From NCBI RefSeq assembly GCF_004136015.1, contig NZ_CP024866.1, positions 717,743-781,742 of the forward strand: DNA of 64,000 nucleotides, written 5' to 3'. This DNA comes from Pseudomonas sp. ACM7. Its GTDB lineage: Bacteria; Pseudomonadota; Gammaproteobacteria; Pseudomonadales; Pseudomonadaceae. The notes beneath the pieces are model-generated. The model searched no databases. It was not told the origin of the DNA and was given only the letters and a program-made list of their open reading frames with translations. Each line of letters starts with the position of its first letter. Position 1 is the stretch's first letter. Positions 1-64,000 of this stretch are shown in pieces. A program made the translations under genes and the position numbers.

Positions 1-39
1 AGCGGTTGGTTAAGATCTTTCGTCTCAACCGAGGCGCGC

Positions 40-67
40 ATTCTACAGCAGCCTCTGTTGCTGTCAA
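40..67 (-). promoter_or_regulatory. rRNA operon promoter, proximal (leftward)
   Basis: Read leftward, this is TTGACA, a 16-bp spacer and TAGAAT, followed by a GC-rich discriminator (GCGCGCCTC) typical of stringently controlled rRNA promoters. Further left the sequence runs into the leader that, in Pseudomonas rRNA operons, ends in the boxA antiterminator; the window stops at ...AACCAACCGCT, where boxA would begin. The 16S gene should start a little beyond position 1. Nothing in this stretch looks like a protein gene on the plus strand. Confidence 0.85.
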
Positions 68-148
68 GCGGTTATTTTTCGAAGTTTTCAAAGTTTCCTT
101 TGCAACTTCAACCACTTGCGCTTGCGATCTCTCGTTAGCGGGAGGCGA

Positions 149-176
149 ATTCTACAGCGTTACTCGCTGCTGTCAA
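149..176 (-). promoter_or_regulatory. rRNA operon promoter, middle (leftward)
   Basis: The second tandem leftward promoter is TTGACA, a 16-bp spacer and TAGAAT, then TCGCCTCCCGC as a GC-rich discriminator. It lies 109 bp upstream of the proximal promoter and is nearly identical to it in the core, so the two form a tandem rRNA promoter pair. Confidence 0.8.
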
Positions 177-184
177 CACCTCTT

Positions 185-304
185 TTACACCGCTGTCGAC
201 CGAGAAGATCGAACCGTTAAAAGAGCCAAACCACCCTGCTCTTTCAACTCCTTCTGGGCTTCGATGATCTGAAGCAACTCACTGTCGAAAACTTCGTAAC
301 TCAT
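185..304 (-). CDS. possible 39-residue peptide in the rRNA leader
   Basis: A short frame starting MSYEVFDSELLQIIEAQKEL and ending in TAA lies between the distal and middle rRNA promoters, with its ATG about 40 bp after the distal promoter. Its first 25 residues have a plausible amphipathic helix composition, unlike a random frame. No good Shine-Dalgarno precedes the ATG, and I do not recognise the protein. It may be a chance frame or a remnant of a former neighbour gene. Confidence 0.2.
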   Translation of the reverse strand: MSYEVFDSELLQIIEAQKELKEQGGLALLTVRSSRSTAV

Positions 305-351
305 TGTTTACCAAGGAGTTTTCCGTTTCGACTGCGCCGGAAGTGGGGCGA

Positions 352-379
352 ATTATAGACTTCCAGAATCTGCCGTCAA
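352..379 (-). promoter_or_regulatory. rRNA operon promoter, distal (leftward)
   Basis: The third leftward promoter is TTGACG, a 16-bp spacer and a perfect TATAAT, followed by TCGCCCC. Spacing and discriminator match the other two. It could be the most upstream rRNA promoter or could serve the short reading frame at 185-304; its position is compatible with both. Confidence 0.65.
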
Positions 380-503
380 CTCTTAATTGAGCTTTTCTAT
401 AAGGGTGCTCAAAATCGCTGCTTATATATAGACGCGCCCGCCATGAGTGCGCAGTATATTGCCCAGTAACATTCTCGCTTCCTACTTCGGACGATGCCAC
501 GCC

Positions 504-1391
504 ATGAATGACCAACCTCGCAGCCTTGCCTCGACCCTGTTTTCGGTTGGCCTGCTATTGATAGCCATGGCATCCATCCAGTCGGGAGCCTCCCTTGCTA
601 AAAGCATGTTCCCCATTATCGGTGCGCAAGGGACCACCACCCTGCGGCTGATCTTCGCCAGCGTGATCATGATGTTGATACTGCGCCCCTGGCGAGCGAA
701 GCTCACCGCAAAATCCTTGCGCACCGTCATCGTCTACGGAATGGCGCTGGGCGGCATGAACTTCCTCTTCTATATGTCCTTGCAAACCGTCCCCCTTGGT
801 ATCGCGGTTGCGCTGGAATTCACCGGCCCACTGGCGGTAGCCATCTACGCCTCACGTCGCGCGATCGACTTTTTGTGGATCGCCCTGGCCGCCGTCGGCT
901 TGCTGCTGTTAATACCTATGGGAGAAGCGACCGCGGGAATAGATCTGGTAGGCGCCGGTTATGCATTGGGCGCAGGTGTCTGCTGGGCGCTGTACATTCT
1001 GTTCGGCCAAAAGGCCGGCGCCGACAATGGTGTGCAGACCGCGGCACTCGGGGTGATGATTGCGGCACTTTTTGTGGCCCCTATCGGCATCTTCCATGCT
1101 GGCGCAGCACTGCTCACTCCCTCACTGATCCCCGTGGCCATCGCTGTCGCCATTCTGTCCACCGCCGTGCCCTACACGCTGGAGATGGTCGCCCTCACCC
1201 GAATCCCGACCCGGACATTCGGCACGTTGATGAGCATTGAACCTGCGATCGGCGCACTGTCAGGCCTGTTGTTTCTCCATGAGTACCTATCACTGTCACA
1301 ATGGATGGCCATCATGTGCATCATTCTGGCTTCCATAGGCGCAACCATGACGATGGGGAGTGCGGCCAAACCTGCTGTCGCTGCAGATTGA
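504..1391 (+). CDS. EamA/RhtA-type inner-membrane exporter
   Basis: A 295-residue protein made of about ten hydrophobic segments, the size and pattern of the drug/metabolite transporter superfamily with two EamA repeats. The motif LEFTGPLAVAI in the first half and SIEPAIGALSGLLFLHEYLS in the second resemble RhtA (YbiF), an exporter of threonine and homoserine. It should act in the inner membrane as a proton-driven amino acid or metabolite exporter; the substrate is inference. The start MNDQPRSL is preferred over an upstream in-frame ATG because it gives the usual short cytoplasmic N-terminus, although no clear ribosome site is seen. It is a single gene, divergent from the rRNA operon promoters. 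Confidence 0.85.
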   Translation: MNDQPRSLASTLFSVGLLLIAMASIQSGASLAKSMFPIIGAQGTTTLRLIFASVIMMLILRPWRAKLTAKSLRTVIVYGMALGGMNFLFYMSLQTVPLGIAVALEFTGPLAVAIYASRRAIDFLWIALAAVGLLLLIPMGEATAGIDLVGAGYALGAGVCWALYILFGQKAGADNGVQTAALGVMIAALFVAPIGIFHAGAALLTPSLIPVAIAVAILSTAVPYTLEMVALTRIPTRTFGTLMSIEPAIGALSGLLFLHEYLSLSQWMAIMCIILASIGATMTMGSAAKPAVAAD

Positions 1392-1558
1392 GACAGGATT
1401 TGACGAGGGTCTGGTATTTACCGCGCAATTAGGCCATGTTTAGGCCCGTAACCCAGTGCCAGACATGGATTTTTCAGATAGGGATATCAGAACGCTTCAA
1501 GCGAAAGCGAATGCAGCCAAACCCGGGCGCAAAGATCCGGGACGCTATAAGGACAGTA

Positions 1559-1840
1559 ATGAAACGAATTTTGATACTAATCGCCGTACTTGCGGTTGCG
1601 GGCTGCGCGGCGACATCGAAAACCCAGGTAAAACACGGCAAGAAAGGGCTGCATATCAACTGTTCCGGGCTGTCGTCATCTTGGGACAAGTGCTACACCA
1701 GCGCTGCCAACTCGTGCGCTCCCAAAGGTTACAAGGTCATCGCCAAGTCAGGGGACGCTGTGGAAGAACCAGGCGATTACCCGTTCGGCCTCAACCCTGC
1801 CGGCTATACCAGCCGCAGCATGATCGTCATCTGCAAATAG
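1559..1840 (+). CDS. small lipoprotein of unknown function
   Basis: A 93-residue protein with a lipoprotein signal: MKR, a hydrophobic stretch and the lipobox VAGC with the acylated cysteine at residue 16. AAGGACA lies just upstream of the ATG as ribosome site. The mature part is short and contains three further cysteines (NCSG, DKCYTS, NSCAPKGY) and a C-terminal SRSMIVICK, which suggests a compact, possibly disulfide-bonded envelope domain. An alternative frame through the same region lacks a signal and is not favoured. I do not recognise a specific family. Confidence 0.7.
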   Translation: MKRILILIAVLAVAGCAATSKTQVKHGKKGLHINCSGLSSSWDKCYTSAANSCAPKGYKVIAKSGDAVEEPGDYPFGLNPAGYTSRSMIVICK

Positions 1841-1855
1841 ATTGATGCCGCCTTG

Positions 1856-2416
1856 TCAGGTTCGTGGACCTGCGATCTGGCGGCCAATCTCATCGTAACT
1901 GGACTTCAGTACCGCGCGCTGAATGTCCGGCGTGGCCAGCATTCGCGCAATGACCAACGCACCGATACATTGCGACAGAATCGCCCAGGCCAGGCTGTCG
2001 CTTTCCAGAACCTGCGCCCAACTCTTCTGAAGCCGACAAATCCAGTTCTCCGCCTGCTGACGAATCATCACGTCTGAACGTGCAATCTCAGCCCCCAATG
2101 CCGGCAAAGCACAACCGGATTCCGGGTGCTCGACATGGGCCATGCTCAGATAGTGTTTCAGGCAGCGCTGGAGCTTCTCAGGACTCTGGTCCGCCCCTAA
2201 ACGCTCCAGGCTTTGAGACAGCTCACGCTCGACGATTGAAGCGAACAGCTCATCCTTCGACGAAAAGTGACTGTAGAACGCCCCGCCACTCAAACCGATC
2301 GCCTTCATCAAACCGTCGACACCTACCGTTGAAAAACCAGACTTCTTGGCCGACACCGCACTGCTTTCAAGTAGTTTCTCTTTGGTTTCCAGTTTGTGAT
2401 TGGTCGAGTAACGCAT
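1856..2416 (-). CDS. TetR/AcrR-family regulator
   Basis: A 186-residue protein with a TetR-type N-terminal helix-turn-helix: KEKLLESSAVSAKKSGFSTV, then VDGLMKAIGLSGGAFYSHFSSKDEL, in which GGAFYSHFSSKDEL is the family's recognition-helix signature. The C-terminal ligand domain is of ordinary length. The start at MRYSTNHK is chosen because GAGGGCAAGGCA precedes it; an upstream in-frame start at 2464 is possible. It is divergent from an SDR/DsbA-like gene pair, with a palindromic AT-rich region between them, so it probably represses that pair and itself. The inducer is unknown. Confidence 0.85.
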   Translation of the reverse strand: MRYSTNHKLETKEKLLESSAVSAKKSGFSTVGVDGLMKAIGLSGGAFYSHFSSKDELFASIVERELSQSLERLGADQSPEKLQRCLKHYLSMAHVEHPESGCALPALGAEIARSDVMIRQQAENWICRLQKSWAQVLESDSLAWAILSQCIGALVIARMLATPDIQRAVLKSSYDEIGRQIAGPRT

Positions 2417-2470
2417 TGCCTTGCCCTCAGGATTGATCGCTTGACGCTTGCCGAATCGTAGCATAACGTT

Positions 2471-2497
2471 CGTTTAGTTAACGATCGTTTAGCAAAG
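2471..2497. promoter_or_regulatory. probable TetR operator in the divergent intergenic region
   Basis: The spacer between the TetR gene and the SDR gene holds a perfect 10-bp palindrome AACGATCGTT (2480-2489) flanked by two direct copies of CGTTTAG (2471-2477 and 2485-2491). This is the size and symmetry expected for a TetR-family operator placed over both divergent promoters. AAAGGGA right after it is the SDR gene's ribosome site. Confidence 0.5.
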
Positions 2498-2507
2498 GGA
2501 TCTACCC

Positions 2508-3236
2508 ATGAATAACAAGAAGGTCGTACTGGTTGTAGGTGCAGGGGATGCCACCGGCGGCGCAATTGCAAAACGCTTTGCGCAGGAAGGATTTGTGGCG
2601 TGTGTAACCCGCCGCAGCGCGGACAAACTCCTGCCGTTGGTGGACGCCATCAAGGCCGATGGCGGTGACGCCCACGGATTTGCCTGCGATGCGCGCAAGG
2701 AAGAGGACGTGATTGCTTTAGTTGAGCAGATCGAAAGCCAGATTGGCCCGATCGAAGCGTTCGTTTTCAACATCGGCGCCAATGTGCCTTGCAGTATTCT
2801 CGAAGAAACCGCGCGCAAATATTTCAAGATATGGGAAATGGCCTGCTTCTCGGGTTTTCTCAACGCTCGTGAAGTGGCCAAGCGCATGGCCAAGCGTCAA
2901 CGGGGTACGATCTTGTTCACCGGCGCTACCGCCGGCCTGCGTGGGGCCTCAGGATTTGCAGCGTTCGCCGGCGCCAAGCACGGGATTCGCGCCCTGGCGC
3001 AAAGCATGGCGCGTGAATTGGGGCCGATGAACATTCACGTCGCCCATGTTGTAGTCGACGGTGCCATCGATACCGATTTTATCCGCGAGAGTTTCCCCGA
3101 AAAGTACGCGACCAAGGACCAGGACGGCATTCTCAATCCAGAGCACATTGCCGAGAACTATTGGTACCTGCACAGCCAGCCCCGTGACGCATGGACCTTC
3201 GAGCTGGACCTGCGCCCCTGGAGCGAACGCTGGTAA
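2508..3236 (+). CDS. SDR-family protein with altered catalytic residues
   Basis: A 242-residue short-chain dehydrogenase/reductase. The cofactor loop appears as VVGAGDATGG (residues 10-18) instead of TGxxxGIG, and the NNAG strand is NIGAN. At the active site the usual Ser and Tyr are replaced: the segment TGATAGLRGASGFAAFAGAK has Ala near 140, Phe at 153 and Lys at 157, so only the Lys of the Ser-Tyr-Lys triad remains. It may bind NAD(P) without classical alcohol dehydrogenation, or use a different chemistry. A good ribosome site (AAAGGGA) precedes it. It is followed after 35 bp by a DsbA-like gene and is divergent from a TetR gene that probably controls it. Confidence 0.85.
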   Translation: MNNKKVVLVVGAGDATGGAIAKRFAQEGFVACVTRRSADKLLPLVDAIKADGGDAHGFACDARKEEDVIALVEQIESQIGPIEAFVFNIGANVPCSILEETARKYFKIWEMACFSGFLNAREVAKRMAKRQRGTILFTGATAGLRGASGFAAFAGAKHGIRALAQSMARELGPMNIHVAHVVVDGAIDTDFIRESFPEKYATKDQDGILNPEHIAENYWYLHSQPRDAWTFELDLRPWSERW

Positions 3237-3271
3237 CCCCCCCTAAAAATAATAAGCAGAGCGCATCGACC

Positions 3272-3862
3272 ATGAGCAAAACCGTGGAGTTCTATTTCGA
3301 CCTCGGCAGCCCCGCCACCTACCTGGCCTATACCCAACTGCCGAAGATCTGCGAGCAGACCGACAGCCAGTTGATCTACATACCCATCCTGCTGGGAGGT
3401 ATCTTCAAAGCCACTGGTAACGCCTCCCCCGCAACCATCCCCGCCAAGGGCCGCTACATGTTTCAAGACCTGGACCGCTACGCCAAGCGCTATGGCGTGC
3501 CACTAAAGTTCAATCCCCAATTCCCTATCAACACCCTGATGCTGATGCGCGCTGTCACCGGCATACAGTTGCGCCATCCCGAGCGCTTTCAGGCGTTCAT
3601 CGATTGCCTGTTTCACGCCCTCTGGGTTGAAGGCCACAGCCTCGATGACCTGGCGACTGTCGCGTCAGTACTGACACAGAACGGTTTCGATCCCAATGCG
3701 GTGCTGGCCCTGACCGCCGATGAGGAAGTCAAAGCCACTCTCAAGGACAACACAGAGAAAGCGGTGCAACGGGGCGTATTCGGTGCCCCGAGCATGTTTG
3801 TCGATAATCAGCTGTTCTTCGGCCAGGATCGCCTGGACTTCGTCCTTGAAGCCCTGAGTTAA
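3272..3862 (+). CDS. DsbA-family / 2-hydroxychromene-2-carboxylate isomerase-like protein
   Basis: A 196-residue thioredoxin-fold protein starting MSKTVEFYFDLGSPATYLAY, the hallmark of the HCCA isomerase branch of the DsbA family (kappa-class GST-like): FDxxSPxxYL replaces the CxxC motif, so it is not a thiol oxidase. The C-terminal GVFGAPSMFVDNQLFFGQDRLDF is the conserved cis-Pro and GQDRL segment. Such proteins isomerise aromatic ring-cleavage intermediates with glutathione, but many have no known substrate. It probably forms an operon with the SDR gene upstream. It converges with a broken oxidoreductase gene and overlaps its end by 4 bp. Confidence 0.8.
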   Translation: MSKTVEFYFDLGSPATYLAYTQLPKICEQTDSQLIYIPILLGGIFKATGNASPATIPAKGRYMFQDLDRYAKRYGVPLKFNPQFPINTLMLMRAVTGIQLRHPERFQAFIDCLFHALWVEGHSLDDLATVASVLTQNGFDPNAVLALTADEEVKATLKDNTEKAVQRGVFGAPSMFVDNQLFFGQDRLDFVLEALS

Positions 3863-4856
3863 ATCTCGACGACCAGCCGCCCCTGCGCAGTTCCCGAAAC
3901 GAGCAGCTCATGGGCGGCTTCGGCGGTTTGCAGCGTGAACTGCCGAGGGTCGAGCAGCGGTTTTAACTGACCCGCCTCGATCAACTGCGCAGCCTCCCGA
4001 AGTATCTCCCCGTGATGCTCGCCCCCTTCGCCAGTCCGCAACGGTAACAAGGTAAACACTCCAGAATAAGTCGCCCCACGAAACGAAAGCGGCGCAAGGC
4101 TGTGCAACCCCCATCCAAGACAACTCACGACATGCCCCTCGTAGACGCGAGCAGCCTTGAATGAAGCGTCCAGCGTCTCACCACCCACCGTTTCGTAGAC
4201 AATGTCGAAGCCCTCCCCCGCCGTGTGCTCAGCCACATACTCCTCAACCGAAGATTTGCGGTAATCAATAAACGTCGCACCGACCCCTTCAATGATCGCC
4301 TGCTGCCCGGCCGCCCCGGTGGCAAACACGTCAGCACCGAAAGCCCGGGCAATTTGCACAGTCACATGCCCGACACCACCCGCACCGCCGTGAATCAGCA
4401 CTTTCTGCCCCGCCCGCACCCGCGCACGATCCACCAATCCTTCCCACGCCGTGATCAGTACCAACGGCAACCCCGCCGCCTCCCGAATGCTCAGATTGAC
4501 TGGCTTGCGCGCCAGCAGTCGTGCATCGACGGCGGCATATTCCGCCAGTAACCCTGCGCACCGCCTATTCCGGTGGCCATCGCATAGACCTCATCACCCG
4601 GCAGCCATCCACTGACGCCTTCCCCCAATGCCGCCACTGTTCCCGCAAGATCAATACCCAATACCGCCGGCAACGGCTGGCGCGCATGAGCAGCCTGGCC
4701 CGACCGAATCTTTCCATCCAGAGTGTTCACCCCACTGGCCTTGATCCTGACCAATACCTGACCGGCTCCAGGCACGGGCCGTTGAATGGAAGCCAAGCGT
4801 AAAGGCCCGTTGGCCGAATCAACAATCAGAGCGCGCATTTCAAGTGAGTCAGTCAT
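3859..4856 (-). pseudogene. zinc-type MDR quinone oxidoreductase, frameshifted
   Basis: The gene encodes a medium-chain dehydrogenase/quinone oxidoreductase: MRALIVDSANGPLRL at the N-terminus, VLGIDLAGTVAALGEGV and PGDEVYA in the first half, HGGAGGVGHVTVQIARAFGA (the NADPH-binding loop) in the second. The reading frame breaks near 4549-4553: after GIGGAQG the frame runs into an unrelated tail, whereas shifting by one base restores LLAEYAAVDARLLARKPVNL and the rest to the stop. One missing base in a GGG run explains it. Translation as written gives two fragments (4491-4856 and about 3859-4550). It is divergent from a LysR gene that is also broken. A sequencing error is possible. Confidence 0.75.
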
Positions 4857-4943
4857 TTCGCAATTTCCCGTCAGAGGTGGCTGTGGGATTAATCTTCCTC
4901 TTGCTCACTCATGCCGATAAGACGCTATATAGCTATAGTGACC

Positions 4944-4958
4944 ATGCCCATTTGGCAT
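4944..4958. promoter_or_regulatory. candidate LysR-type site in the divergent spacer
   Basis: Between the broken oxidoreductase gene and the broken LysR gene lies ATGCC-N5-GGCAT, an interrupted dyad of the size bound by LysR-family proteins, just before the LysR start; TATAGCTATA lies a few bases upstream. This is consistent with the classic divergent regulator/target layout. Confidence 0.35.
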
Positions 4959-4960
4959 CA

Positions 4961-5881
4961 ATGAGAACCCCCGTGGACAAACTCAATGCAATGGCGATCT
5001 TCGTTCGTGTTGTCGAACGTGGCAGCTTTTCTGCCGTCGCCCGGGAATTGCAGACCAGCCAGCCGACCATCAGCAAAGTGCTGCGAGCACTGGAAACTGA
5101 ACTGGGTGGAAAGCTGATTTCCCGCAGCACCCGACAACTGTCCCTGACCGACTAAGGTCAGCGGTACTACAGCGAATGTCGACAAATCCTGGCGGCCGTA
5201 GACGCCGCAGAACACAGCTTTCACTCCGGCCGCGAAGCTGTTGCCGGAAACCTGAAAATCGGATCGTCCTTGAGTTTCGGGCGCTTGCAGATTGCGCCGC
5301 GACTGCCGGCATTCCTCAAAAAACATCCCCAGGTGCAAATTGATCTGCAACTGAGCGATCAAAATCAGCACCTGGTCAGTGAAGGACTGGACGTCACGTT
5401 CAGGATTGGCGAGTTGAACGACAGCGGATTGATCGCCCGTCGCATCGGCACCACCCACCGAGTGACCGTCGCAGCACCCGACTATCTTGAGCGACACGGC
5501 ACCCCGCAAACACCGCAAGAACTGAGCGAGCACAACTGCCTGCTGTTCAACCTGCTGAACAGTCAGAACCTATGGGTTTACGAGAGAGATGGCCAACGTC
5601 ACGAAGTGCGAATCAAGGGCAACGCCCAAAGCAACAACTCCGAGGCAATCCGCGAGATGGTACTGGGGGGATTGGGAATTGCGCTGTCGCCGGTTTGGCT
5701 GTTCAGTGAGGACTTGAAGGCGGGACGCGTGACCGCGATTCTGCAGGAATACAGCGCGCAGTCGCTGCCGATTCATGCGGTGTCCCCGGCGAATCGTCGC
5801 CAATCCGCCAGGGTCAAAGCCTTTGTCGACTACATGAGCCAGGCGCTCGAAGAAGCGCCTGAACTCAAACCGATCAAATAG
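4961..5881 (+). pseudogene. LysR-family regulator interrupted by an in-frame TAA
   Basis: The N-terminal helix-turn-helix is complete: LNAMAIFVRVVERGSFSAVA, then QTSQPTISKVLRALETELG and LISRSTRQLSLTD. At 5153-5155 a TAA follows LTD, where the family normally has Glu or Ala before GQRYY. Beyond it the same frame continues without a break (GQRYYSECRQIL, then the full substrate-binding domain to AEELKPIK-like end at 5881). A single G-to-T change in GAA would create the stop. The product as written would be a 64-residue DNA-binding stub. The start could be ATG at 4961 or GTG at 4973. The end overlaps the convergent aminopeptidase gene by 8 bp. Confidence 0.8.
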
Positions 5882-7682
5882 CCGCAGTCCGGGTGTTCAA
5901 CCACTCAAGGGCTGCGCCGTCGAGCAACGGGCTCAAGCGCTCGCGCACCTCGGCATGGTAGGCGTTGAACCACTGTTTTTCGTCATCGGTCAGCAGCGAC
6001 GGTTTCAGGCAGCGAGTGTCGATCGGGCACAGGGTCAGGGTTTCGAACTTCAGGAATTCACCGAATTCGCTTTTGCCCGCCTCGCGGTTCAACACCAGGT
6101 TCTCGATCCGCACACCCCAGCGGCCCGGACGGTAAGTGCCCGGTTCGATGGACGTGATCATGCCCGGTTGCATCGCGGTTTGCGGTGCCGCAGCGGCCTG
6201 ATAGGCAATGACCTGTGGGCCTTCGTGCACGTTGAGGAAGTAGCCGACGCCGTGACCGGTGCCGTGACCGTAATCAACGCTTTCAGCCCAGATCGGCGCA
6301 CGGGCAATCGAATCGAGCAACGGCGAGAGAATTCCACGAGGGAATTGCGCGCGGGACAACGCAATCACGCCTTTGAGCACCCGCGTGCAATCGCGCTTCT
6401 GCTCCTCGGTCGGCGTACCGACCGGTACCATCCGCGTGATGTCAGTGGTGCCGCCCAGGTACTGGCCGCCAGAGTCGATCAACAACAGACCGTCGCCTTC
6501 GATCACCGCGTGTTCTTCTTCGGTGGCGTGGTAGTGCGGCATCGCGCCATTGGCGTTGAACGCCGCAATGGTGTTGAAGCTCAGCGATACATAACCCGGG
6601 CGTCGGGTACGCGCGGCCGTCAGGTGTTCGTCGATGGTCAGTTCGGTGATGCGCTCACGACCCAACGCAGTGTCCAGCCAGGTGAAGAATTCACACAGCG
6701 CCGCGCCGTCCTGCTCCATGGCCTGACGAATGTGCTCGGCATCGGCCAGGCTTTTCTGCGACTTGGCCAACGTGGTCGGGTTCAGGCCTTCGACCAGCTT
6801 CACACCGCTATCCAGATTATCCAGCAAGCCGGCGGTGACGCGCGCCGGATCGACTTGCAGACTCGCCCCGCTCGGTACGGCGCGCAAGGCGGCGGCCACT
6901 TCACTGTAGTCGCGCAGGGTCACGCCGTCCTGTTCGAGAACTGCGCGCAGCTCGGCATCGACCTTGCTCAGCGCCACGAACAGGGTTGCCTGTTGCTGGC
7001 TGATCAAGGCAAAGGAAACAAACACCGGGTTGAACGACACGTCACCGCCGCGCAAGTTGAACAGCCAGGCGATGTCATCAAGGGTGGCGATGAAGTGCCA
7101 GTCGGCACCGCGATCTTTCAAAACCTCACGCAGCTTGGCCAGTTTCTCGCCGCGACTGACCGTCGCCTGAGGCGGCAGGTGTTGATAGATCGGTTCATTC
7201 GGCAGCGTCGGACGGTCGCTCCAGACTTCGTTCAACACATCGATATCAGTGCGCAGACGTGCGCCGCGCTCTTCGAGCTTGCCGCCCAACGTACGCGCCG
7301 AAGCCACGGCCATCACTGCACCATCTACCGCGACGACGCCTCCTTCAGGGGTTTGCTCGGCCAGCCAGTCCAGCGGGCCGGGTTGACCCGGTTGCAGCTT
7401 GACCAGTTCGATCCCGCTGCCCTTGAGTTCCTTGGTCGCTTGTTCCCAGTAACGGCTGTCGGCCCAGACGCCGGCAAAGTCCGGCGTAACGATCAGCGTG
7501 CCGACCGAGCCATGGAAGCCCGACAACCATTGTCGCCCTTGCCAGTAACCCGGCAGGTATTCCGACAGGTGCGGATCGGCCGACGGCACCAGCAGAGCAT
7601 GAATGCCCTCCCGGCTCATCAGTTCGCGGGTTTGAGCCAGGCGTTGAGGCACCGATCCATTGATCGAAGGCTGCGTACTCAT
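5874..7682 (-). CDS. Xaa-Pro aminopeptidase (M24B, long form)
   Basis: A 602-residue cytoplasmic metallopeptidase that removes N-terminal residues preceding proline. The N-terminal creatinase-like domains contain SADPHLSEYLP and GFHGSVGTLIVT; the C-terminal pita-bread domain carries the dinuclear metal ligands: LLIDSGGQYLGGTTDITR (two Asp), GHGTGHGVGYFLNVHEGP (His), SIEPGTYRPGRWGVRIEN (two Glu). The length matches the 600-residue three-domain bacterial/eukaryotic type rather than the 440-residue PepP. GGAGAC precedes two consecutive ATGs; the second has better spacing. It is a single gene, converging on the LysR remnant. Confidence 0.92.
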   Translation of the reverse strand: MSTQPSINGSVPQRLAQTRELMSREGIHALLVPSADPHLSEYLPGYWQGRQWLSGFHGSVGTLIVTPDFAGVWADSRYWEQATKELKGSGIELVKLQPGQPGPLDWLAEQTPEGGVVAVDGAVMAVASARTLGGKLEERGARLRTDIDVLNEVWSDRPTLPNEPIYQHLPPQATVSRGEKLAKLREVLKDRGADWHFIATLDDIAWLFNLRGGDVSFNPVFVSFALISQQQATLFVALSKVDAELRAVLEQDGVTLRDYSEVAAALRAVPSGASLQVDPARVTAGLLDNLDSGVKLVEGLNPTTLAKSQKSLADAEHIRQAMEQDGAALCEFFTWLDTALGRERITELTIDEHLTAARTRRPGYVSLSFNTIAAFNANGAMPHYHATEEEHAVIEGDGLLLIDSGGQYLGGTTDITRMVPVGTPTEEQKRDCTRVLKGVIALSRAQFPRGILSPLLDSIARAPIWAESVDYGHGTGHGVGYFLNVHEGPQVIAYQAAAAPQTAMQPGMITSIEPGTYRPGRWGVRIENLVLNREAGKSEFGEFLKFETLTLCPIDTRCLKPSLLTDDEKQWFNAYHAEVRERLSPLLDGAALEWLNTRTAAI

Positions 7683-7747
7683 CATGTCTCCTGCTAATCA
7701 CTTCATCATTATTGTTGAGTGCCGATCAACGCCGACACTTTCAGATC

Positions 7748-8905
7748 TTATTGCCAAAATGCCGGAGCACTTGCGCAGGCCGCTTTAATCAGGTGTACCG
7801 CTTGGTCGATGTCCTGCTCGGTGGTGAATCGGCCGAGACTCAAGCGAATGGTGCGACTCGCCGAGCGGGCGTCATGCCCCAGGGCCAGCAGCACATGGGA
7901 GGGCGTGTTGCTGGCGGAGTTGCAGGCCGAGGTCGCGGAAAACGCGATCGAGGTGCTCAACGCCGCGGAATTGAACTCGCCTTCGTTGAAGGTCAGGCTC
8001 AAGGTATGAGGGATGCGCTGGGTCGGACTGCCATTGAGGCGAACCCCTGGAATACTCAGCAGTTGTTCAAGCAAGCGCTCGCGCAACCGGACGATCGTGG
8101 CTTTCTCTTCATCGAACGAAGAGGCCGCCAACTCGAACGCCACACCCATAGCAGCGATTTGGTGGGTCGCCAGGGTGCCGGAACGCAAACCGCCCTCGTG
8201 ACCACCGCCGTGGATCTGCGCCTGCAAACGCTGTTGCGCGCGCGGCCCGACGTACAGCGCGCCGATGCCTTTTGGGCCGTAAATCTTATGGGCGGAAAAT
8301 GACATCAGATCCACTGGCAACCGGGCCAGATCGATCACCACTTTGCCTGCACCTTGAGCCGCGTCGACATGGAACAACGCATCGCGAGCACGCACGACCT
8401 CGCCGATAGCCGAGATGTCGTTGACCGTGCCCAGCTCATTGTTGACCAGCATCAGCGACACCAGAAAGGTGTCTTCGCGCATCGCTTCGCTGACCGCTTG
8501 CGGGGTAATCAGACCCTCGGCGTCAGGCACCAGATAAGTCACCGCAACACCGGCATCCTGCAACTGCTTCGCCGTGTCGAGAATCGCTTTGTGTTCGATC
8601 TGGCTGGTGATGATGTGGCCGCCAGAAACGCCGCGAGCCTGGGCCACGCCCTTGAGGGCAAGGTTGTTGGATTCAGTGGCGCCGGAGGTCCAGACGATCT
8701 GGTCCGCCTGAGCGCCGACCAGTTCGGCGACCTGGCGCCGCGCCTGCTCGACCGATTGCCGGGCCTGTTGACCGAACGCATGGGAGCTGGACGCCGGGTT
8801 GCCGAAGTTGCCGGTAAAACCCAGACACTCGACCATGACCTTGATGACTCGCTCATCCACCGGCGTGGTGGCGGCGTAGTCGAAATACAGAGGACGTTTA
8901 TTCAT
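7748..8905 (-). CDS. cysteine desulfurase (IscS/NifS-like)
   Basis: A 385-residue PLP enzyme of aminotransferase class V that takes sulfur from cysteine. It starts MNKRPLYFDYAATTPVD, has TSGATESNNLALKG (PLP phosphate loop), SFSAHKIYGPKGIGALY (the Schiff-base Lys) and, near the C-terminus, FSATSACNSAS with the mobile catalytic cysteine. The cysteine loop and its long extension place it in group I with IscS and NifS. No isc partner genes (iscR, iscU, hscA) are nearby, so this is a stand-alone paralogue rather than the housekeeping isc operon copy. A second upstream Met (8923) is possible, but MNKRP gives the standard N-terminus. Confidence 0.9.
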   Translation of the reverse strand: MNKRPLYFDYAATTPVDERVIKVMVECLGFTGNFGNPASSSHAFGQQARQSVEQARRQVAELVGAQADQIVWTSGATESNNLALKGVAQARGVSGGHIITSQIEHKAILDTAKQLQDAGVAVTYLVPDAEGLITPQAVSEAMREDTFLVSLMLVNNELGTVNDISAIGEVVRARDALFHVDAAQGAGKVVIDLARLPVDLMSFSAHKIYGPKGIGALYVGPRAQQRLQAQIHGGGHEGGLRSGTLATHQIAAMGVAFELAASSFDEEKATIVRLRERLLEQLLSIPGVRLNGSPTQRIPHTLSLTFNEGEFNSAALSTSIAFSATSACNSASNTPSHVLLALGHDARSASRTIRLSLGRFTTEQDIDQAVHLIKAACASAPAFWQ

Positions 8906-8960
8906 AGAAGACTCGCAGAGCATGTTCCGGGATCAGGAGGCTCGTCACTGAAACGTCAAA

Positions 8961-8981
8961 GCGCAGCCTCGTGAGCTGCGC
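8961..8981. repeat. hairpin upstream of the cysteine desulfurase gene
   Basis: GCGCAGC and GCTGCGC flank a 7-base loop. There is no T-tract, so it is more likely a structured leader or regulatory dyad than a terminator. The rest of the 8906-9109 gap shows no gene. Confidence 0.35.
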
Positions 8982-9109
8982 CGATCGTTCAGAGCGTTAG
9001 AAATACCTGATCGGAGGCCGTTAAAGAAGAACAACTTCATTTAAAAGTGCGTAGGAACGCTCCTGAAGTCGAGCTTAACAGGCATCGGGCAACCGGTTGA
9101 AGCAATGCG

Positions 9110-9724
9110 TCAGCTAAAGCTTTCGAGCAACAACGGGTACAGCGAAGCCACCAGCAACAAGGCCATGCCCCAGTTGAACAGCCGCAACCAGCGGCGATCC
9201 TTCAGCACGTTGCGCAACAATGTGCCGCAGCCTGCCCAGACACTGACGCTTGGCAGGTTGATCAAGGCGAACACTGCCGCGATCACGATCACGTTGGTGA
9301 AATAACCCTGCATCGGCGTGTAGGTGCTGATGGCACCGATGGCCATGATCCAGGCCTTGGGATTGACCCATTGAAACGCTGCGGCGCCCAAATAGCTGAT
9401 CGGCTTGCTCTCGCCCTTTTCACTTTCGGAAACCGGTCCGGAACGGGCGATTTTCCACGCCAGGTACAGCAAATACGCCGCGCCGACGTAACGCAGCACG
9501 CTGTAGAGCAAAGGATAAGTTTGAAACACTGCGCCCAAGCCGAAACCCACTGCCACGACGAGCACGAAGAAGCCGCAAGTGATGCCAAGCATGTGGGGGA
9601 TGGTGCGGTTAAAGCCGAAGTTCACACCCGATGCCAGCAGCATTGTGTTGTTGGGGCCGGGAGTAATCGAGGTGACAAGCGCAAACAGGGCAAAGCCCAG
9701 CAGCAAATCGAGCGAGAGCGTCAT
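9110..9724 (-). CDS. LysE-family amino acid exporter
   Basis: A 204-residue membrane protein with about six transmembrane segments. The N-terminal signature ALVTSITPGPNNTMLLASGVNFG is diagnostic of the LysE/RhtB family, and AFQWVNPKAWIMAIGAIS is the conserved central motif. It should export an amino acid or derivative across the inner membrane; the substrate cannot be told from the sequence. It stands alone, 100 bp from the next gene on the same strand, with no regulator beside it. Confidence 0.9.
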   Translation of the reverse strand: MTLSLDLLLGFALFALVTSITPGPNNTMLLASGVNFGFNRTIPHMLGITCGFFVLVVAVGFGLGAVFQTYPLLYSVLRYVGAAYLLYLAWKIARSGPVSESEKGESKPISYLGAAAFQWVNPKAWIMAIGAISTYTPMQGYFTNVIVIAAVFALINLPSVSVWAGCGTLLRNVLKDRRWLRLFNWGMALLLVASLYPLLLESFS

Positions 9725-9825
9725 GGGTGGCAGTCCATTGGGGTCAGTCAGGTGTTGACCCTATCGCACGCCTTCACGGAAACCCACGGACAGTTGCGTG
9801 AAACTTCAAGCGGTACAGTTTTCGA

Positions 9826-10095
9826 TCAGCCAGGACGACCGTGAAGCTGTACAGCACGTTCGGCGTTCATCTCGCCTTGTTTGTCGAAACTGAAAGATTT
9901 TTGCGGCTGGCCGAGCAATTCGGCTTTCTTCGCGTGGTACTCCTCGAAAGACAGACCGCGACGATTCAACGCCTCAAGCGCCAGTTCCCTGGTTTCTTCC
10001 GCGGTGTACGGCCGTAATTCCGGGGAAACATGGCTGGCACATCCGGCGAGTACGGAGACCGCAAGCAGCAAGAAAGTAGCGATTAGAGGTTTCAT
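9826..10095 (-). CDS. small lipoprotein of unknown function
   Basis: An 89-residue protein with a clear lipoprotein signal: MKPLIATFLLLAVSVLAGC, acylated Cys at residue 19, followed by ASHVSPEL. The mature region (YTAEETRELALEALNRRGLS, FEEYHAKKAELLGQP) is charged and probably helical. AGGA lies about nine bases before the ATG. A longer start 39 bases upstream would spoil the signal peptide. I do not recognise a function; Pseudomonas genomes carry many such short outer-membrane lipoproteins. Confidence 0.7.
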   Translation of the reverse strand: MKPLIATFLLLAVSVLAGCASHVSPELRPYTAEETRELALEALNRRGLSFEEYHAKKAELLGQPQKSFSFDKQGEMNAERAVQLHGRPG

Positions 10096-10311
10096 TGTGA
10101 GCGTCCTGACATCTGGGTTCGAGGCAATGAACACAGGCTACGCCGGGCATCCGATCAGCAGAAATCAACGCTCTCGATAGTGGCTATCGACTTTGACTAA
10201 TGCCGCTCAGGTAGACCGCCTTATATCTCCAAACGATCTATAAATATTAATTTAATGTCTTTTACGGAATAACACCGAGCCTTTATAACAACTGTCATCG
10301 CTTCACGCACT

Positions 10312-10355
10312 GTTGCCCAAGCAACTGTTGGCCAAGCAACTGTTGGCCAGGCAAC
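10312..10355. promoter_or_regulatory. three 15-bp dyad iterons, candidate SfnR enhancer
   Basis: Three tandem copies of GTTGSCCARGCAAC (10312-10325, 10327-10340, 10342-10355) repeat every 15 bp; each is an imperfect dyad GTTGn-N4-GCAAC. They lie 85-130 bp upstream of the sigma-54 promoter of the msu operon, the normal distance for a bacterial enhancer-binding protein. The SfnR gene is the last gene of that operon, so it is the likely ligand, but this is inference. The rest of the 10096-10511 gap is AT-rich and shows no gene. Confidence 0.55.
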
Positions 10356-10440
10356 AGTCATTCAACAAACAGCTCTGCCATTCGAACAGCGTCTACCGGC
10401 TAACGGGCTGAAAGCCCCGTAAATCGGGGATCCGAGGGAT

Positions 10441-10456
10441 TGGTACAGCTCTTGCT
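10441..10456 (+). promoter_or_regulatory. sigma-54 promoter of the msu operon
   Basis: TGGTACAGCTCTTGCT matches the -24/-12 consensus TGGYAYRNNNNTTGCW at every defined position, with GG at 10442-10443 and GC at 10454-10455. It lies 56 bp upstream of the msuE start and points toward it. The operon encodes its own sigma-54 activator (SfnR) at the distal end, which supports the call. Confidence 0.85.
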
Positions 10457-10511
10457 CTCTGTCAGTGACTACTCACTGCTCCCTGAGCAACTGTTTAAAA
10501 AGGAACTGATC

Positions 10512-11075
10512 ATGTCGCGTCCATTGAAAGTCGTTGCCCTCTCCGGCGGTACCTGGCGTCCGTCACGCACGTTGGTGCTTACCCAGGCGCTGTTGGCGCA
10601 ACTGGCCGAGCAATTGCCGATTGAAAGCAAGCTGATTGAACTGGGTGACATCGCCCGACCGTTGGGCGCCGCGCTGTCCCGCCAGGAATTGAGCGCCGAG
10701 ATCGAAGCCGAGCTGCAAGCGATCGAGAACGCCGACCTGCTGATCGTCGCCGCGCCGGTTTATCGCGGTTCCTACCCTGGACTGCTCAAGCATCTGTTCG
10801 ACCTGATCGACCTCAATGCATTGATCGACACGCCGGTATTACTGGCCGCCACCGGTGGCAGCGAGCGTCATGCACTGGTGCTCGATCACCAGTTGCGGCC
10901 GCTGTTCAGTTTCTTCCAGGCCCTGACCCTGCCGATTGGCGTCTACGCCACCGAAGCCGATTTCTCGAATTATCAAATAACCAGTGAGCCCTTGAAGGCC
11001 CGCATTCGTCTTGCTGCAGAACGCGCCGCGCCGTTGTTTGGCGTGCACCCCAAAAATCTGCTGAAAATCGCTTAA
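10512..11075 (+). CDS. msuE: NADH-dependent FMN reductase MsuE
   Basis: A 187-residue flavodoxin-like reductase (SsuE/MsuE family): [20 protein letters not shown] is the phosphate-binding loop and [25 protein letters not shown] the conserved flavin-site segment. It supplies reduced FMN to the two-component monooxygenases encoded next to it. AAGGAACTGATC precedes the ATG. The family and the following msuD/msuC-like genes and sfnR match the msuEDC-sfnR order known in Pseudomonas, so MsuE is preferred over SsuE. It is the first gene behind the sigma-54 promoter. Confidence 0.88.
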
Positions 11076-11085
11076 GGATTTCTTC

Positions 11086-12231
11086 ATGGATGTTTTCTGG
11101 TTCCTGCCGACTCACGGCGACGGCCATTACCTGGGCACCACTCAGGGCGCTCGCCCAGTGACACTCAACTACCTGAAACAAGTGGCCCAGGCGGCCGACA
11201 GCCTCGGCTACCACGGTGTACTGATTCCCACCGGGCGCTCCTGCGAGGATTCGTGGGTGATTGCTTCGGCGCTGGTGCCGCTGACTGAGCGCCTGCGTTA
11301 TCTGGTAGCGATTCGGCCGGGGATCATCTCGCCGACAGTCTCGGCGCGCATGGCCGCGACACTGGATCGACTGTCCAATGGCCGCTTGCTGATCAACGTG
11401 GTCACCGGCGGTGACCCGGATGAAAACCGTGGCGACGGTATCTTCCTCGATCACAGCGAACGCTACGAAGTGACCGACGAATTCCTGCAAATCTGGCGCC
11501 GGGTGCTGCAAGGCGAATCGGTGGATTTCGAAGGCAAACACCTGCAAGTGCAGAACGCCAAGGCGCTGTATCCGCCGGTGCAGAAACCGTATCCACCGCT
11601 GTACTTCGGAGGCTCTTCCGAGGCAGCCCATGAACTGGCCGCCGAGCAGGTTGATGTCTACCTGACCTGGGGCGAACCACCGGCCGCCGTGGCGGAAAAA
11701 CTGGCCGATGTGCGTGAACGTGCCGCGCGAAACGGTCGCACGGTGAAGTTCGGAATTCGCTTGCACGTGATCGTTCGCGAAACCGCTGAAGAGGCCTGGA
11801 AAGCCGCGGATAAACTTATCGAGCACATCAGCGACGAGACCATCGCGGCCGCGCAGAAGTCGTTCTCGCGTTTCGATTCCGAAGGTCAACGGCGCATGGC
11901 CGCGTTGCATGACGGGCGTCGTGACAACCTGGAAATCTCCCCCAACCTGTGGGCCGGTGTCGGCCTGGTGCGTGGCGGTGCCGGGACGGCGCTGGTGGGC
12001 GATCCGCAGCAAGTGGCGGCGCGGATCAAGGAGTACGCAGACCTGGGAATCGAGAGTTTCATCTTCTCCGGCTATCCGCACCTCGAAGAGGCTTATCGCT
12101 TTGCCGAGCTGGTGTTCCCGCTGTTGCCTGAGCCGTACGCAAGCCTGGCCGGGCGTGGGGTTACCAATCTCACCGGGCCGTTTGGCGAAATGATCGCCAA
12201 TGATGTGCTGCCGGCCAAAGCCACGGCCTGA
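11086..12231 (+). CDS. msuD: FMNH2-dependent alkanesulfonate/methanesulfonate monooxygenase MsuD
   Basis: A 381-residue bacterial luciferase-fold enzyme that desulfonates short alkanesulfonates to sulfite and aldehyde. It opens [31 protein letters not shown] carries the Cys at 53 equivalent to Cys54 of E. coli SsuD, and [17 protein letters not shown] carries the catalytic Arg and His. [20 protein letters not shown] is the conserved C-terminal loop. Only 10 bp separate it from msuE. SsuD and MsuD are close relatives; the operon context favours MsuD. Confidence 0.88.
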
Positions 12232-12244
12232 CCAGGTAATCCAT

Positions 12245-12332
12245 GTGGGAGCGGGCTTGCTCGCGAAGGCGTCAGTACCGTCGACATTGATGTTGAATGT
12301 TATGGCCTCTTCGCGAGCAAGCCCGCTCCCAC
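12245..12332. repeat. REP pair inside the msu operon
   Basis: Two inverted copies of the 23-bp REP core (12245-12267 forward, 12310-12332 reverse) flank a 42-bp spacer. The pair sits between msuD and the msuC-like gene, so the transcript should form a large stem here, which may affect downstream expression. Confidence 0.9.
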
Positions 12333-12367
12333 AGGGGATTTGCGTCGACTCATATGAGGAACCCCGC

Positions 12368-13555
12368 GTGACTGCCAAGCCGCAAAGCGCCCTGATATCC
12401 CCCTTGCAGACCGCCCGCCGATTGGCCGCCGAGTTTGCCCTGACCGCTGTCGAGCGCGATGAACGTGGCGGTACGCCCAAAACCGAACGTGACGCCTTGC
12501 GCCACAGCGGTCTGCTCGCCTTGAGCATTCCCGCCCAGTACGGAGGCCTCGGCGCCAGCTGGAGTGACACCCTGACCATCGTGCGCGAGTTCGCCAAGGT
12601 CGACAGTTCGATTGCCCATGTCTTCGGCTTCCATCACCTGATGCTCGCCACCGTGCGCCTGTTCGCCCGGCCCGAGCAGTGGCAGCCATGGTTCGAACAA
12701 ACCGCACGCAAGAACTGGTTCTGGGGCAACGCCCTGAACCCGCTGGACACCCGCACCGTGGTGAAAAACCTCGGTGGCTGGCGTGAGTTTTCCGGCAAGA
12801 AAAGTTTCTGCTCGGGTGCCAGCGATTCGGAAATGCTGATCGCCTCGGCCGTCGACGAAAGCACCGGCGGCAAGCTGTTGATCGCCGCGATTCCCAGCGG
12901 TCGCAGCGGCATCACCTTGCACAACGACTGGAACAACATGGGCCAGCGCCAGACCGACAGCGGCAGCGCGACGTTCGAACGGGTACGGGTCGAAGAGTCG
13001 GAATTGCTGCTCGATCCAGGTCCCTTGAGTACGCCATTCGCCTGCCTGCGGCCGTTGATTGCCCAGCTGACCTTCACGCACATGTTTCTCGGCATCGCCG
13101 AAGGTGCTTTCGAAGAGGCGCGGCAATACACCCTCACCGAAACCCGCCCGTGGCACAAATCCAGTGCTCAGGATGTGCGTCAGGATCCTTATGTACTCGG
13201 CCACTACGGCGAATTCTGGGTCGCCCTCGAAAGTGTTCGACTGCTGGTGGAGCGCGCTGCCGGGCTGCTCGACAAGGCTTGGGCCAAAGGCCCGAACCTC
13301 AGCGCCGAAGAACGCGGGCACCTCGCTAACACCATCGCCACGGCCAAGGTCGCTGCCACCCGCAACGGTCTGGAACTCTGTAGCCGGTTGTTCGAAGTGA
13401 CCGGCGCCCGTTCAACGCATGCCTCACTGCGACTGGACCGCCACTGGCGCAACCTGCGCACGCAAACCCTGCACGACCCGGTGGATTACAAACTCCATGA
13501 ACTGGGTGACTGGGCGCTCAACCAGTCCCTGCCGATTCCGACTTTCTATTCATAG
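12368..13555 (+). CDS. msuC: FMNH2-dependent monooxygenase MsuC (SfnB/DszC-like)
   Basis: A 395-residue protein of the acyl-CoA dehydrogenase fold, in the branch with DszC and SfnB: LLALSIPAQYGGLGASW, FAKVDSSIAHVFGFHHLML, and the C-terminal RLFEVTGARSTHASLRLDRHWRNLRTQTLHDPVDYK, which is diagnostic of these sulfur monooxygenases. In Pseudomonas, MsuC oxidises methanesulfinate to methanesulfonate using FMNH2, feeding MsuD. The start is GTG at 12368 preceded by GAGGA; a longer start would run through the REP pair. Position between msuD and sfnR supports the name. Confidence 0.85.
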   Translation: MTAKPQSALISPLQTARRLAAEFALTAVERDERGGTPKTERDALRHSGLLALSIPAQYGGLGASWSDTLTIVREFAKVDSSIAHVFGFHHLMLATVRLFARPEQWQPWFEQTARKNWFWGNALNPLDTRTVVKNLGGWREFSGKKSFCSGASDSEMLIASAVDESTGGKLLIAAIPSGRSGITLHNDWNNMGQRQTDSGSATFERVRVEESELLLDPGPLSTPFACLRPLIAQLTFTHMFLGIAEGAFEEARQYTLTETRPWHKSSAQDVRQDPYVLGHYGEFWVALESVRLLVERAAGLLDKAWAKGPNLSAEERGHLANTIATAKVAATRNGLELCSRLFEVTGARSTHASLRLDRHWRNLRTQTLHDPVDYKLHELGDWALNQSLPIPTFYS

Positions 13556-13578
13556 CCTTCTATTCATGGAGCCTGCCC

Positions 13579-14682
13579 ATGCAACTGCTGACCTTACCGC
13601 CCTCGCCCGCTCTGGCCACCTCGATCCGCGCCACGGCGCAGGTGTTCGAAGACCCTAAATCCCAGGCCTTGCTTGCCCACATTCAACAAGTCGCACCGAG
13701 TGAAGCCAGCGTGCTGATCATCGGCGAAACCGGCACCGGCAAGGAGCTGGTGGCGCGGCATATCCACAACCTCAGCGCCCGGCGCAACCGGCCATTCGTG
13801 GCGGTGAACTGCGGCGCGCTCTCCGAATCCCTGGTGGAGGCCGAGTTGTTCGGCCATGAAAAAGGTGCCTTCACCGGTGCGCTGAGCGCCAAGGCCGGCT
13901 GGTTCGAGGAGGCCGACGGCGGCACGTTGTTCCTCGACGAAATCGGCGATTTGCCGATGGCGATTCAGGTCAAGTTGTTGCGGGTATTGCAGGAGCGCGA
14001 AGTGGTGCGACTGGGTTCGCGCAAGAGCATTCCCATCAACGTGCGCGTGCTGGCGGCGACCAACGTGCAACTGGAGAAAGCCATCAACGCCGGTCATTTC
14101 CGTGAGGACTTGTACTACCGCCTCGACGTGGTCAGCCTGGAATTGAGCCCGCTGCGCGACCGCCCCGGCGACATCCTGCCGCTGACCCGACACTTCGTCG
14201 AAGCCTACAGCCAGCGCCTCGGCTACGGCACCATCACCATCAGCAAAGAGGCCGAACTGAAACTGCGCGGCTACAGCTGGCCGGGCAACATCCGCGAACT
14301 GGAAAACGTCATTCACCACACCCTGCTGATCTGCCGTAACGGCGTGATCGAACGCGACGACCTGCGCCTGTCGAACATGCGCATCGAGCGTCAGGACGAC
14401 TACCACAGCAACGTCGACGACTCACCGGAAGCCCTGCTCGATCGGGCCTTTCAAAAGCTTTTCGAAGAACAGGCCGGTGCGCTTCACGAGAAAGTCGAAG
14501 ACGCGTTGCTGCGAGCCGCCTATCGTTTCAGCCACTACAACCAGGTGCACACCGCTGCGCTGCTGGGGCTGAGCCGCAATGTAACGCGCACGCGGCTGAT
14601 CAAGATCGGCGAACTGGCCGTGAACAAACGCCGGCCCACGGAAAATCTCCAGGGCGAGCGTGTCATGCAGCTGTCGATCTAG
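13579..14682 (+). CDS. sfnR: sigma-54-dependent activator SfnR
   Basis: A 367-residue enhancer-binding protein consisting of the AAA+ domain and a DNA-binding tail, without the usual N-terminal sensory domain. GETGTGKE (Walker A), ELFGHEKGAFTGA (the sigma-54 contact loop), GGTLFLDEIGDLP (Walker B), LAATNVQLEKAI and LSPLRDRPGDILPL are all intact, as is YSWPGNIRELENV. The C-terminal helix-turn-helix is AALLGLSRNVTRTRLIKIGEL. It activates organosulfur genes under sulfate limitation; lacking a receiver or GAF domain it is probably controlled by its own level. GGAG precedes the ATG. Its end overlaps the convergent monooxygenase gene by 4 bp. Confidence 0.88.
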   Translation: MQLLTLPPSPALATSIRATAQVFEDPKSQALLAHIQQVAPSEASVLIIGETGTGKELVARHIHNLSARRNRPFVAVNCGALSESLVEAELFGHEKGAFTGALSAKAGWFEEADGGTLFLDEIGDLPMAIQVKLLRVLQEREVVRLGSRKSIPINVRVLAATNVQLEKAINAGHFREDLYYRLDVVSLELSPLRDRPGDILPLTRHFVEAYSQRLGYGTITISKEAELKLRGYSWPGNIRELENVIHHTLLICRNGVIERDDLRLSNMRIERQDDYHSNVDDSPEALLDRAFQKLFEEQAGALHEKVEDALLRAAYRFSHYNQVHTAALLGLSRNVTRTRLIKIGELAVNKRRPTENLQGERVMQLSI

Positions 14683-15044
14683 CCCACCAGATTGCAGTGC
14701 AGCGCGTTGTCGTGGCTGCGTTCCAGGCTGTGCAGCACCTGGAACGAGCCGAAGGTCACGGTTTTCGCCTGATGGGCGCGGATCAGTTGCCAGAAGTCCT
14801 GCTCGCCGCTTTCAAAGCTTTGAAACGCGGCTTCTCCCGCCTCGCGTGTTTGCCATTGCAGGTAGTTGAGCACCCGCCGGCCATCGTCGCTGGCCTGGAT
14901 GCTGGCACTCAGAAAACCGCTGTAACCCTGGGCGAGACGCTCGGTCTGCTTCGACAGAGCCGACACCAGTGCGGGCTGTTGATGGGGTTCGATCTCGAAT
15001 TCAATCAATTGGGTGAAGCTGCGATTTTTCTCTGACAGTTGCAT
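14679..15044 (-). CDS. SoxR-controlled ABM-family monooxygenase
   Basis: A 121-residue protein of the antibiotic biosynthesis monooxygenase (dimeric alpha-beta barrel) fold: FTQLIEFEIEPHQQPALVSALS, GYSGFLSASIQASDDGRRVLNYLQW and ESGEQDFWQLIRAHQAK. It is the kind of small quinone or phenazine-modifying enzyme that sits next to soxR in Pseudomonas aeruginosa (PA2274). Its promoter holds a perfect-looking SoxR box in a 19-bp spacer, so it should be induced by redox-cycling compounds. It is divergent from soxR. Confidence 0.82.
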   Translation of the reverse strand: MQLSEKNRSFTQLIEFEIEPHQQPALVSALSKQTERLAQGYSGFLSASIQASDDGRRVLNYLQWQTREAGEAAFQSFESGEQDFWQLIRAHQAKTVTFGSFQVLHSLERSHDNALHCNLVG

Positions 15045-15094
15045 GAAGAGTCCCCGCTGACCTGTAAGCCGGATCTTGCGATCCGAAGGCTTGC

Positions 15095-15125
15095 AGGGTA
15101 AAACCTCGAGTTAACTTGAGGTCAA
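15095..15125 (-). promoter_or_regulatory. SoxR-dependent promoter with SoxR box
   Basis: Read leftward the promoter is TTGACC (15120-15125), a 19-bp spacer, and TACCCT (15095-15100). The spacer holds the dyad ACCTCGAGTTAACTTGAGGT (15103-15122), one mismatch from the Pseudomonas SoxR box. The 19-bp spacer is the MerR-family hallmark: SoxR must distort the DNA to fire it. A second perfect dyad CGGATC-TTGC-GATCCG lies at 15070-15085 in the monooxygenase leader. Confidence 0.88.
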
Positions 15126-15139
15126 GGGGCATTTTTTAA

Positions 15140-15607
15140 ATGATCACCTCGGAAAATCTGCACAAGGAACTCACCGTCGGCCAAGTGGCTGCGCGCACCG
15201 GTGTCGCGGTCACGGCTCTGCACTTTTACGAATCCAAGGGTTTGATCAAAAGTAATCGCAACCAGGGCAACCAGCGGCGTTACCCACGGGAAGTGTTGCG
15301 GCGGGTGGCGTTGATCAAAGTGGCTCAGCGATTGGGCATTCCGTTGGCGGAGATTGGTGAGGCATTGAAATCGCTACCGGACAATCGGGCGCCGACGGCA
15401 GCGGACTGGAAGGTGTTGTCGGCGCAGTGGAGTCGGGATCTGGATGAGCGGATCAATCAGCTGACCTTGCTGCGGGACCGGCTCAATGGCTGCATTGGCT
15501 GTGGGTGTTTGTCGATGGAGGCATGTCCGTTGCGCAACTTTGGCGATGTGCTGGGGGAACGAGGGCCCGGGGCACAGCTACTGGAATCGGGGACTGATCC
15601 GAAATAG
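15140..15607 (+). CDS. soxR: redox-sensitive MerR-family activator SoxR
   Basis: A 155-residue MerR-family protein: [20 protein letters not shown] is the winged-helix recognition region, and [12 protein letters not shown] (Cys 118, 121, 123, 129) is the SoxR [2Fe-2S] cluster motif with the standard spacing. It senses redox-cycling compounds by cluster oxidation. In pseudomonads it controls pumps and monooxygenases rather than soxS; here the divergent ABM monooxygenase with a SoxR box is the obvious target. Confidence 0.95.
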
Positions 15608-15722
15608 CGGTGCTGCTGCTCGTCGGACACTCGGTTGCAGAAAAGAGGCTGACCTATAGTTATCCGGCCGGAAAACGGCACAGGATCTTTCTCGATTGAC
15701 AACAAAAACAGGGAGAACAGCC

Positions 15723-16181
15723 ATGAGCGTCAAACCTATTCCAGAGGGTTATCACAGCATCACGCCTTATCTGGGCATTCAAAAAGCAGCCGAAGCCATC
15801 GAGTTCTACAAGAAAGCCTTTGGTGCCACCGAAATCATGCGTCTGTCCATGCCCGATGGCGGCATCGGCCACGCTGAACTGCGCATCGGCGATTGCCCGA
15901 TCATGCTTGGCACGCCATGCGATCAGGGGCCATTGAGCAATCCGGACAAGTCGCCGTCTGTGGGGCTGCATCTGTATGTGAACGATGTGGACAAGTCTTA
16001 TAAACAGGCGATTGCGGCTGGTGGCACGGTGGTGTCCGAGGTCAAGGATCAGTTTTATGGCGACCGCTCGGGAACCCTGAAGGATCCCTATGGGCATCTG
16101 TGGTTTCTGGCCACGCGCAAGGAAGATCTGACTCAGGAGCAGATCGAACAGCGGGCGAAGGAGATGTTCAAGCAGGGCTGA
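15723..16181 (+). CDS. VOC-family protein (PhnB/glyoxalase-like)
   Basis: A 152-residue protein with two beta-alpha-beta-beta-beta units of the vicinal oxygen chelate fold: ITPYLGIQKAAEAIEFYKKA and GHAELRIGDCPIMLGTP in the first, VGLHLYVNDVDKSYKQAIAA and GTLKDPYGHLWFLATRKEDL in the second. This pattern (YHSITPYL..., DPxGHxW) is the PhnB-like group, whose members include resistance proteins and uncharacterised lyases. The substrate is unknown. GGGAGAACAGCC precedes the ATG. Confidence 0.85.
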   Translation: MSVKPIPEGYHSITPYLGIQKAAEAIEFYKKAFGATEIMRLSMPDGGIGHAELRIGDCPIMLGTPCDQGPLSNPDKSPSVGLHLYVNDVDKSYKQAIAAGGTVVSEVKDQFYGDRSGTLKDPYGHLWFLATRKEDLTQEQIEQRAKEMFKQG

Positions 16182-16207
16182 AATCTTCGGTGGCTGATCT
16201 GGCCTCA

Positions 16208-16364
16208 TCGCGAGCAAGCTCGCTCCCACATGGGATCTTCTGCGAACACGTTATTTGTGAACACCCAAGATCACCTGTGGGAGCGAGCTTGCTCGCGATA
16301 GCGTTGGGCCAGTCAACATCAATGCTGAATGTCAAAGCGCTTTCGCGAGCAGGCTCGCTCCCAC
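16208..16364. repeat. cluster of three REP elements
   Basis: Three REP cores occur at about 16208-16229 (reverse), 16277-16298 (forward) and 16342-16364 (reverse). They use the CGAGCTTGCTCGCG variant of the inner stem. The remainder of the 16182-16550 gap carries no gene; a clear Zur or Fur box was not found upstream of the PepSY gene. Confidence 0.85.
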
Positions 16365-16550
16365 AAAGGGCAGGCTTCATTGCAATACGAAACATTTTCT
16401 TTCATATCCCCCTTCGGGATTTTCGATGCTCATCCGTCTTATTTAGATGCAGTCGGCCCGCGTAGGCAAAAGCCACGGCCGGCCTTTCATGGACCTCATC
16501 GCCGAGAAGACCGCAGCAGAGGCCCATTCATCGAAACAAGACCTTTAATC

Positions 16551-17747
16551 ATGTCGAAGAAATCCCGTTCAAAACTCTGGTTTCTGGTCCATAGCTGGCT
16601 GGCATTGCCGATCTGGTTTTTCGTACTGATCGTCTGCGTGACCGGCACCCTGGCGGTGATCAGCCAGGAAATCGTCTGGCTGGCCAACCCGCAAATGCGC
16701 GCCAGCCAACCCTCGGACGATGCGCCGCTGCTCAGTTATGACCAGATCATAGCCGCGATCAAAAAAGCGGAGCCGAACACACTGGTCGAAGGCATCAGTC
16801 GGCCCGATGAATCGCACTTCGCCCTCGACGTGGACGTCAGCTACCCCGACGGTCGCTCCGTGACGGTCTACGTCAATCCCTACAGCGGCGTCATTCAGGG
16901 CACGGCGCCGCAGTTCAATTTCAAGGCGTTTACCCGCGCCCTGCATGGCTGGTGGCTCGTGCCGTTTACCAATGGCTACAGCTGGGGCTGGTACCTGGTG
17001 TCATTCCTGAGCTTGCCGTTGCTGGCTTCGTTGGTCACCGGGCTGGTGGTCTACAAGCGTTTCTGGAAAGGTTTCTTGCGCCCGACGTTGCGCATTCGTC
17101 ACGGCGCACGGATTTTCTGGGGCGACTTTCACCGCCTCAGCGGCATCTGGTCGATCTGGTTCATCGCGGTGATTTCCATCACCAGCACCTGGTTTCTGAT
17201 TCAGGCGTTCATGTTCGATAACCAGATTTCGATTTCCACCGCGCCGGTGGCTGCCGTGGTCCCGCGTGAAAGTGTCCCGCTGACTGCCGACGGTTCGCCA
17301 GCGCCGATGATCAGCCTGGAGACGGCGATCCGCGAAGCCAAGGAACGTATTCCCGGACTGGACGACAGCTTCGTCAGCCTGCCTGCCAATGCCTATAGCT
17401 ATCTGTCGGTAGGCGGACGCAGTTGGTATCCGCTGATGTTCCAGACCGCCGACATCAACCCGTACACCGGCGACATCGCCGCCACCCGCCTGTTGTCGGA
17501 TCGTTCCGGCCTGGAGCTGGTGACCGAATCCATGCGTCCGCTGCACACCGGGGATTTCGGCGGCATCTGGATCAAGCTGATCTGGTTCTTCTTCGGCCTG
17601 ATCCTGAGCATGATGGTCCTCAGCGGCCTGTTGATCTGGACCAAACGCACCGCCCTGGCCACGGCCAATGCCCTCAAGCGCAGCCATAAACGCCCGCGCA
17701 GCCAGACCGCTGCGGCCCACAGCCGTGAAACCACGGAGGTCAGCTAA
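16551..17747 (+). CDS. PepSY-domain membrane protein, possible metal reductase
   Basis: A 398-residue inner-membrane protein of the PepSY_TM family with four membrane segments: WFLVHSWLALPIWFFVLIVC near the N-terminus, two around residues 140-230, and one near 345-370. Membrane-proximal histidines are seen at VHSW, ALHGWW, DFHRLSG and PLHTGDFGG, the pattern found in FoxB/PiuB-like proteins thought to bind haem and reduce iron-siderophores. A PepSY segment (ISLETAIREAKERIPGLDDS) lies in the periplasmic loop. It heads an overlapped operon that ends with a metal ABC transporter, so it may reduce or release metal in the periplasm; that is inference. The start MSKKSRSK is preferred over longer frames running through REP DNA. 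Confidence 0.85.
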   Translation: MSKKSRSKLWFLVHSWLALPIWFFVLIVCVTGTLAVISQEIVWLANPQMRASQPSDDAPLLSYDQIIAAIKKAEPNTLVEGISRPDESHFALDVDVSYPDGRSVTVYVNPYSGVIQGTAPQFNFKAFTRALHGWWLVPFTNGYSWGWYLVSFLSLPLLASLVTGLVVYKRFWKGFLRPTLRIRHGARIFWGDFHRLSGIWSIWFIAVISITSTWFLIQAFMFDNQISISTAPVAAVVPRESVPLTADGSPAPMISLETAIREAKERIPGLDDSFVSLPANAYSYLSVGGRSWYPLMFQTADINPYTGDIAATRLLSDRSGLELVTESMRPLHTGDFGGIWIKLIWFFFGLILSMMVLSGLLIWTKRTALATANALKRSHKRPRSQTAAAHSRETTEVS

Positions 17748-18289
17748 TGAGTCTGTTTACCGCTGATAAACCGGGCTCGAAACTGAGTCGTTTCTGGCAC
17801 AAATGGCGCTTCCACATCAACGTTCTGCTGTTGCTGGTGCCGCTGGGCTTCATGCCCAAATACTTTGCCGACGCTGCGCTGTTTCGCGGTGACACCGGCC
17901 TGGGCGAGCGGGAGATCGGCGAGGTTCAGGTCGGCCCCTGGAGCCTGCGCCTGGCCGAATTGCGTAACGATGCACCGACCCTCGATGGTCCGGCCGGTTA
18001 CATGAAGAACTTCAACGCGGCGCTGTGCGACAGCTGCCGCGATCAGGTCAAGGCGACTTACCTGCGTATTGGCAAACCGCGCAGCCTGCGCGCTGCCGGG
18101 GTGATTTTCTTTGGCACGCCGTACCGCATGGGCGCGATGTTGCCGATCCCCGAGAAGACCAAAGCCGACGCCGAGCTGTGGATCACCATGGAAGGCTGGG
18201 ACGGCGCCATGCATCAGGCCTCCGTCCCCCTGAGCCAGGCATCCCCGGCCACCCTCGCCTGGCTGAACCAACAAGGAGGCAAACCATGA
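17747..18289 (+). CDS. single-span envelope protein with a CxxC motif
   Basis: A 180-residue protein with one membrane segment (INVLLLLVPLGFMPKYF, residues 25-41) and a periplasmic domain containing AALCDSCRDQVKATYL, a CxxC motif that could bind metal or cycle a disulfide, and a conserved-looking GVIFFGTPYRMGAMLPIPEKTKADAE... region. No known enzymatic motif is recognised. Its ATG overlaps the PepSY stop (TAATG), and it overlaps the next gene by ATGA, so the three are translationally coupled. Confidence 0.7.
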   Translation: MSLFTADKPGSKLSRFWHKWRFHINVLLLLVPLGFMPKYFADAALFRGDTGLGEREIGEVQVGPWSLRLAELRNDAPTLDGPAGYMKNFNAALCDSCRDQVKATYLRIGKPRSLRAAGVIFFGTPYRMGAMLPIPEKTKADAELWITMEGWDGAMHQASVPLSQASPATLAWLNQQGGKP

Positions 18290-18615
18290 TCAACGTTATA
18301 CGTCCTCTGAGCGCCACGCTGCTGGTGCTCTGCGCCGGTTTCAGCGCCAGCGCCCTGGCCCACAACCCGATGTGCGAATGCAAAGCCATCGACGCCGAGC
18401 AGATCAAATGCACCGGCGGTTTCTCCGACGGCAGCGGCGCGCCGGGCGTGACCCTGGATGTGATCGGCTACGACGAAACCATCCTGGTGCCCGGCAAGCT
18501 CGGCGCCGATTCGACCCTGACTTTCAAGAAGCCCGGCGCCGAGTTCTACGTGCTGTTCGACGCAGGTCCCGGTCACGTCGTCGAGATTGACCAAGCGGAC
18601 ATCGAAGCCCCATGA
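18286..18615 (+). CDS. small secreted protein resembling CbiL/NikL accessory domains
   Basis: A 109-residue protein with a Sec signal peptide (hydrophobic core TLLVLCAGFSASALA, cleavage near ALA-HN). The mature N-terminus begins HNPMCECKAIDAEQIKC: one His and three Cys near the new N-terminus, a plausible metal site. The rest, GFSDGSGAPGVTLDVI and FYVLFDAGPGHVVEIDQ, resembles the FSDG...DAGPGH pattern of the periplasmic CbiL/NikL domain of nickel and cobalt transporters. It overlaps both neighbours by ATGA. Confidence 0.7.
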   Translation: MINVIRPLSATLLVLCAGFSASALAHNPMCECKAIDAEQIKCTGGFSDGSGAPGVTLDVIGYDETILVPGKLGADSTLTFKKPGAEFYVLFDAGPGHVVEIDQADIEAP

Positions 18616-19184
18616 GTACACCGACTACGCAAATCGTCCGCCCGGCCGGTGCCGGCCATGAAACCCTCTATGTGTTGCTGTTGTGCCTGATGATCCTCGC
18701 GGTTGCCGGCTCGGTAGTCGCCTGGCGCGGTGAGTCTCAGGAAGTCAGCAGCGTTGGCAGCCATCAACTGGATGCCCGTCGTGACTTGAGCGCGTCCGAG
18801 CAAGGCATCTACGCCGACCTGCGGGTGACGCTCGACGAAATTCATCTGCTGCGTCAGGAGCAACAAGCGCTACCCGCCCCCGCCGCCCTCGCCGATGAAG
18901 GTTTTGCGCCGTTCGCCCAGGACGCCAGTTCCGTCAGCCGCGGCGGTCATGCCTGGCAATTGCTCGACGCCAAGGCTTACTTCGGCCAGAGCCAGACGCC
19001 CACCGTGGCGGGTTCGTTTCTGATGCGTTTGACCGCTGACGATGATGCTCCGGACGTCTGGCTCAACCGCGGCAACGCCCTCGCTGCCCCGACCGACCTC
19101 ACCGACGCCGCGCTGGAAAGCGCTGGCTGGCAGCAGATCGTCGCGCAATTCGATGCCGGCGTGACCCGCCAGCACCGGCACTGA
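18612..19184 (+). CDS. membrane-anchored protein (DUF6162-like)
   Basis: A 190-residue protein with one N-terminal membrane segment (LYVLLLCLMILAVAGSVVAW) and a periplasmic region with a helical part (YADLRVTLDEIHLLRQEQQA) followed by GGHAWQLLDAKAYFGQSQTP and a C-terminal ...TRQHRH histidine tail. No enzymatic motif is visible. Proteins like this, assigned to a domain of unknown function, recur beside ZnuA-like ABC operons in pseudomonads. It may hold or pass on the substrate at the membrane, but this is inference. Confidence 0.65.
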   Translation: MSTPTTQIVRPAGAGHETLYVLLLCLMILAVAGSVVAWRGESQEVSSVGSHQLDARRDLSASEQGIYADLRVTLDEIHLLRQEQQALPAPAALADEGFAPFAQDASSVSRGGHAWQLLDAKAYFGQSQTPTVAGSFLMRLTADDDAPDVWLNRGNALAAPTDLTDAALESAGWQQIVAQFDAGVTRQHRH

Positions 19185-19219
19185 ACCCTCGCCTTCACCC
19201 GAGAGAAGACCGCTTTCCC

Positions 19220-20146
19220 ATGCCTATTTCATCTCAACGTTCTTTCTTGCGCCTGATGTTGGTCGGCTTACTGGCTTGTCTGCTGACCCCGCTGGCCTAT
19301 GCCGACGCGGCCAAGCGCCTGCGCATCGGCATCACCCTGCACCCTTATTACAGCTACGTGGCGAACATCGTCGGTGACAAGGCCGAGGTGGTGCCGCTGA
19401 TTCCGGCCGGTTTCAACCCGCATGCCTACGAGCCGCGCGCCGAAGACATCAAGCGCATCAGCGGTCTGGACGTAGTCGTGCTCAACGGTGTCGGCCATGA
19501 CGACTTCGCCGACCGCATGATCGCCGCCAGCGAAACGCCGAACATTCCCGTGATCGAAGCCAACGAAAATGTACCGTTGCTGGCCGCCACCGGCGTCGCC
19601 GCTCGCGGCGCCGGCAAGGTCGTAAACCCGCACACCTTCCTGTCGATCAGTGCCTCGATTGCCCAGGTCAACAACATCGCACGGGAACTGGGCAAGCTCG
19701 ACCCGGCCAATGCCAAGACCTACACCCAGAACGCCCGCGCCTACGGCAAACGCCTGCGGCAGATGCGCGCCGACGCCCTGGCGAAACTGACCCAGGCGCC
19801 GAACGCCGAACTGCGAGTGGCCACGGTTCACGCGGCTTACGACTATTTGCTGCGCGAGTTTGGCCTGGAAGTGACCGCCGTGGTCGAACCGGCCCACGGC
19901 ATCGAACCGAGCCCGAGCCAGTTGAAAAAAACCATCGATCAACTGCGGGAACTGGACGTGAAAGTGATCTTCTCGGAGATGGATTTCCCGTCCACCTACG
20001 TCGAGACCATCCAGCGTGAATCCGGGGTGAAGCTGTACCCGCTGTCGCACATTTCCTATGGCGAGTACACCGCCGACAAGTATGAAAAGGAAATGACCGG
20101 CAACCTCAACACCGTGGTCCGGGCGATTCAGGAGTCCGGCCAATGA
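19220..20146 (+). CDS. ZnuA-like metal ABC transporter binding protein
   Basis: A 308-residue periplasmic binding protein with a signal peptide (LRLMLVGLLACLLTPLAYADA). It has the cluster A-I features: ITLHPYYSYVANIVGDKAEV, GFNPHAYEPRAEDI (first ligand His), VNPHTFLSISASI (second), VATVHAAYDYLLREFGLE (third) and a late FSEMDFPS acidic ligand. The long linking helix separates the two lobes. The His-rich acidic loop of ZnuA proper is absent, so the metal could be zinc, manganese or another ion. Its stop overlaps an ATG that no longer opens the ATPase frame (see next entry). Confidence 0.88.
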   Translation: MPISSQRSFLRLMLVGLLACLLTPLAYADAAKRLRIGITLHPYYSYVANIVGDKAEVVPLIPAGFNPHAYEPRAEDIKRISGLDVVVLNGVGHDDFADRMIAASETPNIPVIEANENVPLLAATGVAARGAGKVVNPHTFLSISASIAQVNNIARELGKLDPANAKTYTQNARAYGKRLRQMRADALAKLTQAPNAELRVATVHAAYDYLLREFGLEVTAVVEPAHGIEPSPSQLKKTIDQLRELDVKVIFSEMDFPSTYVETIQRESGVKLYPLSHISYGEYTADKYEKEMTGNLNTVVRAIQESGQ

Positions 20147-20202
20147 CGGCTAAAGAAACCATCTGTGCACAAAACCCAACCCCGACAGCCCCCGAATCCC
20201 CT

Positions 20203-20222
20203 GTGGGAGCGGCGGTGCGACG
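20203..20222 (+). repeat. REP-variant fragment before the ABC ATPase frame
   Basis: GTGGGAGCGGCGGTGCGACG is one half of a known fluorescens REP variant, preceded by the usual AATCCCCT flank. It lies between the binding-protein stop and the ATPase coding sequence and directly abuts codons that still read as ATPase (LDFAEVSL). Confidence 0.6.
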
Positions 20223-20243
20223 CTGGATTTTGCGGAGGTCAGT

Positions 20244-20921
20244 TTGACCCTCGGGCGCACGACGATCCTCGACAACGTCACGTTCCAGGTCCAGCCCGGC
20301 AGCGTGCATGCACTGGTCGGCCCCAACGGTGGCGGCAAAAGCTCGCTGATCAAGACCTTGCTCGGGCAGATGCCCCATCAGGGTCGCTTGAGTCTGCAAT
20401 GGCCCGGCACACCTGGAACCATCGGCTACGTACCCCAAGCCCTGGAATTCGATCGAGGTTTGCCGATGACCGTCGACGATTTCATGGCCGCGATGTGCCA
20501 GCGGCGCCCGGCGTTTCTCGGGTTGAGCAAGCACTACGCCGCCGCGATTGGCGAAGCCCTGGAACGGGTCGGTATGCAGGACAAACGGAAGCGGCGCATG
20601 GGTGCGTTGTCCGGCGGTGAGCGCCAGCGGGTGTTGCTGGCTCAGGGACTGATTCCGGCGCCGCAGTTGCTGGTGCTCGACGAACCGATGTCGGCGCTAG
20701 ACGAGGCCGGTATTCAGGTGTTCGAACGGCTGCTCGGCGACTGGCGCCAGAGCGGCATCACCGTGCTGTGGATCGAGCATGATCTGGAAGCGGTTGGACG
20801 TCTGGCGGATCGGGTCACCGGGCTCAATCGCCGGGTACTGTTCGATGCCACGCCGAAACAGGCGCTGACCCCGGAGCGATTGCTGACCCTGTTTTCGACC
20901 CAACCACGGAGGGCTGCCTGA
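20244..20921 (+). CDS. metal ABC transporter ATPase, start uncertain
   Basis: A 225-residue nucleotide-binding protein: VGPNGGGKSSLIKTLLG (Walker A), YVPQALEFDRG (Q-loop), GALSGGERQRVLLAQGL (signature), LLVLDEPMSALDE (Walker B) and WIEHDLEAV (switch His). The frame used starts at TTG 20244 with GGAGG five bases upstream. However, the same frame upstream reads LDFAEVSL, the usual first beta strand of ABC ATPases, and has no ATG or GTG back to a TAA at 20150; the coupled ATG at 20143 is in another frame. A REP fragment sits at the junction, so the original start seems lost or shifted by one base. Confidence 0.82.
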   Translation: MTLGRTTILDNVTFQVQPGSVHALVGPNGGGKSSLIKTLLGQMPHQGRLSLQWPGTPGTIGYVPQALEFDRGLPMTVDDFMAAMCQRRPAFLGLSKHYAAAIGEALERVGMQDKRKRRMGALSGGERQRVLLAQGLIPAPQLLVLDEPMSALDEAGIQVFERLLGDWRQSGITVLWIEHDLEAVGRLADRVTGLNRRVLFDATPKQALTPERLLTLFSTQPRRAA

Positions 20922-21820
20922 TGAGTTACGAAGCCTTTCGTTTGATGGTCCAGGGTTGGGCCTCGTCGGGTTACTTGCCCGAGGCGCTGGCCTATGGATT
21001 TGTGGTCAACGCGTTGCTCGCCGGCTTGCTGATCGGCCCGGTGCTGGGCGGATTGGGTACGTTGGTGGTGGTCAAGCGTTTCGCGTTTTTCTCTGAAGCG
21101 GTGGGCCACGCGGCGCTGACCGGCGTGGCCATCGGCATTCTGCTGGGCGAACCTTACACCGGGCCTTATGGCAGTCTGTTCGGCTACTGCTTGTTGTTCG
21201 GCATCTTGCTGAATTACCTGCGTAACCGCACGGGTCTGGCGCCGGATACGTTGATCGGTGTGTTTCTGTCGGTGTCGTTGGCGCTGGGTGCCAGTCTGCT
21301 GCTGATTCTGGCGGGCAAGATCAACGTACACATCCTCGAAAACGTACTGTTCGGTTCGGTACTGACCGTCAACGGCAATGACCTGCTGGTGCTGGCCATC
21401 GTCGGTTCGCTGGTCATGGCGCTGGCCTTGCCGTTGTACAACCGCATCATGCTGGCCAGTTTCAATCCGCAACTGGCGGCGGTGCGTGGTGTGGCGGTGA
21501 AGACCCTGGATTATCTGTTTGTGATTCTGGTGACCCTGATCACCGTGGCGGCGGTGAAAGTCATCGGCGCGATTCTGGTCGGTGCTCTGCTGGTGATTCC
21601 AGCTGCAGCTGCGCGATTGCTGAGTCAGTCGCTGAAGGGCTTCTTCTGGTGCTCGGTGCTGATCGCCACGGTCAGCACGCTGTGCGGGATCCTTGCGCCG
21701 ATTGTCTTCGACCTGCCTATCCCGTCCGGCGCCGCGATCATTCTGGTGGCCGGTATCGCCTTCGCTCTCGCCGCCATTGCGCGTGGCGTTGTCCCCAGCC
21801 TGAAAGGGAATCTCGGATAA
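20921..21820 (+). CDS. metal ABC transporter permease (ZnuB-like)
   Basis: A 299-residue membrane protein with about eight hydrophobic segments and the family motifs: GGLGTLVVVKRFAFFSEAVGHAALTGVAIG near the N-terminus and VKVIGAILVGALLVIPAAAARLLSQ in the second half, both typical of the ABC-3 family that imports zinc, manganese or iron. Its ATG overlaps the ATPase stop (TGATG) and its own stop is followed at once by the ATG of the next gene. It should form the membrane channel with the ATPase. Confidence 0.9.
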   Translation: MSYEAFRLMVQGWASSGYLPEALAYGFVVNALLAGLLIGPVLGGLGTLVVVKRFAFFSEAVGHAALTGVAIGILLGEPYTGPYGSLFGYCLLFGILLNYLRNRTGLAPDTLIGVFLSVSLALGASLLLILAGKINVHILENVLFGSVLTVNGNDLLVLAIVGSLVMALALPLYNRIMLASFNPQLAAVRGVAVKTLDYLFVILVTLITVAAVKVIGAILVGALLVIPAAAARLLSQSLKGFFWCSVLIATVSTLCGILAPIVFDLPIPSGAAIILVAGIAFALAAIARGVVPSLKGNLG

Positions 21821-22735
21821 ATGTTTTTTACTTTGCGTCAATTGACCCTGGCATTGACCTTCACATTGCCCCTGTGCGGGCTGGTCAACACAACCTTTGC
21901 AGCTGACAGCGTCAAACCGCTGCGCGTGCTGGCGTCCTTGCCGATCACTTATGGTCTGGGCGCAGTCTTGCTCAAAGGCACCGATGTCAACCTTGAACGT
22001 GCCGCGCCGGCGAATTTGCCCGGTAGCCGTCAGACCGCGTACTTCACGGGTCGTGGCGCGCCGGCGCTGGCCAAACTGGCGACCAACGCCGATGCGGTGA
22101 TCGGCCTGCGCTCGTTGTGGGCGGATGATCCGCTGTATCCGATCTCCCGGCGTAGCAACATCCGCATCATTGAAATCGACGCCGCCCGCCCGGTGGACGG
22201 CGCCCTGCCCGGCATCGCCGTGCAACCCGGCAACAAAGTTGATGGGTTGAACAGTCAGCCGTGGTTTTCCAGCAACAATATGGGGCGGATGGCGGACGTT
22301 ATGGCGGCGGACCTGGTGCGCCTGGCGCCCGAGGCAAAGCCGAAGATCGAGGCTAACCTGGCGACGCTCAAACAGCGCTTGCTCAAGCTCAGCGCTGACA
22401 GCGAAGCGCGGTTGGCCAGTGCCGATAACCTCAGCGTGATGAGCCTGAGCGATCACTTTGGCTATCTGATCGGCGGCCTCAACCTGGAACTGATCGGCCT
22501 CGATGCGCGGCCGGACGCCGAGTGGACACCTGAAGCGCTCAATCAATTGGGTGCGATGCTCAAGGACAATGACGTGGCGGTGGTGCTGCATCACCGACAG
22601 CCGTCGGATGCGGTGAAAGCGGTGATTGCTGAGGCTGGGAGTCGGTTGGTGGTGTTGAGTGTGGATGCGGCGGATCCGGTGGCCGAGCTGGAGGGGAATG
22701 TGGATTTGGTGATCAAGGGGTTGAGCGGGGCGTAA
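21821..22735 (+). CDS. second, divergent metal-type ABC binding protein
   Basis: A 304-residue secreted protein with a signal peptide (LTFTLPLCGLVNTTFAADS) and the overall two-lobe layout of cluster A-I binding proteins, including a long helix (AKPKIEANLATLKQRLLKLS). The usual ligands are not conserved: where ZnuA has PHxYEP it reads LPGSRQTAYF, and where it has PHxWLSP it reads SQPWFSSNNM; only LSDHFGYLIGG retains a His. It may bind a metal complex or serve as a regulator of the first binding protein. It directly follows the permease stop. Confidence 0.8.
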   Translation: MFFTLRQLTLALTFTLPLCGLVNTTFAADSVKPLRVLASLPITYGLGAVLLKGTDVNLERAAPANLPGSRQTAYFTGRGAPALAKLATNADAVIGLRSLWADDPLYPISRRSNIRIIEIDAARPVDGALPGIAVQPGNKVDGLNSQPWFSSNNMGRMADVMAADLVRLAPEAKPKIEANLATLKQRLLKLSADSEARLASADNLSVMSLSDHFGYLIGGLNLELIGLDARPDAEWTPEALNQLGAMLKDNDVAVVLHHRQPSDAVKAVIAEAGSRLVVLSVDAADPVAELEGNVDLVIKGLSGA

Positions 22736-22760
22736 CGTCAGTTGGACCGCGTTATCGTTC

Positions 22761-22836
22761 TTCGCGAGCAAGCCCGCTCCCACATTGGATTTGTGGCGCG
22801 ACACAGATCCAATGTGGGAGCAGGCTTGCTCGCGAA
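22761..22836. repeat. REP pair
   Basis: An inverted pair of REP cores, reverse at 22761-22783 and forward at 22814-22836, lies between the metal operon and the terminator. Confidence 0.9.
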
Positions 22837-22870
22837 GGCGGCCTCACAAGCAACACACATTCCAGATATG

Positions 22871-22911
22871 AAAAAGCCCGCTGACCTTCTCGGTTCAGCG
22901 GGCTTCTTTTT
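22871..22911. terminator. bidirectional rho-independent terminator
   Basis: AAAAAGCCCGCTGA pairs with TCAGCGGGCTT and is followed by TTTTT; the A-run on the other side makes it work for both strands. It separates the metal operon from the convergent mbtH-like gene. Confidence 0.92.
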
Positions 22912-22921
22912 GCGCGGTGAC

Positions 22922-23149
22922 TCAGTGAGCCACAGCCGCTTGTTCTTCCATCTTCTGGCGCAAGCTCAGTGGACGCATGTCAGTCCAGGTTTCTTCAATG
23001 TAAGCCAGGCATTCCTTTTTCAGGCCGCTCTTGCCCACGGTGCGCCAGCCTGCAGGCACGGCTTTGTAGTCGGGCCAGATCGAGTACTGCTCTTCGTGGT
23101 TGACCACGACCTGAAAGAGGATGTCCTCGCGGTCGAATACTGAAGTCAT
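22922..23149 (-). CDS. MbtH-like NRPS helper protein
   Basis: A 75-residue MbtH-family protein: [35 protein letters not shown] and [27 protein letters not shown] contain the invariant Trp and Pro positions. It binds and activates adenylation domains of NRPSs, here presumably those of pyoverdine. GGAGAAACACC precedes the ATG. It has its own PvdS-type promoter overlapping the pvdH stop codon, so it is made with the pyoverdine enzymes. Confidence 0.93.
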
Positions 23150-23209
23150 GGTGTTTCTCCATCGCTGTAGGGTGGGCTGCACTGCGTGCGCAGCCGTTAT
23201 GTAGAAGGA

Positions 23210-23233
23210 ACGTTAGAGGCGCTGAAAAATTTA
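23210..23233 (-). promoter_or_regulatory. PvdS promoter of the mbtH-like gene
   Basis: Read leftward, TAAAT (23229-23233), 16 bp, CGT (23210-23212): an exact iron-starvation box recognised by sigma PvdS. The first three bases of TAAAT are the TAA stop codon of pvdH. Confidence 0.85.
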
Positions 23234-24643
23234 GAGGCTGGCGGTGGCAGCGGCCATGGCTCGGCCGAAAATCTCGGCCACCCGATCGATTTCCGCGGCA
23301 GTGATCACCAGCGGCGGCAGGAAGCGCACCACGCCGCCATGACGCCCGCCCAGTTCGAGGATCAAGCCGCGCTTGAGGCATTCACGCTGCACCAGCGGCG
23401 ACAGACGACCGAAGATCGGCGGATGACCCAGCGCATCCGGCTCGCCAGTCGGATCGACCAGCTCAACACCCAGCATCAAGCCGCGCCCCCGAATATCACC
23501 CAGCTGCGGGAAGTCCCGTTGCAGGATGCGCAGGTGTTCGCTCAAGCGTTCGCCCATGGCGGCAGCGTGCTCGCAGACCTTGTGTTCGGTCAGGTAACGC
23601 ATCACCGCAGAACCTGCGGCCATGGCCATCTGATTGCCGCGGAAGGTCCCGGCATGGGCGCCCGGCAGCCAGGTGTCGAGCCAGTCGCGATAGACCACCA
23701 CGGCCAACGGCAAACTGCCACCGATGGCTTTGGACATGACCACTACGTCGGGAATGATCCCGGCGTGTTCGAAGGCGAACATCTTGCCGGTGCGGGCAAA
23801 ACCGCTCTGAATCTCGTCGACGATCAGCGCGACACCGGCCTTTTCGGTAATCCGTCGCAGGCCGCGCAACCAATCAAGATCGGCCGGGATCACCCCACCC
23901 TCGCCCTGCACCGCTTCAACGATCACCGCGGCCGGCAATTGCACACCGGCCTCTGGATCATTGAGCAGGTTTTCCAGGTAGTTGAGATTGACCTGCACAC
24001 CTTGCGCGCCGCCGAGACCGAACGGGCAGCGATAATTGTAAGGATATGGCATGAACTGCACACCGCTGCTGAGCAAGGCGCCCAAGGGTTTTTTCGGCCC
24101 CAGACTGCCCATCAGGCTCAGCGCGCCTTGGCTCATGCCGTGATAACCGCCCTGGAACGACAACACGGTGCTGCGTCCGGTGGCGGTGCGCACCAGTTTC
24201 AGCGCGGCTTCCACCGCGTCGGTGCCGGTCGGGCCACAGAACTGGATCCTGGCTTCAGCGGCCAAAGCCAGCGGCAGCAGACTGAACAGGTCCTGAACGA
24301 ACTGATCCTTGACCGGGGTGGTCAGGTCGAGGGTGTGCAGCGGCAGTTCATCCGTCAGCACTTGCTGGATCGCTTCGATCACCACCGGATGGTTGTGCCC
24401 AAGGGCCAACGTCCCTGCGCCGGCCAGGCAGTCGATGAAACGGCGGCCTTCGACGTCTTCGACATAAATGCCCTTGGCACGCTTGAGGGCCAGGGGAATG
24501 CGTCGCGGATAGCTGCGGGCATTCGATTCCTGCTGGTTTTGACGGGCCAGCAGCGGCGATTCGTTGAACTGATAAAGCGTCTCGGTCGGCGCCGGAGTGA
24601 TCCGGGCCGACTGATCTTCCATAAGGCTGGTAGCGACTGACAT
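23231..24643 (-). CDS. pvdH: L-2,4-diaminobutyrate:2-oxoglutarate aminotransferase PvdH
   Basis: A 470-residue class III aminotransferase that makes diaminobutyrate for the pyoverdine chromophore. CGPTGTDAVEAALKLVRTAT and FQGGYHGMSQGALSLMG form the PLP pocket, VIVEAVQGEGGVIPAD and ALIVDEIQSGFARTGKMFAFE carry the PLP Asp, and MSKAIGGSLPLAVVV the Schiff-base Lys. The start MSVATSLMED has GAGGGGTCGAGAG before it and lies about 37 bp after a PvdS box. It is followed by the mbtH-like gene, as near pvdH in P. aeruginosa. Confidence 0.93.
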   Translation of the reverse strand: MSVATSLMEDQSARITPAPTETLYQFNESPLLARQNQQESNARSYPRRIPLALKRAKGIYVEDVEGRRFIDCLAGAGTLALGHNHPVVIEAIQQVLTDELPLHTLDLTTPVKDQFVQDLFSLLPLALAAEARIQFCGPTGTDAVEAALKLVRTATGRSTVLSFQGGYHGMSQGALSLMGSLGPKKPLGALLSSGVQFMPYPYNYRCPFGLGGAQGVQVNLNYLENLLNDPEAGVQLPAAVIVEAVQGEGGVIPADLDWLRGLRRITEKAGVALIVDEIQSGFARTGKMFAFEHAGIIPDVVVMSKAIGGSLPLAVVVYRDWLDTWLPGAHAGTFRGNQMAMAAGSAVMRYLTEHKVCEHAAAMGERLSEHLRILQRDFPQLGDIRGRGLMLGVELVDPTGEPDALGHPPIFGRLSPLVQRECLKRGLILELGGRHGGVVRFLPPLVITAAEIDRVAEIFGRAMAAATASL

Positions 24644-24679
24644 CTCTCGACCCCTCAATAAGGTTTTCCTGTTCTGGAA

Positions 24680-24703
24680 ACGCATCAGGGCGCCGAGGAT
24701 TTA
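24680..24703 (-). promoter_or_regulatory. PvdS promoter of pvdH
   Basis: Read leftward, TAAAT (24699-24703), 16 bp, CGT (24680-24682): an exact iron-starvation box 37 bp before the pvdH start. It lies just past the end of the neighbouring acetyltransferase gene, so pvdH is expressed independently of it. Confidence 0.88.
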
Positions 24704-24720
24704 GACCCTCGATCAGCTTT

Positions 24721-25206
24721 CTATGAGGGGGGTGTCAGCGCTTTGTGCATGGGGATGGCGTGGAGCCCCGCCACCGTGAAGGTTTCAGCGCAAGGCTGGT
24801 AACCCAGATGACGGTAAAACGCTTCGCTGGTGCGGGTGCTATTGAGTCGGGCTTGACGCAACCCCCGATCGGTCAACCAGCCTTCGAGGTCGCGCACCAG
24901 TGCTTGCCCGGCCCCACGCCGAAACCATTCCGGCTGCACGTAACAGAACGCGACCTTGCCGCTGATCGCAGCCATCGCGACGCCGACCGGTTTGTCGTGC
25001 AACAGGGCGATGTTCAGGTACAACCGCTCGTCGGCCAACCAGGGCTGCACGTGTTCGATGGTTTTGTTGTGGGTCCAGGTGGCGACGGTGAGCGGATCGT
25101 TGCGATGGTCAAGCGCGCAACCCACGCGAATGGAGCGCTCGACGATCCGGCTGATGATGCCGGCATCGGCGGGGGTTGCCTTGCAAATGTGTAGGGGGGC
25201 ATACAT
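24721..25206 (-). CDS. GNAT-family acetyltransferase
   Basis: A 161-residue N-acetyltransferase: MYAPLHICKATPADAGIIS at the N-terminus, VAFCYVQPEWFRRGAGQALVRDLEGWL carries the acetyl-CoA loop (R-R-G-A-G-Q-A), and SEAFYRHLGYQPCAE the C-terminal motif. The substrate is unknown. It lies upstream of pvdH on the same strand, but pvdH has its own promoter and nothing in the sequence links this gene to pyoverdine. Confidence 0.82.
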   Translation of the reverse strand: MYAPLHICKATPADAGIISRIVERSIRVGCALDHRNDPLTVATWTHNKTIEHVQPWLADERLYLNIALLHDKPVGVAMAAISGKVAFCYVQPEWFRRGAGQALVRDLEGWLTDRGLRQARLNSTRTSEAFYRHLGYQPCAETFTVAGLHAIPMHKALTPPS

Positions 25207-25315
25207 GGCGCTGTTACCTCAATCCATTGAGAAAAAGCTGCCGGGGACGATAGCGTTGTGGCGAGTGGATGGCTAATGGAGAGACGTTACATTTGGTGTG
25301 CAACACAAAACCAGT

Positions 25316-25417
25316 GTGGGAGCGGGCTTGCTCCGGGCGGCGTTCCGACGAAGGCGGACTCCCAGCCAACATCATCGTTGAATGTTAAACCGCTTTCGCG
25401 AGCAAGCCCGCTCCCAC
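25316..25417. repeat. REP pair with one variant arm
   Basis: A forward copy at 25316-25333 changes after CTTGCTC into the variant CGGGCGGCGTTCCGACGA, while the reverse copy at 25395-25417 is standard. The same variant arm appears near 56343-56375. Confidence 0.85.
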
Positions 25418-25436
25418 ATTTGCTCTGCGGTGCTTG

Positions 25437-26759
25437 TTAGATGGGTTGCAACGGCATGGTCAGTTCGACTCGCAACCCGTCCGGTCGACTGTCGAAATGC
25501 AGGGTGCAACCGCAGCGCTGGACGATCGCCTGAACAATCGCCAGACCCAGGCCGCAACCGGTGCTCTGCCCGTTGCGCCAGAAGCGTTGGGTCAGGTGTT
25601 GCAGGTCGTCTTCGGCAATCCCCGGGCCGTGGTCGCGAACCAAAAAGTGCACACGACTGCCAGTGGTTTCCAGGCTCAGCTCCACCGCCCCTTCGCCAGG
25701 GGTATGACGCAGTGCGTTGTCCAGCAGGTTGCGCAACGCCGCAATCGACAAAACTGCTGGCATTTGCACCGGTGCAGCGGAGAATTTGCTCGGCATCTGA
25801 AATTTGATCCGCTGACGATCACCACTGGCGGCGTCCTGAATCGCCAGTTTCGCCACCTGCTCGGCGCTGCATTGCACGCCGTCATCGAACGACAGACTGC
25901 CCTCGACCCGCGCCAGCAACAGCAATTGTTCAAGGGTCCGGTGCAGGCGATCGGCGCCCTCTTCGGCCCGGGCCAGGGATTGATCCCGGGCCGCGCCGTC
26001 AGTCATGCGCGCCACTTGCAGGTGGGTCTTGATCGCCGTCAGCGGGCTGCGTAACTCGTGGGCGGCGTCACCGGTCAAGCGGCGTTCCCGTTCGATGGTC
26101 TTTCCGATCCGTTGGAACAGCTGATTCTGGGTGTCCAGCAACGGTTGCAGTTCGCTGGGCAGCGGCTGGATTTGCAAGGGTTCGAGAGAATCGGCACTGC
26201 GGCGCATCAAGGCATCGCGCATGCGGTTGAGCGGCGCCAGCCCCTGGCCGATCCCCAGCCAGAGCAGGCACAGGCAGCCGAGCAAGGCCACGCCCACCGG
26301 CACCGAAGCCGCCAGCAGGATCGACATGTTCAGCGCCTCCCGCTCGATCTGCCGATCAGCGGTGGTGATGCGCACGTCGCCGCGGGCCAGGGTGAAACTG
26401 CGCCACGGCGCGCCATCAATCATCTGGTCGTGAAAGCCCATTTTCTCGGCTTCGAGGGTTTGTTGCGGATCGGTGTGACTGCGGGCGAGGATTTCGCCGC
26501 GCAATGAACTGACCTGGCAGGCCATGCCGCCGGGGAGGTTCAGTTGTTCAGCGCTGAAATGGGTGCCCTCGCCCTTGCTCGGCAATGGCGGCAATTGCTC
26601 CATCAAGCCGGCGACCATGCGTGCCGAGGCCACCAGCCGCTGGTCGAGGGAAAACATCATCTGATTGCGCAGGTCGCTGAGCATCCAGGCCGCTGCCAGG
26701 GCCCAGATCAGGGCAAAAGCGGCGCCGAGTGTCAGGCTCAGGCGCAAACGCAGGCTCAT
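25437..26759 (-). CDS. sensor histidine kinase (DsbS-like)
   Basis: A 440-residue membrane histidine kinase: transmembrane segments at residues 8-28 and about 155-180 enclose a periplasmic sensor region; HAMP-like LAPLNRMRDALMRR follows, then DAAHELRSPLTAIKTHLQVA with the phosphorylated His, NLLDNALRHTPGEG (N box), VRDHGPGIAEDD and GCGLGLAIVQAIVQ (G boxes). It overlaps the response regulator (TGATG). Gene order response regulator-kinase beside dsbD-dsbE-dsbG matches DsbRS of P. aeruginosa (PA2479-PA2480), reported to sense copper; assignment by context. The alternative is a QseC/PmrB-type sensor. Confidence 0.85.
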   Translation of the reverse strand: MSLRLRLSLTLGAAFALIWALAAAWMLSDLRNQMMFSLDQRLVASARMVAGLMEQLPPLPSKGEGTHFSAEQLNLPGGMACQVSSLRGEILARSHTDPQQTLEAEKMGFHDQMIDGAPWRSFTLARGDVRITTADRQIEREALNMSILLAASVPVGVALLGCLCLLWLGIGQGLAPLNRMRDALMRRSADSLEPLQIQPLPSELQPLLDTQNQLFQRIGKTIERERRLTGDAAHELRSPLTAIKTHLQVARMTDGAARDQSLARAEEGADRLHRTLEQLLLLARVEGSLSFDDGVQCSAEQVAKLAIQDAASGDRQRIKFQMPSKFSAAPVQMPAVLSIAALRNLLDNALRHTPGEGAVELSLETTGSRVHFLVRDHGPGIAEDDLQHLTQRFWRNGQSTGCGLGLAIVQAIVQRCGCTLHFDSRPDGLRVELTMPLQPI

Positions 26760-27442
26760 CACTTTTTCAATACCTCTGCGCCATCGGCCGGCCCCAGGCG
26801 ATAGCCCAGGCCGCGCACCGTCTCGACAATGCCATTGCCGAGTTTGCGCCGCAGGTGATGGATATGCACGTTGAGAGCGTTGCTTTCCAGCTCATCGTTA
26901 AAACCATAAACGCTGTCTTTCAGTTGCTCGGTCGACAGCACCCGGCCCCGATTATGCAGCAAGGCCTGCAACAACGACTGCTCACGACGGGACAGGTCCA
27001 CCGGCTGGCCCGCAAGGGTGGTTTCGCGGCTACTCGGGTCGTACGTCAGGGCACCGTGCTCGATCAGGTTGACACTGCGTCCTGCCACCCGTCGCAACAG
27101 GGTATGCAAGCGTGCCGCGAGCTCGCGCAGATCGAACGGCTTGAGCAGGTAATCGTCGGCACCGGCCTGCAAACCGTCGACGCGGTCGGTGACCGAATCC
27201 CGGGCGGTGAGGATCAACACCGGGATTTCCAGACCGCTGTGTCGCAACTGCTGCAGCAGCTTCAAACCGTCTTCATCGGGTAGACCGAGGTCGAGCACCA
27301 TCACATCGAATTCGGCGACCTTGAGCATCGCCCGGGCCGCCGACGCGGTGGCGACATGCTCCACGGTCAGGCCCTGTGCGGTGAGGCCGGCAACGATACC
27401 GCTGGCAATCAGCTCATCGTCTTCGCAAACCAGTACGTGCAT
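26759..27442 (-). CDS. OmpR-family response regulator (DsbR-like)
   Basis: A 227-residue response regulator: MHVLVCEDDELIASGI (acidic pair), VMVLDLGLPDEDGL (phosphorylated Asp near 51), LILTARDSVTDRVDGLQAGADDYLLKPFDLREL (Thr and Lys), then a winged-helix domain ending NALNVHIHHLRRKLGNGIVETVRGLGYRL. GGAG precedes the ATG. It is divergent from a Sel1-type gene. A direct repeat GTTAA-N6-GTTAA before dsbD is a plausible binding site. Confidence 0.88.
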   Translation of the reverse strand: MHVLVCEDDELIASGIVAGLTAQGLTVEHVATASAARAMLKVAEFDVMVLDLGLPDEDGLKLLQQLRHSGLEIPVLILTARDSVTDRVDGLQAGADDYLLKPFDLRELAARLHTLLRRVAGRSVNLIEHGALTYDPSSRETTLAGQPVDLSRREQSLLQALLHNRGRVLSTEQLKDSVYGFNDELESNALNVHIHHLRRKLGNGIVETVRGLGYRLGPADGAEVLKK

Positions 27443-27651
27443 GGGAACTCCATGAGCAAAGACCCTAGTCAAACAGGTGAGGATTAAGTCGCAATTATGG
27501 CAAGGGCTTCGGCTGACGAGAAGCAGGGCTTGCATTCACGTCGCAGGATCAATTCAACGCAATACATATATACCGCACCCGTGCGTCCCCTTCTCAATAG
27601 CCTGTGTCGGGTAGTACTTAAATTCAACTCGACTCAATACAGGTATCCATC

Positions 27652-28593
27652 ATGTATTCCCATGCAAGTGCTTTAACGATTCTGTTCAATCTGTTTGACG
27701 CCCTGAGCGCGCTGGCAACCCAAGGCAACGATCAGCCAAAAGAAGCGATAACCAAGGGCCTGGCCCTGTACAACCTGGGCGAATTCATCCAGGCGAAGCC
27801 TTATCTGACGGTTGCCGCCGTCGCGGGAGACCGTGCGTCGCAATATGCGTTGGGGGAGGTGACAAGGCGTCAGGCGGGCAGCATCACCGACGAAGCAAAA
27901 GACTGGTATCGACTCGCTGGTGCCCAGAATCATGTTTATGCCCTGATGCGACTGGGCGACGAAGCCTCGCTCAGGAAAGCAAAGGAACTGGCCCAGGCCA
28001 ATGCCGCTCAAGCCATGCTTGAGTTGTACGAGCTGGACCAGAACATTGAAACATTGAAAAAAGCTGCGGATGCCGGCTCCCTGGAGGGCCAGTACATTCT
28101 CGCGGTCAAGTACGACCAGGACGAAACGCTCATTTCCGACAGTGAGCAACGTCGATCCACCATCGATGCGCTGCTGAAAAAAGCCGCCGACGCCGGTTTT
28201 TCGAAAGCGGTCCACTGGTACACCAACCGTACCCCGATCAACCAGGATCTTCCTCTGAGGCGCCAATGGCTGGAAAAACGCGCACAGCTCAATGACGTGA
28301 ACGGCGTATTGAATTACGGTTTCGCACTCAGCGGTTTCTATCAAGATGACAGCGGTGTCGATAACGAATATGGCTTCACGAAGGATCTGGTCAAAGGCTA
28401 TGGGTTGATCTGGCTGGTCGTCGAAACCACCAAAGAGCTGTCTCGACACGATAGCGCCAGACAATACCTTGACGATATCGCCGAGGAGATGACGACTGAT
28501 CAAATAACTGCCGCCAAAGCCTTCGCGCAGCAATGGAAAACGACTCATCCCCCGATGTCCGAATTCAGGCTGACCTATAGCGACATTGCCTGA
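27652..28593 (+). CDS. Sel1/TPR-like repeat protein of unknown function
   Basis: A 313-residue protein with Sel1-like helical repeats: AITKGLALYNLGEFIQAKPY, VAGDRASQYALGEVTRRQAG, LKKAADAGSLEGQYILAVKYD and LLKKAADAGFSKAVHWYTN. There is no obvious signal peptide, although the N-terminus is hydrophobic (ALTILFNLFDALSAL). Such repeats bind other proteins. It sits between the two-component system and dsbD, unlike the P. aeruginosa arrangement I recall, so it may be an insertion or a strain-specific partner. Function not recognised. Confidence 0.7.
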   Translation: MYSHASALTILFNLFDALSALATQGNDQPKEAITKGLALYNLGEFIQAKPYLTVAAVAGDRASQYALGEVTRRQAGSITDEAKDWYRLAGAQNHVYALMRLGDEASLRKAKELAQANAAQAMLELYELDQNIETLKKAADAGSLEGQYILAVKYDQDETLISDSEQRRSTIDALLKKAADAGFSKAVHWYTNRTPINQDLPLRRQWLEKRAQLNDVNGVLNYGFALSGFYQDDSGVDNEYGFTKDLVKGYGLIWLVVETTKELSRHDSARQYLDDIAEEMTTDQITAAKAFAQQWKTTHPPMSEFRLTYSDIA

Positions 28594-28637
28594 TCCCGCC
28601 GGGCGCCAATCACCGAAGACGGCCATCGACGTCTTGC

Positions 28638-28653
28638 GTTAACCCCCGGTTAA
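28638..28653 (+). promoter_or_regulatory. candidate response-regulator box before dsbD
   Basis: GTTAA-N6-GTTAA (28638-28642 and 28649-28653) is a direct repeat with one-turn spacing, the arrangement bound by PmrA/QseB-type OmpR-family regulators. It lies 50 bp before dsbD, beside a two-component system of that type. Confidence 0.5.
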
Positions 28654-28702
28654 TCGCTGGCCATCATCTTGGGCGAAGTGTGTAAACCTCAAGGCGTTGT
28701 CG

Positions 28703-30445
28703 ATGCGTTACGTTCTTCTATTGCTATTAACGTTGTTTGCCAGCTTGGGTCAGGCCCAGGCTGGCAGCAATCCGTTTGAAACCAAGCCCGACTTTCTTCC
28801 CGTCAGCAAAGCCTTCAGCTTTACGTCTGAGCGTCTCGCTTCCGGGGAAACCCAGCTGTTCTGGCAGATCGCCGACGGTTATTACCTGTATCAAAAACGC
28901 CTGAAATTCGATGGTTTACCCCCGGAACAGCAACCTGTCTTGCCGGAAGGTGAAGCGCACAGCGACGAGTTTTTCGGCGCGCAACAGGTTTATCGCCAAG
29001 GGCTGGAGCTGAAGATCCCGGCGGGTGCCTCCGGCCGGATCAAGGTAGGTTTCCAGGGCTGCGCCGATGCTGGCCTGTGTTATCCGCCACAAACCCAGGT
29101 CGTTGATCTCGCAAACGCCACTACCTTGGCCGCCGCAAGCGAAGCGCCGGACCAGGCCCTGGCCAGTGATCTGCAGCAGCGGGCGCTGGGCTGGAGCCTG
29201 CTGGTGTTCTTCGGCCTTGGGCTGCTACTGGCCTTCACCCCTTGCTCGCTGCCGATGCTGCCGATTCTCGCCGGTTTGATCGTCGGCAGTGGCGCCACGC
29301 CCAAACGCGGCTTCGCGCTGGCGACCAGCTACGTCGTCAGCATGGCGCTGGTGTATGCGGCGATGGGCGTTCTGGCCGCGCTGCTCGGGGCGAATCTGCA
29401 GGCGTTGTTACAGAACCCTTGGTTGCTGGGCAGTTTCGCTACCGTATTTGTGTTGCTGGCGTTGCCGATGTTCGGCTTCTTCGAGTTGCAACTGCCAGTG
29501 GCCGTGCGTGATCGATTGGAAAATGTCTCGCGCAATCAACGCGGCGGCAGCCTGTTCGGTGCCGGTGTGTTGGGCGCCTTGTCCGGTTTGCTGGTGGGTC
29601 CGTGCATGACGGCACCGCTGGCGGGCGCCCTCCTCTACATCGCGCAAAGCGGCAATGCGCTGCATGGCGGGCTGATTCTGTTCGCCATGGGCATCGGCAT
29701 CGGTGTGCCGCTGCTGTTGTTGGTCACCGTCGGCAATCGCTTCCTGCCCAAACCCGGTGCCTGGATGAACCTGCTCAAGGGCGTATTCGGCTTCCTGTTC
29801 CTCGCTACCGCGTTGCTGATGCTGCGTCCGGTGCTGGACGAATCACTGTGGATTGGTTTGTGCGGTGCCTTGCTGCTGATTGCCGCATACAGCGCCTGGA
29901 AGCAGTCGGAAGGTTTCGGTCGCGTCGCCCATGTGTTCGGCGCCAGCTCACTCTTGCTGGGTGTGTGGGGCAGCCTGCTGATGATCGGTGCCGCTGGCGG
30001 CGGCGACGACCTGTTGAAGCCATTGCAGGTCTACAGCGCTTCAAACTCGAGCAGCGCCGCAAACCCGGTCGGCCACGACGCATTCACCACGATCAAGGAC
30101 CCGGCAGCTCTGCAACGGGAACTCGACGCGGCACAGGCTCAGGGCCAATGGGTGCTGCTGGACTACTACGCCGACTGGTGCGTGTCGTGCAAGGTCATGG
30201 AAAAACAGGTGTTCGGCAAAGCCCACGTACTGCAAACCTTGAGCGATGTGCGCTTGCTACGGCTGGACGTCACCGCCGACAATGCCGCCAGCCGCGAACT
30301 GCTGGGCCGTTATAAAGTGCCGGGGCCACCGAGCCTGCTGTGGATCGGCGCCGACGGCATCGAGCGTCGCAGCCAGCGCATCACCGGCGAGGTCGATGCC
30401 GGCACCTTCCTGCAACGCTGGACCACCACCCGAGACGCTCGTTAA
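28703..30445 (+). CDS. dsbD: thiol:disulfide interchange protein DsbD
   Basis: A 580-residue three-domain protein that carries electrons from cytoplasmic thioredoxin to the periplasm. A signal peptide (YVLLLLLTLFASLGQAQA) leads into the periplasmic alpha domain with FQGCADAGLCYPP (redox Cys pair); eight membrane segments follow with FTPCSLPMLPIL and LVGPCMTAPLAGALLY (the membrane Cys pair); the C-terminal thioredoxin domain has YADWCVSCKVMEKQVF. All three Cys pairs are intact. It is coupled to the following thioredoxin gene by TAATG and corresponds to dsbD2 of P. aeruginosa. Confidence 0.93.
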   Translation: MRYVLLLLLTLFASLGQAQAGSNPFETKPDFLPVSKAFSFTSERLASGETQLFWQIADGYYLYQKRLKFDGLPPEQQPVLPEGEAHSDEFFGAQQVYRQGLELKIPAGASGRIKVGFQGCADAGLCYPPQTQVVDLANATTLAAASEAPDQALASDLQQRALGWSLLVFFGLGLLLAFTPCSLPMLPILAGLIVGSGATPKRGFALATSYVVSMALVYAAMGVLAALLGANLQALLQNPWLLGSFATVFVLLALPMFGFFELQLPVAVRDRLENVSRNQRGGSLFGAGVLGALSGLLVGPCMTAPLAGALLYIAQSGNALHGGLILFAMGIGIGVPLLLLVTVGNRFLPKPGAWMNLLKGVFGFLFLATALLMLRPVLDESLWIGLCGALLLIAAYSAWKQSEGFGRVAHVFGASSLLLGVWGSLLMIGAAGGGDDLLKPLQVYSASNSSSAANPVGHDAFTTIKDPAALQRELDAAQAQGQWVLLDYYADWCVSCKVMEKQVFGKAHVLQTLSDVRLLRLDVTADNAASRELLGRYKVPGPPSLLWIGADGIERRSQRITGEVDAGTFLQRWTTTRDAR

Positions 30446-31311
30446 TGCTGACCTTTACCCTCGGCACTTTTGCCATCGCGCTTAATCACCTGCTGCTGAT
30501 CAGCGCCCTGGCGCTGGCGACCTTCATCGGCTGGCGGGTGGCCAAGCGCGGCGGCGAGAATCCAGAGTCGGTGCTGTTCAGTCTGTTCCTGCTGGGTATG
30601 CTGGCCGCCCGGGTCGGGTTCGTGGCCGTTTACTGGGCGCACTATCGCGATGACCCATGGCAGATCATCGACCTGCGCGACGGCGGTTTCCTCGCCTGGC
30701 CCGGTGTGATCGTGTTGCTGCTCGCCGCGTTGTATCGAGGCTGGCGTCGCCCGGGCTTGCGCCGGCCGTTGGGCTTTGGCGTGGCCAGCGGCCTGGCGTT
30801 CTGGCTGCTGGCGACCTTCTCACTGACTATCTACGAACAAGGCACACGCCTGCCGGAAATCACCCTGCGCAATGCCGCCGGCGAAACCGTGCAGCTGGCC
30901 GATTACAAGGGCGGCCCGTTGGTGATCAATCTCTGGGCCACCTGGTGTCCGCCATGCCGTCGGGAAATGCCGGTGCTGGAAAACGCCCAGCAACACCGCC
31001 CGGACCTGACGTTCCTGTTCGTCAACCAGGCTGAAAGCATGCAAAGCGTCAGTACTTTTCTGGAAACCCAGGGCCTGAGCCTGTCCAACGTGCTGTTTGA
31101 CGGCAGTGGCCGATTGGGCCAGGCCGTCGGCTCCATGGCGTTGCCGACTACGCTGTTCTATAGTCCCGACGGTCGCCTGCTGGGCAGCCACCTGGGTGAG
31201 CTGTCGGAAGCCAGCCTGGCCCGCGCCCTGGAAAACTTCGGCACCCCGAATCCTGCCGCACCGGCCACCTCTTCAAGGAAATTGCCATGCCCCGCCTCCG
31301 CCACCTGCTGA
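30445..31311 (+). CDS. TlpA-like membrane thioredoxin
   Basis: A 288-residue protein with about four N-terminal membrane segments (LNHLLLISALALATFIGW, then others to near residue 125) fused to a periplasmic thioredoxin domain: LPEITLRNAAGETVQLADYK, INLWATWCPPCRREMPVLEN (active site WCPPC) and SMALPTTLFYSPDGRLLGSH (cis-Pro loop). The membrane part resembles prolipoprotein diacylglyceryl transferase-like regions and may take electrons from DsbD. Its start overlaps the dsbD stop, and its end overlaps dsbG by 25 bp. It corresponds to PA2477. Confidence 0.87.
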   Translation: MLTFTLGTFAIALNHLLLISALALATFIGWRVAKRGGENPESVLFSLFLLGMLAARVGFVAVYWAHYRDDPWQIIDLRDGGFLAWPGVIVLLLAALYRGWRRPGLRRPLGFGVASGLAFWLLATFSLTIYEQGTRLPEITLRNAAGETVQLADYKGGPLVINLWATWCPPCRREMPVLENAQQHRPDLTFLFVNQAESMQSVSTFLETQGLSLSNVLFDGSGRLGQAVGSMALPTTLFYSPDGRLLGSHLGELSEASLARALENFGTPNPAAPATSSRKLPCPASATC

Positions 31312-32057
31312 CGTTGACCCTCGGCGCTGCCCTGCTCCATTTACCGTTAGTGCAGGCCGCCGAAGAATTGCCCGAAGCGATCAAGAAAATCGAAGCCAAG
31401 GGCGCGAAAATCGTCGGCCAATTCGACGCACCCGATGGCTTGCGTGGTTATGCCGCGCAGTACCAGAACCGTGGCATGGCGCTGTACCTGACGCCGGATG
31501 GCAAACATGTGTTGCTCGGCAATCTGTACGACGCAGACGGCAACGACCTGAGCAGCGCGCCGCTGCAGAAGCTGGTTTACGCGCCGATGGCCAAGGAAGT
31601 CTGGGGCAAGCTGGAAACCAGCAACTGGATCGGCGACGGGAAGAAAGATGCGCCGCGGATCGTGTACCTGTTCAGCGATCCGAATTGCCCTTACTGCAAC
31701 ATGTTCTGGGAGCAGGCGCGCCCATGGGTCAAGTCGGGCAAGGTGCAGCTGCGGCACATCATGGTCGGCATCATTCGCGAAGACAGTCCGGGGAAATCGG
31801 CTGCGCTGCTGGCCGCCAAGGATCCGCAGAAAGCCCTGGAAGACCATGAGAAGTCAGGCAAGAACAGCTCGCTAAAAGCCCTGAAAAACGTGCCCCCGGC
31901 GATTCAGGCGAAGCTGGCGGCCAACATGCAGTTGATGGAAGACCTGGAGCTGCAGGCCACCCCGGCGATTTTCTACATGGACGACAAGGGCGAGCTGCAA
32001 CAACAGCAAGGCGCGCCTTCGCCGGACAAATTGGTGCAAATTCTCGGACCGAAGTAG
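31287..32057 (+). CDS. dsbG: periplasmic disulfide protein DsbG
   Basis: A 256-residue secreted protein with a signal peptide (LLTLTLGAALLHLPLVQAA) and the DsbC/DsbG layout: an N-terminal dimerisation domain (PDGLRGYAAQYQNRGMALYL), a linker helix, and a thioredoxin domain with YLFSDPNCPYCNMFW (active site CPYC near residue 135) and LQATPAIFYMDDKG (cis-Pro). DsbG reduces sulfenylated cysteines and needs DsbD electrons; both partner genes are in the same operon. Confidence 0.92.
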   Translation: MPRLRHLLTLTLGAALLHLPLVQAAEELPEAIKKIEAKGAKIVGQFDAPDGLRGYAAQYQNRGMALYLTPDGKHVLLGNLYDADGNDLSSAPLQKLVYAPMAKEVWGKLETSNWIGDGKKDAPRIVYLFSDPNCPYCNMFWEQARPWVKSGKVQLRHIMVGIIREDSPGKSAALLAAKDPQKALEDHEKSGKNSSLKALKNVPPAIQAKLAANMQLMEDLELQATPAIFYMDDKGELQQQQGAPSPDKLVQILGPK

Positions 32058-32094
32058 TTCTTTCTGATACGGCGTTGGTGGGTTCACTGGCATC

Positions 32095-32166
32095 TTCGCG
32101 AGCAAGCCCGCTCCCACATTAGTCCTGCGAACACAGGTCAAATGTGGGAGCGGGCTTGCTCGCGAA
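32095..32166. repeat. REP pair
   Basis: Inverted REP cores at 32095-32117 (reverse) and 32144-32166 (forward), between dsbG and the convergent hydrolase gene. Confidence 0.92.
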
Positions 32167-32172
32167 GAACGA

Positions 32173-32997
32173 TTACGCGGTTTTGCGGGCTCTCTCACTT
32201 AGAAACTTCAGCAGTGCGTCGGTGACAAACTGCGGATTCTCCAGATTGGAGATATGCCCCGCCTCCGGCACCAGCAGATACGGGCAACCGATCAACTCGG
32301 CCATTTCCCCTGTCTCCGACGGCGGCCGCGGCTTGTCCTGATCGCCACACATCAGCAGCGTGGTGTCAGGATTCAATTCGGCCAGACGCGGCAACAGATC
32401 ATCCCGCCCAAACGTAATCCGCCCCATCGGCACGATGCTCTCTCGCAGACGCTCCGGCGGCAGTGCGGCCAGTTTGGCGCGGAAATCCTGATACAGCGCC
32501 GACTGCGGATCGATACCCGGACGGAAGAAGATCGGCACGACGATATCGAGCAGCTGCGGCGCGATCACGCCGGTGTCTTCGATCTGTTTGAACAGCGAGA
32601 AATAGTATTGGCGAGTCGGTTCCGGCTCGACGCCGACGTAGGTGTCCATCAGCACCAGACCGTTGATCCGCTGCGGCGCCGACAGCGCCAGACGCACGCC
32701 CCACATGCCACCGACCGAGAGACCGACCAGCGTGACACGGTCGATGTCCAGATGATCGAGCAGCGCCAGTGCCTGGCGCGCTACGTCATCCAGCGACTGT
32801 GTGCACTCGGGCATCCGCCCGGATTCACCATGGCCCCACAGGTCCAGAGCGATCACCCGATACTGCTGCGACAGAGCGGCAATCTGCGGCGCCCACATGG
32901 CCTGGTCCCACAGGTAGCTGCCGGCCAGCAGAACGGCAGGGCCTGTGCCTTGATCAATGTAGTGAAGCGCTTGTCCGTCTATTGTTGCGAAGGGCAT
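32173..32997 (-). CDS. alpha/beta hydrolase
   Basis: A 274-residue hydrolase of the 3-oxoadipate enol-lactonase-like group: MPFATIDGQALHYIDQGTGP, ALDLWGHGESG, VTLVGLSVGGMWGVRLAL with the nucleophile Ser in GLSVGG, LLMCGDQDKPRP near the acid, and VPEAGHISNLENPQFV with the catalytic His. A strong ribosome site (GGAGAGGAGAC) precedes MPFATIDG. It follows pvdL on the same strand after a REP pair. It is not the type-II thioesterase PvdG, whose motifs differ. Substrate unknown. Confidence 0.85.
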   Translation of the reverse strand: MPFATIDGQALHYIDQGTGPAVLLAGSYLWDQAMWAPQIAALSQQYRVIALDLWGHGESGRMPECTQSLDDVARQALALLDHLDIDRVTLVGLSVGGMWGVRLALSAPQRINGLVLMDTYVGVEPEPTRQYYFSLFKQIEDTGVIAPQLLDIVVPIFFRPGIDPQSALYQDFRAKLAALPPERLRESIVPMGRITFGRDDLLPRLAELNPDTTLLMCGDQDKPRPPSETGEMAELIGCPYLLVPEAGHISNLENPQFVTDALLKFLSERARKTA

Positions 32998-33080
32998 CGG
33001 TTGTCTCCTCTCCAAAATGGCACAGGCAGACTGTGCCGCTGACGATCCACAGTCAACTTTGCAGTGTCTGTACCGGCCCT

Positions 33081-33152
33081 TTCGCGAGCAAGCCCGCTCC
33101 CACATTAGTCCTGCGTACACAGATCAAATGTGGGAGCGGGCTTGCTCGCGAA
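33081..33152. repeat. REP pair downstream of pvdL
   Basis: Inverted REP cores at 33081-33103 (reverse) and 33130-33152 (forward), lying 24 bp beyond the pvdL stop. Confidence 0.92.
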
Positions 33153-33176
33153 GGGGCATTCACAATCGCTAGAGAA

Positions 33177-36100
33177 TCAAAGCCCCTCCAACTCCGCCAT
33201 CAAATCGTTAAGGCGATCCACCTTCTCCTCAGTGATGTCGCTCGCCGCCAATCCGTCGATGTACCCAGCCAACTCCGCCACCGTGCTGCATTCAAACATC
33301 GCCCGCAGCGGCACATCCCGTTGCAGAGCTTTCTGCACCCGCGAAGCGATCTGCGTTGCCAGCAATGAATGCCCGCCCAGCTCGAAGAAGTTGTCGCGAA
33401 TACCCACCTTCTCGACCTTCAGCACCTCGGCCCAGATATCCGCCAGCGTCTGCTCCAGTTCATTGCGCGGCGCCCGGTAGCCCTGGCTCTGCAACTGGCC
33501 GATCTCCAGCGCCGGCAAAGCCTTGCGATCAAGTTTGCCGTTGGCGTTGAGCGGCATGCGATCCAGCCATAGCCAGTGCAACGGCACCATGTATTCCGGC
33601 AGTTCGGCACGCAGGCGTTGCTTGATGCGTTCCAGTCGCTCGGTTGGATTGATCAAAGAATCAGCCGCTACCAAATAGCCGACCAGATGTTTGCCGTTGA
33701 CCCCTTCCTGTACACCCACCGCCGCTTCGCGCACTTGCGGTTGCTCATGCAGACGCGCTTCGATTTCACCCAGTTCGATGCGGTAGCCGCGGATCTTCAC
33801 TTGATGGTCGATCCGCCCGACGTATTCCAGCACGCCGTCACTGCGCCGACGGGCCAGGTCGCCGGTGCGATACAGACGATCACCCGGCGCACCAAACAGG
33901 TCAGGCACAAACACTTGAGCCGTGCGCAAAGGATCACTGACGTAGCCACGGCCGACACCGGTACCCGCGACGCACAACTCGCCCACCACACCCAACGGCA
34001 CCAGTTCCAAGGCACCATCAAGCAAGTACAAACGGTTGTTGTCGGTCGGCGTACCAATCGGCAGGTAGCTGCCGCGCGTCGACGCCATGTCGACGCGAAA
34101 GAAAGCCACGTCATCCGAGCATTCCGCCGGACCGTAAGCATTCACCAGCCCGATCTCCGGGTAGCGCTGCAGCCACTGATGCGCCAGCTCCGGCGGCATT
34201 GCCTCACCGGTCGGCAGCATCCAGCGCAGACCGTCGAGACTCATGCGTTCCTGGGCGAGCATGCCCTGAATCAGCGACGGCACGCTTTCCAGCACGGTGA
34301 TGCCCTGGGCCGCCACATGCGCCAGCAACCCTTGCAGATCATGGGCGATGGTGTTCGGCACGATGTCCACCCGAGCGCCGAACAGCGGTGCGGCGAGGAA
34401 CTGCCAGACCGAAATGTCGAAACTTTGCGAGGCGGTCTGAGCGATCACATCGGCATCGCTCAAATTCAGGTACGGCACCTTGCTCAACTGGTTGTTGAGC
34501 ATGCCGCGCTGTTCGACCATCACGCCTTTCGGCAGGCCGGTCGAGCCCGAGGTGTAGATCACGTAGGCGAGGTTGTCCGGGCCGCTGTAGATGCCCGGGT
34601 TGGCAACCGAAACATCGCTCGCCTGTACCTCTTCCCAGACCAACAACGTGGGCCGGTTGGCGCAACCGAACTCATCCAGCAGCGCCAACGCATGCTCGCG
34701 GCAGGCCTGAGAACAAACCAGCAACGGCGTGCGGCTCAGGTCAATGATCCGGCTCAGACGCTGACTCGGCAGCCCCGGATCCAGCGGCAAATAACCTGCG
34801 CCAGCCTTGAAGCTGCCGATGATCATGCCCAGCAGATCGAGGTTGCGTTCAGCCAGCAACGCCACCGGTTGATCCAGCCTTACGCCAGCGGCGATCAAGG
34901 CATGACCGAGACGGTTACTGCGCTGGTTCAGCTCAAGGTAACTGTGCTGCTGATCCAGGCAACTGGCGGCAACCCGTTGCGGATGCTGAGCAACCTGCGC
35001 TTCAAACAATGAGACGTAACTCTGCTCCAGCGGGTACTCGTGTTCGCTCTGGTTGCAGCCGTGGATCAGGAAGTCCTGTTCCTCGGCACCCAGCAACGGC
35101 AGATCGGCCATGTCGCCGTGGAAACCTTCGACCAGTGCCAGCAGCAACCGTTTGAACTCGCCGAGCATGCGCTCGACGGTCGACTCATCGAAATAACGCT
35201 GGTCGTAAGACAGGTGCAAACCCAGGTCCTCGCCCGGATAGCAGACCGCCGTCAGCGGGAAGTTGGTGTGGGTGCGGCCCGAATCCGAGGTCGCGTTGAG
35301 GCTTTGCGCACGGTCCAGCACCGAGACTTCCACCGGGGCGTTTTCGAACACGAACAGGCTGTCGAACAACGGCTGGCCCTTGGGCAGTTCGCTGTTTTCC
35401 TGAATGCTCACCAGCGGCAGGTATTCGTACTCGCGCAGTTGCATGTTGCTGTCGAGCAAGCCACTGAGCCATTGACGAACACTGCAACGCTGATCGTCTT
35501 CGGGCATTTTTACCCGTAGCGCGATGCTGTTGATGAACAGCCCGACCGTGCGTTGCATCTGCGGCATGTCCACCGGACGCCCGGCCACCGTGACACCAAA
35601 CAGCACGTCGCGATCACCACTCAAACGACGCAACACCAGCGCCCACGCCGCTTGGGCAAAGGTATTGATGGTCAGTTGATGCGCCTGAGCCAGTTCGCGC
35701 AGTTGCGCACCGTCACGAGCATCGAGCCTTGTGTAGCGGTCGCCGACGATCATGCCGCCGCTTTCGCCGGCATGTTCACGCAGGAACGGCCGGTCGCTCG
35801 GAATCGGCGTGGTCCGCTCGAAGCCTTGCAGGTTGGTTTTCCACCACTGCCGCGCCTCGGCCAGGCTTTGGCGTTGCAGCCAGCCGATGTAGTCGCGATA
35901 ACGCGGTGGCACGGCCAGTTGCGCGTCCCGGCCTTCGCCGAGGGCGGTGTAGATTTCGAAGAAATCGTTCATCAGCAGCGACCGGCACCAGGCATCAATG
36001 AGGATGTGGTGGTTGCTCATCATGAACCAGTAACGCGCCGCGCCGACCTTGATCAGGCGCAGGTGGAACGGTGCCTGATTGAGCAGATCGAACCCGGCCT

Positions 36101-39100
36101 CGCGCTCGCTTTTGAGCAGCGCCTGCAACTTCGGCTCTTGCTCGGCTTCAGCGATTGCCGTCCAGTCCAGATACTCGATCGGCGTGCTGCCCGGCTTGTG
36201 GATAACTTGCAGCATGTCTTCGCCGACGTTCCAGCAGAACGACGCGCGCAGGGCTTCGTGACGGGCGATCACCGCTTGCCAGGCCTGGGCGAAACGCTGC
36301 GGGTCGAGCTCGCTGTTGATGCGGTAGCGATCCTGCATGTAGTAGAGGCCGGTGCCCGGTTCCAGCAAGGTGTGCAGCAGCATGCCTTCCTGCATAGGCG
36401 TCAGCGGGTAGACGTCTTCGATGACGGCGGTCGGGATTGGCAGCGCGTCGAGTTGCGGTTGAGTCAGCTTGGCCAGCGGGAAGTCCGAGGGCGTCAGTCC
36501 GCCCGCGTCGTCGTGCAAGCAATGCTCGATCAGGCTCTGCAATTCGCCGAGGTAAGTGTCTGCCAATTCAGTGATGGTCTGCAGATCGTGGCGTTCGGCG
36601 CTGAAGTTCCAACGCAGCACCAGCTCACCGCCATAGACCTGGCTGTCGACGCTCAGCTCATTGGGCAGCGGCGCGCACGGATCATGGGCCGCGCCGACCG
36701 CTTCATCGAGAGGACGGAACAAGGCGTCCGCGCCGAAGCTCTGGTCGAACTGGCCGAGATAGTTGAAGGTGATCGGCGCCACCGGCAAGGCCGCCATGGT
36801 CTGCCGGCTCGAGTCATCGGCGAGATAACGCAGCACGCCATAACCCAGACCTTTGTGCGGGACCGCGCGCAGTTGTTCCTTGATCGCCTTGATCGAGGCG
36901 CCCTGCCCGTTTTTCGGCGTCAAGCGCAGCGGGTAAGCGCTGGTGAACCAGCCGACGGTGCGGGTCAGGTCGATCTCGTCGAACAGCGTTTCGCGGCCGT
37001 GACCTTCGAGTTGAATCAGCGCCGATTCGTGACCGCTCCAGCGGCACAGCACGCGGGCCAAAGCGGTCAGCAGCAAGTCGTTGACCTGGGTGCGATAGGC
37101 ACTCGGCGCTTGCTGCAACAATTGGCGGGTGCGCTCGCTGTCGAGGCGCACGCTGACGGTTTGCGCATGACCATTCTGCCGGCCACCCTCGGGGCGATCA
37201 CACGGTAATTCGGCGCTTTGACCGGCCAGTTGCGACTGCCACCAGCTCAATTCTTCACGCAGGGATTCGCTACCGGCATACGCTTGCAAACGTGCCGCCC
37301 AGTCCTTGAAGGCACTGGTTTTCGCCGGCAGTTTTGCCGACTGCCCCGCGTCCAGTTGGCGATACACCGTTTGCAAATCGTCCAGCAACACCCGCCACGA
37401 AACCCCATCCACGACCAAGTGGTGAATGGCGATGAACAGCCGTTGTTGGCCCTCGGGACCGTCGACCAGCAGCGCGCGCATCAGCGGCCCTTCCTCAAGG
37501 TCAAGGCTGCGCTGGGCATCAGCGAACAGCGCCGCGCATTTGTCCATGGACGAAACACGCACTTGCCACAGCACCGGCGCGTCGGAAACCACCTGGTGCT
37601 CGGCCTGCCATTGACCTGCTATTTCAGAGAAACGCAAACGCAAGGCGTCGTGCTGTTCGATCACTGCCAGCAGTGCTTGCTCCAGGCGATGGGGCTCTAG
37701 CGCCTCGGTCGGTTCCAGCAGCAATGCCTGGTTCCAGTGTTGGCGCTGGGGGATGTCGGTGTCGAAGAACCAGTGCTGGATCGGCGTCAGACGCGATTCG
37801 CCGGTCAGCAAACCTTGCTCGGCCGTGACCTGCTCGGTGCGGGTCGCCACGGCGGCCAGGGTCTGCACGGTCTGGTGCTGGAACAGGTCACGAGGGCTGA
37901 AGTGAATGCCCTGCTGCCGCGCACGGCTGACCACCTGGATCGACAAAATCGAATCGCCGCCCAGTTCGAAGAAGTTGTCGTTGAGGCCGACCTGCAGGAC
38001 GTTCAGCACTTCGCACCAGATCGCGGCCAGCGTCAGTTCAAGCTCGTTGCTCGGTGCCACGTAATGCTGACGGTTCAGCTCCGGGTCCGGTGCCGGCAAT
38101 GCGCGGCGGTCGAGTTTGCCGTTGGTGGTCAGCGGCATGCTGGCCAGCAGGATCAAATGCGTTGGCACCATGTAATCCGGCAGCTGGGACTTGAGGTGCG
38201 CCTTCAACGCCTCACGCAGTGCGTTTTGTTGCGCTTCATCTTGCTCGGCGACTTCAGTCACCAGATAGCCGACCAGTTGTTTGCCGCTCGGGGCATCCAG
38301 CGCCAGCACCACGGCTTCACGGATCGATTCATGTTCCAGCAGTCGGGTTTCGATTTCGCCCAGTTCAATGCGGAAACCACGAATCTTCACTTGATGGTCA
38401 ATACGTCCGAGGTATTCCACCAGACCATCGGCGCGCTGACGCACCAGATCGCCGGTGCGGTACAGACGCCCGCCATTGGCGGCGAACGAATCAGCCACAA
38501 AACGTTCGGCCGTCATGCCCGGACGCTGGTGATAACCCTGCGCCAGACCAGCGCCGCCGACGTACAACTCGCCCGTCGCGCCTTGCGGCACCAACGCCAG
38601 ATCAGCGTCGAGGATGTAGGCCACGCGCGCGCCGATCACACTGCCGATCGGCACGCTGCCGAGGCCTTCTTCCAATTGCTCGGGCGCCAGACTGGCCAGC
38701 GGCATGACCACGGTTTCGGTCGGGCCGTAGGCGTTGAAAAACAGGCTCGGCTTGAACGCCGCGCGAATCCGCGCCAGGTGCTCGCCAGTCAGCGCTTCAC
38801 CGCCGGTGATGCACATGCGCACCGGCAGGATTTCGCCCTGCGTCGCCAGCCACTGCGCCAATTGGCTGCCGTAGCTTGGGGTGAAGCCGAGGATGTTGAT
38901 GTTGTGACGGCGAATCAGCCCGCAGATTTCTTCCGCGTCCCACTGACCTTGAGCGCGCAAAACGACTTGAGCACCACTCAACAGCGGCACCAGCAACCGC
39001 TCGGTCGCGGCGTCGAAGTTGATGGAATAGAAGTGCAGTTCGCAATCGTCCGGGCGCATGCCGAAGCGCGCGATCACCGCGCGGCAGTGCATGGCGATTT

Positions 39101-42100
39101 CACCGTGGGACACCACCACGCCTTTCGGTTTGCCGGTGGAGCCCGAGGTGTAAATCAGGTACGCCTGATGCTGCGGCAGGCTGATAAACAGCAGCTCGGT
39201 GGCCGGGTAGTTGGCCAGTTCTGCTGTGTCCTCCTCCAGGCACCAGCGAGCCACGGTAGGCGGTAGTTCGCCAAGCGCTTCGAACATCGCCGCATCGCTG
39301 AGCAGCAAACCGATGCCACTGTCTTCGATCATGTAGTGCAAACGATCCAGCGGGTATTCCGGGTCCAGCGGCACGTAGGCGCCGCCCGCCTTGAGGATCG
39401 CCAGCAGGCCGACGACCATTTCCAGTGAACGCTCAAGCGCCAGACCGACCCGAACCTGCGGCCCGACGCCACGCTCGCGGAGCATCCAGGCCAGGCGATT
39501 GGCGCGGCTGTCGAGTTCGGTGTAGCTCAGGGTTTGCCCGGCGAAGGTCAGTGCCGGCGCATCTTTGCGCGCCAGCGCCTGCTCGCTGAACAGGTGATGA
39601 ATGCACTGGTCGAGGCGATGTTCGCCCGGCTCGACGCCGAGGCTGTCGAGCAGGTTTTGCTGTTCGGTGGCTTCCAGCAGCGGCAGCTCACTGAGGCGCT
39701 GTTGCGGATCGGCCAGCAGCGCTTCCAGCAGGTTGCGCCAATGCCCGGCCATCCGCGCAATGCGTGGTTCATCGAACAGATCGGTGCTGTAGGTCAGGCA
39801 GCAACCCAGGCGATGGTCGAGGTCGGTGACTTCCAGGTTGAGGTCGAACTTGGTCGCACGCGCATCGTTGGCCAGGTATTCGACGGTCATGCCCGCGAGT
39901 GTGCGGCTCTGCTGGAATTCCCAGCGCTGCACGTTGCACATCACCTGGAACAACGGGTTGTAAGCGGCGCTGCGCGGTGGCTGCAAGGCTTCCACCAAGT
40001 GATCGAACGGCAAGTCCTGATGGGACTGGCCTTCGATCACGGTATGGCGAACCTGCTCGAACAATTCGCTGACGGACATCTGCCCGTCGAGCTGGCAACG
40101 CAACACTTGGGTGTTGAGGAACGCCCCGATCAGCCCTTCGCTTTCCGGACGAATCCGGTTGGCCACCGGCGCGCCGATGCGCAGGTCGGTCTGACCGCTG
40201 TAGCGGTAAAGCAGCACCGCCAACGCGGCGGTCATGGTCATGAACAGGGTCAGACCGTTTTGTGCATTGAAGGCGCGGACCCGCGCGGCAAGATCATCGC
40301 TCAGGTCGAAACGGAACAGTTCGCCCTGATGGCTTTGCACCGGTGGACGCGGACGGTCGCCCGGCAATTCCAGCAGCGGATGTTCGCGGCCCAGTTGCGC
40401 GGTCCAGTAATCGAGTTGGCGCTGACGTTCGCCGGACTCCAGCCACTGGCGCTGCCAGACGCTGTAATCCAGGTAGTGCACCGGCAGCGGTTGCAGCGGT
40501 GATTCGCGGTCATCGACGAAGGCCTCGTAGAGCGCGCTCAGTTCCCGGGCGAAGATGTCCATCGCCCAGCCTTCGGTGACGATGTGGTGCAGGGTCAGCA
40601 CCAGGTAGTGCTCCTGCTCGGCGGTCTTGACCATGCAGGCGCGCAGCAGGGGTCCGGTTTCCAGATCGAAGGGTTTATGTGCCTCGTCGTCGGCCAGTTG
40701 CTGGACGCGTTGTTCGCGGCGATCAACGTCGAGCGCGGAGAAGTCCTTCCAGTCCATGCGCATCCCGGTGTCCGGGTGAACCCGTTGCTGCGCCACGCCA
40801 TCGATGCTCGGGAACGTGGTGCGCAGAGTTTCATGACGCATGATCAGTGCTTGCAGCGCGGCTTCGAAGCGCCCGACATCGAGCACCCCGCGCAGCCGCG
40901 CCATGCCGCCAACGTTGTAGGCCGGGCTGTCCGGTTCCATCTGCCAGAGGAACCACATGCGCTGCTGGGAATAGGACAACGGCACCGGTTGGCTGCGATC
41001 GACTTTCTCGATCGGCGGTTGCTGGTTGGTTTTGCCGCTGGCCTGGATCAGTTGAACCTGTTCGGCAAAGGCGCCCAGTTCACTGTTTTCGAACAGCGCG
41101 CGCAGCGGCAACTCGACGTCGCAGGCCTGACGGGTGCGGGAAATGATTTGCGTGGCCAGCAAGGAATGGCCGCCGAGTGCGAAGAAATCGTCGCGCAGAC
41201 CGATTTTCGCGAGGCCCAATACCTCACGCCAGATGTCGGCGATTTGTTGCTCGAGGGCAGTGACCGGTTCGACGTGCTCGCGGACTTGCCATTGCGGTTC
41301 CGGCAAGGCGCGACGATCGAGTTTGCCGCTTGGGCTCAGGGGCATTTCGTCCAGACGCATGAGTTGCGCCGGGACCATGTATTCCGGCAACTCGGCGGCC
41401 AGCGCAGCTTTCAGGCGTGCGGTTTGAGCATCAATATCTTCTGTGGAATCGGTTGCGGTGTAGTAACCGATCAACTGTCCACCGGCCGCCGTCTCTCGCA
41501 CCAACACCACGGCTTGAGCGACACCGTCCTGAGCCAGCAATCGTGCTTCGATTTCTTCCGGTTCAACGCGGAAGCCACGCAGCTTGACCTGCTGATCGAG
41601 ACGGCCGAGGTATTCGATCACACCGTCAGCGGTCCAGCGTGCACGGTCACCGGTGCGGTACAGACGCGCGCCCTGCTCGCCCAATGGATCGACGACAAAA
41701 CGTTCTGCAGTCAGACCCGGACGCCCCAAATAGCCACGGGCCAAACCGATACCGCTGATGCACAGTTCACCCGGCACACCGGCCGGAACGGGATTGAGTG
41801 CCTCGTCGAGTACGCGGCACAGCACATTGCCCAGCGGACGACCAATCGGCGAGCGTTCGCCATCGGCCGTTGTGCAGTGCCAATGAGTGACGTTGATCGC
41901 GGTTTCGGTCGGGCCGTAGCGGTTGTGCAATTGCACGGCTGGCAGTTGTTCCAGCACGCGGTTGCGCAATTCGGCGGGCAAGGCTTCGCCGCCGGAGAAT
42001 ACGCAGCGCAGGCTTGTGCACTCGGCGCTCAGCGGTTCGTCGATGAACAACGCCAGCAGCGGCGGTACGAAGTGCAGCGTGGTCACGCCGAATTGCTGAA

Positions 42101-45100
42101 CCAGTTGCGCGATGCGGTGCGGATCGCGGTGTTCGACGGGGCCGGCAATCAGCAAACGTGCACCGCTGATCAGCGGCCAGAAGCACTCCCACACCGACAC
42201 GTCGAAACTGATCGGCGCCTTTTGCATCAGCACGTCGGTGTCGTTCAAACGATAGGTGTTCTGCATCCATTGCAGGCGTTCGGCGAGGGCTGCGTGGGTG
42301 TTGCCGACGCCCTTCGGCTGGCCGGTGGAACCGGAGGTGTAAATTACGTACGCCAGGTTGTCGCCGTGCAGGTGCAGGCCCGGGGCGTGGCTCGGCCAGT
42401 TCTCCAGATGCAAGGCGTCCATGGCGATCACGCTGACGCCATCGGTGGCCGGCAAGCGGTCAAGCAATTGAGTCTGGGTCAGCAGCAATTCGACGCCGCT
42501 GTCGCTGAGCATGTAGGCCAGGCGTTCGGCCGGGTAATCCGGGTCCAGCGGCACGTAGGCGCCACCGGCCTTGATGATCGCCAGCAGGCCGATCAGCAAT
42601 TGCGGCGAACGCTCGGCGGCGATGGCCACGCAGACGTCCGGGCAGACGCCTTTGTCGCGCAGGTAATGGGCCAGGCGGTTGGATTGGGTGTGCAGTTCGG
42701 CGAAGTTCATGGCGCCACCGTCCCACATCAACGCGGTGCGTTCCGGGGTCAGGCGAGCCTGTTCGTTGAGCAATTCAGGCAGCCAAACGCTGGCCGGCGT
42801 ACACGGTGCGGCGCTCCACGATGCTTGCTGATCGAGCTCGGACGAGGTCAGCAATTGCAGATCGCCGATGGCGATTTTCGGTTGTTCGCAAATGGCTCGC
42901 AGCAGGTTGGTGAAGTGCTCGGCCAGACGCTCGATAGTCGTCGCGTCGAACAGTTCGCTGGCGTAGTCGAAGGACAGGCTCAGGCGACCCTTTTGGTCTT
43001 CCTCGCTGTGCAGTTGCAGGTCGAACTTGGCTTCGCGGCTGTGCCACGGCAGCTCTTCAGCCAGCAGCCCTGGCAGGCGACGCAATGCGCTCAAATCCCG
43101 CTGCTGGTGGTTGAACATGACCTGGAACAAACCTTGTTCGCGGGCTTGCGGGAAGGCTTCGAGCAATTGCTCGAACGGCAGATCCTGATGCGCTTGTGCG
43201 CCCAACGCGGCCTGACGGGTTTGCGCCAGCAGCTCCACGAATGGCAGCTGCGAATCCAGTTCGGCGCGCAGCACCTGGGTGTTGATGAAGAAGCCGATCA
43301 GCCCTTGGGTTTCCAGGCGCGGACGGTTGGCGTTCGGCACGCCGATGCGGATGTCGCGTTGGCCGCTGTAGCGGTGCAGCAGGCTCTGGAACGCGGCGAG
43401 CAACAGCATGAACGAGGTGGATTCATGGGCCTGGGCGGTCTGGCGAATGGCATCGCTCAGGGTCGCGCCCAACCGTACGGTGTGGCGCGCGGCGCTGTGA
43501 AGGTGTTGCGCCGAACGCGGATGGTCAGTGGCCAGGCTCAGGGTCGGATGGTCACAGCCCAATTGCGCTTTCCAGTAAGCCAGCTGACGCTCGCCCTCCC
43601 CTTGCGCCAGCCATTGACGCTGCCAGCTGCCGTAATCGGCGTACTGGGTCGGCAATACCGGAAGCGTCGCCTTTTTTCCTTGGGACGCTGCGGCATACAG
43701 GCGCGAGAACTCGTCGATCAGCACGTTCAGCGACCAACCGTCGGCGATGATGTGATGCATCGTCACCAACAGTTGATGGTCCTCATCATCGAGACGCACC
43801 AGAGTCACCCACAGCAGCGGGCCTTGCTGCAGATCGAATTGCGTGCGGGCTTCGTCTTCACGGATCTGCTGTGCGCGAGCTTCACACTCGGCAACCGGCA
43901 GGTCGCTGATATCGATGAGTTGCAGGTTGAATTCGCTCGCTGCATCGACCTGTTGCAGCGCCACACCATCACGTTCGAAGAACCGCGTGCGCAGGGATTC
44001 GTGACGCTCGATCAACTGTTGGAAGCTGGCGCGCAAGGCGTCTTCATCCAGCTCGCCGCGCAGGCGCAAGGCGCCGGGAATGTTGTAGGCGCTGCTCTGC
44101 GGGTCAAGTTGCCAGGTGATCCACAGACGGTTTTGCGCAAGCGATTGCGGCATGGCATCGGTGCGCGACAACGGGGTGATCGCGCCTTGGGCGAGTCCCC
44201 CGTCCTGTTGCTGCTGAGCGACTTCGGCGGCAAACGCGCCGAGGGTCGGCGCTTCAAACAGCAGGCGCAGGTTCAGCTCCAGACCGAGTGCTTCGCGCAG
44301 ACGCGCAACCACCTGAGTGGCGGCAATGGAGTTGCCGCCCAGCAGGAAGAAGTGATCGTCGGCGCTGACCTGTTTGACGCTCAGCTGCTCGCACCAGATC
44401 TGGCCGATCAGGGTTTGCAGTTCGGAACCTGATTCAGTCGCGGATTTACTTTCGATGTCTGCCGACGGGAACAATGCATAGCTTTCGAGGCTGCCGTCCG
44501 CCAGACGATTGCGGCATGCCGAGCGTTGCAGTTTGCCGCTGGAGGTCTTGGGCAACGCGCCCGGATTGAGCAGTACCACCACGCTTGGCGCTTCCTGATA
44601 CGCCTCGGCCACGGCTTGGCGGATGGCTTTGATCAGGGCATCGGGCGGGAGGATTTTCTGCACGCTGCGGCTGATTTCCGCCGCAATGCCGATGCCTTCC
44701 TGCCCCTCGATGTTGACGGCGAAAGCGGCGACACGACCTTTGCGCACCACCTCCACTTCGCGCTCGATGGTTTGCTCGATGTCCTGCGGATAAAGGTTGT
44801 GGCCACGGACGATCAACATGTCTTTCAGGCGCCCGGTGATGAACAGTTCACCGCCGCGCATAAAGCCCAGGTCACCGGTGCGCAGCCAGGTGCGGCCAGC
44901 GTGCTGAACGAAGGTTTTGGCGCTGGCCTCCGGATTGCGCCAGTAACCGTGGGCGATACTTGGTCCGGCGGCCCAGACTTCGCCAACCGCGTCGTCAGCC
45001 AACTCGGTGAGGGCTGCTGGATCGACAATCAGCACCGCGTGATCCGGCTGACTGATGCCGCAACTCATGATCGGGCTGCCATCGCCCCGCTCGGCACGGT

Positions 45101-46160
45101 TTTGTGCCAGGGCTTGATCGTCCACGCGCAGGTTGCCAATGCCCTGACCGCGAGGGCTGCCAGCCACGAACAGCGTCGCTTCGGCCAACCCGTAGGACGC
45201 CATGAAACTGTCTTGGGTGAAACCGCAGGCCGCGAACTTCTCGGCGAAGCGTTCCAGCGTATCGAGGCGAATCGGTTCGGAACCGGAATACGCCACGCGC
45301 CAGCCACTCAGGTCGAGGCGTTCCAGGGCCGATTCACTGACCCGCTCGCTGCACAATCGATAGGCAAAATCCGGCCCGCCGCTGATGGTCCCGCCGTACT
45401 CGCTGATTGCTTCCAGCCAGCGCAACGGTCGGCCGAGGAAATACGCCGGTGACATCAACACGCATGGCACGCCGCTGAAAATCGGCTGCAACAGACCGCC
45501 GATCAGGCCCATGTCGTGGTACAGCGGCAACCAGCTGACGATCACGTCGTCAGGATTCAGATCAATACCGAAGCCGTGGCGAATCAGCAGTTCATTGGCC
45601 ACCAGGTTGCCGTGGCTGACTTGCACCCCTTTCGGCAGCGCGGTGGAACCGGAGGTGTATTGCAGGAACGCGATGTGGTCGTCTGCAAGGTTCGGCGCCA
45701 CCCAACGTTCGGCCAATGCACTGTCGACGGTGTCGACGCACAGCAACGGCGGCGCACCGTCGATTTGCAGCAACGCATCGCGCAGAGCGGCGCTGGTCAG
45801 CAGCAGACGCGGTTCGGCATCGCTAATGATCGACAGCAAACGCTCCTGATGATGACGACGAGCCGACTCCGGCGGATAGGCCGGCACCGCGATCACACCG
45901 GCGTACAGGCAGCCGAAGAACGCCGCGACGTAATCCGGACCGCTGGGAAACAGCAGCACCGCGCGATCGCCAAACGCAGCCTCGCCCTGCAACGCGCCAG
46001 CAATGATCCGCGCCCGCTGATCCAGCTCGCGATAACTGAGCACCACAGCCTGATCCTGGGTTTCGGCGAGAAAACGCAAGGCCACCCGATCCGGCGTCAG
46101 GGCCGCTCGGCGCTGAAGGGCTTGGACCAGTGTGCTGGGGAGTTCGAACGCGTCGGTCAT
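33177..46160 (-). CDS. pvdL: pyoverdine chromophore NRPS PvdL
   Basis: A 4327-residue synthetase. Approximate order: fatty acyl-AMP ligase 1-570 ([20 protein letters not shown]), carrier ([10 protein letters not shown] near 612); C 670-1110 (MHHIIADGW); A 1130-1620 ([16 protein letters not shown]); carrier (LGGHSLLAT near 1663); C 1720-2160 (LHHIVTEGW); A 2190-2690 ([16 protein letters not shown]); carrier (LGGDSILSI near 2738); epimerase 2790-3220 ([10 protein letters not shown]); C 3250-3700 of the D-to-L type (NHHILIDAW); A 3720-4210; last carrier near 4258. No thioesterase. The acyl ligase plus three modules with an epimerase after the second matches PvdL: acyl-Glu-D-Tyr-Dab. Specificities come from this match, not from pocket residues. 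Confidence 0.96.
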
Positions 46161-46210
46161 GAGGTTTCCTGCCTGAATTCGGCTTGCAAGTGGAATCGGT
46201 TTTCTGACGT

Positions 46211-46254
46211 CACGCCCCTTCGAGGGCGTGCAGGACGCGGTCTTCGCCGACCGC
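46211..46254 (-). promoter_or_regulatory. two stable hairpins in the pvdL leader
   Basis: CACGCCC-N6-GGGCGTG (46211-46230) and GCGGTC-N6-GACCGC (46237-46254) lie in the predicted 5' untranslated region of pvdL, between its promoter and start codon. Neither has a T-tract. They may stabilise or regulate the long NRPS message. Confidence 0.45.
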
Positions 46255-46314
46255 GCAAGGCTTGGGAATGCTGTTTTGGCCGCAGCCGCTACCCGGAACC
46301 ATTCACCAATGAGA

Positions 46315-46338
46315 ACGGTTGACCTCTTGAAATAATTA
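46315..46338 (-). promoter_or_regulatory. candidate PvdS promoter of pvdL
   Basis: Read leftward, TAATT (46334-46338), 16 bp, CGT (46315-46317): one mismatch from the TAAAT-N16-CGT iron-starvation box. It would give a leader of about 145 bases containing two hairpins. Spacing is exact and no better box was seen in the 46161-46532 gap. Confidence 0.55.
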
Positions 46339-46431
46339 GTCGGTAAGCCTGATCGCCAATGGGGCTGCAGTGCGTCAGCGTGTCGCAGTTCTCACTCTGC
46401 ACCTTCGCGGCGCATTAGTTCTATTTCTCAT

Positions 46432-46460
46432 TTGACAATCATTATCATTAAGAATAATTT
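46432..46460 (+). promoter_or_regulatory. pvdS promoter overlapped by a Fur box
   Basis: TTGACA (46432-46437), 17 bp, TAATTT (46455-46460) is a near-consensus sigma-70 promoter. The spacer is filled by GACAATCATTATCATTAAG (46434-46452), a good match to the 19-bp Fur box, so iron-loaded Fur should block polymerase directly. The pvdS start lies 72 bp downstream. No gene is seen in the surrounding 46161-46532 gap. Confidence 0.88.
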
Positions 46461-46532
46461 GTCGCTCGATGTGTTGGACGGCTAAGCCCCCGCTTGCCGT
46501 CCCGCTAACCTATTGGCAGCAAGGTGATTTCC

Positions 46533-47081
46533 ATGACGGAACAAGTGTCCACAAGCAGGTGCGATTCACCGCTACTTCAGGCATTCGTCGACAATCGACT
46601 GATTCTGGTCAAGATTGCAGCCCGCATTACCGGCTGCCGGTCGCGTGCTGAAGACGTAGTGCAGGATGCGTTTTTCCGGCTGCAATCAGCGCCGCAGATC
46701 ACGTCCTCGTTCAAGGCTCAGCTCAGCTACCTGTTCCAGATCGTGCGCAACCTGGCGATCGATCACTACCGCAAACAGGCGCTGGAGCAGAAGTATTCGG
46801 GCCCTGAAGAGGAAGGCCTGAACGTGGTGATTCAAGGTGCTTCGCCGGAAACCTCGCACATCAACTTCTCGACCCTGGAACACATCGCCGACGCGCTGAC
46901 CGAGCTGCCCAGCCGCACCCGCTACGCCTTCGAGATGTACCGCCTGCACGGCGTGCCGCAAAAGGACATCGCCAAGGAGCTTGGCGTCTCGCCGACCCTG
47001 GTGAACTTCATGATTCGCGATGCGCTGGTGCACTGCCGCAAGGTGTCGGGCAGTCGTGTGGATACCTTTGCCCGCCGCTAA
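46533..47081 (+). CDS. pvdS: iron-starvation sigma factor PvdS
   Basis: A 182-residue ECF sigma factor: region 2 reads VKIAARITGCRSRAEDVVQDAFFRLQ and YLFQIVRNLAIDHYRKQALEQKY; region 4 reads ALTELPSRTRYAFEMYRLHG and QKDIAKELGVSPTLVNFMIRDAL. The sequence and the position beside pvdL identify it as PvdS, which directs polymerase to pyoverdine genes with TAAAT-N16-CGT promoters; three exact boxes lie in this window. AAGGTG precedes the ATG. Transcription should be repressed by Fur. Confidence 0.96.
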   Translation: MTEQVSTSRCDSPLLQAFVDNRLILVKIAARITGCRSRAEDVVQDAFFRLQSAPQITSSFKAQLSYLFQIVRNLAIDHYRKQALEQKYSGPEEEGLNVVIQGASPETSHINFSTLEHIADALTELPSRTRYAFEMYRLHGVPQKDIAKELGVSPTLVNFMIRDALVHCRKVSGSRVDTFARR

Positions 47082-47104
47082 GATCTGAAATTTGCGTCGC
47101 CCCC

Positions 47105-47197
47105 TTCGCGAGCAAGCCCGCTCCCACATTGGATCTTTTGTGAACACACTCTTTGTGGACACTGGAGATCAAATGTGGGAGCGGGCTTGCTCGCGAA
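47105..47197. repeat. REP pair
   Basis: Inverted REP cores at 47105-47127 (reverse) and 47175-47197 (forward), between pvdS and the convergent acetyltransferase gene. Confidence 0.92.
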
Positions 47198-47236
47198 GAC
47201 TGACTCAAGGTCGGTGCAGACCTTGAGACTTACATC

Positions 47237-48250
47237 TCAAACCAACACACACCGATCAAAAAACCGCTCACGCCCCAGCACCATCAGCGCCGCACGCTTG
47301 TGTGGGAAGTCGAACGCTTTCTCGCAGTGGAAACCCTGGCTCTGCATATGCCCGATCATCTTCGCGTTGTCGGCGCGAGGCTCGGCAACCACTCGCTGAG
47401 TGCGTGGATCGTCGAGAAACAGGTAGTGCGTCAACGCCGATAACCAGCTCGCCACCTTGTGCGGGCCACGGTGATTTTCTTCACCCACCAACATGTGAAT
47501 ACCGCGGTCGTAATCGCCGGCGTCATAGAACGGCGCGATGCGATCTTCCTTGGCCCAATACGCTTCAAAGTAGGCGAACGGCTGATCATCGAAACACCCG
47601 ATCAGCGTCAGGGTATGGGGATCGGCTTCAAGCTTGCTCAGGTACTCGTGATGCTGCTCGAGGCTGCCCTCCTCCTGCCAGAAACTCGCCACGCGCGGGC
47701 TGTTCTGCCAACGATTGAAACGCGCCAGGTCCAGGCCGATGTCAACCGTGCGCAGGGAAATCCAGGCACCGAGGCGCGCATCAAAACGCAGATAGACTTC
47801 ACCACGCGGTTTCACCGGGCGCAGCGGATGACGCTTGCCGCCACTGATGACCATTTGCTGCGGATAACTCGATGTCTGTGACACGCCCAGCCAAGGCTGC
47901 GGCAACTGCCAGAACAGCGTGCGTTCGCAACGATACTGGCCGACGATTTCGGTAGGGATCAGCAACCCGCCGAGCAATGCTTCGGTGGGGGCTTCATCGA
48001 GATGCCAGGTCAGGCGCTGGCAGACCGGGTCACGGGCAAACAGCCAATAACAGACCGCCCAGACGGCCCGATTGTCGGCGTGGTCGAAGCGCTCTTCTAC
48101 TTGCACATGCAGCTCGGGCTCGCGAGTCAGACGCAACTGAATCAGCGGCTGCCCTTCAAGGCTGAGGCACAGGTGGCTTTCGGTTTCATCAGCTACAAGA
48201 CGGCTTCCTGTCGGCAAGGCCAGGGCAGTCAGGTCATTCAGAGTGGACAT
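47237..48250 (-). CDS. siderophore acetyltransferase, probable hydroxyornithine acetylase (PvdY type)
   Basis: A 337-residue protein whose C-terminal half is an IucB/RhbD-type acetyltransferase: VDIGLDLARFNRWQNSPRVASFWQEEG, FAYFEAYWAKEDRIAPFYDAGDYDRGIHMLVGE and RVVAEPRADNAKMIGHMQSQGF are the family's conserved blocks. The N-terminal half is a divergent extension also found in siderophore acetylases. It has an exact PvdS box upstream and lies beside pvdS, so it almost certainly serves pyoverdine; acetylation of N5-hydroxyornithine in the peptide chain is the likely role. Confidence 0.82.
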   Translation of the reverse strand: MSTLNDLTALALPTGSRLVADETESHLCLSLEGQPLIQLRLTREPELHVQVEERFDHADNRAVWAVCYWLFARDPVCQRLTWHLDEAPTEALLGGLLIPTEIVGQYRCERTLFWQLPQPWLGVSQTSSYPQQMVISGGKRHPLRPVKPRGEVYLRFDARLGAWISLRTVDIGLDLARFNRWQNSPRVASFWQEEGSLEQHHEYLSKLEADPHTLTLIGCFDDQPFAYFEAYWAKEDRIAPFYDAGDYDRGIHMLVGEENHRGPHKVASWLSALTHYLFLDDPRTQRVVAEPRADNAKMIGHMQSQGFHCEKAFDFPHKRAALMVLGRERFFDRCVLV

Positions 48251-48291
48251 GGGTCGGGCTCACGTTAATCGTCGACAGTTCAACGAGGTGA

Positions 48292-48315
48292 CGTGAGCCA
48301 GTGCGGGAAATTTAA
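48292..48315 (-). promoter_or_regulatory. PvdS promoter of the acetyltransferase gene
   Basis: Read leftward, TAAAT (48311-48315), 16 bp, CGT (48292-48294): an exact iron-starvation box 42 bp before the start codon. Confidence 0.88.
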
Positions 48316-48350
48316 GAAAAGTCGGTCAATACGCGACCTGTGGTGCGATC

Positions 48351-49157
48351 TCAGGTACCCGGGACCGGCACCACGGCGATCTTGTAGGGATCGAAAATCT
48401 TCAGCATTTCGCCATTGTCCCGCAACCCTTGCAGCAACTTGCCGAACGCCTCACCACTGATGGGTGCGGCCGGACTGAGGATGGCGTAGTGGTGATAAAC
48501 CTGATCGATACGTTGGGACACCAGCAGTTGATTGGCGACTTTCTCGTTGCGCAGCAGGTAATCGCTGAGGTACGAGCGCGTCACCAGGGCAACGTCGGCA
48601 CGCCCACGCAGCACCATCAGCAGGTTACTGTCATGGGAATACGTCAGCGTGGCGTTGTAGTTTTGCGCGAGGAATTTTGGATCGGCATTGAAGTTGGCGA
48701 ACTCGTAGTGATAGCCGCTGAACAGCGCCAGACGCTTGCCGGCGAGGTCGGCAAAATAATTCTGCTGACGAACCGGCTGGCCATCGGGTTGGCGTTGCGC
48801 GACAAAAATCTCGGCGTCTTCCAGTCCCATGTCGACAGTGGTGTGCGGGATGTCCTTCCAGCCCCAGTCCGGGTTCTCGAAAATCGCCATGTCCACCCGG
48901 CCTTGCTTGAAGTCACCAAAACGCCGGGGAATGGAAGTGGGCACCAACACAAACTGATAGCCGCTCTGCAAGGCATTGAGCGCCTCGACCAGCTGCGGCA
49001 GCAAACCGGTGTCGGCACCGGATTCCGGGCGCACGGTATAGGGGGGGAAATGTGCGGCACCGACCCGCACCAGCTGTGCGGCCTGGGACGGAACCACGCA
49101 TAACGCTGCAAGCGTCGCCAGCAAAAGCCGCGAAGCCGTCCGAATTGGCGAAGACAT
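48351..49157 (-). CDS. family 3 solute-binding-like periplasmic protein
   Basis: A 268-residue secreted protein with a signal peptide (LLLATLAALCVVPSQAA) and the bacterial solute-binding family 3 layout: LVRVGAAHFPPYTVRPESGADTGLLPQLVEALNAL, GRVDMAIFENPDWGW, DLAGKRLALFSGYHYEF and RADVALVTRSYLSDYLL. It resembles polar amino acid binding proteins, but no permease or ATPase gene is adjacent, so it could be an orphan sensor or binding protein. The start MSSPIRTA is chosen to give a normal signal peptide. Confidence 0.82.
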   Translation of the reverse strand: MSSPIRTASRLLLATLAALCVVPSQAAQLVRVGAAHFPPYTVRPESGADTGLLPQLVEALNALQSGYQFVLVPTSIPRRFGDFKQGRVDMAIFENPDWGWKDIPHTTVDMGLEDAEIFVAQRQPDGQPVRQQNYFADLAGKRLALFSGYHYEFANFNADPKFLAQNYNATLTYSHDSNLLMVLRGRADVALVTRSYLSDYLLRNEKVANQLLVSQRIDQVYHHYAILSPAAPISGEAFGKLLQGLRDNGEMLKIFDPYKIAVVPVPGT

Positions 49158-49249
49158 CAAAACAACCCACTCCCCAAAAAAATACACTTCAATGCATTCA
49201 AGCTAGGCGGTTTCGGCCACTTAGCCAGTTTCCTGCGACCTGAATAAAC

Positions 49250-49876
49250 TTATTGCTTCTCTTCCAGCACCAGAATCAACGCCTCATCGGCCAATTGATC
49301 GAGGCTCATGCTGCCGCTGGGGCGATACCAGGTGGTGGTCCAGGACAACGCACCGGTCAGAAAACGGCGGGTGATGAACACATCCCCGCGAATAAAACCG
49401 GCCTCCTTGGCCTCGCCCAGCACCTGAAGCCAGAGTTCTTCATAAATATCGCGCAGCGCCAGCACCTGCGCCTGCCCGTCTTCGGACAGCGAGCGCCATT
49501 CATACACCAACACCGCCATGGCCTCGCCGCTGCCGCCCATGATCGACTGCAATTCACAACGAATCAGCGCCAGTACCCGCTCGCGCACACTGCCGGCTTC
49601 TGCCAGGGCTGCACGCATCAACGCAGTGTTGTAACGAATGGTTTCCTCCATCACCGCCCGCAGGATCTCGTCCTTGCTTTTGAAGTGATGAAAAATACTG
49701 CCTGACTGAATCCCCACGGCGCCGGCCAGATCGCGCACGGTGGTGCGTTCGTAACCTTTGTTGCGGAACAGGTGAGCCGCCACTTGCAGCAGTTTTCCGC
49801 GGGCGCTGTCCGGGTCGGTCAATTGGCCGCTATCGACCAATTCGCGCATCACCCTCAGGGCTTTTTGCTCGTCCAC
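49250..49876 (-). CDS. atuR: TetR-family repressor AtuR
   Basis: A 208-residue TetR-family protein: RGKLLQVAAHLFRNKGYERTTVRDLAGAVGIQSGSIFHHFKSKDEIL is a full TetR DNA-binding domain, followed by a C-terminal ligand domain ending ALILVLEEKQ. GTG at 49876 with GGAGA before it is preferred over a TTG upstream. It is divergent from atuA, with two similar 16-bp dyads in between, matching AtuR of P. aeruginosa, which represses the atu operon until terpene-derived ligands are present. Confidence 0.88.
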   Translation of the reverse strand: MDEQKALRVMRELVDSGQLTDPDSARGKLLQVAAHLFRNKGYERTTVRDLAGAVGIQSGSIFHHFKSKDEILRAVMEETIRYNTALMRAALAEAGSVRERVLALIRCELQSIMGGSGEAMAVLVYEWRSLSEDGQAQVLALRDIYEELWLQVLGEAKEAGFIRGDVFITRRFLTGALSWTTTWYRPSGSMSLDQLADEALILVLEEKQ

Positions 49877-49964
49877 CCGTTCTCTCCTACAGTCGATCAA
49901 TCAAATACGCCGCTCACCGCTAAAACTGCGGGGTTGCGCGGGCAATTTAAGCTGGCCGGCGCGA

Positions 49965-50023
49965 CCAAGCAAGCGCTCGGGCAGAAGATATTTCAGCCGT
50001 TTACAAACCAAGCGCTTGCTTGG
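49965..50023. promoter_or_regulatory. two AtuR-like operators
   Basis: CCAAGCAAGCGCTCGG (49965-49980) and the perfect dyad CCAAGCGCTTGCTTGG (50008-50023) lie 43 bp apart, about four helical turns, between atuR and atuA. Two inverted repeats in this spacer are also known for AtuR in P. aeruginosa. Confidence 0.8.
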
Positions 50024-50054
50024 TAGTCTCGATGTACTTCTGTCGGGGGTGGTT

Positions 50055-51857
50055 ATGGAGTTGACTGTGCCAAAAACAATCCGCATCGGTTGCGCCAGCG
50101 CCTTCTGGGGCGACACCTCGACCGCTGCCGCGCAACTCGTCGAAGGCGGGCGTCTGGACTACCTGGTCTTCGATTATCTGGCCGAGATTACGATGTCGAT
50201 CATGGCCGGCGCGCGCATGAAAGATCCCGAGGCCGGTTACGCCAGCGACTTCATCGAAGTCCTCAGCCCGCTGTTGGGTCAACTGGCCCAACAGAAAATC
50301 CGCGTCATCAGCAACGCCGGCGGGGTCAACCCGCAAGCCTGCGCCGCCGCCCTGCAAGCGGCCTGCGACAAGGTCGGGGTAACGCTGAAAATCGCCGTGC
50401 TGCTGGGCGATGACCTGCAGCCGCAGCTCAAACAGCTGGGCAGCAAAGGAATCCATGAAATGTTCAGCGGCGCGCCCTTGCCGCCGATGTGCGTCTCGAC
50501 CAACGCCTACCTCGGAGCACCGGGCATCGTCGAGGCCCTGCGTCTGGGCGCCGACATCGTCATCACCGGACGCGTGGTGGACAGCGTCGTGGTCAGCGCC
50601 GCGCTGGTGCATGAGTTCGGCTGGTCGTGGCACGACTACGACAAACTCGCCCAGGCCGCATTGGCCGGGCACATCATCGAATGCGGCGCCCAGTGCACCG
50701 GCGGCAACTTCACCGATTGGCGCGAGGTGCCCGACTACGAACACATCGGCTTCCCCATCGTCGAAGTCAGCGCCGACAGCCAGTTCATCGTCAGCAAACC
50801 CGAAGGCTCCGGCGGGCTGGTCACACCCCTGACGGTCGGCGAGCAGATGCTGTATGAAATCGGTAACCCGCAGGCGTATCTGCTGCCCGACGTGGTCTGC
50901 GATTTCACTGAAGTCAAACTCGTGCAACAAGGCAAAAACGCGGTCCAGGTGCATGGCGCAAAAGGCTTGCCGCCGACCGATCAGTACAAGGTCAGCGCGA
51001 CGTACCCGGACGGTTTCCGCTGTACCGCCAGTTGCCTGATCGCCGGGATCGATGCGGTCGACAAGGCGCGTCGGGTCAGCGAAGCCATCATCAACAAGAC
51101 GTCGGAAATCTTCAGCCAGCGCGGTTGGCCACCCTACAGCGAAGTGAACATCGAACTCCTCGGCAGCGAGGCCACTTACGGCCCCCACGGTCAGCGTCAG
51201 GACAGCCGCGAAGTGGTGATCAAACTCGCGGTGCGCCATCCGGGTAAACAGGCGTTGATTGTGTTCTCCCGTGAAATCGCCCAGGCCGCCACCGGCATGG
51301 CGCCGGGACTGACCGGGATTGTCGGTGGACGGCCGACGGTGTATCCGCTGATCCGGCTGTTCTCGTTCCTTATCGACAAAACCGCCTGCACGCTGGAAAT
51401 TGATCTCAAGGGCCAGCGCCATCCCTGCGCCCTGCCTGCCGTTGATGTGCTCGACACCGCCGACCTGCCCGTGGCGTGCGCCTCACCGAAACCCTCAGGC
51501 CGGGCCGATGCCAGCGTGGCCCTGGTCAAACTCGCTGTGGCGCGCTCCGGTGACAAGGGCAACCACAGCAACATCGGCGTCATGGCTCGCGAGCCGGAGT
51601 ACCTGCCGTGGATTGCCGAAACCTTGACGCCGGAAGTGATCGTCGACTGGATGAGTCATGTCCTCGATCCGATCCACGGACGTGTCGAACGCTGGTACCT
51701 GCCGGGCACCCACAGCCTTAATTTTCTGCTGGAAAACGCCCTGGGAGGCGGTGGCGTGGCCAGCCTGCGGATCGATCCGCAAGGCAAAGCCTTCGCCCAG
51801 CAACTGCTGGAAATCCAGATACCGGTGCCTCAGCGCATCGCTGACCGAGTCAACTAG
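50055..51857 (+). CDS. atuA: acyclic terpene utilisation protein AtuA
   Basis: A 600-residue protein of the DUF1446/AtuA family: IRIGCASAFWGDTSTAAAQL, DYLVFDYLAEITMSIMA, VISNAGGVNPQACAAAL, IVITGRVVDSVVVSAAL and GDKGNHSNIGVMAREPEYL are conserved blocks. AtuA is required for growth on citronellol and geraniol, but its reaction is not firmly established. It starts the atu operon. ATG at 50055 is used; GTG at 50067 with GGAG six bases before it is an equal alternative. Confidence 0.9.
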   Translation: MELTVPKTIRIGCASAFWGDTSTAAAQLVEGGRLDYLVFDYLAEITMSIMAGARMKDPEAGYASDFIEVLSPLLGQLAQQKIRVISNAGGVNPQACAAALQAACDKVGVTLKIAVLLGDDLQPQLKQLGSKGIHEMFSGAPLPPMCVSTNAYLGAPGIVEALRLGADIVITGRVVDSVVVSAALVHEFGWSWHDYDKLAQAALAGHIIECGAQCTGGNFTDWREVPDYEHIGFPIVEVSADSQFIVSKPEGSGGLVTPLTVGEQMLYEIGNPQAYLLPDVVCDFTEVKLVQQGKNAVQVHGAKGLPPTDQYKVSATYPDGFRCTASCLIAGIDAVDKARRVSEAIINKTSEIFSQRGWPPYSEVNIELLGSEATYGPHGQRQDSREVVIKLAVRHPGKQALIVFSREIAQAATGMAPGLTGIVGGRPTVYPLIRLFSFLIDKTACTLEIDLKGQRHPCALPAVDVLDTADLPVACASPKPSGRADASVALVKLAVARSGDKGNHSNIGVMAREPEYLPWIAETLTPEVIVDWMSHVLDPIHGRVERWYLPGTHSLNFLLENALGGGGVASLRIDPQGKAFAQQLLEIQIPVPQRIADRVN

Positions 51858-51869
51858 AGGACTGTCGCC

Positions 51870-52739
51870 ATGGCATACGATTCGATTTTCAAAGCCGATT
51901 TGTTTGCAGGCCAAAACATCATCGTCACCGGTGGTGGCAGCGGCATCGGCCGTTGCACCGCGCACGAACTGGCGGCCCTCGGCGCCCATGTGCTGCTGCT
52001 CGGGCGCAAGGCCGACAAGCTGAAAAACGTCACGGCCGAGATTACCGAAGATGGCGGCAAGGCTGACTGGATGGTCTGCGATATTCGTGAGGAAGAAGCC
52101 GTCAAGCATGTGGTCAGCGAATTAATCCGCAAGCACGGACCGATTCACGGTCTGGTCAATAATGCCGGCGGGCAGTACCCGTCCCCGCTGGCGTCGATCA
52201 ATCAAAAAGGCTTCGACACGGTGTTGCGCACCAACCTGATGGGCGGCTTCCTGATGGCCCGGGAAGTGTTCAACCAGTCCATGAGCACGCACGGCGGCGC
52301 CATCGTCAACATGCTCGCCGACATGTGGGGCGGCATGCCCGGCATGGGCCACTCGGGCGCGGCGCGTTCAGGCATGGACAACCTCACCAAGACCGCCGCG
52401 TTCGAATGGGGTTATGCCGGGGTGCGGGTCAACGCCGTGGCGCCGGGCTGGATCGCGTCCAGTGGCATGGACACCTACGAAGGCGCGTTCAAGGCGGTGA
52501 TTCCGACCTTGCGCGAGCACGTGCCACTGAAACGCATCGGCACCGAATCGGAAGTCAGCGCGGCGATCGTTTTCCTGCTCAGCCCGGCCGCGGCATTTGT
52601 CAGTGGCAGCACTTTGCGCATCGATGGCGCCGCCAGCCTGGGCGGGCGCGCCTGGCCGATACACAAGGCGCAGATCAGCGAGTCGTTCAACGGTTTTCAC
52701 CGCGCCTACCTTCCCGACGTGCTCAAGGACAAGGAATAA
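51870..52739 (+). CDS. atuB: short-chain dehydrogenase AtuB
   Basis: A 289-residue SDR: NIIVTGGGSGIGRCTAHELA (cofactor loop), GLVNNAGGQYPSPL (NNAG), and the catalytic segment GMGHSGAARSGMDNLTKTAAFEWG, in which the usual Tyr is not in the standard place (S-G-A-A-R-S), as in the 2,4-dienoyl-CoA reductase-like SDRs. The wide C-terminus and gene order match atuB, proposed to act on terpene-derived alcohols, aldehydes or CoA esters. GAGGA precedes the ATG. Confidence 0.88.
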   Translation: MAYDSIFKADLFAGQNIIVTGGGSGIGRCTAHELAALGAHVLLLGRKADKLKNVTAEITEDGGKADWMVCDIREEEAVKHVVSELIRKHGPIHGLVNNAGGQYPSPLASINQKGFDTVLRTNLMGGFLMAREVFNQSMSTHGGAIVNMLADMWGGMPGMGHSGAARSGMDNLTKTAAFEWGYAGVRVNAVAPGWIASSGMDTYEGAFKAVIPTLREHVPLKRIGTESEVSAAIVFLLSPAAAFVSGSTLRIDGAASLGGRAWPIHKAQISESFNGFHRAYLPDVLKDKE

Positions 52740-52742
52740 GTC

Positions 52743-54359
52743 ATGCCGGTGATTCAGTCGCAAGTGGACCCGTTCAGCGAACAGTTCACCCGCAATCGCG
52801 CGGCGATGCTGGTCGGCATCGAACAGGTCCGCCAGCTCGAACAGACCCTGCTGAACAAGGCGGCCGAAGCCAAACCCCGGTTCGACAAGCGCGGGCAATT
52901 GTTGCCCCGGGAACGCCTCAACCTGCTGCTGGACCCTGGCGCACCGTTCCTCGAACTGGCGAGCCTGGCGGGCTACAAACTGCATGACGACAAGGACGGC
53001 AGTTCGGCTGGCGGCGGTTTGATCGCCGGGATCGGCTATGTGTCTGGCGTGCGGGTGCTGGTGGTGGCGAACAACAGTGCGATCAAGGGCGGGACCATTT
53101 CCCCCAGCGGTTTGAAAAAATCCCTGCGCCTGCAACAGATCGCCATGGAGAACAAACTGCCGGTCATTACCCTGGCCGAAAGCGGTGGCGCCAACCTCAA
53201 TTACGCGGCGGAGATTTTCGTCGAAGGCGCCCGCAGCTTTGCCAATCAGGCGCGGATGTCGGCCATGGGCCTGCCGCAAATCACCGTAGTCCATGGCTCG
53301 GCCACGGCGGGCGGCGCCTATCAGCCAGGATTATCGGACTACGTGGTGGTGGTGCGTGGCAAGGCCAAGCTGTTTCTGGCCGGTCCGCCGCTGCTCAAGG
53401 CTGCCACCGGCGAAGTCGCCACCGATGAAGCGCTGGGTGGCGCCGAGATGCATGCGCAAATCGCCGGCACCGCTGAATACCTGGCCGAGAACGATGCCGA
53501 TGGCGTGCGGCAGGTGCGCGAGATTATCAGCCTGTTGCCGTGGAATGATCAGTTGCCCTGGATACCCGAACGTCGGTGGGAAGAACCGCTCTACCCCATC
53601 GACGAGTTGCTCGGGCTGATTCCTGACGACGCGAAAAAACCTTACGACGTGCGCGAAATCATCGCGCGGATTGCCGACGGCTCGAACTTTCTCGAATTCA
53701 AGGGTGAGTTCGATCAGCAAACCGTCTGCGGCCATTTGCAGATTCAAGGTCGCGCCTGCGGGTTCATTGGCAACAATGGACCGATCACGCCCAAGGGTGC
53801 GAGCAAGGCGGCGCAGTTCATTCAGCTCTGTGACCAGAGCAAGACCCCGTTGCTGTTCTTCCACAACACCACAGGATTCATGGTCGGCACCGAGTCGGAG
53901 CAGCAAGGCGTGATCAAACACGGCGCGAAAATGATTCAAGCGGTGGCCAATGCCCGGGTGCCTAAACTGACCATCGTCGTCGGTGGCTCCTACGGCGCCG
54001 GCAACTACGCGATGTGCGGCCGCGGCCTCGACCCGCGCTTCATTTTCGCTTGGCCCAACAGCCGCACGGCGGTGATGGGCGGCGCTCAGGCCGGCAAAGT
54101 GCTGAGGATCGTCACCGAGGCCAAACAGGCCAAGGACGGCCTGGTGCCCGACCCGAAAATGCTCGACATGCTGGAACAGGTCACCGCGCAGAAACTCGAC
54201 AGCCAGTCCACCGCGCTCTATGGCAGTGCCAGCTTGTGGGACGACGGGTTGATTGATCCTCGGGATACCCGGACCTTGCTCGGGTACTTGCTGGATATCT
54301 GTCATGAGGCTGAAGTGCGGCCGCTGCAATCCAACAGCTTTGGTGTAGCCCGCTTCTAA
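52743..54359 (+). CDS. atuC: geranyl-CoA carboxylase carboxyltransferase subunit AtuC
   Basis: A 538-residue carboxyltransferase beta subunit: KRGQLLPRERLNLLLDPGAP, GIGYVSGVRVLVVANNSAIKGGTI, VHGSATAGGAYQPGLSDYVVVVRG and VVGGSYGAGNYAMCGRGLDP form the two crotonase-type lobes, and RFIFAWPNSRTAVMGG the conserved C-terminal block. It closely resembles methylcrotonyl-CoA carboxylase beta, but the AtuA and biotin-subunit neighbours identify it as the geranyl-CoA enzyme, which carboxylates the terpene CoA ester. Confidence 0.9.
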   Translation: MPVIQSQVDPFSEQFTRNRAAMLVGIEQVRQLEQTLLNKAAEAKPRFDKRGQLLPRERLNLLLDPGAPFLELASLAGYKLHDDKDGSSAGGGLIAGIGYVSGVRVLVVANNSAIKGGTISPSGLKKSLRLQQIAMENKLPVITLAESGGANLNYAAEIFVEGARSFANQARMSAMGLPQITVVHGSATAGGAYQPGLSDYVVVVRGKAKLFLAGPPLLKAATGEVATDEALGGAEMHAQIAGTAEYLAENDADGVRQVREIISLLPWNDQLPWIPERRWEEPLYPIDELLGLIPDDAKKPYDVREIIARIADGSNFLEFKGEFDQQTVCGHLQIQGRACGFIGNNGPITPKGASKAAQFIQLCDQSKTPLLFFHNTTGFMVGTESEQQGVIKHGAKMIQAVANARVPKLTIVVGGSYGAGNYAMCGRGLDPRFIFAWPNSRTAVMGGAQAGKVLRIVTEAKQAKDGLVPDPKMLDMLEQVTAQKLDSQSTALYGSASLWDDGLIDPRDTRTLLGYLLDICHEAEVRPLQSNSFGVARF

Positions 54360-54382
54360 GGACGATAAGGAGAACAATAAAA

Positions 54383-55540
54383 ATGATCTTCACCCAGGAA
54401 CACGAAGCACTGCGCCGCACCGTCCGCCAATTCGTCGAGCACGAAATCAATCCGCACGTCGAGGCATGGGAAAAGGCTGGGCGCTTTCCTATCCACGAGA
54501 TCTTCCGCAAGGCCGGCGACCTCGGCCTGCTGGGGATTTCCAAACCGGAAAAGTTTGGCGGCATGGGATTGGACTACAGCTATTCCATCGTCGCGGCGGA
54601 AGAGTTCGGCACCATCCACTGCGGCGGCATTCCGATGTCCATCGGCGTGCAGACCGACATGTGCACCCCGGCGCTGGCGCGTTTCGGCTCCGATGAATTG
54701 CGTGAAGAATTCCTTCGCCCGGCGATCACTGGCGAGCAGGTCGGCTGCATCGGTGTTTCCGAAGTCGGTGCCGGTTCCGACGTGGCCGGTTTGAAAACCA
54801 CCGCCCGCAAGGACGGCGACGATTACGTGATCAACGGCAGCAAGATGTGGATCACCAACTCGCCAAGCGCCGATTTTATCTGCCTGCTGGCCAACACCTC
54901 GGACGACAAACCGCACATCAACAAGTCGCTGATCATGGTGCCGATGAACACGCCGGGCATCAGCCTCAGCTCGCACCTGGACAAGCTCGGCATGCGCAGC
55001 TCGGAAACCGCCCAGGTGTTTTTCGACAACGTGCGCGTGCCGCAACGCAACCGCATCGGCCATGAAGGCGCGGGGTTCATGATGCAGATGCTGCAGTTCC
55101 AGGAGGAACGGCTGTTCGGCGCGGCGAACATGATCAAGGGCCTGGAGTACTGCGTCGACAGCACCATCGAGTACTGCAAGGAACGTAAAACCTTCGGCAA
55201 TGCGCTGATCGACAATCAGGTCATCCACTTCCGCCTGGCCGAACTGCAAACCGAAATCGAATGCCTGCGGGCGTTGGTCTATCAAGCCACCGAGCAGTAC
55301 ATCAAAGGCCAGGACGTCACCCGTCTGGCGTCGATGGCCAAACTCAAGGCCGGGCGTCTGGGCCGCGAAGTCAGCGACAGCTGCCTGCAATACTGGGGCG
55401 GCATGGGCTTCATGTGGGATAACCCGGTGGCCCGCGCTTACCGTGACGTGCGGCTGGTCTCGATCGGCGGCGGGGCCGACGAAATCATGCTGGGGATCAT
55501 CTGCAAACTCATGGGCATCCTGCCGGGGAAAAAGAAATGA
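54383..55540 (+). CDS. atuD: acyl-CoA dehydrogenase AtuD (citronellyl-CoA)
   Basis: A 385-residue flavoprotein of the acyl-CoA dehydrogenase family: CIGVSEVGAGSDVAGLKTTA and WITNSPSADFICLLA are flavin and substrate-binding blocks, and LGREVSDSCLQYWGGMGFMWDNPVARAYRDVRL is the C-terminal signature. In the pathway it desaturates citronellyl-CoA to geranyl-CoA. AAGGAGAACAATAAAA precedes the ATG, and the stop overlaps atuE by ATGA. Confidence 0.9.
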   Translation: MIFTQEHEALRRTVRQFVEHEINPHVEAWEKAGRFPIHEIFRKAGDLGLLGISKPEKFGGMGLDYSYSIVAAEEFGTIHCGGIPMSIGVQTDMCTPALARFGSDELREEFLRPAITGEQVGCIGVSEVGAGSDVAGLKTTARKDGDDYVINGSKMWITNSPSADFICLLANTSDDKPHINKSLIMVPMNTPGISLSSHLDKLGMRSSETAQVFFDNVRVPQRNRIGHEGAGFMMQMLQFQEERLFGAANMIKGLEYCVDSTIEYCKERKTFGNALIDNQVIHFRLAELQTEIECLRALVYQATEQYIKGQDVTRLASMAKLKAGRLGREVSDSCLQYWGGMGFMWDNPVARAYRDVRLVSIGGGADEIMLGIICKLMGILPGKKK

Positions 55541-56334
55541 GCTCCTTGCCTGTTTGCCAGACCTTGCTGCTCGAACCGCATAACGGTGTCCTGCACATCA
55601 CCCTCAACCGACCGGAAAGCCGCAACGCCATGAGCTTGCAGATGGTCACTGAGCTGCGCGCGGTGCTGGCGGCGGTGCGTGACGACCGAGCCATTCGCGC
55701 GCTGGTGATCGGTGGTGCGGGCGGGCATTTTTGCGCCGGTGGCGACATCAAGGACATGGCCAACGCACGCGCTCAAGGCCCGAGTGCCTATCGCGACTTG
55801 AATCGCGCGTTCGGTGCGTTGCTGCAAGAGGTGCAACACGCGCCACAAGTGGTGATCACGGTGCTGCAAGGCGCGGTGCTCGGCGGTGGTTTGGGTCTGG
55901 CCTGCGTCAGCGACGTCGCCTTGGCCGATCACCAGGCACAATTCGGTCTGCCGGAAACCAGCCTCGGCCTGCTGCCAGCGCAAATCGCGCCGTTCGTGGT
56001 CCAGCGAATCGGCCTGACCCAGACTCGCCGGCTGGCGCTGACCGCGGCACGTTTCGATGGCACACACGCACGGCGCATGGGATTGGTGCATTTTGTCGAG
56101 CATGACGCGCAAGCGTTGGCCGAGCGTCTCGATGAAATTCTGGCCCATGTGTTGTGCTGCGCGCCGGAGGCCAATGCGACGACCAAAAAACTGTTGCTGG
56201 CGAGTGCCGGACAGCCATCGAGTGCGTTGCTGGATGAAGCGGCCGACTGGTTCAGCGAGGCGGTGACCGGGGCTGAAGGGGTCGAGGGGACCATGGCCTT
56301 CGTGCAGAAACGAAAACCGGGTTGGGCGCCTTAA
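55537..56334 (+). CDS. atuE: isohexenylglutaconyl-CoA hydratase AtuE
   Basis: A 265-residue crotonase-fold protein: HITLNRPESRNAMSLQMVTEL, AGGHFCAGGDIKDMANAR (oxyanion hole and first Gly) and VLQGAVLGGGLGLACVSDVALA followed by FGLPETSLGLLPAQIAPFVV (catalytic Glu region). It hydrates the product of the geranyl-CoA carboxylase. It is coupled to atuD by an ATGA overlap. Confidence 0.88.
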   Translation: MSSLPVCQTLLLEPHNGVLHITLNRPESRNAMSLQMVTELRAVLAAVRDDRAIRALVIGGAGGHFCAGGDIKDMANARAQGPSAYRDLNRAFGALLQEVQHAPQVVITVLQGAVLGGGLGLACVSDVALADHQAQFGLPETSLGLLPAQIAPFVVQRIGLTQTRRLALTAARFDGTHARRMGLVHFVEHDAQALAERLDEILAHVLCCAPEANATTKKLLLASAGQPSSALLDEAADWFSEAVTGAEGVEGTMAFVQKRKPGWAP

Positions 56335-56350
56335 AAGCATCGTCGGAACG

Positions 56351-56426
56351 CCGCCCGGAGCAAGCTCGCTCCCACATTGGTTCTGTGTCGTTCACAAAAC
56401 CCTGTGGGAGCGAGCTTGCTCGCGAT
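56351..56426. repeat. REP pair inside the atu operon
   Basis: The reverse arm (56351-56375) is the variant also seen near 25316; the forward arm (56404-56426) is standard. The pair separates atuE from atuF within the operon. Confidence 0.85.
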
Positions 56427-56465
56427 GAGGCCCTGACATTCACCGCAAAACCATGGGAATAAAAC

Positions 56466-58427
56466 ATGCCCGGACTCAGCAAAATCCTGATCGCCAACCG
56501 CGGTGAAATCGCCTGCCGCATCCAGCGCACCGCCCAGGCCCTGGGCTATCGCACGGTCGCAATCTTCAGCGATGCCGACGCCGATGCGCTGCATGTGCAG
56601 ATGGCCGACGAAGCCGTTAACGTCGGCCCGGCCCCGGTGCAGCAGTCCTATCTGAATATCCCGGCCATTCTCGACGCCGCCCGGCGCACGGGCGTTGACG
56701 CGATCCATCCAGGCTACGGCTTCCTCTCGGAAAACGCCGGGTTCGCCCGCGCCTGCCAGGATGCCGGCATCACCTTCATCGGTCCCAGCCCCGAAGCCAT
56801 CGAACTGATGGGCAGCAAACGCCTGTCGAAACTCGCCATGCTCGATGCCGGTGTGCCGTGCATCAAGGGTTATCAGGGCGAAGAACAGGACGACGCGACC
56901 CTGAGCCGAGAAGCCGCACGCATCGGCTATCCGCTGATGATCAAGGCCAGTGCCGGCGGTGGCGGGCGGGGCATGCGCCTGGTGCACGAGGCCAGTGATT
57001 TGCTGGAGCAACTGCGCACCGCCCGCTCCGAAGCGCTGCATGGGTTTGGCAGCGACGAACTGATTCTCGAGCAAGCGCTGATTGACCCGCGTCACGTCGA
57101 AGTTCAACTGTTCGGCGACCAGCACGGCAACCTGATCTACCTTGGCGAGCGCGACTGTTCGATCCAGCGTCGCCATCAAAAAGTCATCGAAGAAGCGCCC
57201 TGCCCGGTGATGACCGCCGAGTTGCGTCAGGCCATGGGTGAAGCGGCGCTGAAGGCAGGTCGCGCAGTGAATTACGTCGGCGCTGGCACTGTCGAGTTCC
57301 TGCTGGATACGCGTGGGCAGTTTTACTTTCTGGAGATGAACACCCGACTCCAGGTGGAGCACCCGGTGACCGAATTGATCACCGGCCTCGATCTGGTGGC
57401 CTGGCAGTTGCACGTCGCCCAAGGACTGCCTCTGCCCCTGCGACAGGAGCAGGTTCAGCTCAGCGGCCATGCCATGGAAGTCCGTTTGTACGCCGAAGAT
57501 CCGGCACACGGTTTTCTCCCACAAACCGGCCGCATCACCGCCTGGGAGCCTGCGTTGCAGCGCGGCGTGCGGATCGATCATGGCCTGATCGAAGGCCAGA
57601 CAGTCAGCCCGTTTTATGACCCGATGCTGGGCAAGATCATCGCCCACGGCGCCACCCGCGAAGAAGCCCGGCGTAAGTTGCTGCGGGCGGTGCAGGACAG
57701 CGTGCTGCTCGGCGTGCAAAGCAATCAGCGCTTGCTCGCCGCCCTGCTGGAACACCCGCAGTTCATCAGTGGCGAGTTCAACACCGGGTTCATCCCGGCA
57801 CACTTTTCGGAGCATCCCTGCCTGCATGCGCATGTGCCGAGCGCCGAAGAACTGGCCATCGCTGCTGCGCTGTTCTATCAGGCCTCGGCGCAGGTTCATC
57901 AAGTGCCACTGGCCGGTTGGCGCAATAACGCCAGCGTGCCGTTGCTCTATCGAATCCGCCTTGAGGATCAGGATTGGCCAGTGGAGTTGAACGCTGTGCC
58001 GGGTGAACCGTATCGGGTTCAAGTTGCCACAACGCCCTTTGAATTGAAGTTCATCCAGTGCGACGGACGCTGGGCCAATATGGAAATCAACGGCATCCGG
58101 CGACGTCATGCTTACCGTCTCGAGGCCGGGCAACTCTGGCTGTTCACCCGTCCCGGCAGTGTGCGGCTTGTGGACCGGACGCAGGCCTTGGTCAGCAGTC
58201 AGGCCAGCGTCAGCACCGGCACCCTCAAGGCTCCGATGGACGGGGCGATCGTCGATGTGCTGGTGACTGAAGGCAGCCCGGTCATTAAAGGCCAGTTGCT
58301 GGTCGTGCTGGAGGCCATGAAAATGGAGCATCCGCTCAAGTCGGGCATCGACGGCGTGCTCAAACGCTTGCAGGTCAGGGTCGGTGATCAGGTGAAAAAT
58401 CGTCAGATTTTGTTGGAGGTCGAATAA
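56466..58427 (+). CDS. atuF: geranyl-CoA carboxylase biotin subunit AtuF
   Basis: A 653-residue biotin carboxylase-carrier protein: ILIANRGEIACRIQRTAQALG, MIKASAGGGGRGMRLVHEA (ATP-grasp loop), LYLGERDCSIQRRHQKVIEEAP, FLEMNTRLQVEHPVTELITGLDLV (catalytic) and, at the end, VVLEAMKMEHPLKSGIDG with the biotinylated Lys near residue 618. With AtuC it carboxylates geranyl-CoA. It is the last atu gene in the window: atuG and atuH do not follow, as an exonuclease gene comes next. Confidence 0.92.
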   Translation: MPGLSKILIANRGEIACRIQRTAQALGYRTVAIFSDADADALHVQMADEAVNVGPAPVQQSYLNIPAILDAARRTGVDAIHPGYGFLSENAGFARACQDAGITFIGPSPEAIELMGSKRLSKLAMLDAGVPCIKGYQGEEQDDATLSREAARIGYPLMIKASAGGGGRGMRLVHEASDLLEQLRTARSEALHGFGSDELILEQALIDPRHVEVQLFGDQHGNLIYLGERDCSIQRRHQKVIEEAPCPVMTAELRQAMGEAALKAGRAVNYVGAGTVEFLLDTRGQFYFLEMNTRLQVEHPVTELITGLDLVAWQLHVAQGLPLPLRQEQVQLSGHAMEVRLYAEDPAHGFLPQTGRITAWEPALQRGVRIDHGLIEGQTVSPFYDPMLGKIIAHGATREEARRKLLRAVQDSVLLGVQSNQRLLAALLEHPQFISGEFNTGFIPAHFSEHPCLHAHVPSAEELAIAAALFYQASAQVHQVPLAGWRNNASVPLLYRIRLEDQDWPVELNAVPGEPYRVQVATTPFELKFIQCDGRWANMEINGIRRRHAYRLEAGQLWLFTRPGSVRLVDRTQALVSSQASVSTGTLKAPMDGAIVDVLVTEGSPVIKGQLLVVLEAMKMEHPLKSGIDGVLKRLQVRVGDQVKNRQILLEVE

Positions 58428-58498
58428 GCTGCTAGGCGGATCCGCCGGGTTTGGCTACGCTCAAGCCCTATCAGGACGCGGATACCAGGAACCCTGCG

Positions 58499-59041
58499 AT
58501 GCCTCACTGGCTGGTCATTGATCTAGAAGCCACCACCGATGAGGGTGGTTGGCCAGTAACGGAAATGGAAATCATCGAAATCGGCGCCACCCTGGTGGAC
58601 CGCAAGGGGCGCGAACTGGACGCTTTCCAGCGTTTCGTCCGGCCGCTGCGTCGGCCCATGCTGACGCCGTTTTGCCGGCAACTGACCCACATCACCCAGG
58701 CCAACATCGACGCCGCGCAGCCTCTGAGCGAGGTCTGGGCGTCGTTCGAGCACTGGCTCGACCAACATCACTCGCGCCTCGAAGGCTGGGCAAGTTGGGG
58801 CGATTACGATCGCAAACAGTTGGTTCAGGAGTGGGAGCACCTGCAACTCGACAGCGCCCTGAGCCGAGTGCCGCACATGAACCTCAAACAGCGCTTTGCC
58901 AAGGCTCGTCGATTGGAGCGCCCGCTGGGGCTTAACGGCGCGCTGCAACTGGCGGGCATGCAGTTCAATGGCCAACAACATCGGGCGCTGGAAGATGCGC
59001 GCAATACCGCACGATTATTGCCACTGGTTCTTCCGCTTTAG
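58499..59041 (+). CDS. DEDD-type 3'-5' exonuclease (KapD/ERI1-like)
   Basis: A 180-residue DEDD-family nuclease: LVIDLEATTDEGG holds Exo I (Asp and Glu), a WGDYDRKQLVQEW block holds Exo II (Asp), and HRALEDARNTARLL Exo III (His and Asp). It resembles the KapD/ERI-1 type that trims single-stranded RNA or DNA ends. It stands alone between the atu operon and ppnP. The ATG at 58499 is chosen because it gives the usual short run before the Exo I strand. Confidence 0.85.
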   Translation: MPHWLVIDLEATTDEGGWPVTEMEIIEIGATLVDRKGRELDAFQRFVRPLRRPMLTPFCRQLTHITQANIDAAQPLSEVWASFEHWLDQHHSRLEGWASWGDYDRKQLVQEWEHLQLDSALSRVPHMNLKQRFAKARRLERPLGLNGALQLAGMQFNGQQHRALEDARNTARLLPLVLPL

Positions 59042-59110
59042 AGAGGTGACGCCGGCATGGGCCTTGTGCATACTGGCCGGCCCTTTTCAGCCCTTTTCGA
59101 GGAATCGCCC

Positions 59111-59395
59111 ATGTTTAAAGTCAACGAGTACTTCGACGGCACCGTCAAGTCGATCGCCTTTGGCACCGCTGAAGGTCCTGCGACCATCGGCGTCATGGCA
59201 CCGGGCGAATACGAATTCGGCACCAGCCAGCGTGAAATCATGCACGTGGTGTCCGGCGCCCTGACCGTCAAACTGCCGGACAGCAGCGACTGGGAAACCT
59301 TCGCCGCCGGCAGCCAGTTCAACGTGCCTGCCAACAGCAAGTTCCAGCTGAAAGTGGCCGTCGACACCGCTTACCTGTGCGAATACCGCGGCTAG
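59111..59395 (+). CDS. ppnP: pyrimidine/purine nucleoside phosphorylase PpnP
   Basis: A 94-residue cupin-fold protein (formerly YaiE/DUF1255): [50 protein letters not shown] and [26 protein letters not shown] are the family's full set of motifs. It phosphorolyses nucleosides. A strong terminator follows. Confidence 0.93.
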
Positions 59396-59417
59396 ACACC
59401 TGGGTTTTCACAGCGAC

Positions 59418-59454
59418 AAAAAAATGCCCGCGTCCTTGGACACGGGCATTTTTT
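59418..59454. terminator. bidirectional rho-independent terminator
   Basis: GCCCGCGTCC pairs with GGACACGGGC, preceded by a run of A and followed by TTTTTT, so it can serve ppnP and the convergent MOSC gene. Confidence 0.92.
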
Positions 59455-59480
59455 GTTCAACGGCAGTCATTCAAATTGTC

Positions 59481-60287
59481 TTATTCCAGAACCGTCACCG
59501 GCATACCGACTTCAAGTTGGCCATTGCTGTCGTTGACCAGGTTCTGTCCGAACATCGCACCATCGACCTCGGCACGGTATTTTTGCAACGTGGCCAGAGG
59601 TTCGCGATCTTCGCTACGTTCGCCGGTTTGCGGGTCGATGGTGGTCAGAATGCAACGTGAACACGACTTGACCACGCGGAACTCGACATCACCGATGCGG
59701 ATGCGCTTCCAGGCATCTTCGGCATACGCCTCGCTGCCCTCGATCACCAGGTTGGGCCGAAAGCGCAGCATTTCCAGCGGTCGGCCGACTTTTTGCGACA
59801 AGTCTCCCAACGATGCCTGTCCGATCAGCAACAGCGGAAAGCCGTCGGCGAAGGCCACCTGATCATCGTCCTTGCCATAGCCGGCTTGAGTGGTCCGTGC
59901 GCGATCAAGAGGGACTTGCACCAGGCGAGTCGGTTTGCCAATGAATTCACTGACCCAGGCACCCGCCTCGTCACCGGCATCCGGCACACGCAACGTATCG
60001 CGCCAAATGGTCACGCCACGCAGTTCCGCGTCGCTGGCAGGCAAGGCGATATCGATCGGTGAGCGGCCCGGCGCATTGAGGGTCAAGCCACCGTCGGCAT
60101 TCCACAACGCCGACAGCTGACTCATCTGCGCCACTGCACGCTGGGTCAGAAAGCGCCCGCTGGCCTCGTCCACCAGCATCCAGCGTCGATCACCGTCCAG
60201 GCCCTGCTTGTCGAGGCTGACCTGCTGCAGGATCTCGCCCTTGCCGGATTTCAACGGATAACGATAAAGCGCGCTCAGACGCAACAT
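59481..60287 (-). CDS. MOSC-domain protein
   Basis: A 268-residue protein: the N-terminal beta-barrel domain begins MLRLSALYRYPLKSGKGEIL and includes GLDGDRRWMLVDEASGRFLTQR; the MOSC domain has PNLVIEGSEAYAEDAWKRIRIGDVEFRVVKSCSRCILTTIDPQTG with the conserved Cys that binds molybdenum cofactor. Such proteins reduce hydroxylated purines or pass on sulfur and Mo. AGGGAGCTGGCC precedes the ATG at 60287. Confidence 0.9.
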   Translation of the reverse strand: MLRLSALYRYPLKSGKGEILQQVSLDKQGLDGDRRWMLVDEASGRFLTQRAVAQMSQLSALWNADGGLTLNAPGRSPIDIALPASDAELRGVTIWRDTLRVPDAGDEAGAWVSEFIGKPTRLVQVPLDRARTTQAGYGKDDDQVAFADGFPLLLIGQASLGDLSQKVGRPLEMLRFRPNLVIEGSEAYAEDAWKRIRIGDVEFRVVKSCSRCILTTIDPQTGERSEDREPLATLQKYRAEVDGAMFGQNLVNDSNGQLEVGMPVTVLE

Positions 60288-60378
60288 GGCCAGCTCCCTG
60301 GTGGGCAAAAAACGCCACCCTATACGAGCTTGATCGCCGAATCAAAGGCTGACGTCAAATCAGCCTCTGCGGGGGGTG

Positions 60379-61314
60379 TCAGGCAGGTACTTCATCAAGC
60401 ATCAAGCGCTGGCGCACCACGTCGACGAGTTTGTCCGGCTGGAATTTGGAGAGGAAGTTGTCGCAGCCTACTTTCTTGACCATCGAGTCGTTGAAGCTGC
60501 CGGACAACGAGGTATGCAGCACCACATAAAGGCCACGCAGACGCGGGTCGTTGCGGATTTCCGTGGTCAGGCGATAGCCGTCCATTTCCGGCATTTCCGC
60601 GTCGGTGAAGATCATCAACAGTTTGTCGGTCATGTTTACACCGGTATCGGCCCAGGCCTTGAGCATGTTCAGTGCCTTCAAGCCATCGCTGGCAATGTGC
60701 ATTTTCACGCCCAGCTGACCCAGGGTGTCACGCAGTTGCGACAACGCCACGTTAGAGTCGTCCACCAGCAGCACTTCACGGCCACGGGCACGTTCCAGAA
60801 CCGGATCGTCGAGTTTGTCGCGCGAGACCTTGGCGTTGTACGGGACGATTTCCGCCAGGACTTTTTCGACGTCGATGATTTCCACCAACTGATCGTCGAC
60901 CTTGCTGATGGCCGTCAGGTAATGCTGACGACCGGCGCTGGCCGGCGGCGGCAGAATGGCTTCCCAGTTCATGTTGACGATACGGTCCACACCACCGACC
61001 AGGAACGCCTGCACCGAACGGTTGTACTCGGTAACGATGATCGTACTGGTCGGGCTTGGCACCAGCGGACGCATACCGATGGCCTGGGACAGGTCGATCA
61101 CCGGCAGGGTCTGGCCACGCAGATTAACCACGCCGCAGACAAACGGATGACGCTGGGGCATCAGGGTCAGCTTCGGCAGTTGCAGCACTTCCTGCACTTT
61201 GAAGACGTTGATCGCGAACAATTGCCGTCCGGCCAGCCGAAACATGAGAATTTCCAGGCGATTCTCACCCACCAGTTGCGTGCGTTGGTCTACCGTGTCG
61301 AGAATGCCGGCCAT
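60379..61314 (-). CDS. cheV: chemotaxis coupling protein CheV
   Basis: A 311-residue protein made of a CheW domain (LEILMFRLAGRQLFAINVFKVQEVL, VCGVVNLRGQTLPVIDLSQAIG) and a receiver domain (VLLVDDSNVALSQLRDTL, MIFTDAEMPEMDGYRL with the phosphorylated Asp near 237, and a Lys in NFLSKFQPDKL). It links receptors to CheA and may adapt signalling. AGGAG lies six bases before the ATG. Confidence 0.92.
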   Translation of the reverse strand: MAGILDTVDQRTQLVGENRLEILMFRLAGRQLFAINVFKVQEVLQLPKLTLMPQRHPFVCGVVNLRGQTLPVIDLSQAIGMRPLVPSPTSTIIVTEYNRSVQAFLVGGVDRIVNMNWEAILPPPASAGRQHYLTAISKVDDQLVEIIDVEKVLAEIVPYNAKVSRDKLDDPVLERARGREVLLVDDSNVALSQLRDTLGQLGVKMHIASDGLKALNMLKAWADTGVNMTDKLLMIFTDAEMPEMDGYRLTTEIRNDPRLRGLYVVLHTSLSGSFNDSMVKKVGCDNFLSKFQPDKLVDVVRQRLMLDEVPA

Positions 61315-61776
61315 CAATGACTCCTGGGCTTGTTCTGATGAATTCACTAAAGGGGGTTATCGGCTGTTTTTGCCGGACCTTGACCCCCCTGTAAAATGCC
61401 ACGACCAAACATTGATGTCACATTAACATCATGCTTTACTAGCCAGGTGATTTCATCTGCATCATTGCCTGCCGCGAGACCTCGTTTCGTTCGGCTGGTT
61501 CCCCCGTGTAAGGGATTCCCCTAGTAGCAGTCAGGCCCAACCTGATATTCGCAATATCCAATAGCCATTAATGTGACGCCATTCTCATTGCATGAACGGA
61601 GTCAGGCTTTTGTGTGCGATCGCAGGTAAGTGGCCATCCACCCTATCGAGTTCCCCAGCCTGCAGCCAGACAGGCCGGCGCGCGATCTCACGACGGCATG
61701 GCAATGCGGGGACTCTGATCGTCCCCGTCGACACACACGACATCCCCTCATTTGACATGACGTTGTGGAGATAAGC
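61315..61776. other. 462-bp non-coding gap with spaced inverted repeats
   Basis: No convincing gene is seen. GATGT-N7-ACATC (61414-61430) is a dyad, and GTCACATTAA (61417-61426) recurs inverted as TTAATGTGAC (61568-61577), 150 bp away. These may be regulator sites for one or both flanking genes. Confidence 0.5.
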
Positions 61777-62241
61777 ATGCCGAACGATCGTAAAGAGTGG
61801 GCTCAACGGCTCCAGGAGTTTCTCGTCGAAGCAGAGACACTCCTGGTTAAAACCGAGGAATGCCTGAGTCATTTGCAACTGATCAGCAATGACAAGGATG
61901 CCATCGACTGCATGCTTAGCACCCTGCTCAAACTGGCCAACAAGGCCGATGCCCTTGCTCTGGCAGCCGTTTCCGAGTTCTCGTTGCACATTCATGGTTT
62001 GCTGAGCCATGCCCAGAATCACATGGATTTACACGACCAGGCCCTGAGTGCGCTGAAAGACTGCCTGACGTTGATCGCCTGGCAACTTGAGCTTATCGAT
62101 CAGAAGACCGGCCAACTCAGCCTTGATGACAGCGAACAGACATCCCTGATCGAAGCCTTCGCCTTTCAGGTCGGACAAAGTCAGTTTCAGCCCCCCGCTA
62201 ATTCCAAACCGTTCACGCTCGTTTCCTCTTTGGGACGGTAA
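61777..62241 (+). CDS. small helical protein, possibly Hpt-like
   Basis: A 154-residue, largely helical acidic protein beginning MPNDRKEWAQRLQEFLVEAE. The stretch AAVSEFSLHIHGLLSHAQ resembles the histidine helix of a phosphotransfer domain in position, but the surrounding pattern is weak. It follows cheV divergently and precedes a two-component pair, so a signalling role is possible. GGAG lies before the ATG. I do not recognise a definite family. Confidence 0.6.
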   Translation: MPNDRKEWAQRLQEFLVEAETLLVKTEECLSHLQLISNDKDAIDCMLSTLLKLANKADALALAAVSEFSLHIHGLLSHAQNHMDLHDQALSALKDCLTLIAWQLELIDQKTGQLSLDDSEQTSLIEAFAFQVGQSQFQPPANSKPFTLVSSLGR

Positions 62242-62253
62242 TCCTCAATGGAT

Positions 62254-62282
62254 CGGAGCACTGTGCCGCGCTCCGAGTTTTT
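62254..62282 (+). terminator. rho-independent terminator
   Basis: CGGAGC pairs with GCTCCG, followed after AG by TTTTT, just after the preceding gene's stop. Confidence 0.75.
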
Positions 62283-62490
62283 ATTGCCATGACTGCCTCT
62301 CTAACTTTAACGGGCTCATGTCGCAATTGAATATTCCATACCTGCTAACGACAACTCAAAACAAATAAAACCCTTCCTGCCACCCAACTTTTTCCATTAT
62401 GGAACTGCTGTCCACAAACGCTTATTTCCTGACTCGGCAGACATATATACCAAACGCGACCAACGGTATCTTAAGTGGTATTATGCCGCC

Positions 62491-62512
62491 CATTAGTTGA
62501 CGTCAATTAATG
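62491..62512. promoter_or_regulatory. 22-bp near-perfect palindrome before the kinase gene
   Basis: The perfect core TTGACGTCAA (62496-62505) is flanked by CATTA and TAATG, with one mismatched pair. It lies 80 bp before the histidine kinase start. ATACC and GGTAT form another, wider dyad at 62447-62469. The 62242-62591 gap has no gene. Confidence 0.6.
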
Positions 62513-62591
62513 GCAGAGTGACTCCAGACAGAGACCCGTCATCCACGATGCCCGGTCTTCCCGCAGCGAACATCCATTGGCTCCATCCGCT

Positions 62592-63485
62592 ATGTACGCC
62601 AGCCTCAAGTCGATCACCCTAAAGCCACCCTCCCGAAAAAACGCGCGCCTGGTCACGCTTGTGTTGTGTACCTGCTCGGCGCTTGGCTGCCTGCTGATTT
62701 ATAGCCAGTCCACTCCCCTGCCCCTGAGTCTGCTGGTACTCAATATTGCGGCATTGACCTGCGTCGGGGTGCAGTACTGTCTTTCGCGCACGTCGATAAA
62801 GTTTCAACCCCAGGAGTTGGCTGACCGGTTGTTGGAGGTACAGGAAAACGAACGGCGCCGGCTCAGTCGGGAACTGCATGACGATATCGGCCAATTGCTG
62901 ACCGCGGCAAAACTTCAAAGCGACTGGCTCAAACGCCGAATGCCCGAAGAACTTCAGGGCCAGTGTTCGGTGCTCTGCGATACGCTGGAAGAAACCCTGG
63001 CCAAAGTGCGAGACGTATCGGCCATTCTCAATCCGAGGCAGCTGACCAGTCTCGGGCTGGAAGCCAGTCTGCGGGCGCATTTACTCAAGACGCTGGCCAA
63101 CACGCCGGTGCACTGGAGCCTGGAATGCCATCAGCGTTTGGCCGGTATACCGGAGGAAATGACGCTGGCCGCCTTTCGAATCACCCAGGAAGCGGTGACC
63201 AATATATTGCGCCATGCCGAAGCGAAAAATCTGTTGGTCCGCCTGCAACGTCAGCCACAGGGCCTGACACTATTGATCAGTGATGATGGCCAGGGATTCG
63301 CGCCAGCGACCGATCCAGGTCGTGAGGGGCAACGTGGAATGGCGGGGATGTCGGAACGGATCAATCAGCTGGGAGGCACACTGAGCGTGACCAGCGAGCC
63401 GGGCAAAGGCACTCAAATCGAAGCACTCTTCCCCTGGGCGCCTCGTGCACTCGAACGGGCTAGTACGAATAAGGTTATGCGTTGA
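62592..63485 (+). CDS. NarX/DegS-type sensor histidine kinase
   Basis: A 297-residue kinase with two N-terminal membrane segments (LVTLVLCTCSALGCLLIY and LSLLVLNIAALTCVGVQY) and almost no periplasmic part, then a HisKA_3 dimerisation domain: RRRLSRELHDDIGQLLTAAK with the phosphorylated His. The ATPase domain reads FRITQEAVTNILRHAEAKNLLVRL, ISDDGQGFAP and GMAGMSERINQLGGTLSVTSEPGKGTQIEALFP. The lack of an external domain suggests it senses membrane or cytoplasmic signals. It overlaps the response regulator. Confidence 0.88.
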   Translation: MYASLKSITLKPPSRKNARLVTLVLCTCSALGCLLIYSQSTPLPLSLLVLNIAALTCVGVQYCLSRTSIKFQPQELADRLLEVQENERRRLSRELHDDIGQLLTAAKLQSDWLKRRMPEELQGQCSVLCDTLEETLAKVRDVSAILNPRQLTSLGLEASLRAHLLKTLANTPVHWSLECHQRLAGIPEEMTLAAFRITQEAVTNILRHAEAKNLLVRLQRQPQGLTLLISDDGQGFAPATDPGREGQRGMAGMSERINQLGGTLSVTSEPGKGTQIEALFPWAPRALERASTNKVMR

Positions 63486-64000
63486 CTTGTAACTTACTTC
63501 TGGTGGATGACCACTCGCTTATCAGGGCAGGCGTGCGCGCTCTGGTGCTGGATATTCCCGGCTACGCGGTAATCGGTGAGGCCAATGACGGCTCGCAGCT
63601 GCTCGAGATAGCCGAACAGTTGTCCCCGGACATCGTCCTGCTGGATATTTCCATGAAGGAAACCAGTGGCCTTGACGCATTGCAGCGACTCAAGCGAGTA
63701 CGCCCGCAGAGCAAGGTGCTGATCCTGTCGATGCACACCGATCCAGCACTCATCATGCAGGCACTGGAATCCGGTGCACATGGCTATCTGCTCAAGGACA
63801 CCACGGCTACCGAGCTCGAACATGCCCTGGATGCCTTGCGTAACAACGAACGCTACCTGAGCCCGGCCATCGCCCACACCGTCATCAACCAGGCGCTAAC
63901 CCGAACTCAGAAAAACCAGCCGGAACCTGCCGACTCGCACAACCTGACAGCGCGTCAGCTGGAAATCCTTCGGCTGATCGTTCGCGGAAAATCCACCCGG
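63482..64000 (+). CDS. NarL/FixJ-family response regulator, cut by the window edge
   Basis: The first 173 residues of a response regulator: LLLVDDHSLIRAGVRALVLD (acidic pair), DIVLLDISMKETSGLDAL with the phosphorylated Asp near 54, LILSMHTDPALIMQALESGAHGYLLKDTTATEL (Thr and Lys), then LTARQLEILRLIVRGKSTR, the start of the LuxR-type helix-turn-helix, which runs off the end. The start appears to be TTG at 63482, overlapping the kinase stop (TTGA), with AGG upstream; no ATG or GTG lies closer in the right frame. Confidence 0.88.
   Translation, partial: MTCNLLLVDDHSLIRAGVRALVLDIPGYAVIGEANDGSQLLEIAEQLSPDIVLLDISMKETSGLDALQRLKRVRPQSKVLILSMHTDPALIMQALESGAHGYLLKDTTATELEHALDALRNNERYLSPAIAHTVINQALTRTQKNQPEPADSHNLTARQLEILRLIVRGKSTR

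Follow-up and report, generated by a model that had tools for sequence, protein, structure and literature searches.

Eight adjacent genes of Pseudomonas sp. ACM7, which occupy positions 16551-22735 of the window (the entire 64-kb stretch of DNA analyzed here), are almost certainly the orthologue of the fpvGHJK-fpvCDEF genes of Pseudomonas aeruginosa, a machinery for the release of iron from pyoverdine, and this assignment includes the mechanism that is carried over by orthology. By the content and order of its genes, the operon is an already known system, which, in the available portions of two reports, has been studied experimentally in P. aeruginosa (PMC6954188; PMC10866019). A false lead is thereby closed, the operon being a pyoverdine-iron release machinery that has been studied at the bench in that species. 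The genomes compared show directly which genes are present and in what order, which residues are conserved, and how the operon is linked to and co-occurs with other genes.

Organization and conservation of the operon

Eight open reading frames, all on the + strand, fill the region. The first gene, fpvG (16551-17747; 398 aa), encodes a predicted inner-membrane iron reductase of the PepSY_TM type, and is followed by fpvH (17747-18289; 180 aa), for a membrane-anchored periplasmic CxxC protein, fpvJ (18286-18615; 109 aa), for a secreted Cys/His protein, and fpvK (18612-19184; 190 aa), for an anchored DUF6162 protein. The second half of the operon consists of fpvC (19220-20146; 308 aa), encoding a predicted periplasmic Fe(II)-binding protein; fpvD (20244-20921; 225 aa from a TTG codon), an ABC ATPase; fpvE (20921-21820; 299 aa), an ABC-3 permease; and fpvF (21821-22735; 304 aa), a second periplasmic binding protein. 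This is the set that the first-pass annotation had recognized, namely, PepSY, CxxC, secreted Cys/His and DUF6162 proteins together with an ABC-3 importer and two binding proteins. The overlapping starts and stops it described are real for G/H, H/J, J/K and D/E, but fpvE and fpvF only abut, and a 35-nt gap separates fpvK from fpvC.

In P. aeruginosa PA7 (L045), the order G-H-J-K-C-D-E-F on a single strand is identical, and the encoded proteins are, in this order, 71, 72, 75, 49, 87, 80, 88 and 57% identical to those of the window, FpvK and FpvF being the strongly diverged members of the set. Of the 80 named loci, which are the best-matching among 512 confirmed ones, 78 carry all eight genes in this order, so the arrangement is not due to chance; co-occurrence across genomes, which had been set in advance as a check, is thus borne out. 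The two exceptions are L101, where the end of the contig cuts the operon before fpvF, and L049, which contains only J-K-C-D-E, with the contig ending after fpvE and no fpvG or fpvH found within its 10 kb upstream.

Domain architectures and conserved residues

Profile searches against Pfam and NCBIfam identified PepSY_TM (PF03929, 4.4e-63) and PepSY domains in FpvG, and histidines 14, 132, 194 and 332 of this protein are invariant in all 80 aligned sequences from the named loci. The membrane-side histidines of FoxB-type PepSY_TM reductases bind haem; a sequence search found no solved relative of FpvG. FpvH has no Pfam or NCBIfam domain match, and its predicted model consists of an N-terminal helix followed by a beta-rich domain (pLDDT 72); both cysteines of its CxxC motif (C94 and C97) are invariant (80/80). 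In FpvJ, the invariant residues are H26, C30, C32, C42 and H97 (81/81). This protein had been described as CbiL/NikL-like; its character as a secreted Cys/His protein stands, but its NCBIfam match to NikL is below the cut-off (30.1 bits against 100), and we rejected its assignment as a NikL nickel/cobalt ECF subunit. FpvK belongs to the DUF6162 family (PF19659, 8.9e-46 in Pfam). The CxxC motif of FpvH and the His/Cys set of FpvJ, as well as FpvK, whose roles are not settled, offer candidate residues for mutation.

FpvD is an ABC ATPase (ABC_tran, 1.6e-26 in Pfam), FpvE is an ABC-3 permease (PF00950, 2e-51), and both FpvC and FpvF are ZnuA-type binding proteins according to Pfam and NCBIfam (PF01297, 5e-18, for FpvF); the frames of fpvE and fpvF are open. 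FpvC matches PDB 6ru4/6r3z (E = 6e-157), and PA7 FpvC is 100% identical to the chain of 6ru4 across 277 residues. Six histidines of the window FpvC (H68, H93, H138, H204, H226 and H277) correspond to glycines in PDB 6r6k, which, judging from its sequence, is probably a metal-site mutant; none of the six varies among the 81 sequences aligned.

Predicted mechanism and related reductases

The Pseudomonas sp. ACM7 operon shares with fpvGHJK-fpvCDEF of P. aeruginosa the eight genes, their order and orientation, the domain make-up and the six FpvC histidines. In P. aeruginosa, where FpvG is PA2403, the available text of PMC6954188 reports iron reductase activity, binding of pyoverdine by FpvF and binding of Fe(II) by FpvC; by analogy, the enzymatic, binding and transport activities in Pseudomonas sp. 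ACM7 are probably the same. Under the scheme published for P. aeruginosa (PMC6954188; PMC10866019), ferri-pyoverdine, once inside the periplasm, would be bound by FpvF together with FpvC, and the inner-membrane FpvG-FpvH complex, aided by FpvJ and FpvK, would reduce Fe(III) to Fe(II), a form that pyoverdine holds weakly. Fe(II) would then be taken up by FpvC, delivered to the FpvDE ABC transporter and imported, and apo-pyoverdine would pass from FpvF to the PvdRT-OpmQ pump to be recycled. The outline given in the first-pass annotation, in which one metal is captured, reduced or released, and then imported, fits this published role, the metal being iron from pyoverdine.

FpvG resembles the PiuB-type siderophore reductases FoxB of P. 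aeruginosa and FhuB of B. cenocepacia, which, according to the accessible part of PMC10866019, have a two-PepSY, PepSY_TM architecture and are proposed to reduce Fe(III) in the periplasm; FpvG is likewise a PepSY_TM protein, but foxB and fhuB are described there as lying outside clusters that encode ABC transporters.

The start of fpvD and a REP-derived insert

In a difference from P. aeruginosa, a REP remnant (20200-20219, + strand), recognized by comparison with the REP-bearing junctions of relatives, disturbs the 5' end of fpvD. Homology to FpvD starts in frame at about 20217, upstream of TTG 20244, and the frame contains no ATG, GTG or TTG between the upstream stop and this TTG, which is therefore the first start codon. 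In the FpvDE transporter, the permease frame is open, and the ATPase, which lacks an in-frame ATG, may start at the TTG. By direct reading, the usual fpvD ATG opens a 34-codon ORF (20143-20247, + strand) that is out of the ATPase frame. The stop codon of this ORF and TTG 20244 overlap (TTGA) and are preceded by a GGAGG, an arrangement that could allow coupled re-initiation.

Extra, mostly REP-derived DNA is present in the 5' coding end of fpvD in 31 of the 69 inspected genomes, a proportion that is not a genus frequency because 20 regions were selected, most of them for a partial junction match. The sample started from 70 distinct, chosen genomes; G010, which has the related operon described below at the locus in question, was left out, and the remaining 69 include this genome. 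The insert is in frame in 28 of the 30 assessable genomes and out of frame in this genome; G416, whose insert is interrupted by a stretch of N, was excluded from the frame and length counts. The insert is absent from all 79 assessable named loci, a set that does not include close relatives of the window. A tally of 357/398 was not used because it includes matches to the REP sequence alone.

The evidence is evenly balanced on whether REP/REPIN-derived DNA joined the fpvD coding sequence in a lineage of the P. fluorescens group and is translated as an N-terminal extension of at most 45 residues, the frame being kept while the length drifts, with the insert mostly missing here and FpvD, if made, re-initiating at TTG 20244 without the first beta strand. 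We consider this insert a minor lead: in this transporter gene, REP-derived DNA seems to be translated. A tentative variant, compatible with the fpv assignment, is that FpvD has been lost here, such that reduction and capture by FpvC still work and import proceeds via another Fe(II) transporter. No in-frame ATG or GTG lies ahead of the first conserved strand, so import by the transporter may be impaired or absent, and the genome contains no close second copy of FpvD (the next best match is 38% identical); against a loss speak the possible re-initiation and the remaining ATPase, permease and FpvF frames, all of which are open.

Zinc and manganese importers and other assignments

The operon shares ZnuA-type binding proteins, an ATPase and an ABC-3 permease with the AztABC and ZnuABC systems, and its binding protein, ATPase and permease match the AztABC, ZnuABC and MntABC models, with lowest E-values of 4e-41, 4e-45 and 9e-39, respectively. 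A zinc or manganese importer of the Znu, Azt or Mnt type with accessory proteins is nevertheless most improbable: the scores for AztC (141/350 bits), AztA (154/220, with the ATPase taken from the TTG start) and AztB (134/280) are all far under the curated NCBIfam cut-offs, and assignment as AztABC equivalogs was rejected on this ground; furthermore, the best full-length match of the binding protein is P. aeruginosa FpvC. The AztABC and ZnuABC zinc importers use one binding protein and are not known to include a reductase; neither a PepSY reductase nor a linkage to pyoverdine is known to have a place in Znu systems.

The undescribed metal-handling system proposed in the first-pass annotation, to which no characterized system with the full set was known, could draw on the observation that all eight proteins scored below the cut-offs of the NCBIfam models listed, which for the ATPase were 25 of 189 families, and on the function of FpvJ and the precise contributions of FpvH and FpvK, unsettled in the available part of PMC6954188, but is hardly conceivable and is ruled out by orthology, the complete set having been described and studied experimentally as fpvGHJKCDEF of P. 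aeruginosa (PMC6954188, PMC10866019).

Genomic neighborhood and upstream elements

The identification of the operon as fpvGHJKCDEF is supported by a neighborhood of pyoverdine genes. Its convergent neighbor (22922-23149, - strand) is a gene that we take to be mbtH-like; it shows 79% identity to the PA7 gene in the same place and has no NCBIfam match at 1e-10. Next is a diaminobutyrate-2-oxoglutarate transaminase gene, presumably pvdH (23231-24643, - strand; NF005393, 867 bits, cut-off 671; 85% identity to PA7). Both genes adjoin the operon in PA7 as well, where about 860 bp separate fpvF from the mbtH-like gene, compared with less than 200 bp here. Farther away are an NRPS gene that we assume to be pvdL-like (33177-46160, - strand; 4327 aa), with a fatty acyl-AMP ligase at its start and its first 1000 aa, the part searched, aligning to positions 1-1006 of 4334 in NF004282, and a gene for an ECF sigma factor, presumably PvdS-like (46524-47081, + strand; NF005448, 296 bits, cut-off 190). 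The fetched DNA includes pvdH in 34 and the mbtH-like gene in 32 of the 80 named loci, some of which are short; direct linkage of the operon to pyoverdine genes is not general.

Upstream of fpvG, we detected a conserved 13-nt element, CTCATYCGTCYTA (16429-16441, + strand), which in 59 of the 79 named loci lies no more than 400 nt ahead of fpvG and has no further copy on either strand of the 80 loci (1.59 Mb in total). It was chosen by eye from the same sequences in which it was then counted. The pattern TAAAT-N15-18-CGT has three matches in the window, 37-61 nt upstream of the mbtH-like, pvdH and acetyltransferase genes, which is the chance level for 64 kb (2.15 expected). No such box was found upstream of fpvG in the window, and 4 of 80 fpvG upstream regions contain one, against a shuffled mean of 1.6.

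Distribution in Pseudomonas and a related operon

A close fpvE is present in 73 of the 99 sampled Pseudomonas genomes, where the machinery is a conserved unit. Across these 99 genomes, fpvE co-occurs with the PvdS-like sigma factor, 6 genomes being discordant (69 with both genes, 4 with fpvE only, 2 with the sigma factor only and 24 with neither), weaker sigma factor matches of 62-71% identity (G023, G050, G053 and G079) being scored as absent. The four genomes with fpvE only (G001, G043, G062 and G077) imply that the operon is not strictly bound to pyoverdine production.

Other Pseudomonas (L177-L179) encode a related operon, K-C-D-E-F-J plus DUF4198, which may be undescribed and is a second minor lead. 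Its C, D and E proteins are 47-56% identical to their fpv counterparts, F 34-36% and J 33-36%, and a search of the 15-16 kb of each locus at 1e-3 gave no match to fpvG or fpvH. Genes for DUF4198, DUF6644 and Abhydrolase_10 proteins were identified with Pfam in L178, the only locus so searched, and have relatives in L177 and L179; the permease of this operon was seen in 7 of the 99 genomes.

Identity of the eight-gene operon

The eight genes that fill positions 16551-22735, all on the forward strand, encode, in order, a PepSY_TM protein (fpvG), a CxxC protein that matched no family in the domain search (fpvH), a small secreted Cys/His protein whose sole match, NikL, was below the cut-off (fpvJ), a DUF6162 protein (fpvK), a ZnuA-type binding protein (fpvC), an ABC ATPase (fpvD), an ABC-3 permease (fpvE) and a second, diverged ZnuA-type protein (fpvF). 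The domain searches confirm the gene set and domain types of the first-pass annotation; the overlapping starts and stops described there mostly hold, except for a 35-nt gap 5' of fpvC and for the ATPase gene, the start of which is disturbed. The proposed capture, reduction or release, and import of one metal was right in outline, but the label "undescribed" was wrong: in content and order, the genes match fpvGHJKCDEF of Pseudomonas aeruginosa, and the operon is an already known system.

Residues 31-307 of FpvC, the first binding protein, match PDB 6ru4/6r3z (E 6e-157), and a search of named genomes with the PDB chain sequence gave a 277-residue match at 100% identity to a gene of P. aeruginosa PA7. 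PA7 carries all eight genes in the order and orientation of the window, followed, as in the window, by convergent mbtH-like and pvdH genes; identities are 71% for G, 72% for H, 75% for J, 49% for K, 87% for C, 80% for D, 88% for E and 57% for F. Among the best 80 of 512 confirmed loci, selected by similarity to FpvC and with one exception (L049) titled Pseudomonas, 78 contain the complete set in the same order. The sequence of L101 ends before F; L049, from Stutzerimonas kirkiae, has J-K-C-D-E (54-91% identity) on a contig that ends after E, and its 10 kb of upstream sequence contain no recognizable fpvG or fpvH.

Published accounts of the P. aeruginosa system, which name the full set fpvGHJKCDEF, describe FpvG as an iron reductase, FpvH as its inner-membrane partner, FpvC as the chelator of ferrous iron, FpvF as a pyoverdine-binding protein that contacts PvdT, a pump subunit, and FpvDE as a putative Fe(II) importer, deletion of which alters iron acquisition; full FpvG activity requires FpvK, for which that account gives no detected partner, and periplasmic FpvJ is presented there without an assigned function (PMC6954188). 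PA2403 is FpvG within this set (PMC10866019). What the present analysis shows for the window operon is orthology and anatomy; reduction by FpvG, Fe(II) transfer and pyoverdine recycling would each proceed as in P. aeruginosa.

Conserved residues

In PDB 6r6k, six histidines of the native chain are replaced by glycine; the window FpvC retains all six (H68, H93, H138, H204, H226 and H277), which are invariant in 81/81 sequences. Mean identity of the aligned relatives to the window protein is 72% for FpvF versus 89% for FpvC, and the lower conservation of FpvF fits binding of a siderophore that varies among species. C94 and C97 of FpvH are kept in 80/80 sequences, and H26, C30, C32, C42 and H97 of FpvJ in 81/81. 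An A-x-A motif immediately precedes H26 in 74 of the 81, so mature FpvJ may start with this histidine. The predicted folds of FpvH and FpvJ are beta-rich and of modest confidence, and neither gives a safe indication of function; their invariant residues are targets in two of the three operon proteins without a settled role, FpvK being the third.

Linkage to pyoverdine genes

The window also carries pvdH, an mbtH-like gene, a pvdL-like NRPS gene and a PvdS-like sigma factor gene. Linkage is partial: of the 80 loci, 34 have pvdH within the DNA fetched and 32 the mbtH-like gene. Among 99 sampled Pseudomonas genomes, 69 have both close fpvE (threshold E 1e-150) and the sigma factor (threshold 1e-90), 4 fpvE alone, 2 the sigma factor alone and 24 neither (Fisher p about 1e-16, uncorrected for shared ancestry); four weaker sigma factor matches (62-71% identity) were scored absent; had they been counted as present, four genomes would shift out of the "neither" class into "sigma factor alone". 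Four genomes (G001, G043, G062 and G077) have close fpvE yet no PvdS-like match at 1e-40, and it is possible that they use the system for siderophores of other bacteria.

The window contains three matches to TAAAT-N15-18-CGT, presumably the pyoverdine sigma-factor box, a chance-level number (23210-23233, 24680-24703 and 48291-48314, reverse strand). They lie 37-61 nt 5' of the mbtH-like gene, pvdH and an acetyltransferase gene, where such boxes would be expected; none precedes fpvG in the window. A different element, CTCATYCGTCYTA, at 16429-16441 upstream of fpvG, lies 78-168 nt upstream of this gene in 59 of 79 loci and is absent elsewhere in the 1.59 Mb of these loci; its selection was by visual inspection of these very sequences.

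The fpvD start and REP-derived DNA

In 79 of the 80 loci, fpvD starts with an ATG that overlaps the stop codon of fpvC and lies 53-65 nt upstream of the site occupied by the TTG in the window; the remaining locus, L097, contains a run of N. In the window, the corresponding ATG opens a 34-codon ORF (20143-20247) in a frame different from that of the ATPase, and the ATPase frame contains no ATG, GTG or TTG from the upstream stop to the TTG at 20244, which is preceded by GGAGG and overlaps the stop of the short ORF (TTGA). The junction equals that of a related genome, G369, minus 100 bp, and a 5-bp repeat, CGACG, flanks the missing segment on either side; with an offset of 100 bp, 112 of 128 positions match, compared with 82-85 at 97-99 and 101-103 bp. 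The difference left the window ATPase without an in-frame ATG, and the genome has no close second FpvD copy (next best 38%). By its sequence, the junction resembles the product of a deletion through recombination between short repeats; an assembly fault could also have produced it, and reads would be required to exclude this.

In a chosen set of 69 distinct genomes that includes the window genome, 38 have no insert in fpvD, and each of these has an open frame beginning at the overlapping start. The other 31 carry extra, mostly REP/REPIN-derived DNA in the 5' coding end; 27 of them contain GTGGGAGC, the exact REP core string, or its complement. The frame is assessable in 30, the G416 insert containing a run of N, and in 28 of these the insert is stop-free and in frame. 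These inserts come in 12 lengths, adding 6-45 residues, and the lengths are all congruent modulo 3. Across the open stretches (n=29, including G416), one of the two alternative frames is free of stops in 0 cases and the other in 3. The two that are not open and in frame are the window genome and G034, the ATPase frame of which has a GTG. In SBW25, overlap with a gene is reported for only 14 of the 1,067 occurrences of the most abundant REP 16-mers (PMC3116915), so intragenic REP-derived DNA is uncommon.

A related operon

A permease 54-57% identical to FpvE is present in 7 of the 99 genomes, 5 of which also have close fpvE elsewhere. The operon in three such loci (L177, 7600-12992; L178, 7360-12782; L179, 7934-13294) encodes, in order, Abhydrolase_10, DUF6644, a second membrane protein, K-, C-, D-, E-, F- and J-like proteins and DUF4198, with no fpvG or fpvH match. 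A literature search on DUF6162, the one component searched for, found no paper. Unlike the window operon, this one lacks the PepSY reductase and adds Abhydrolase_10, DUF6644 and DUF4198, and of the two it is the stronger candidate for a metal system not yet described.
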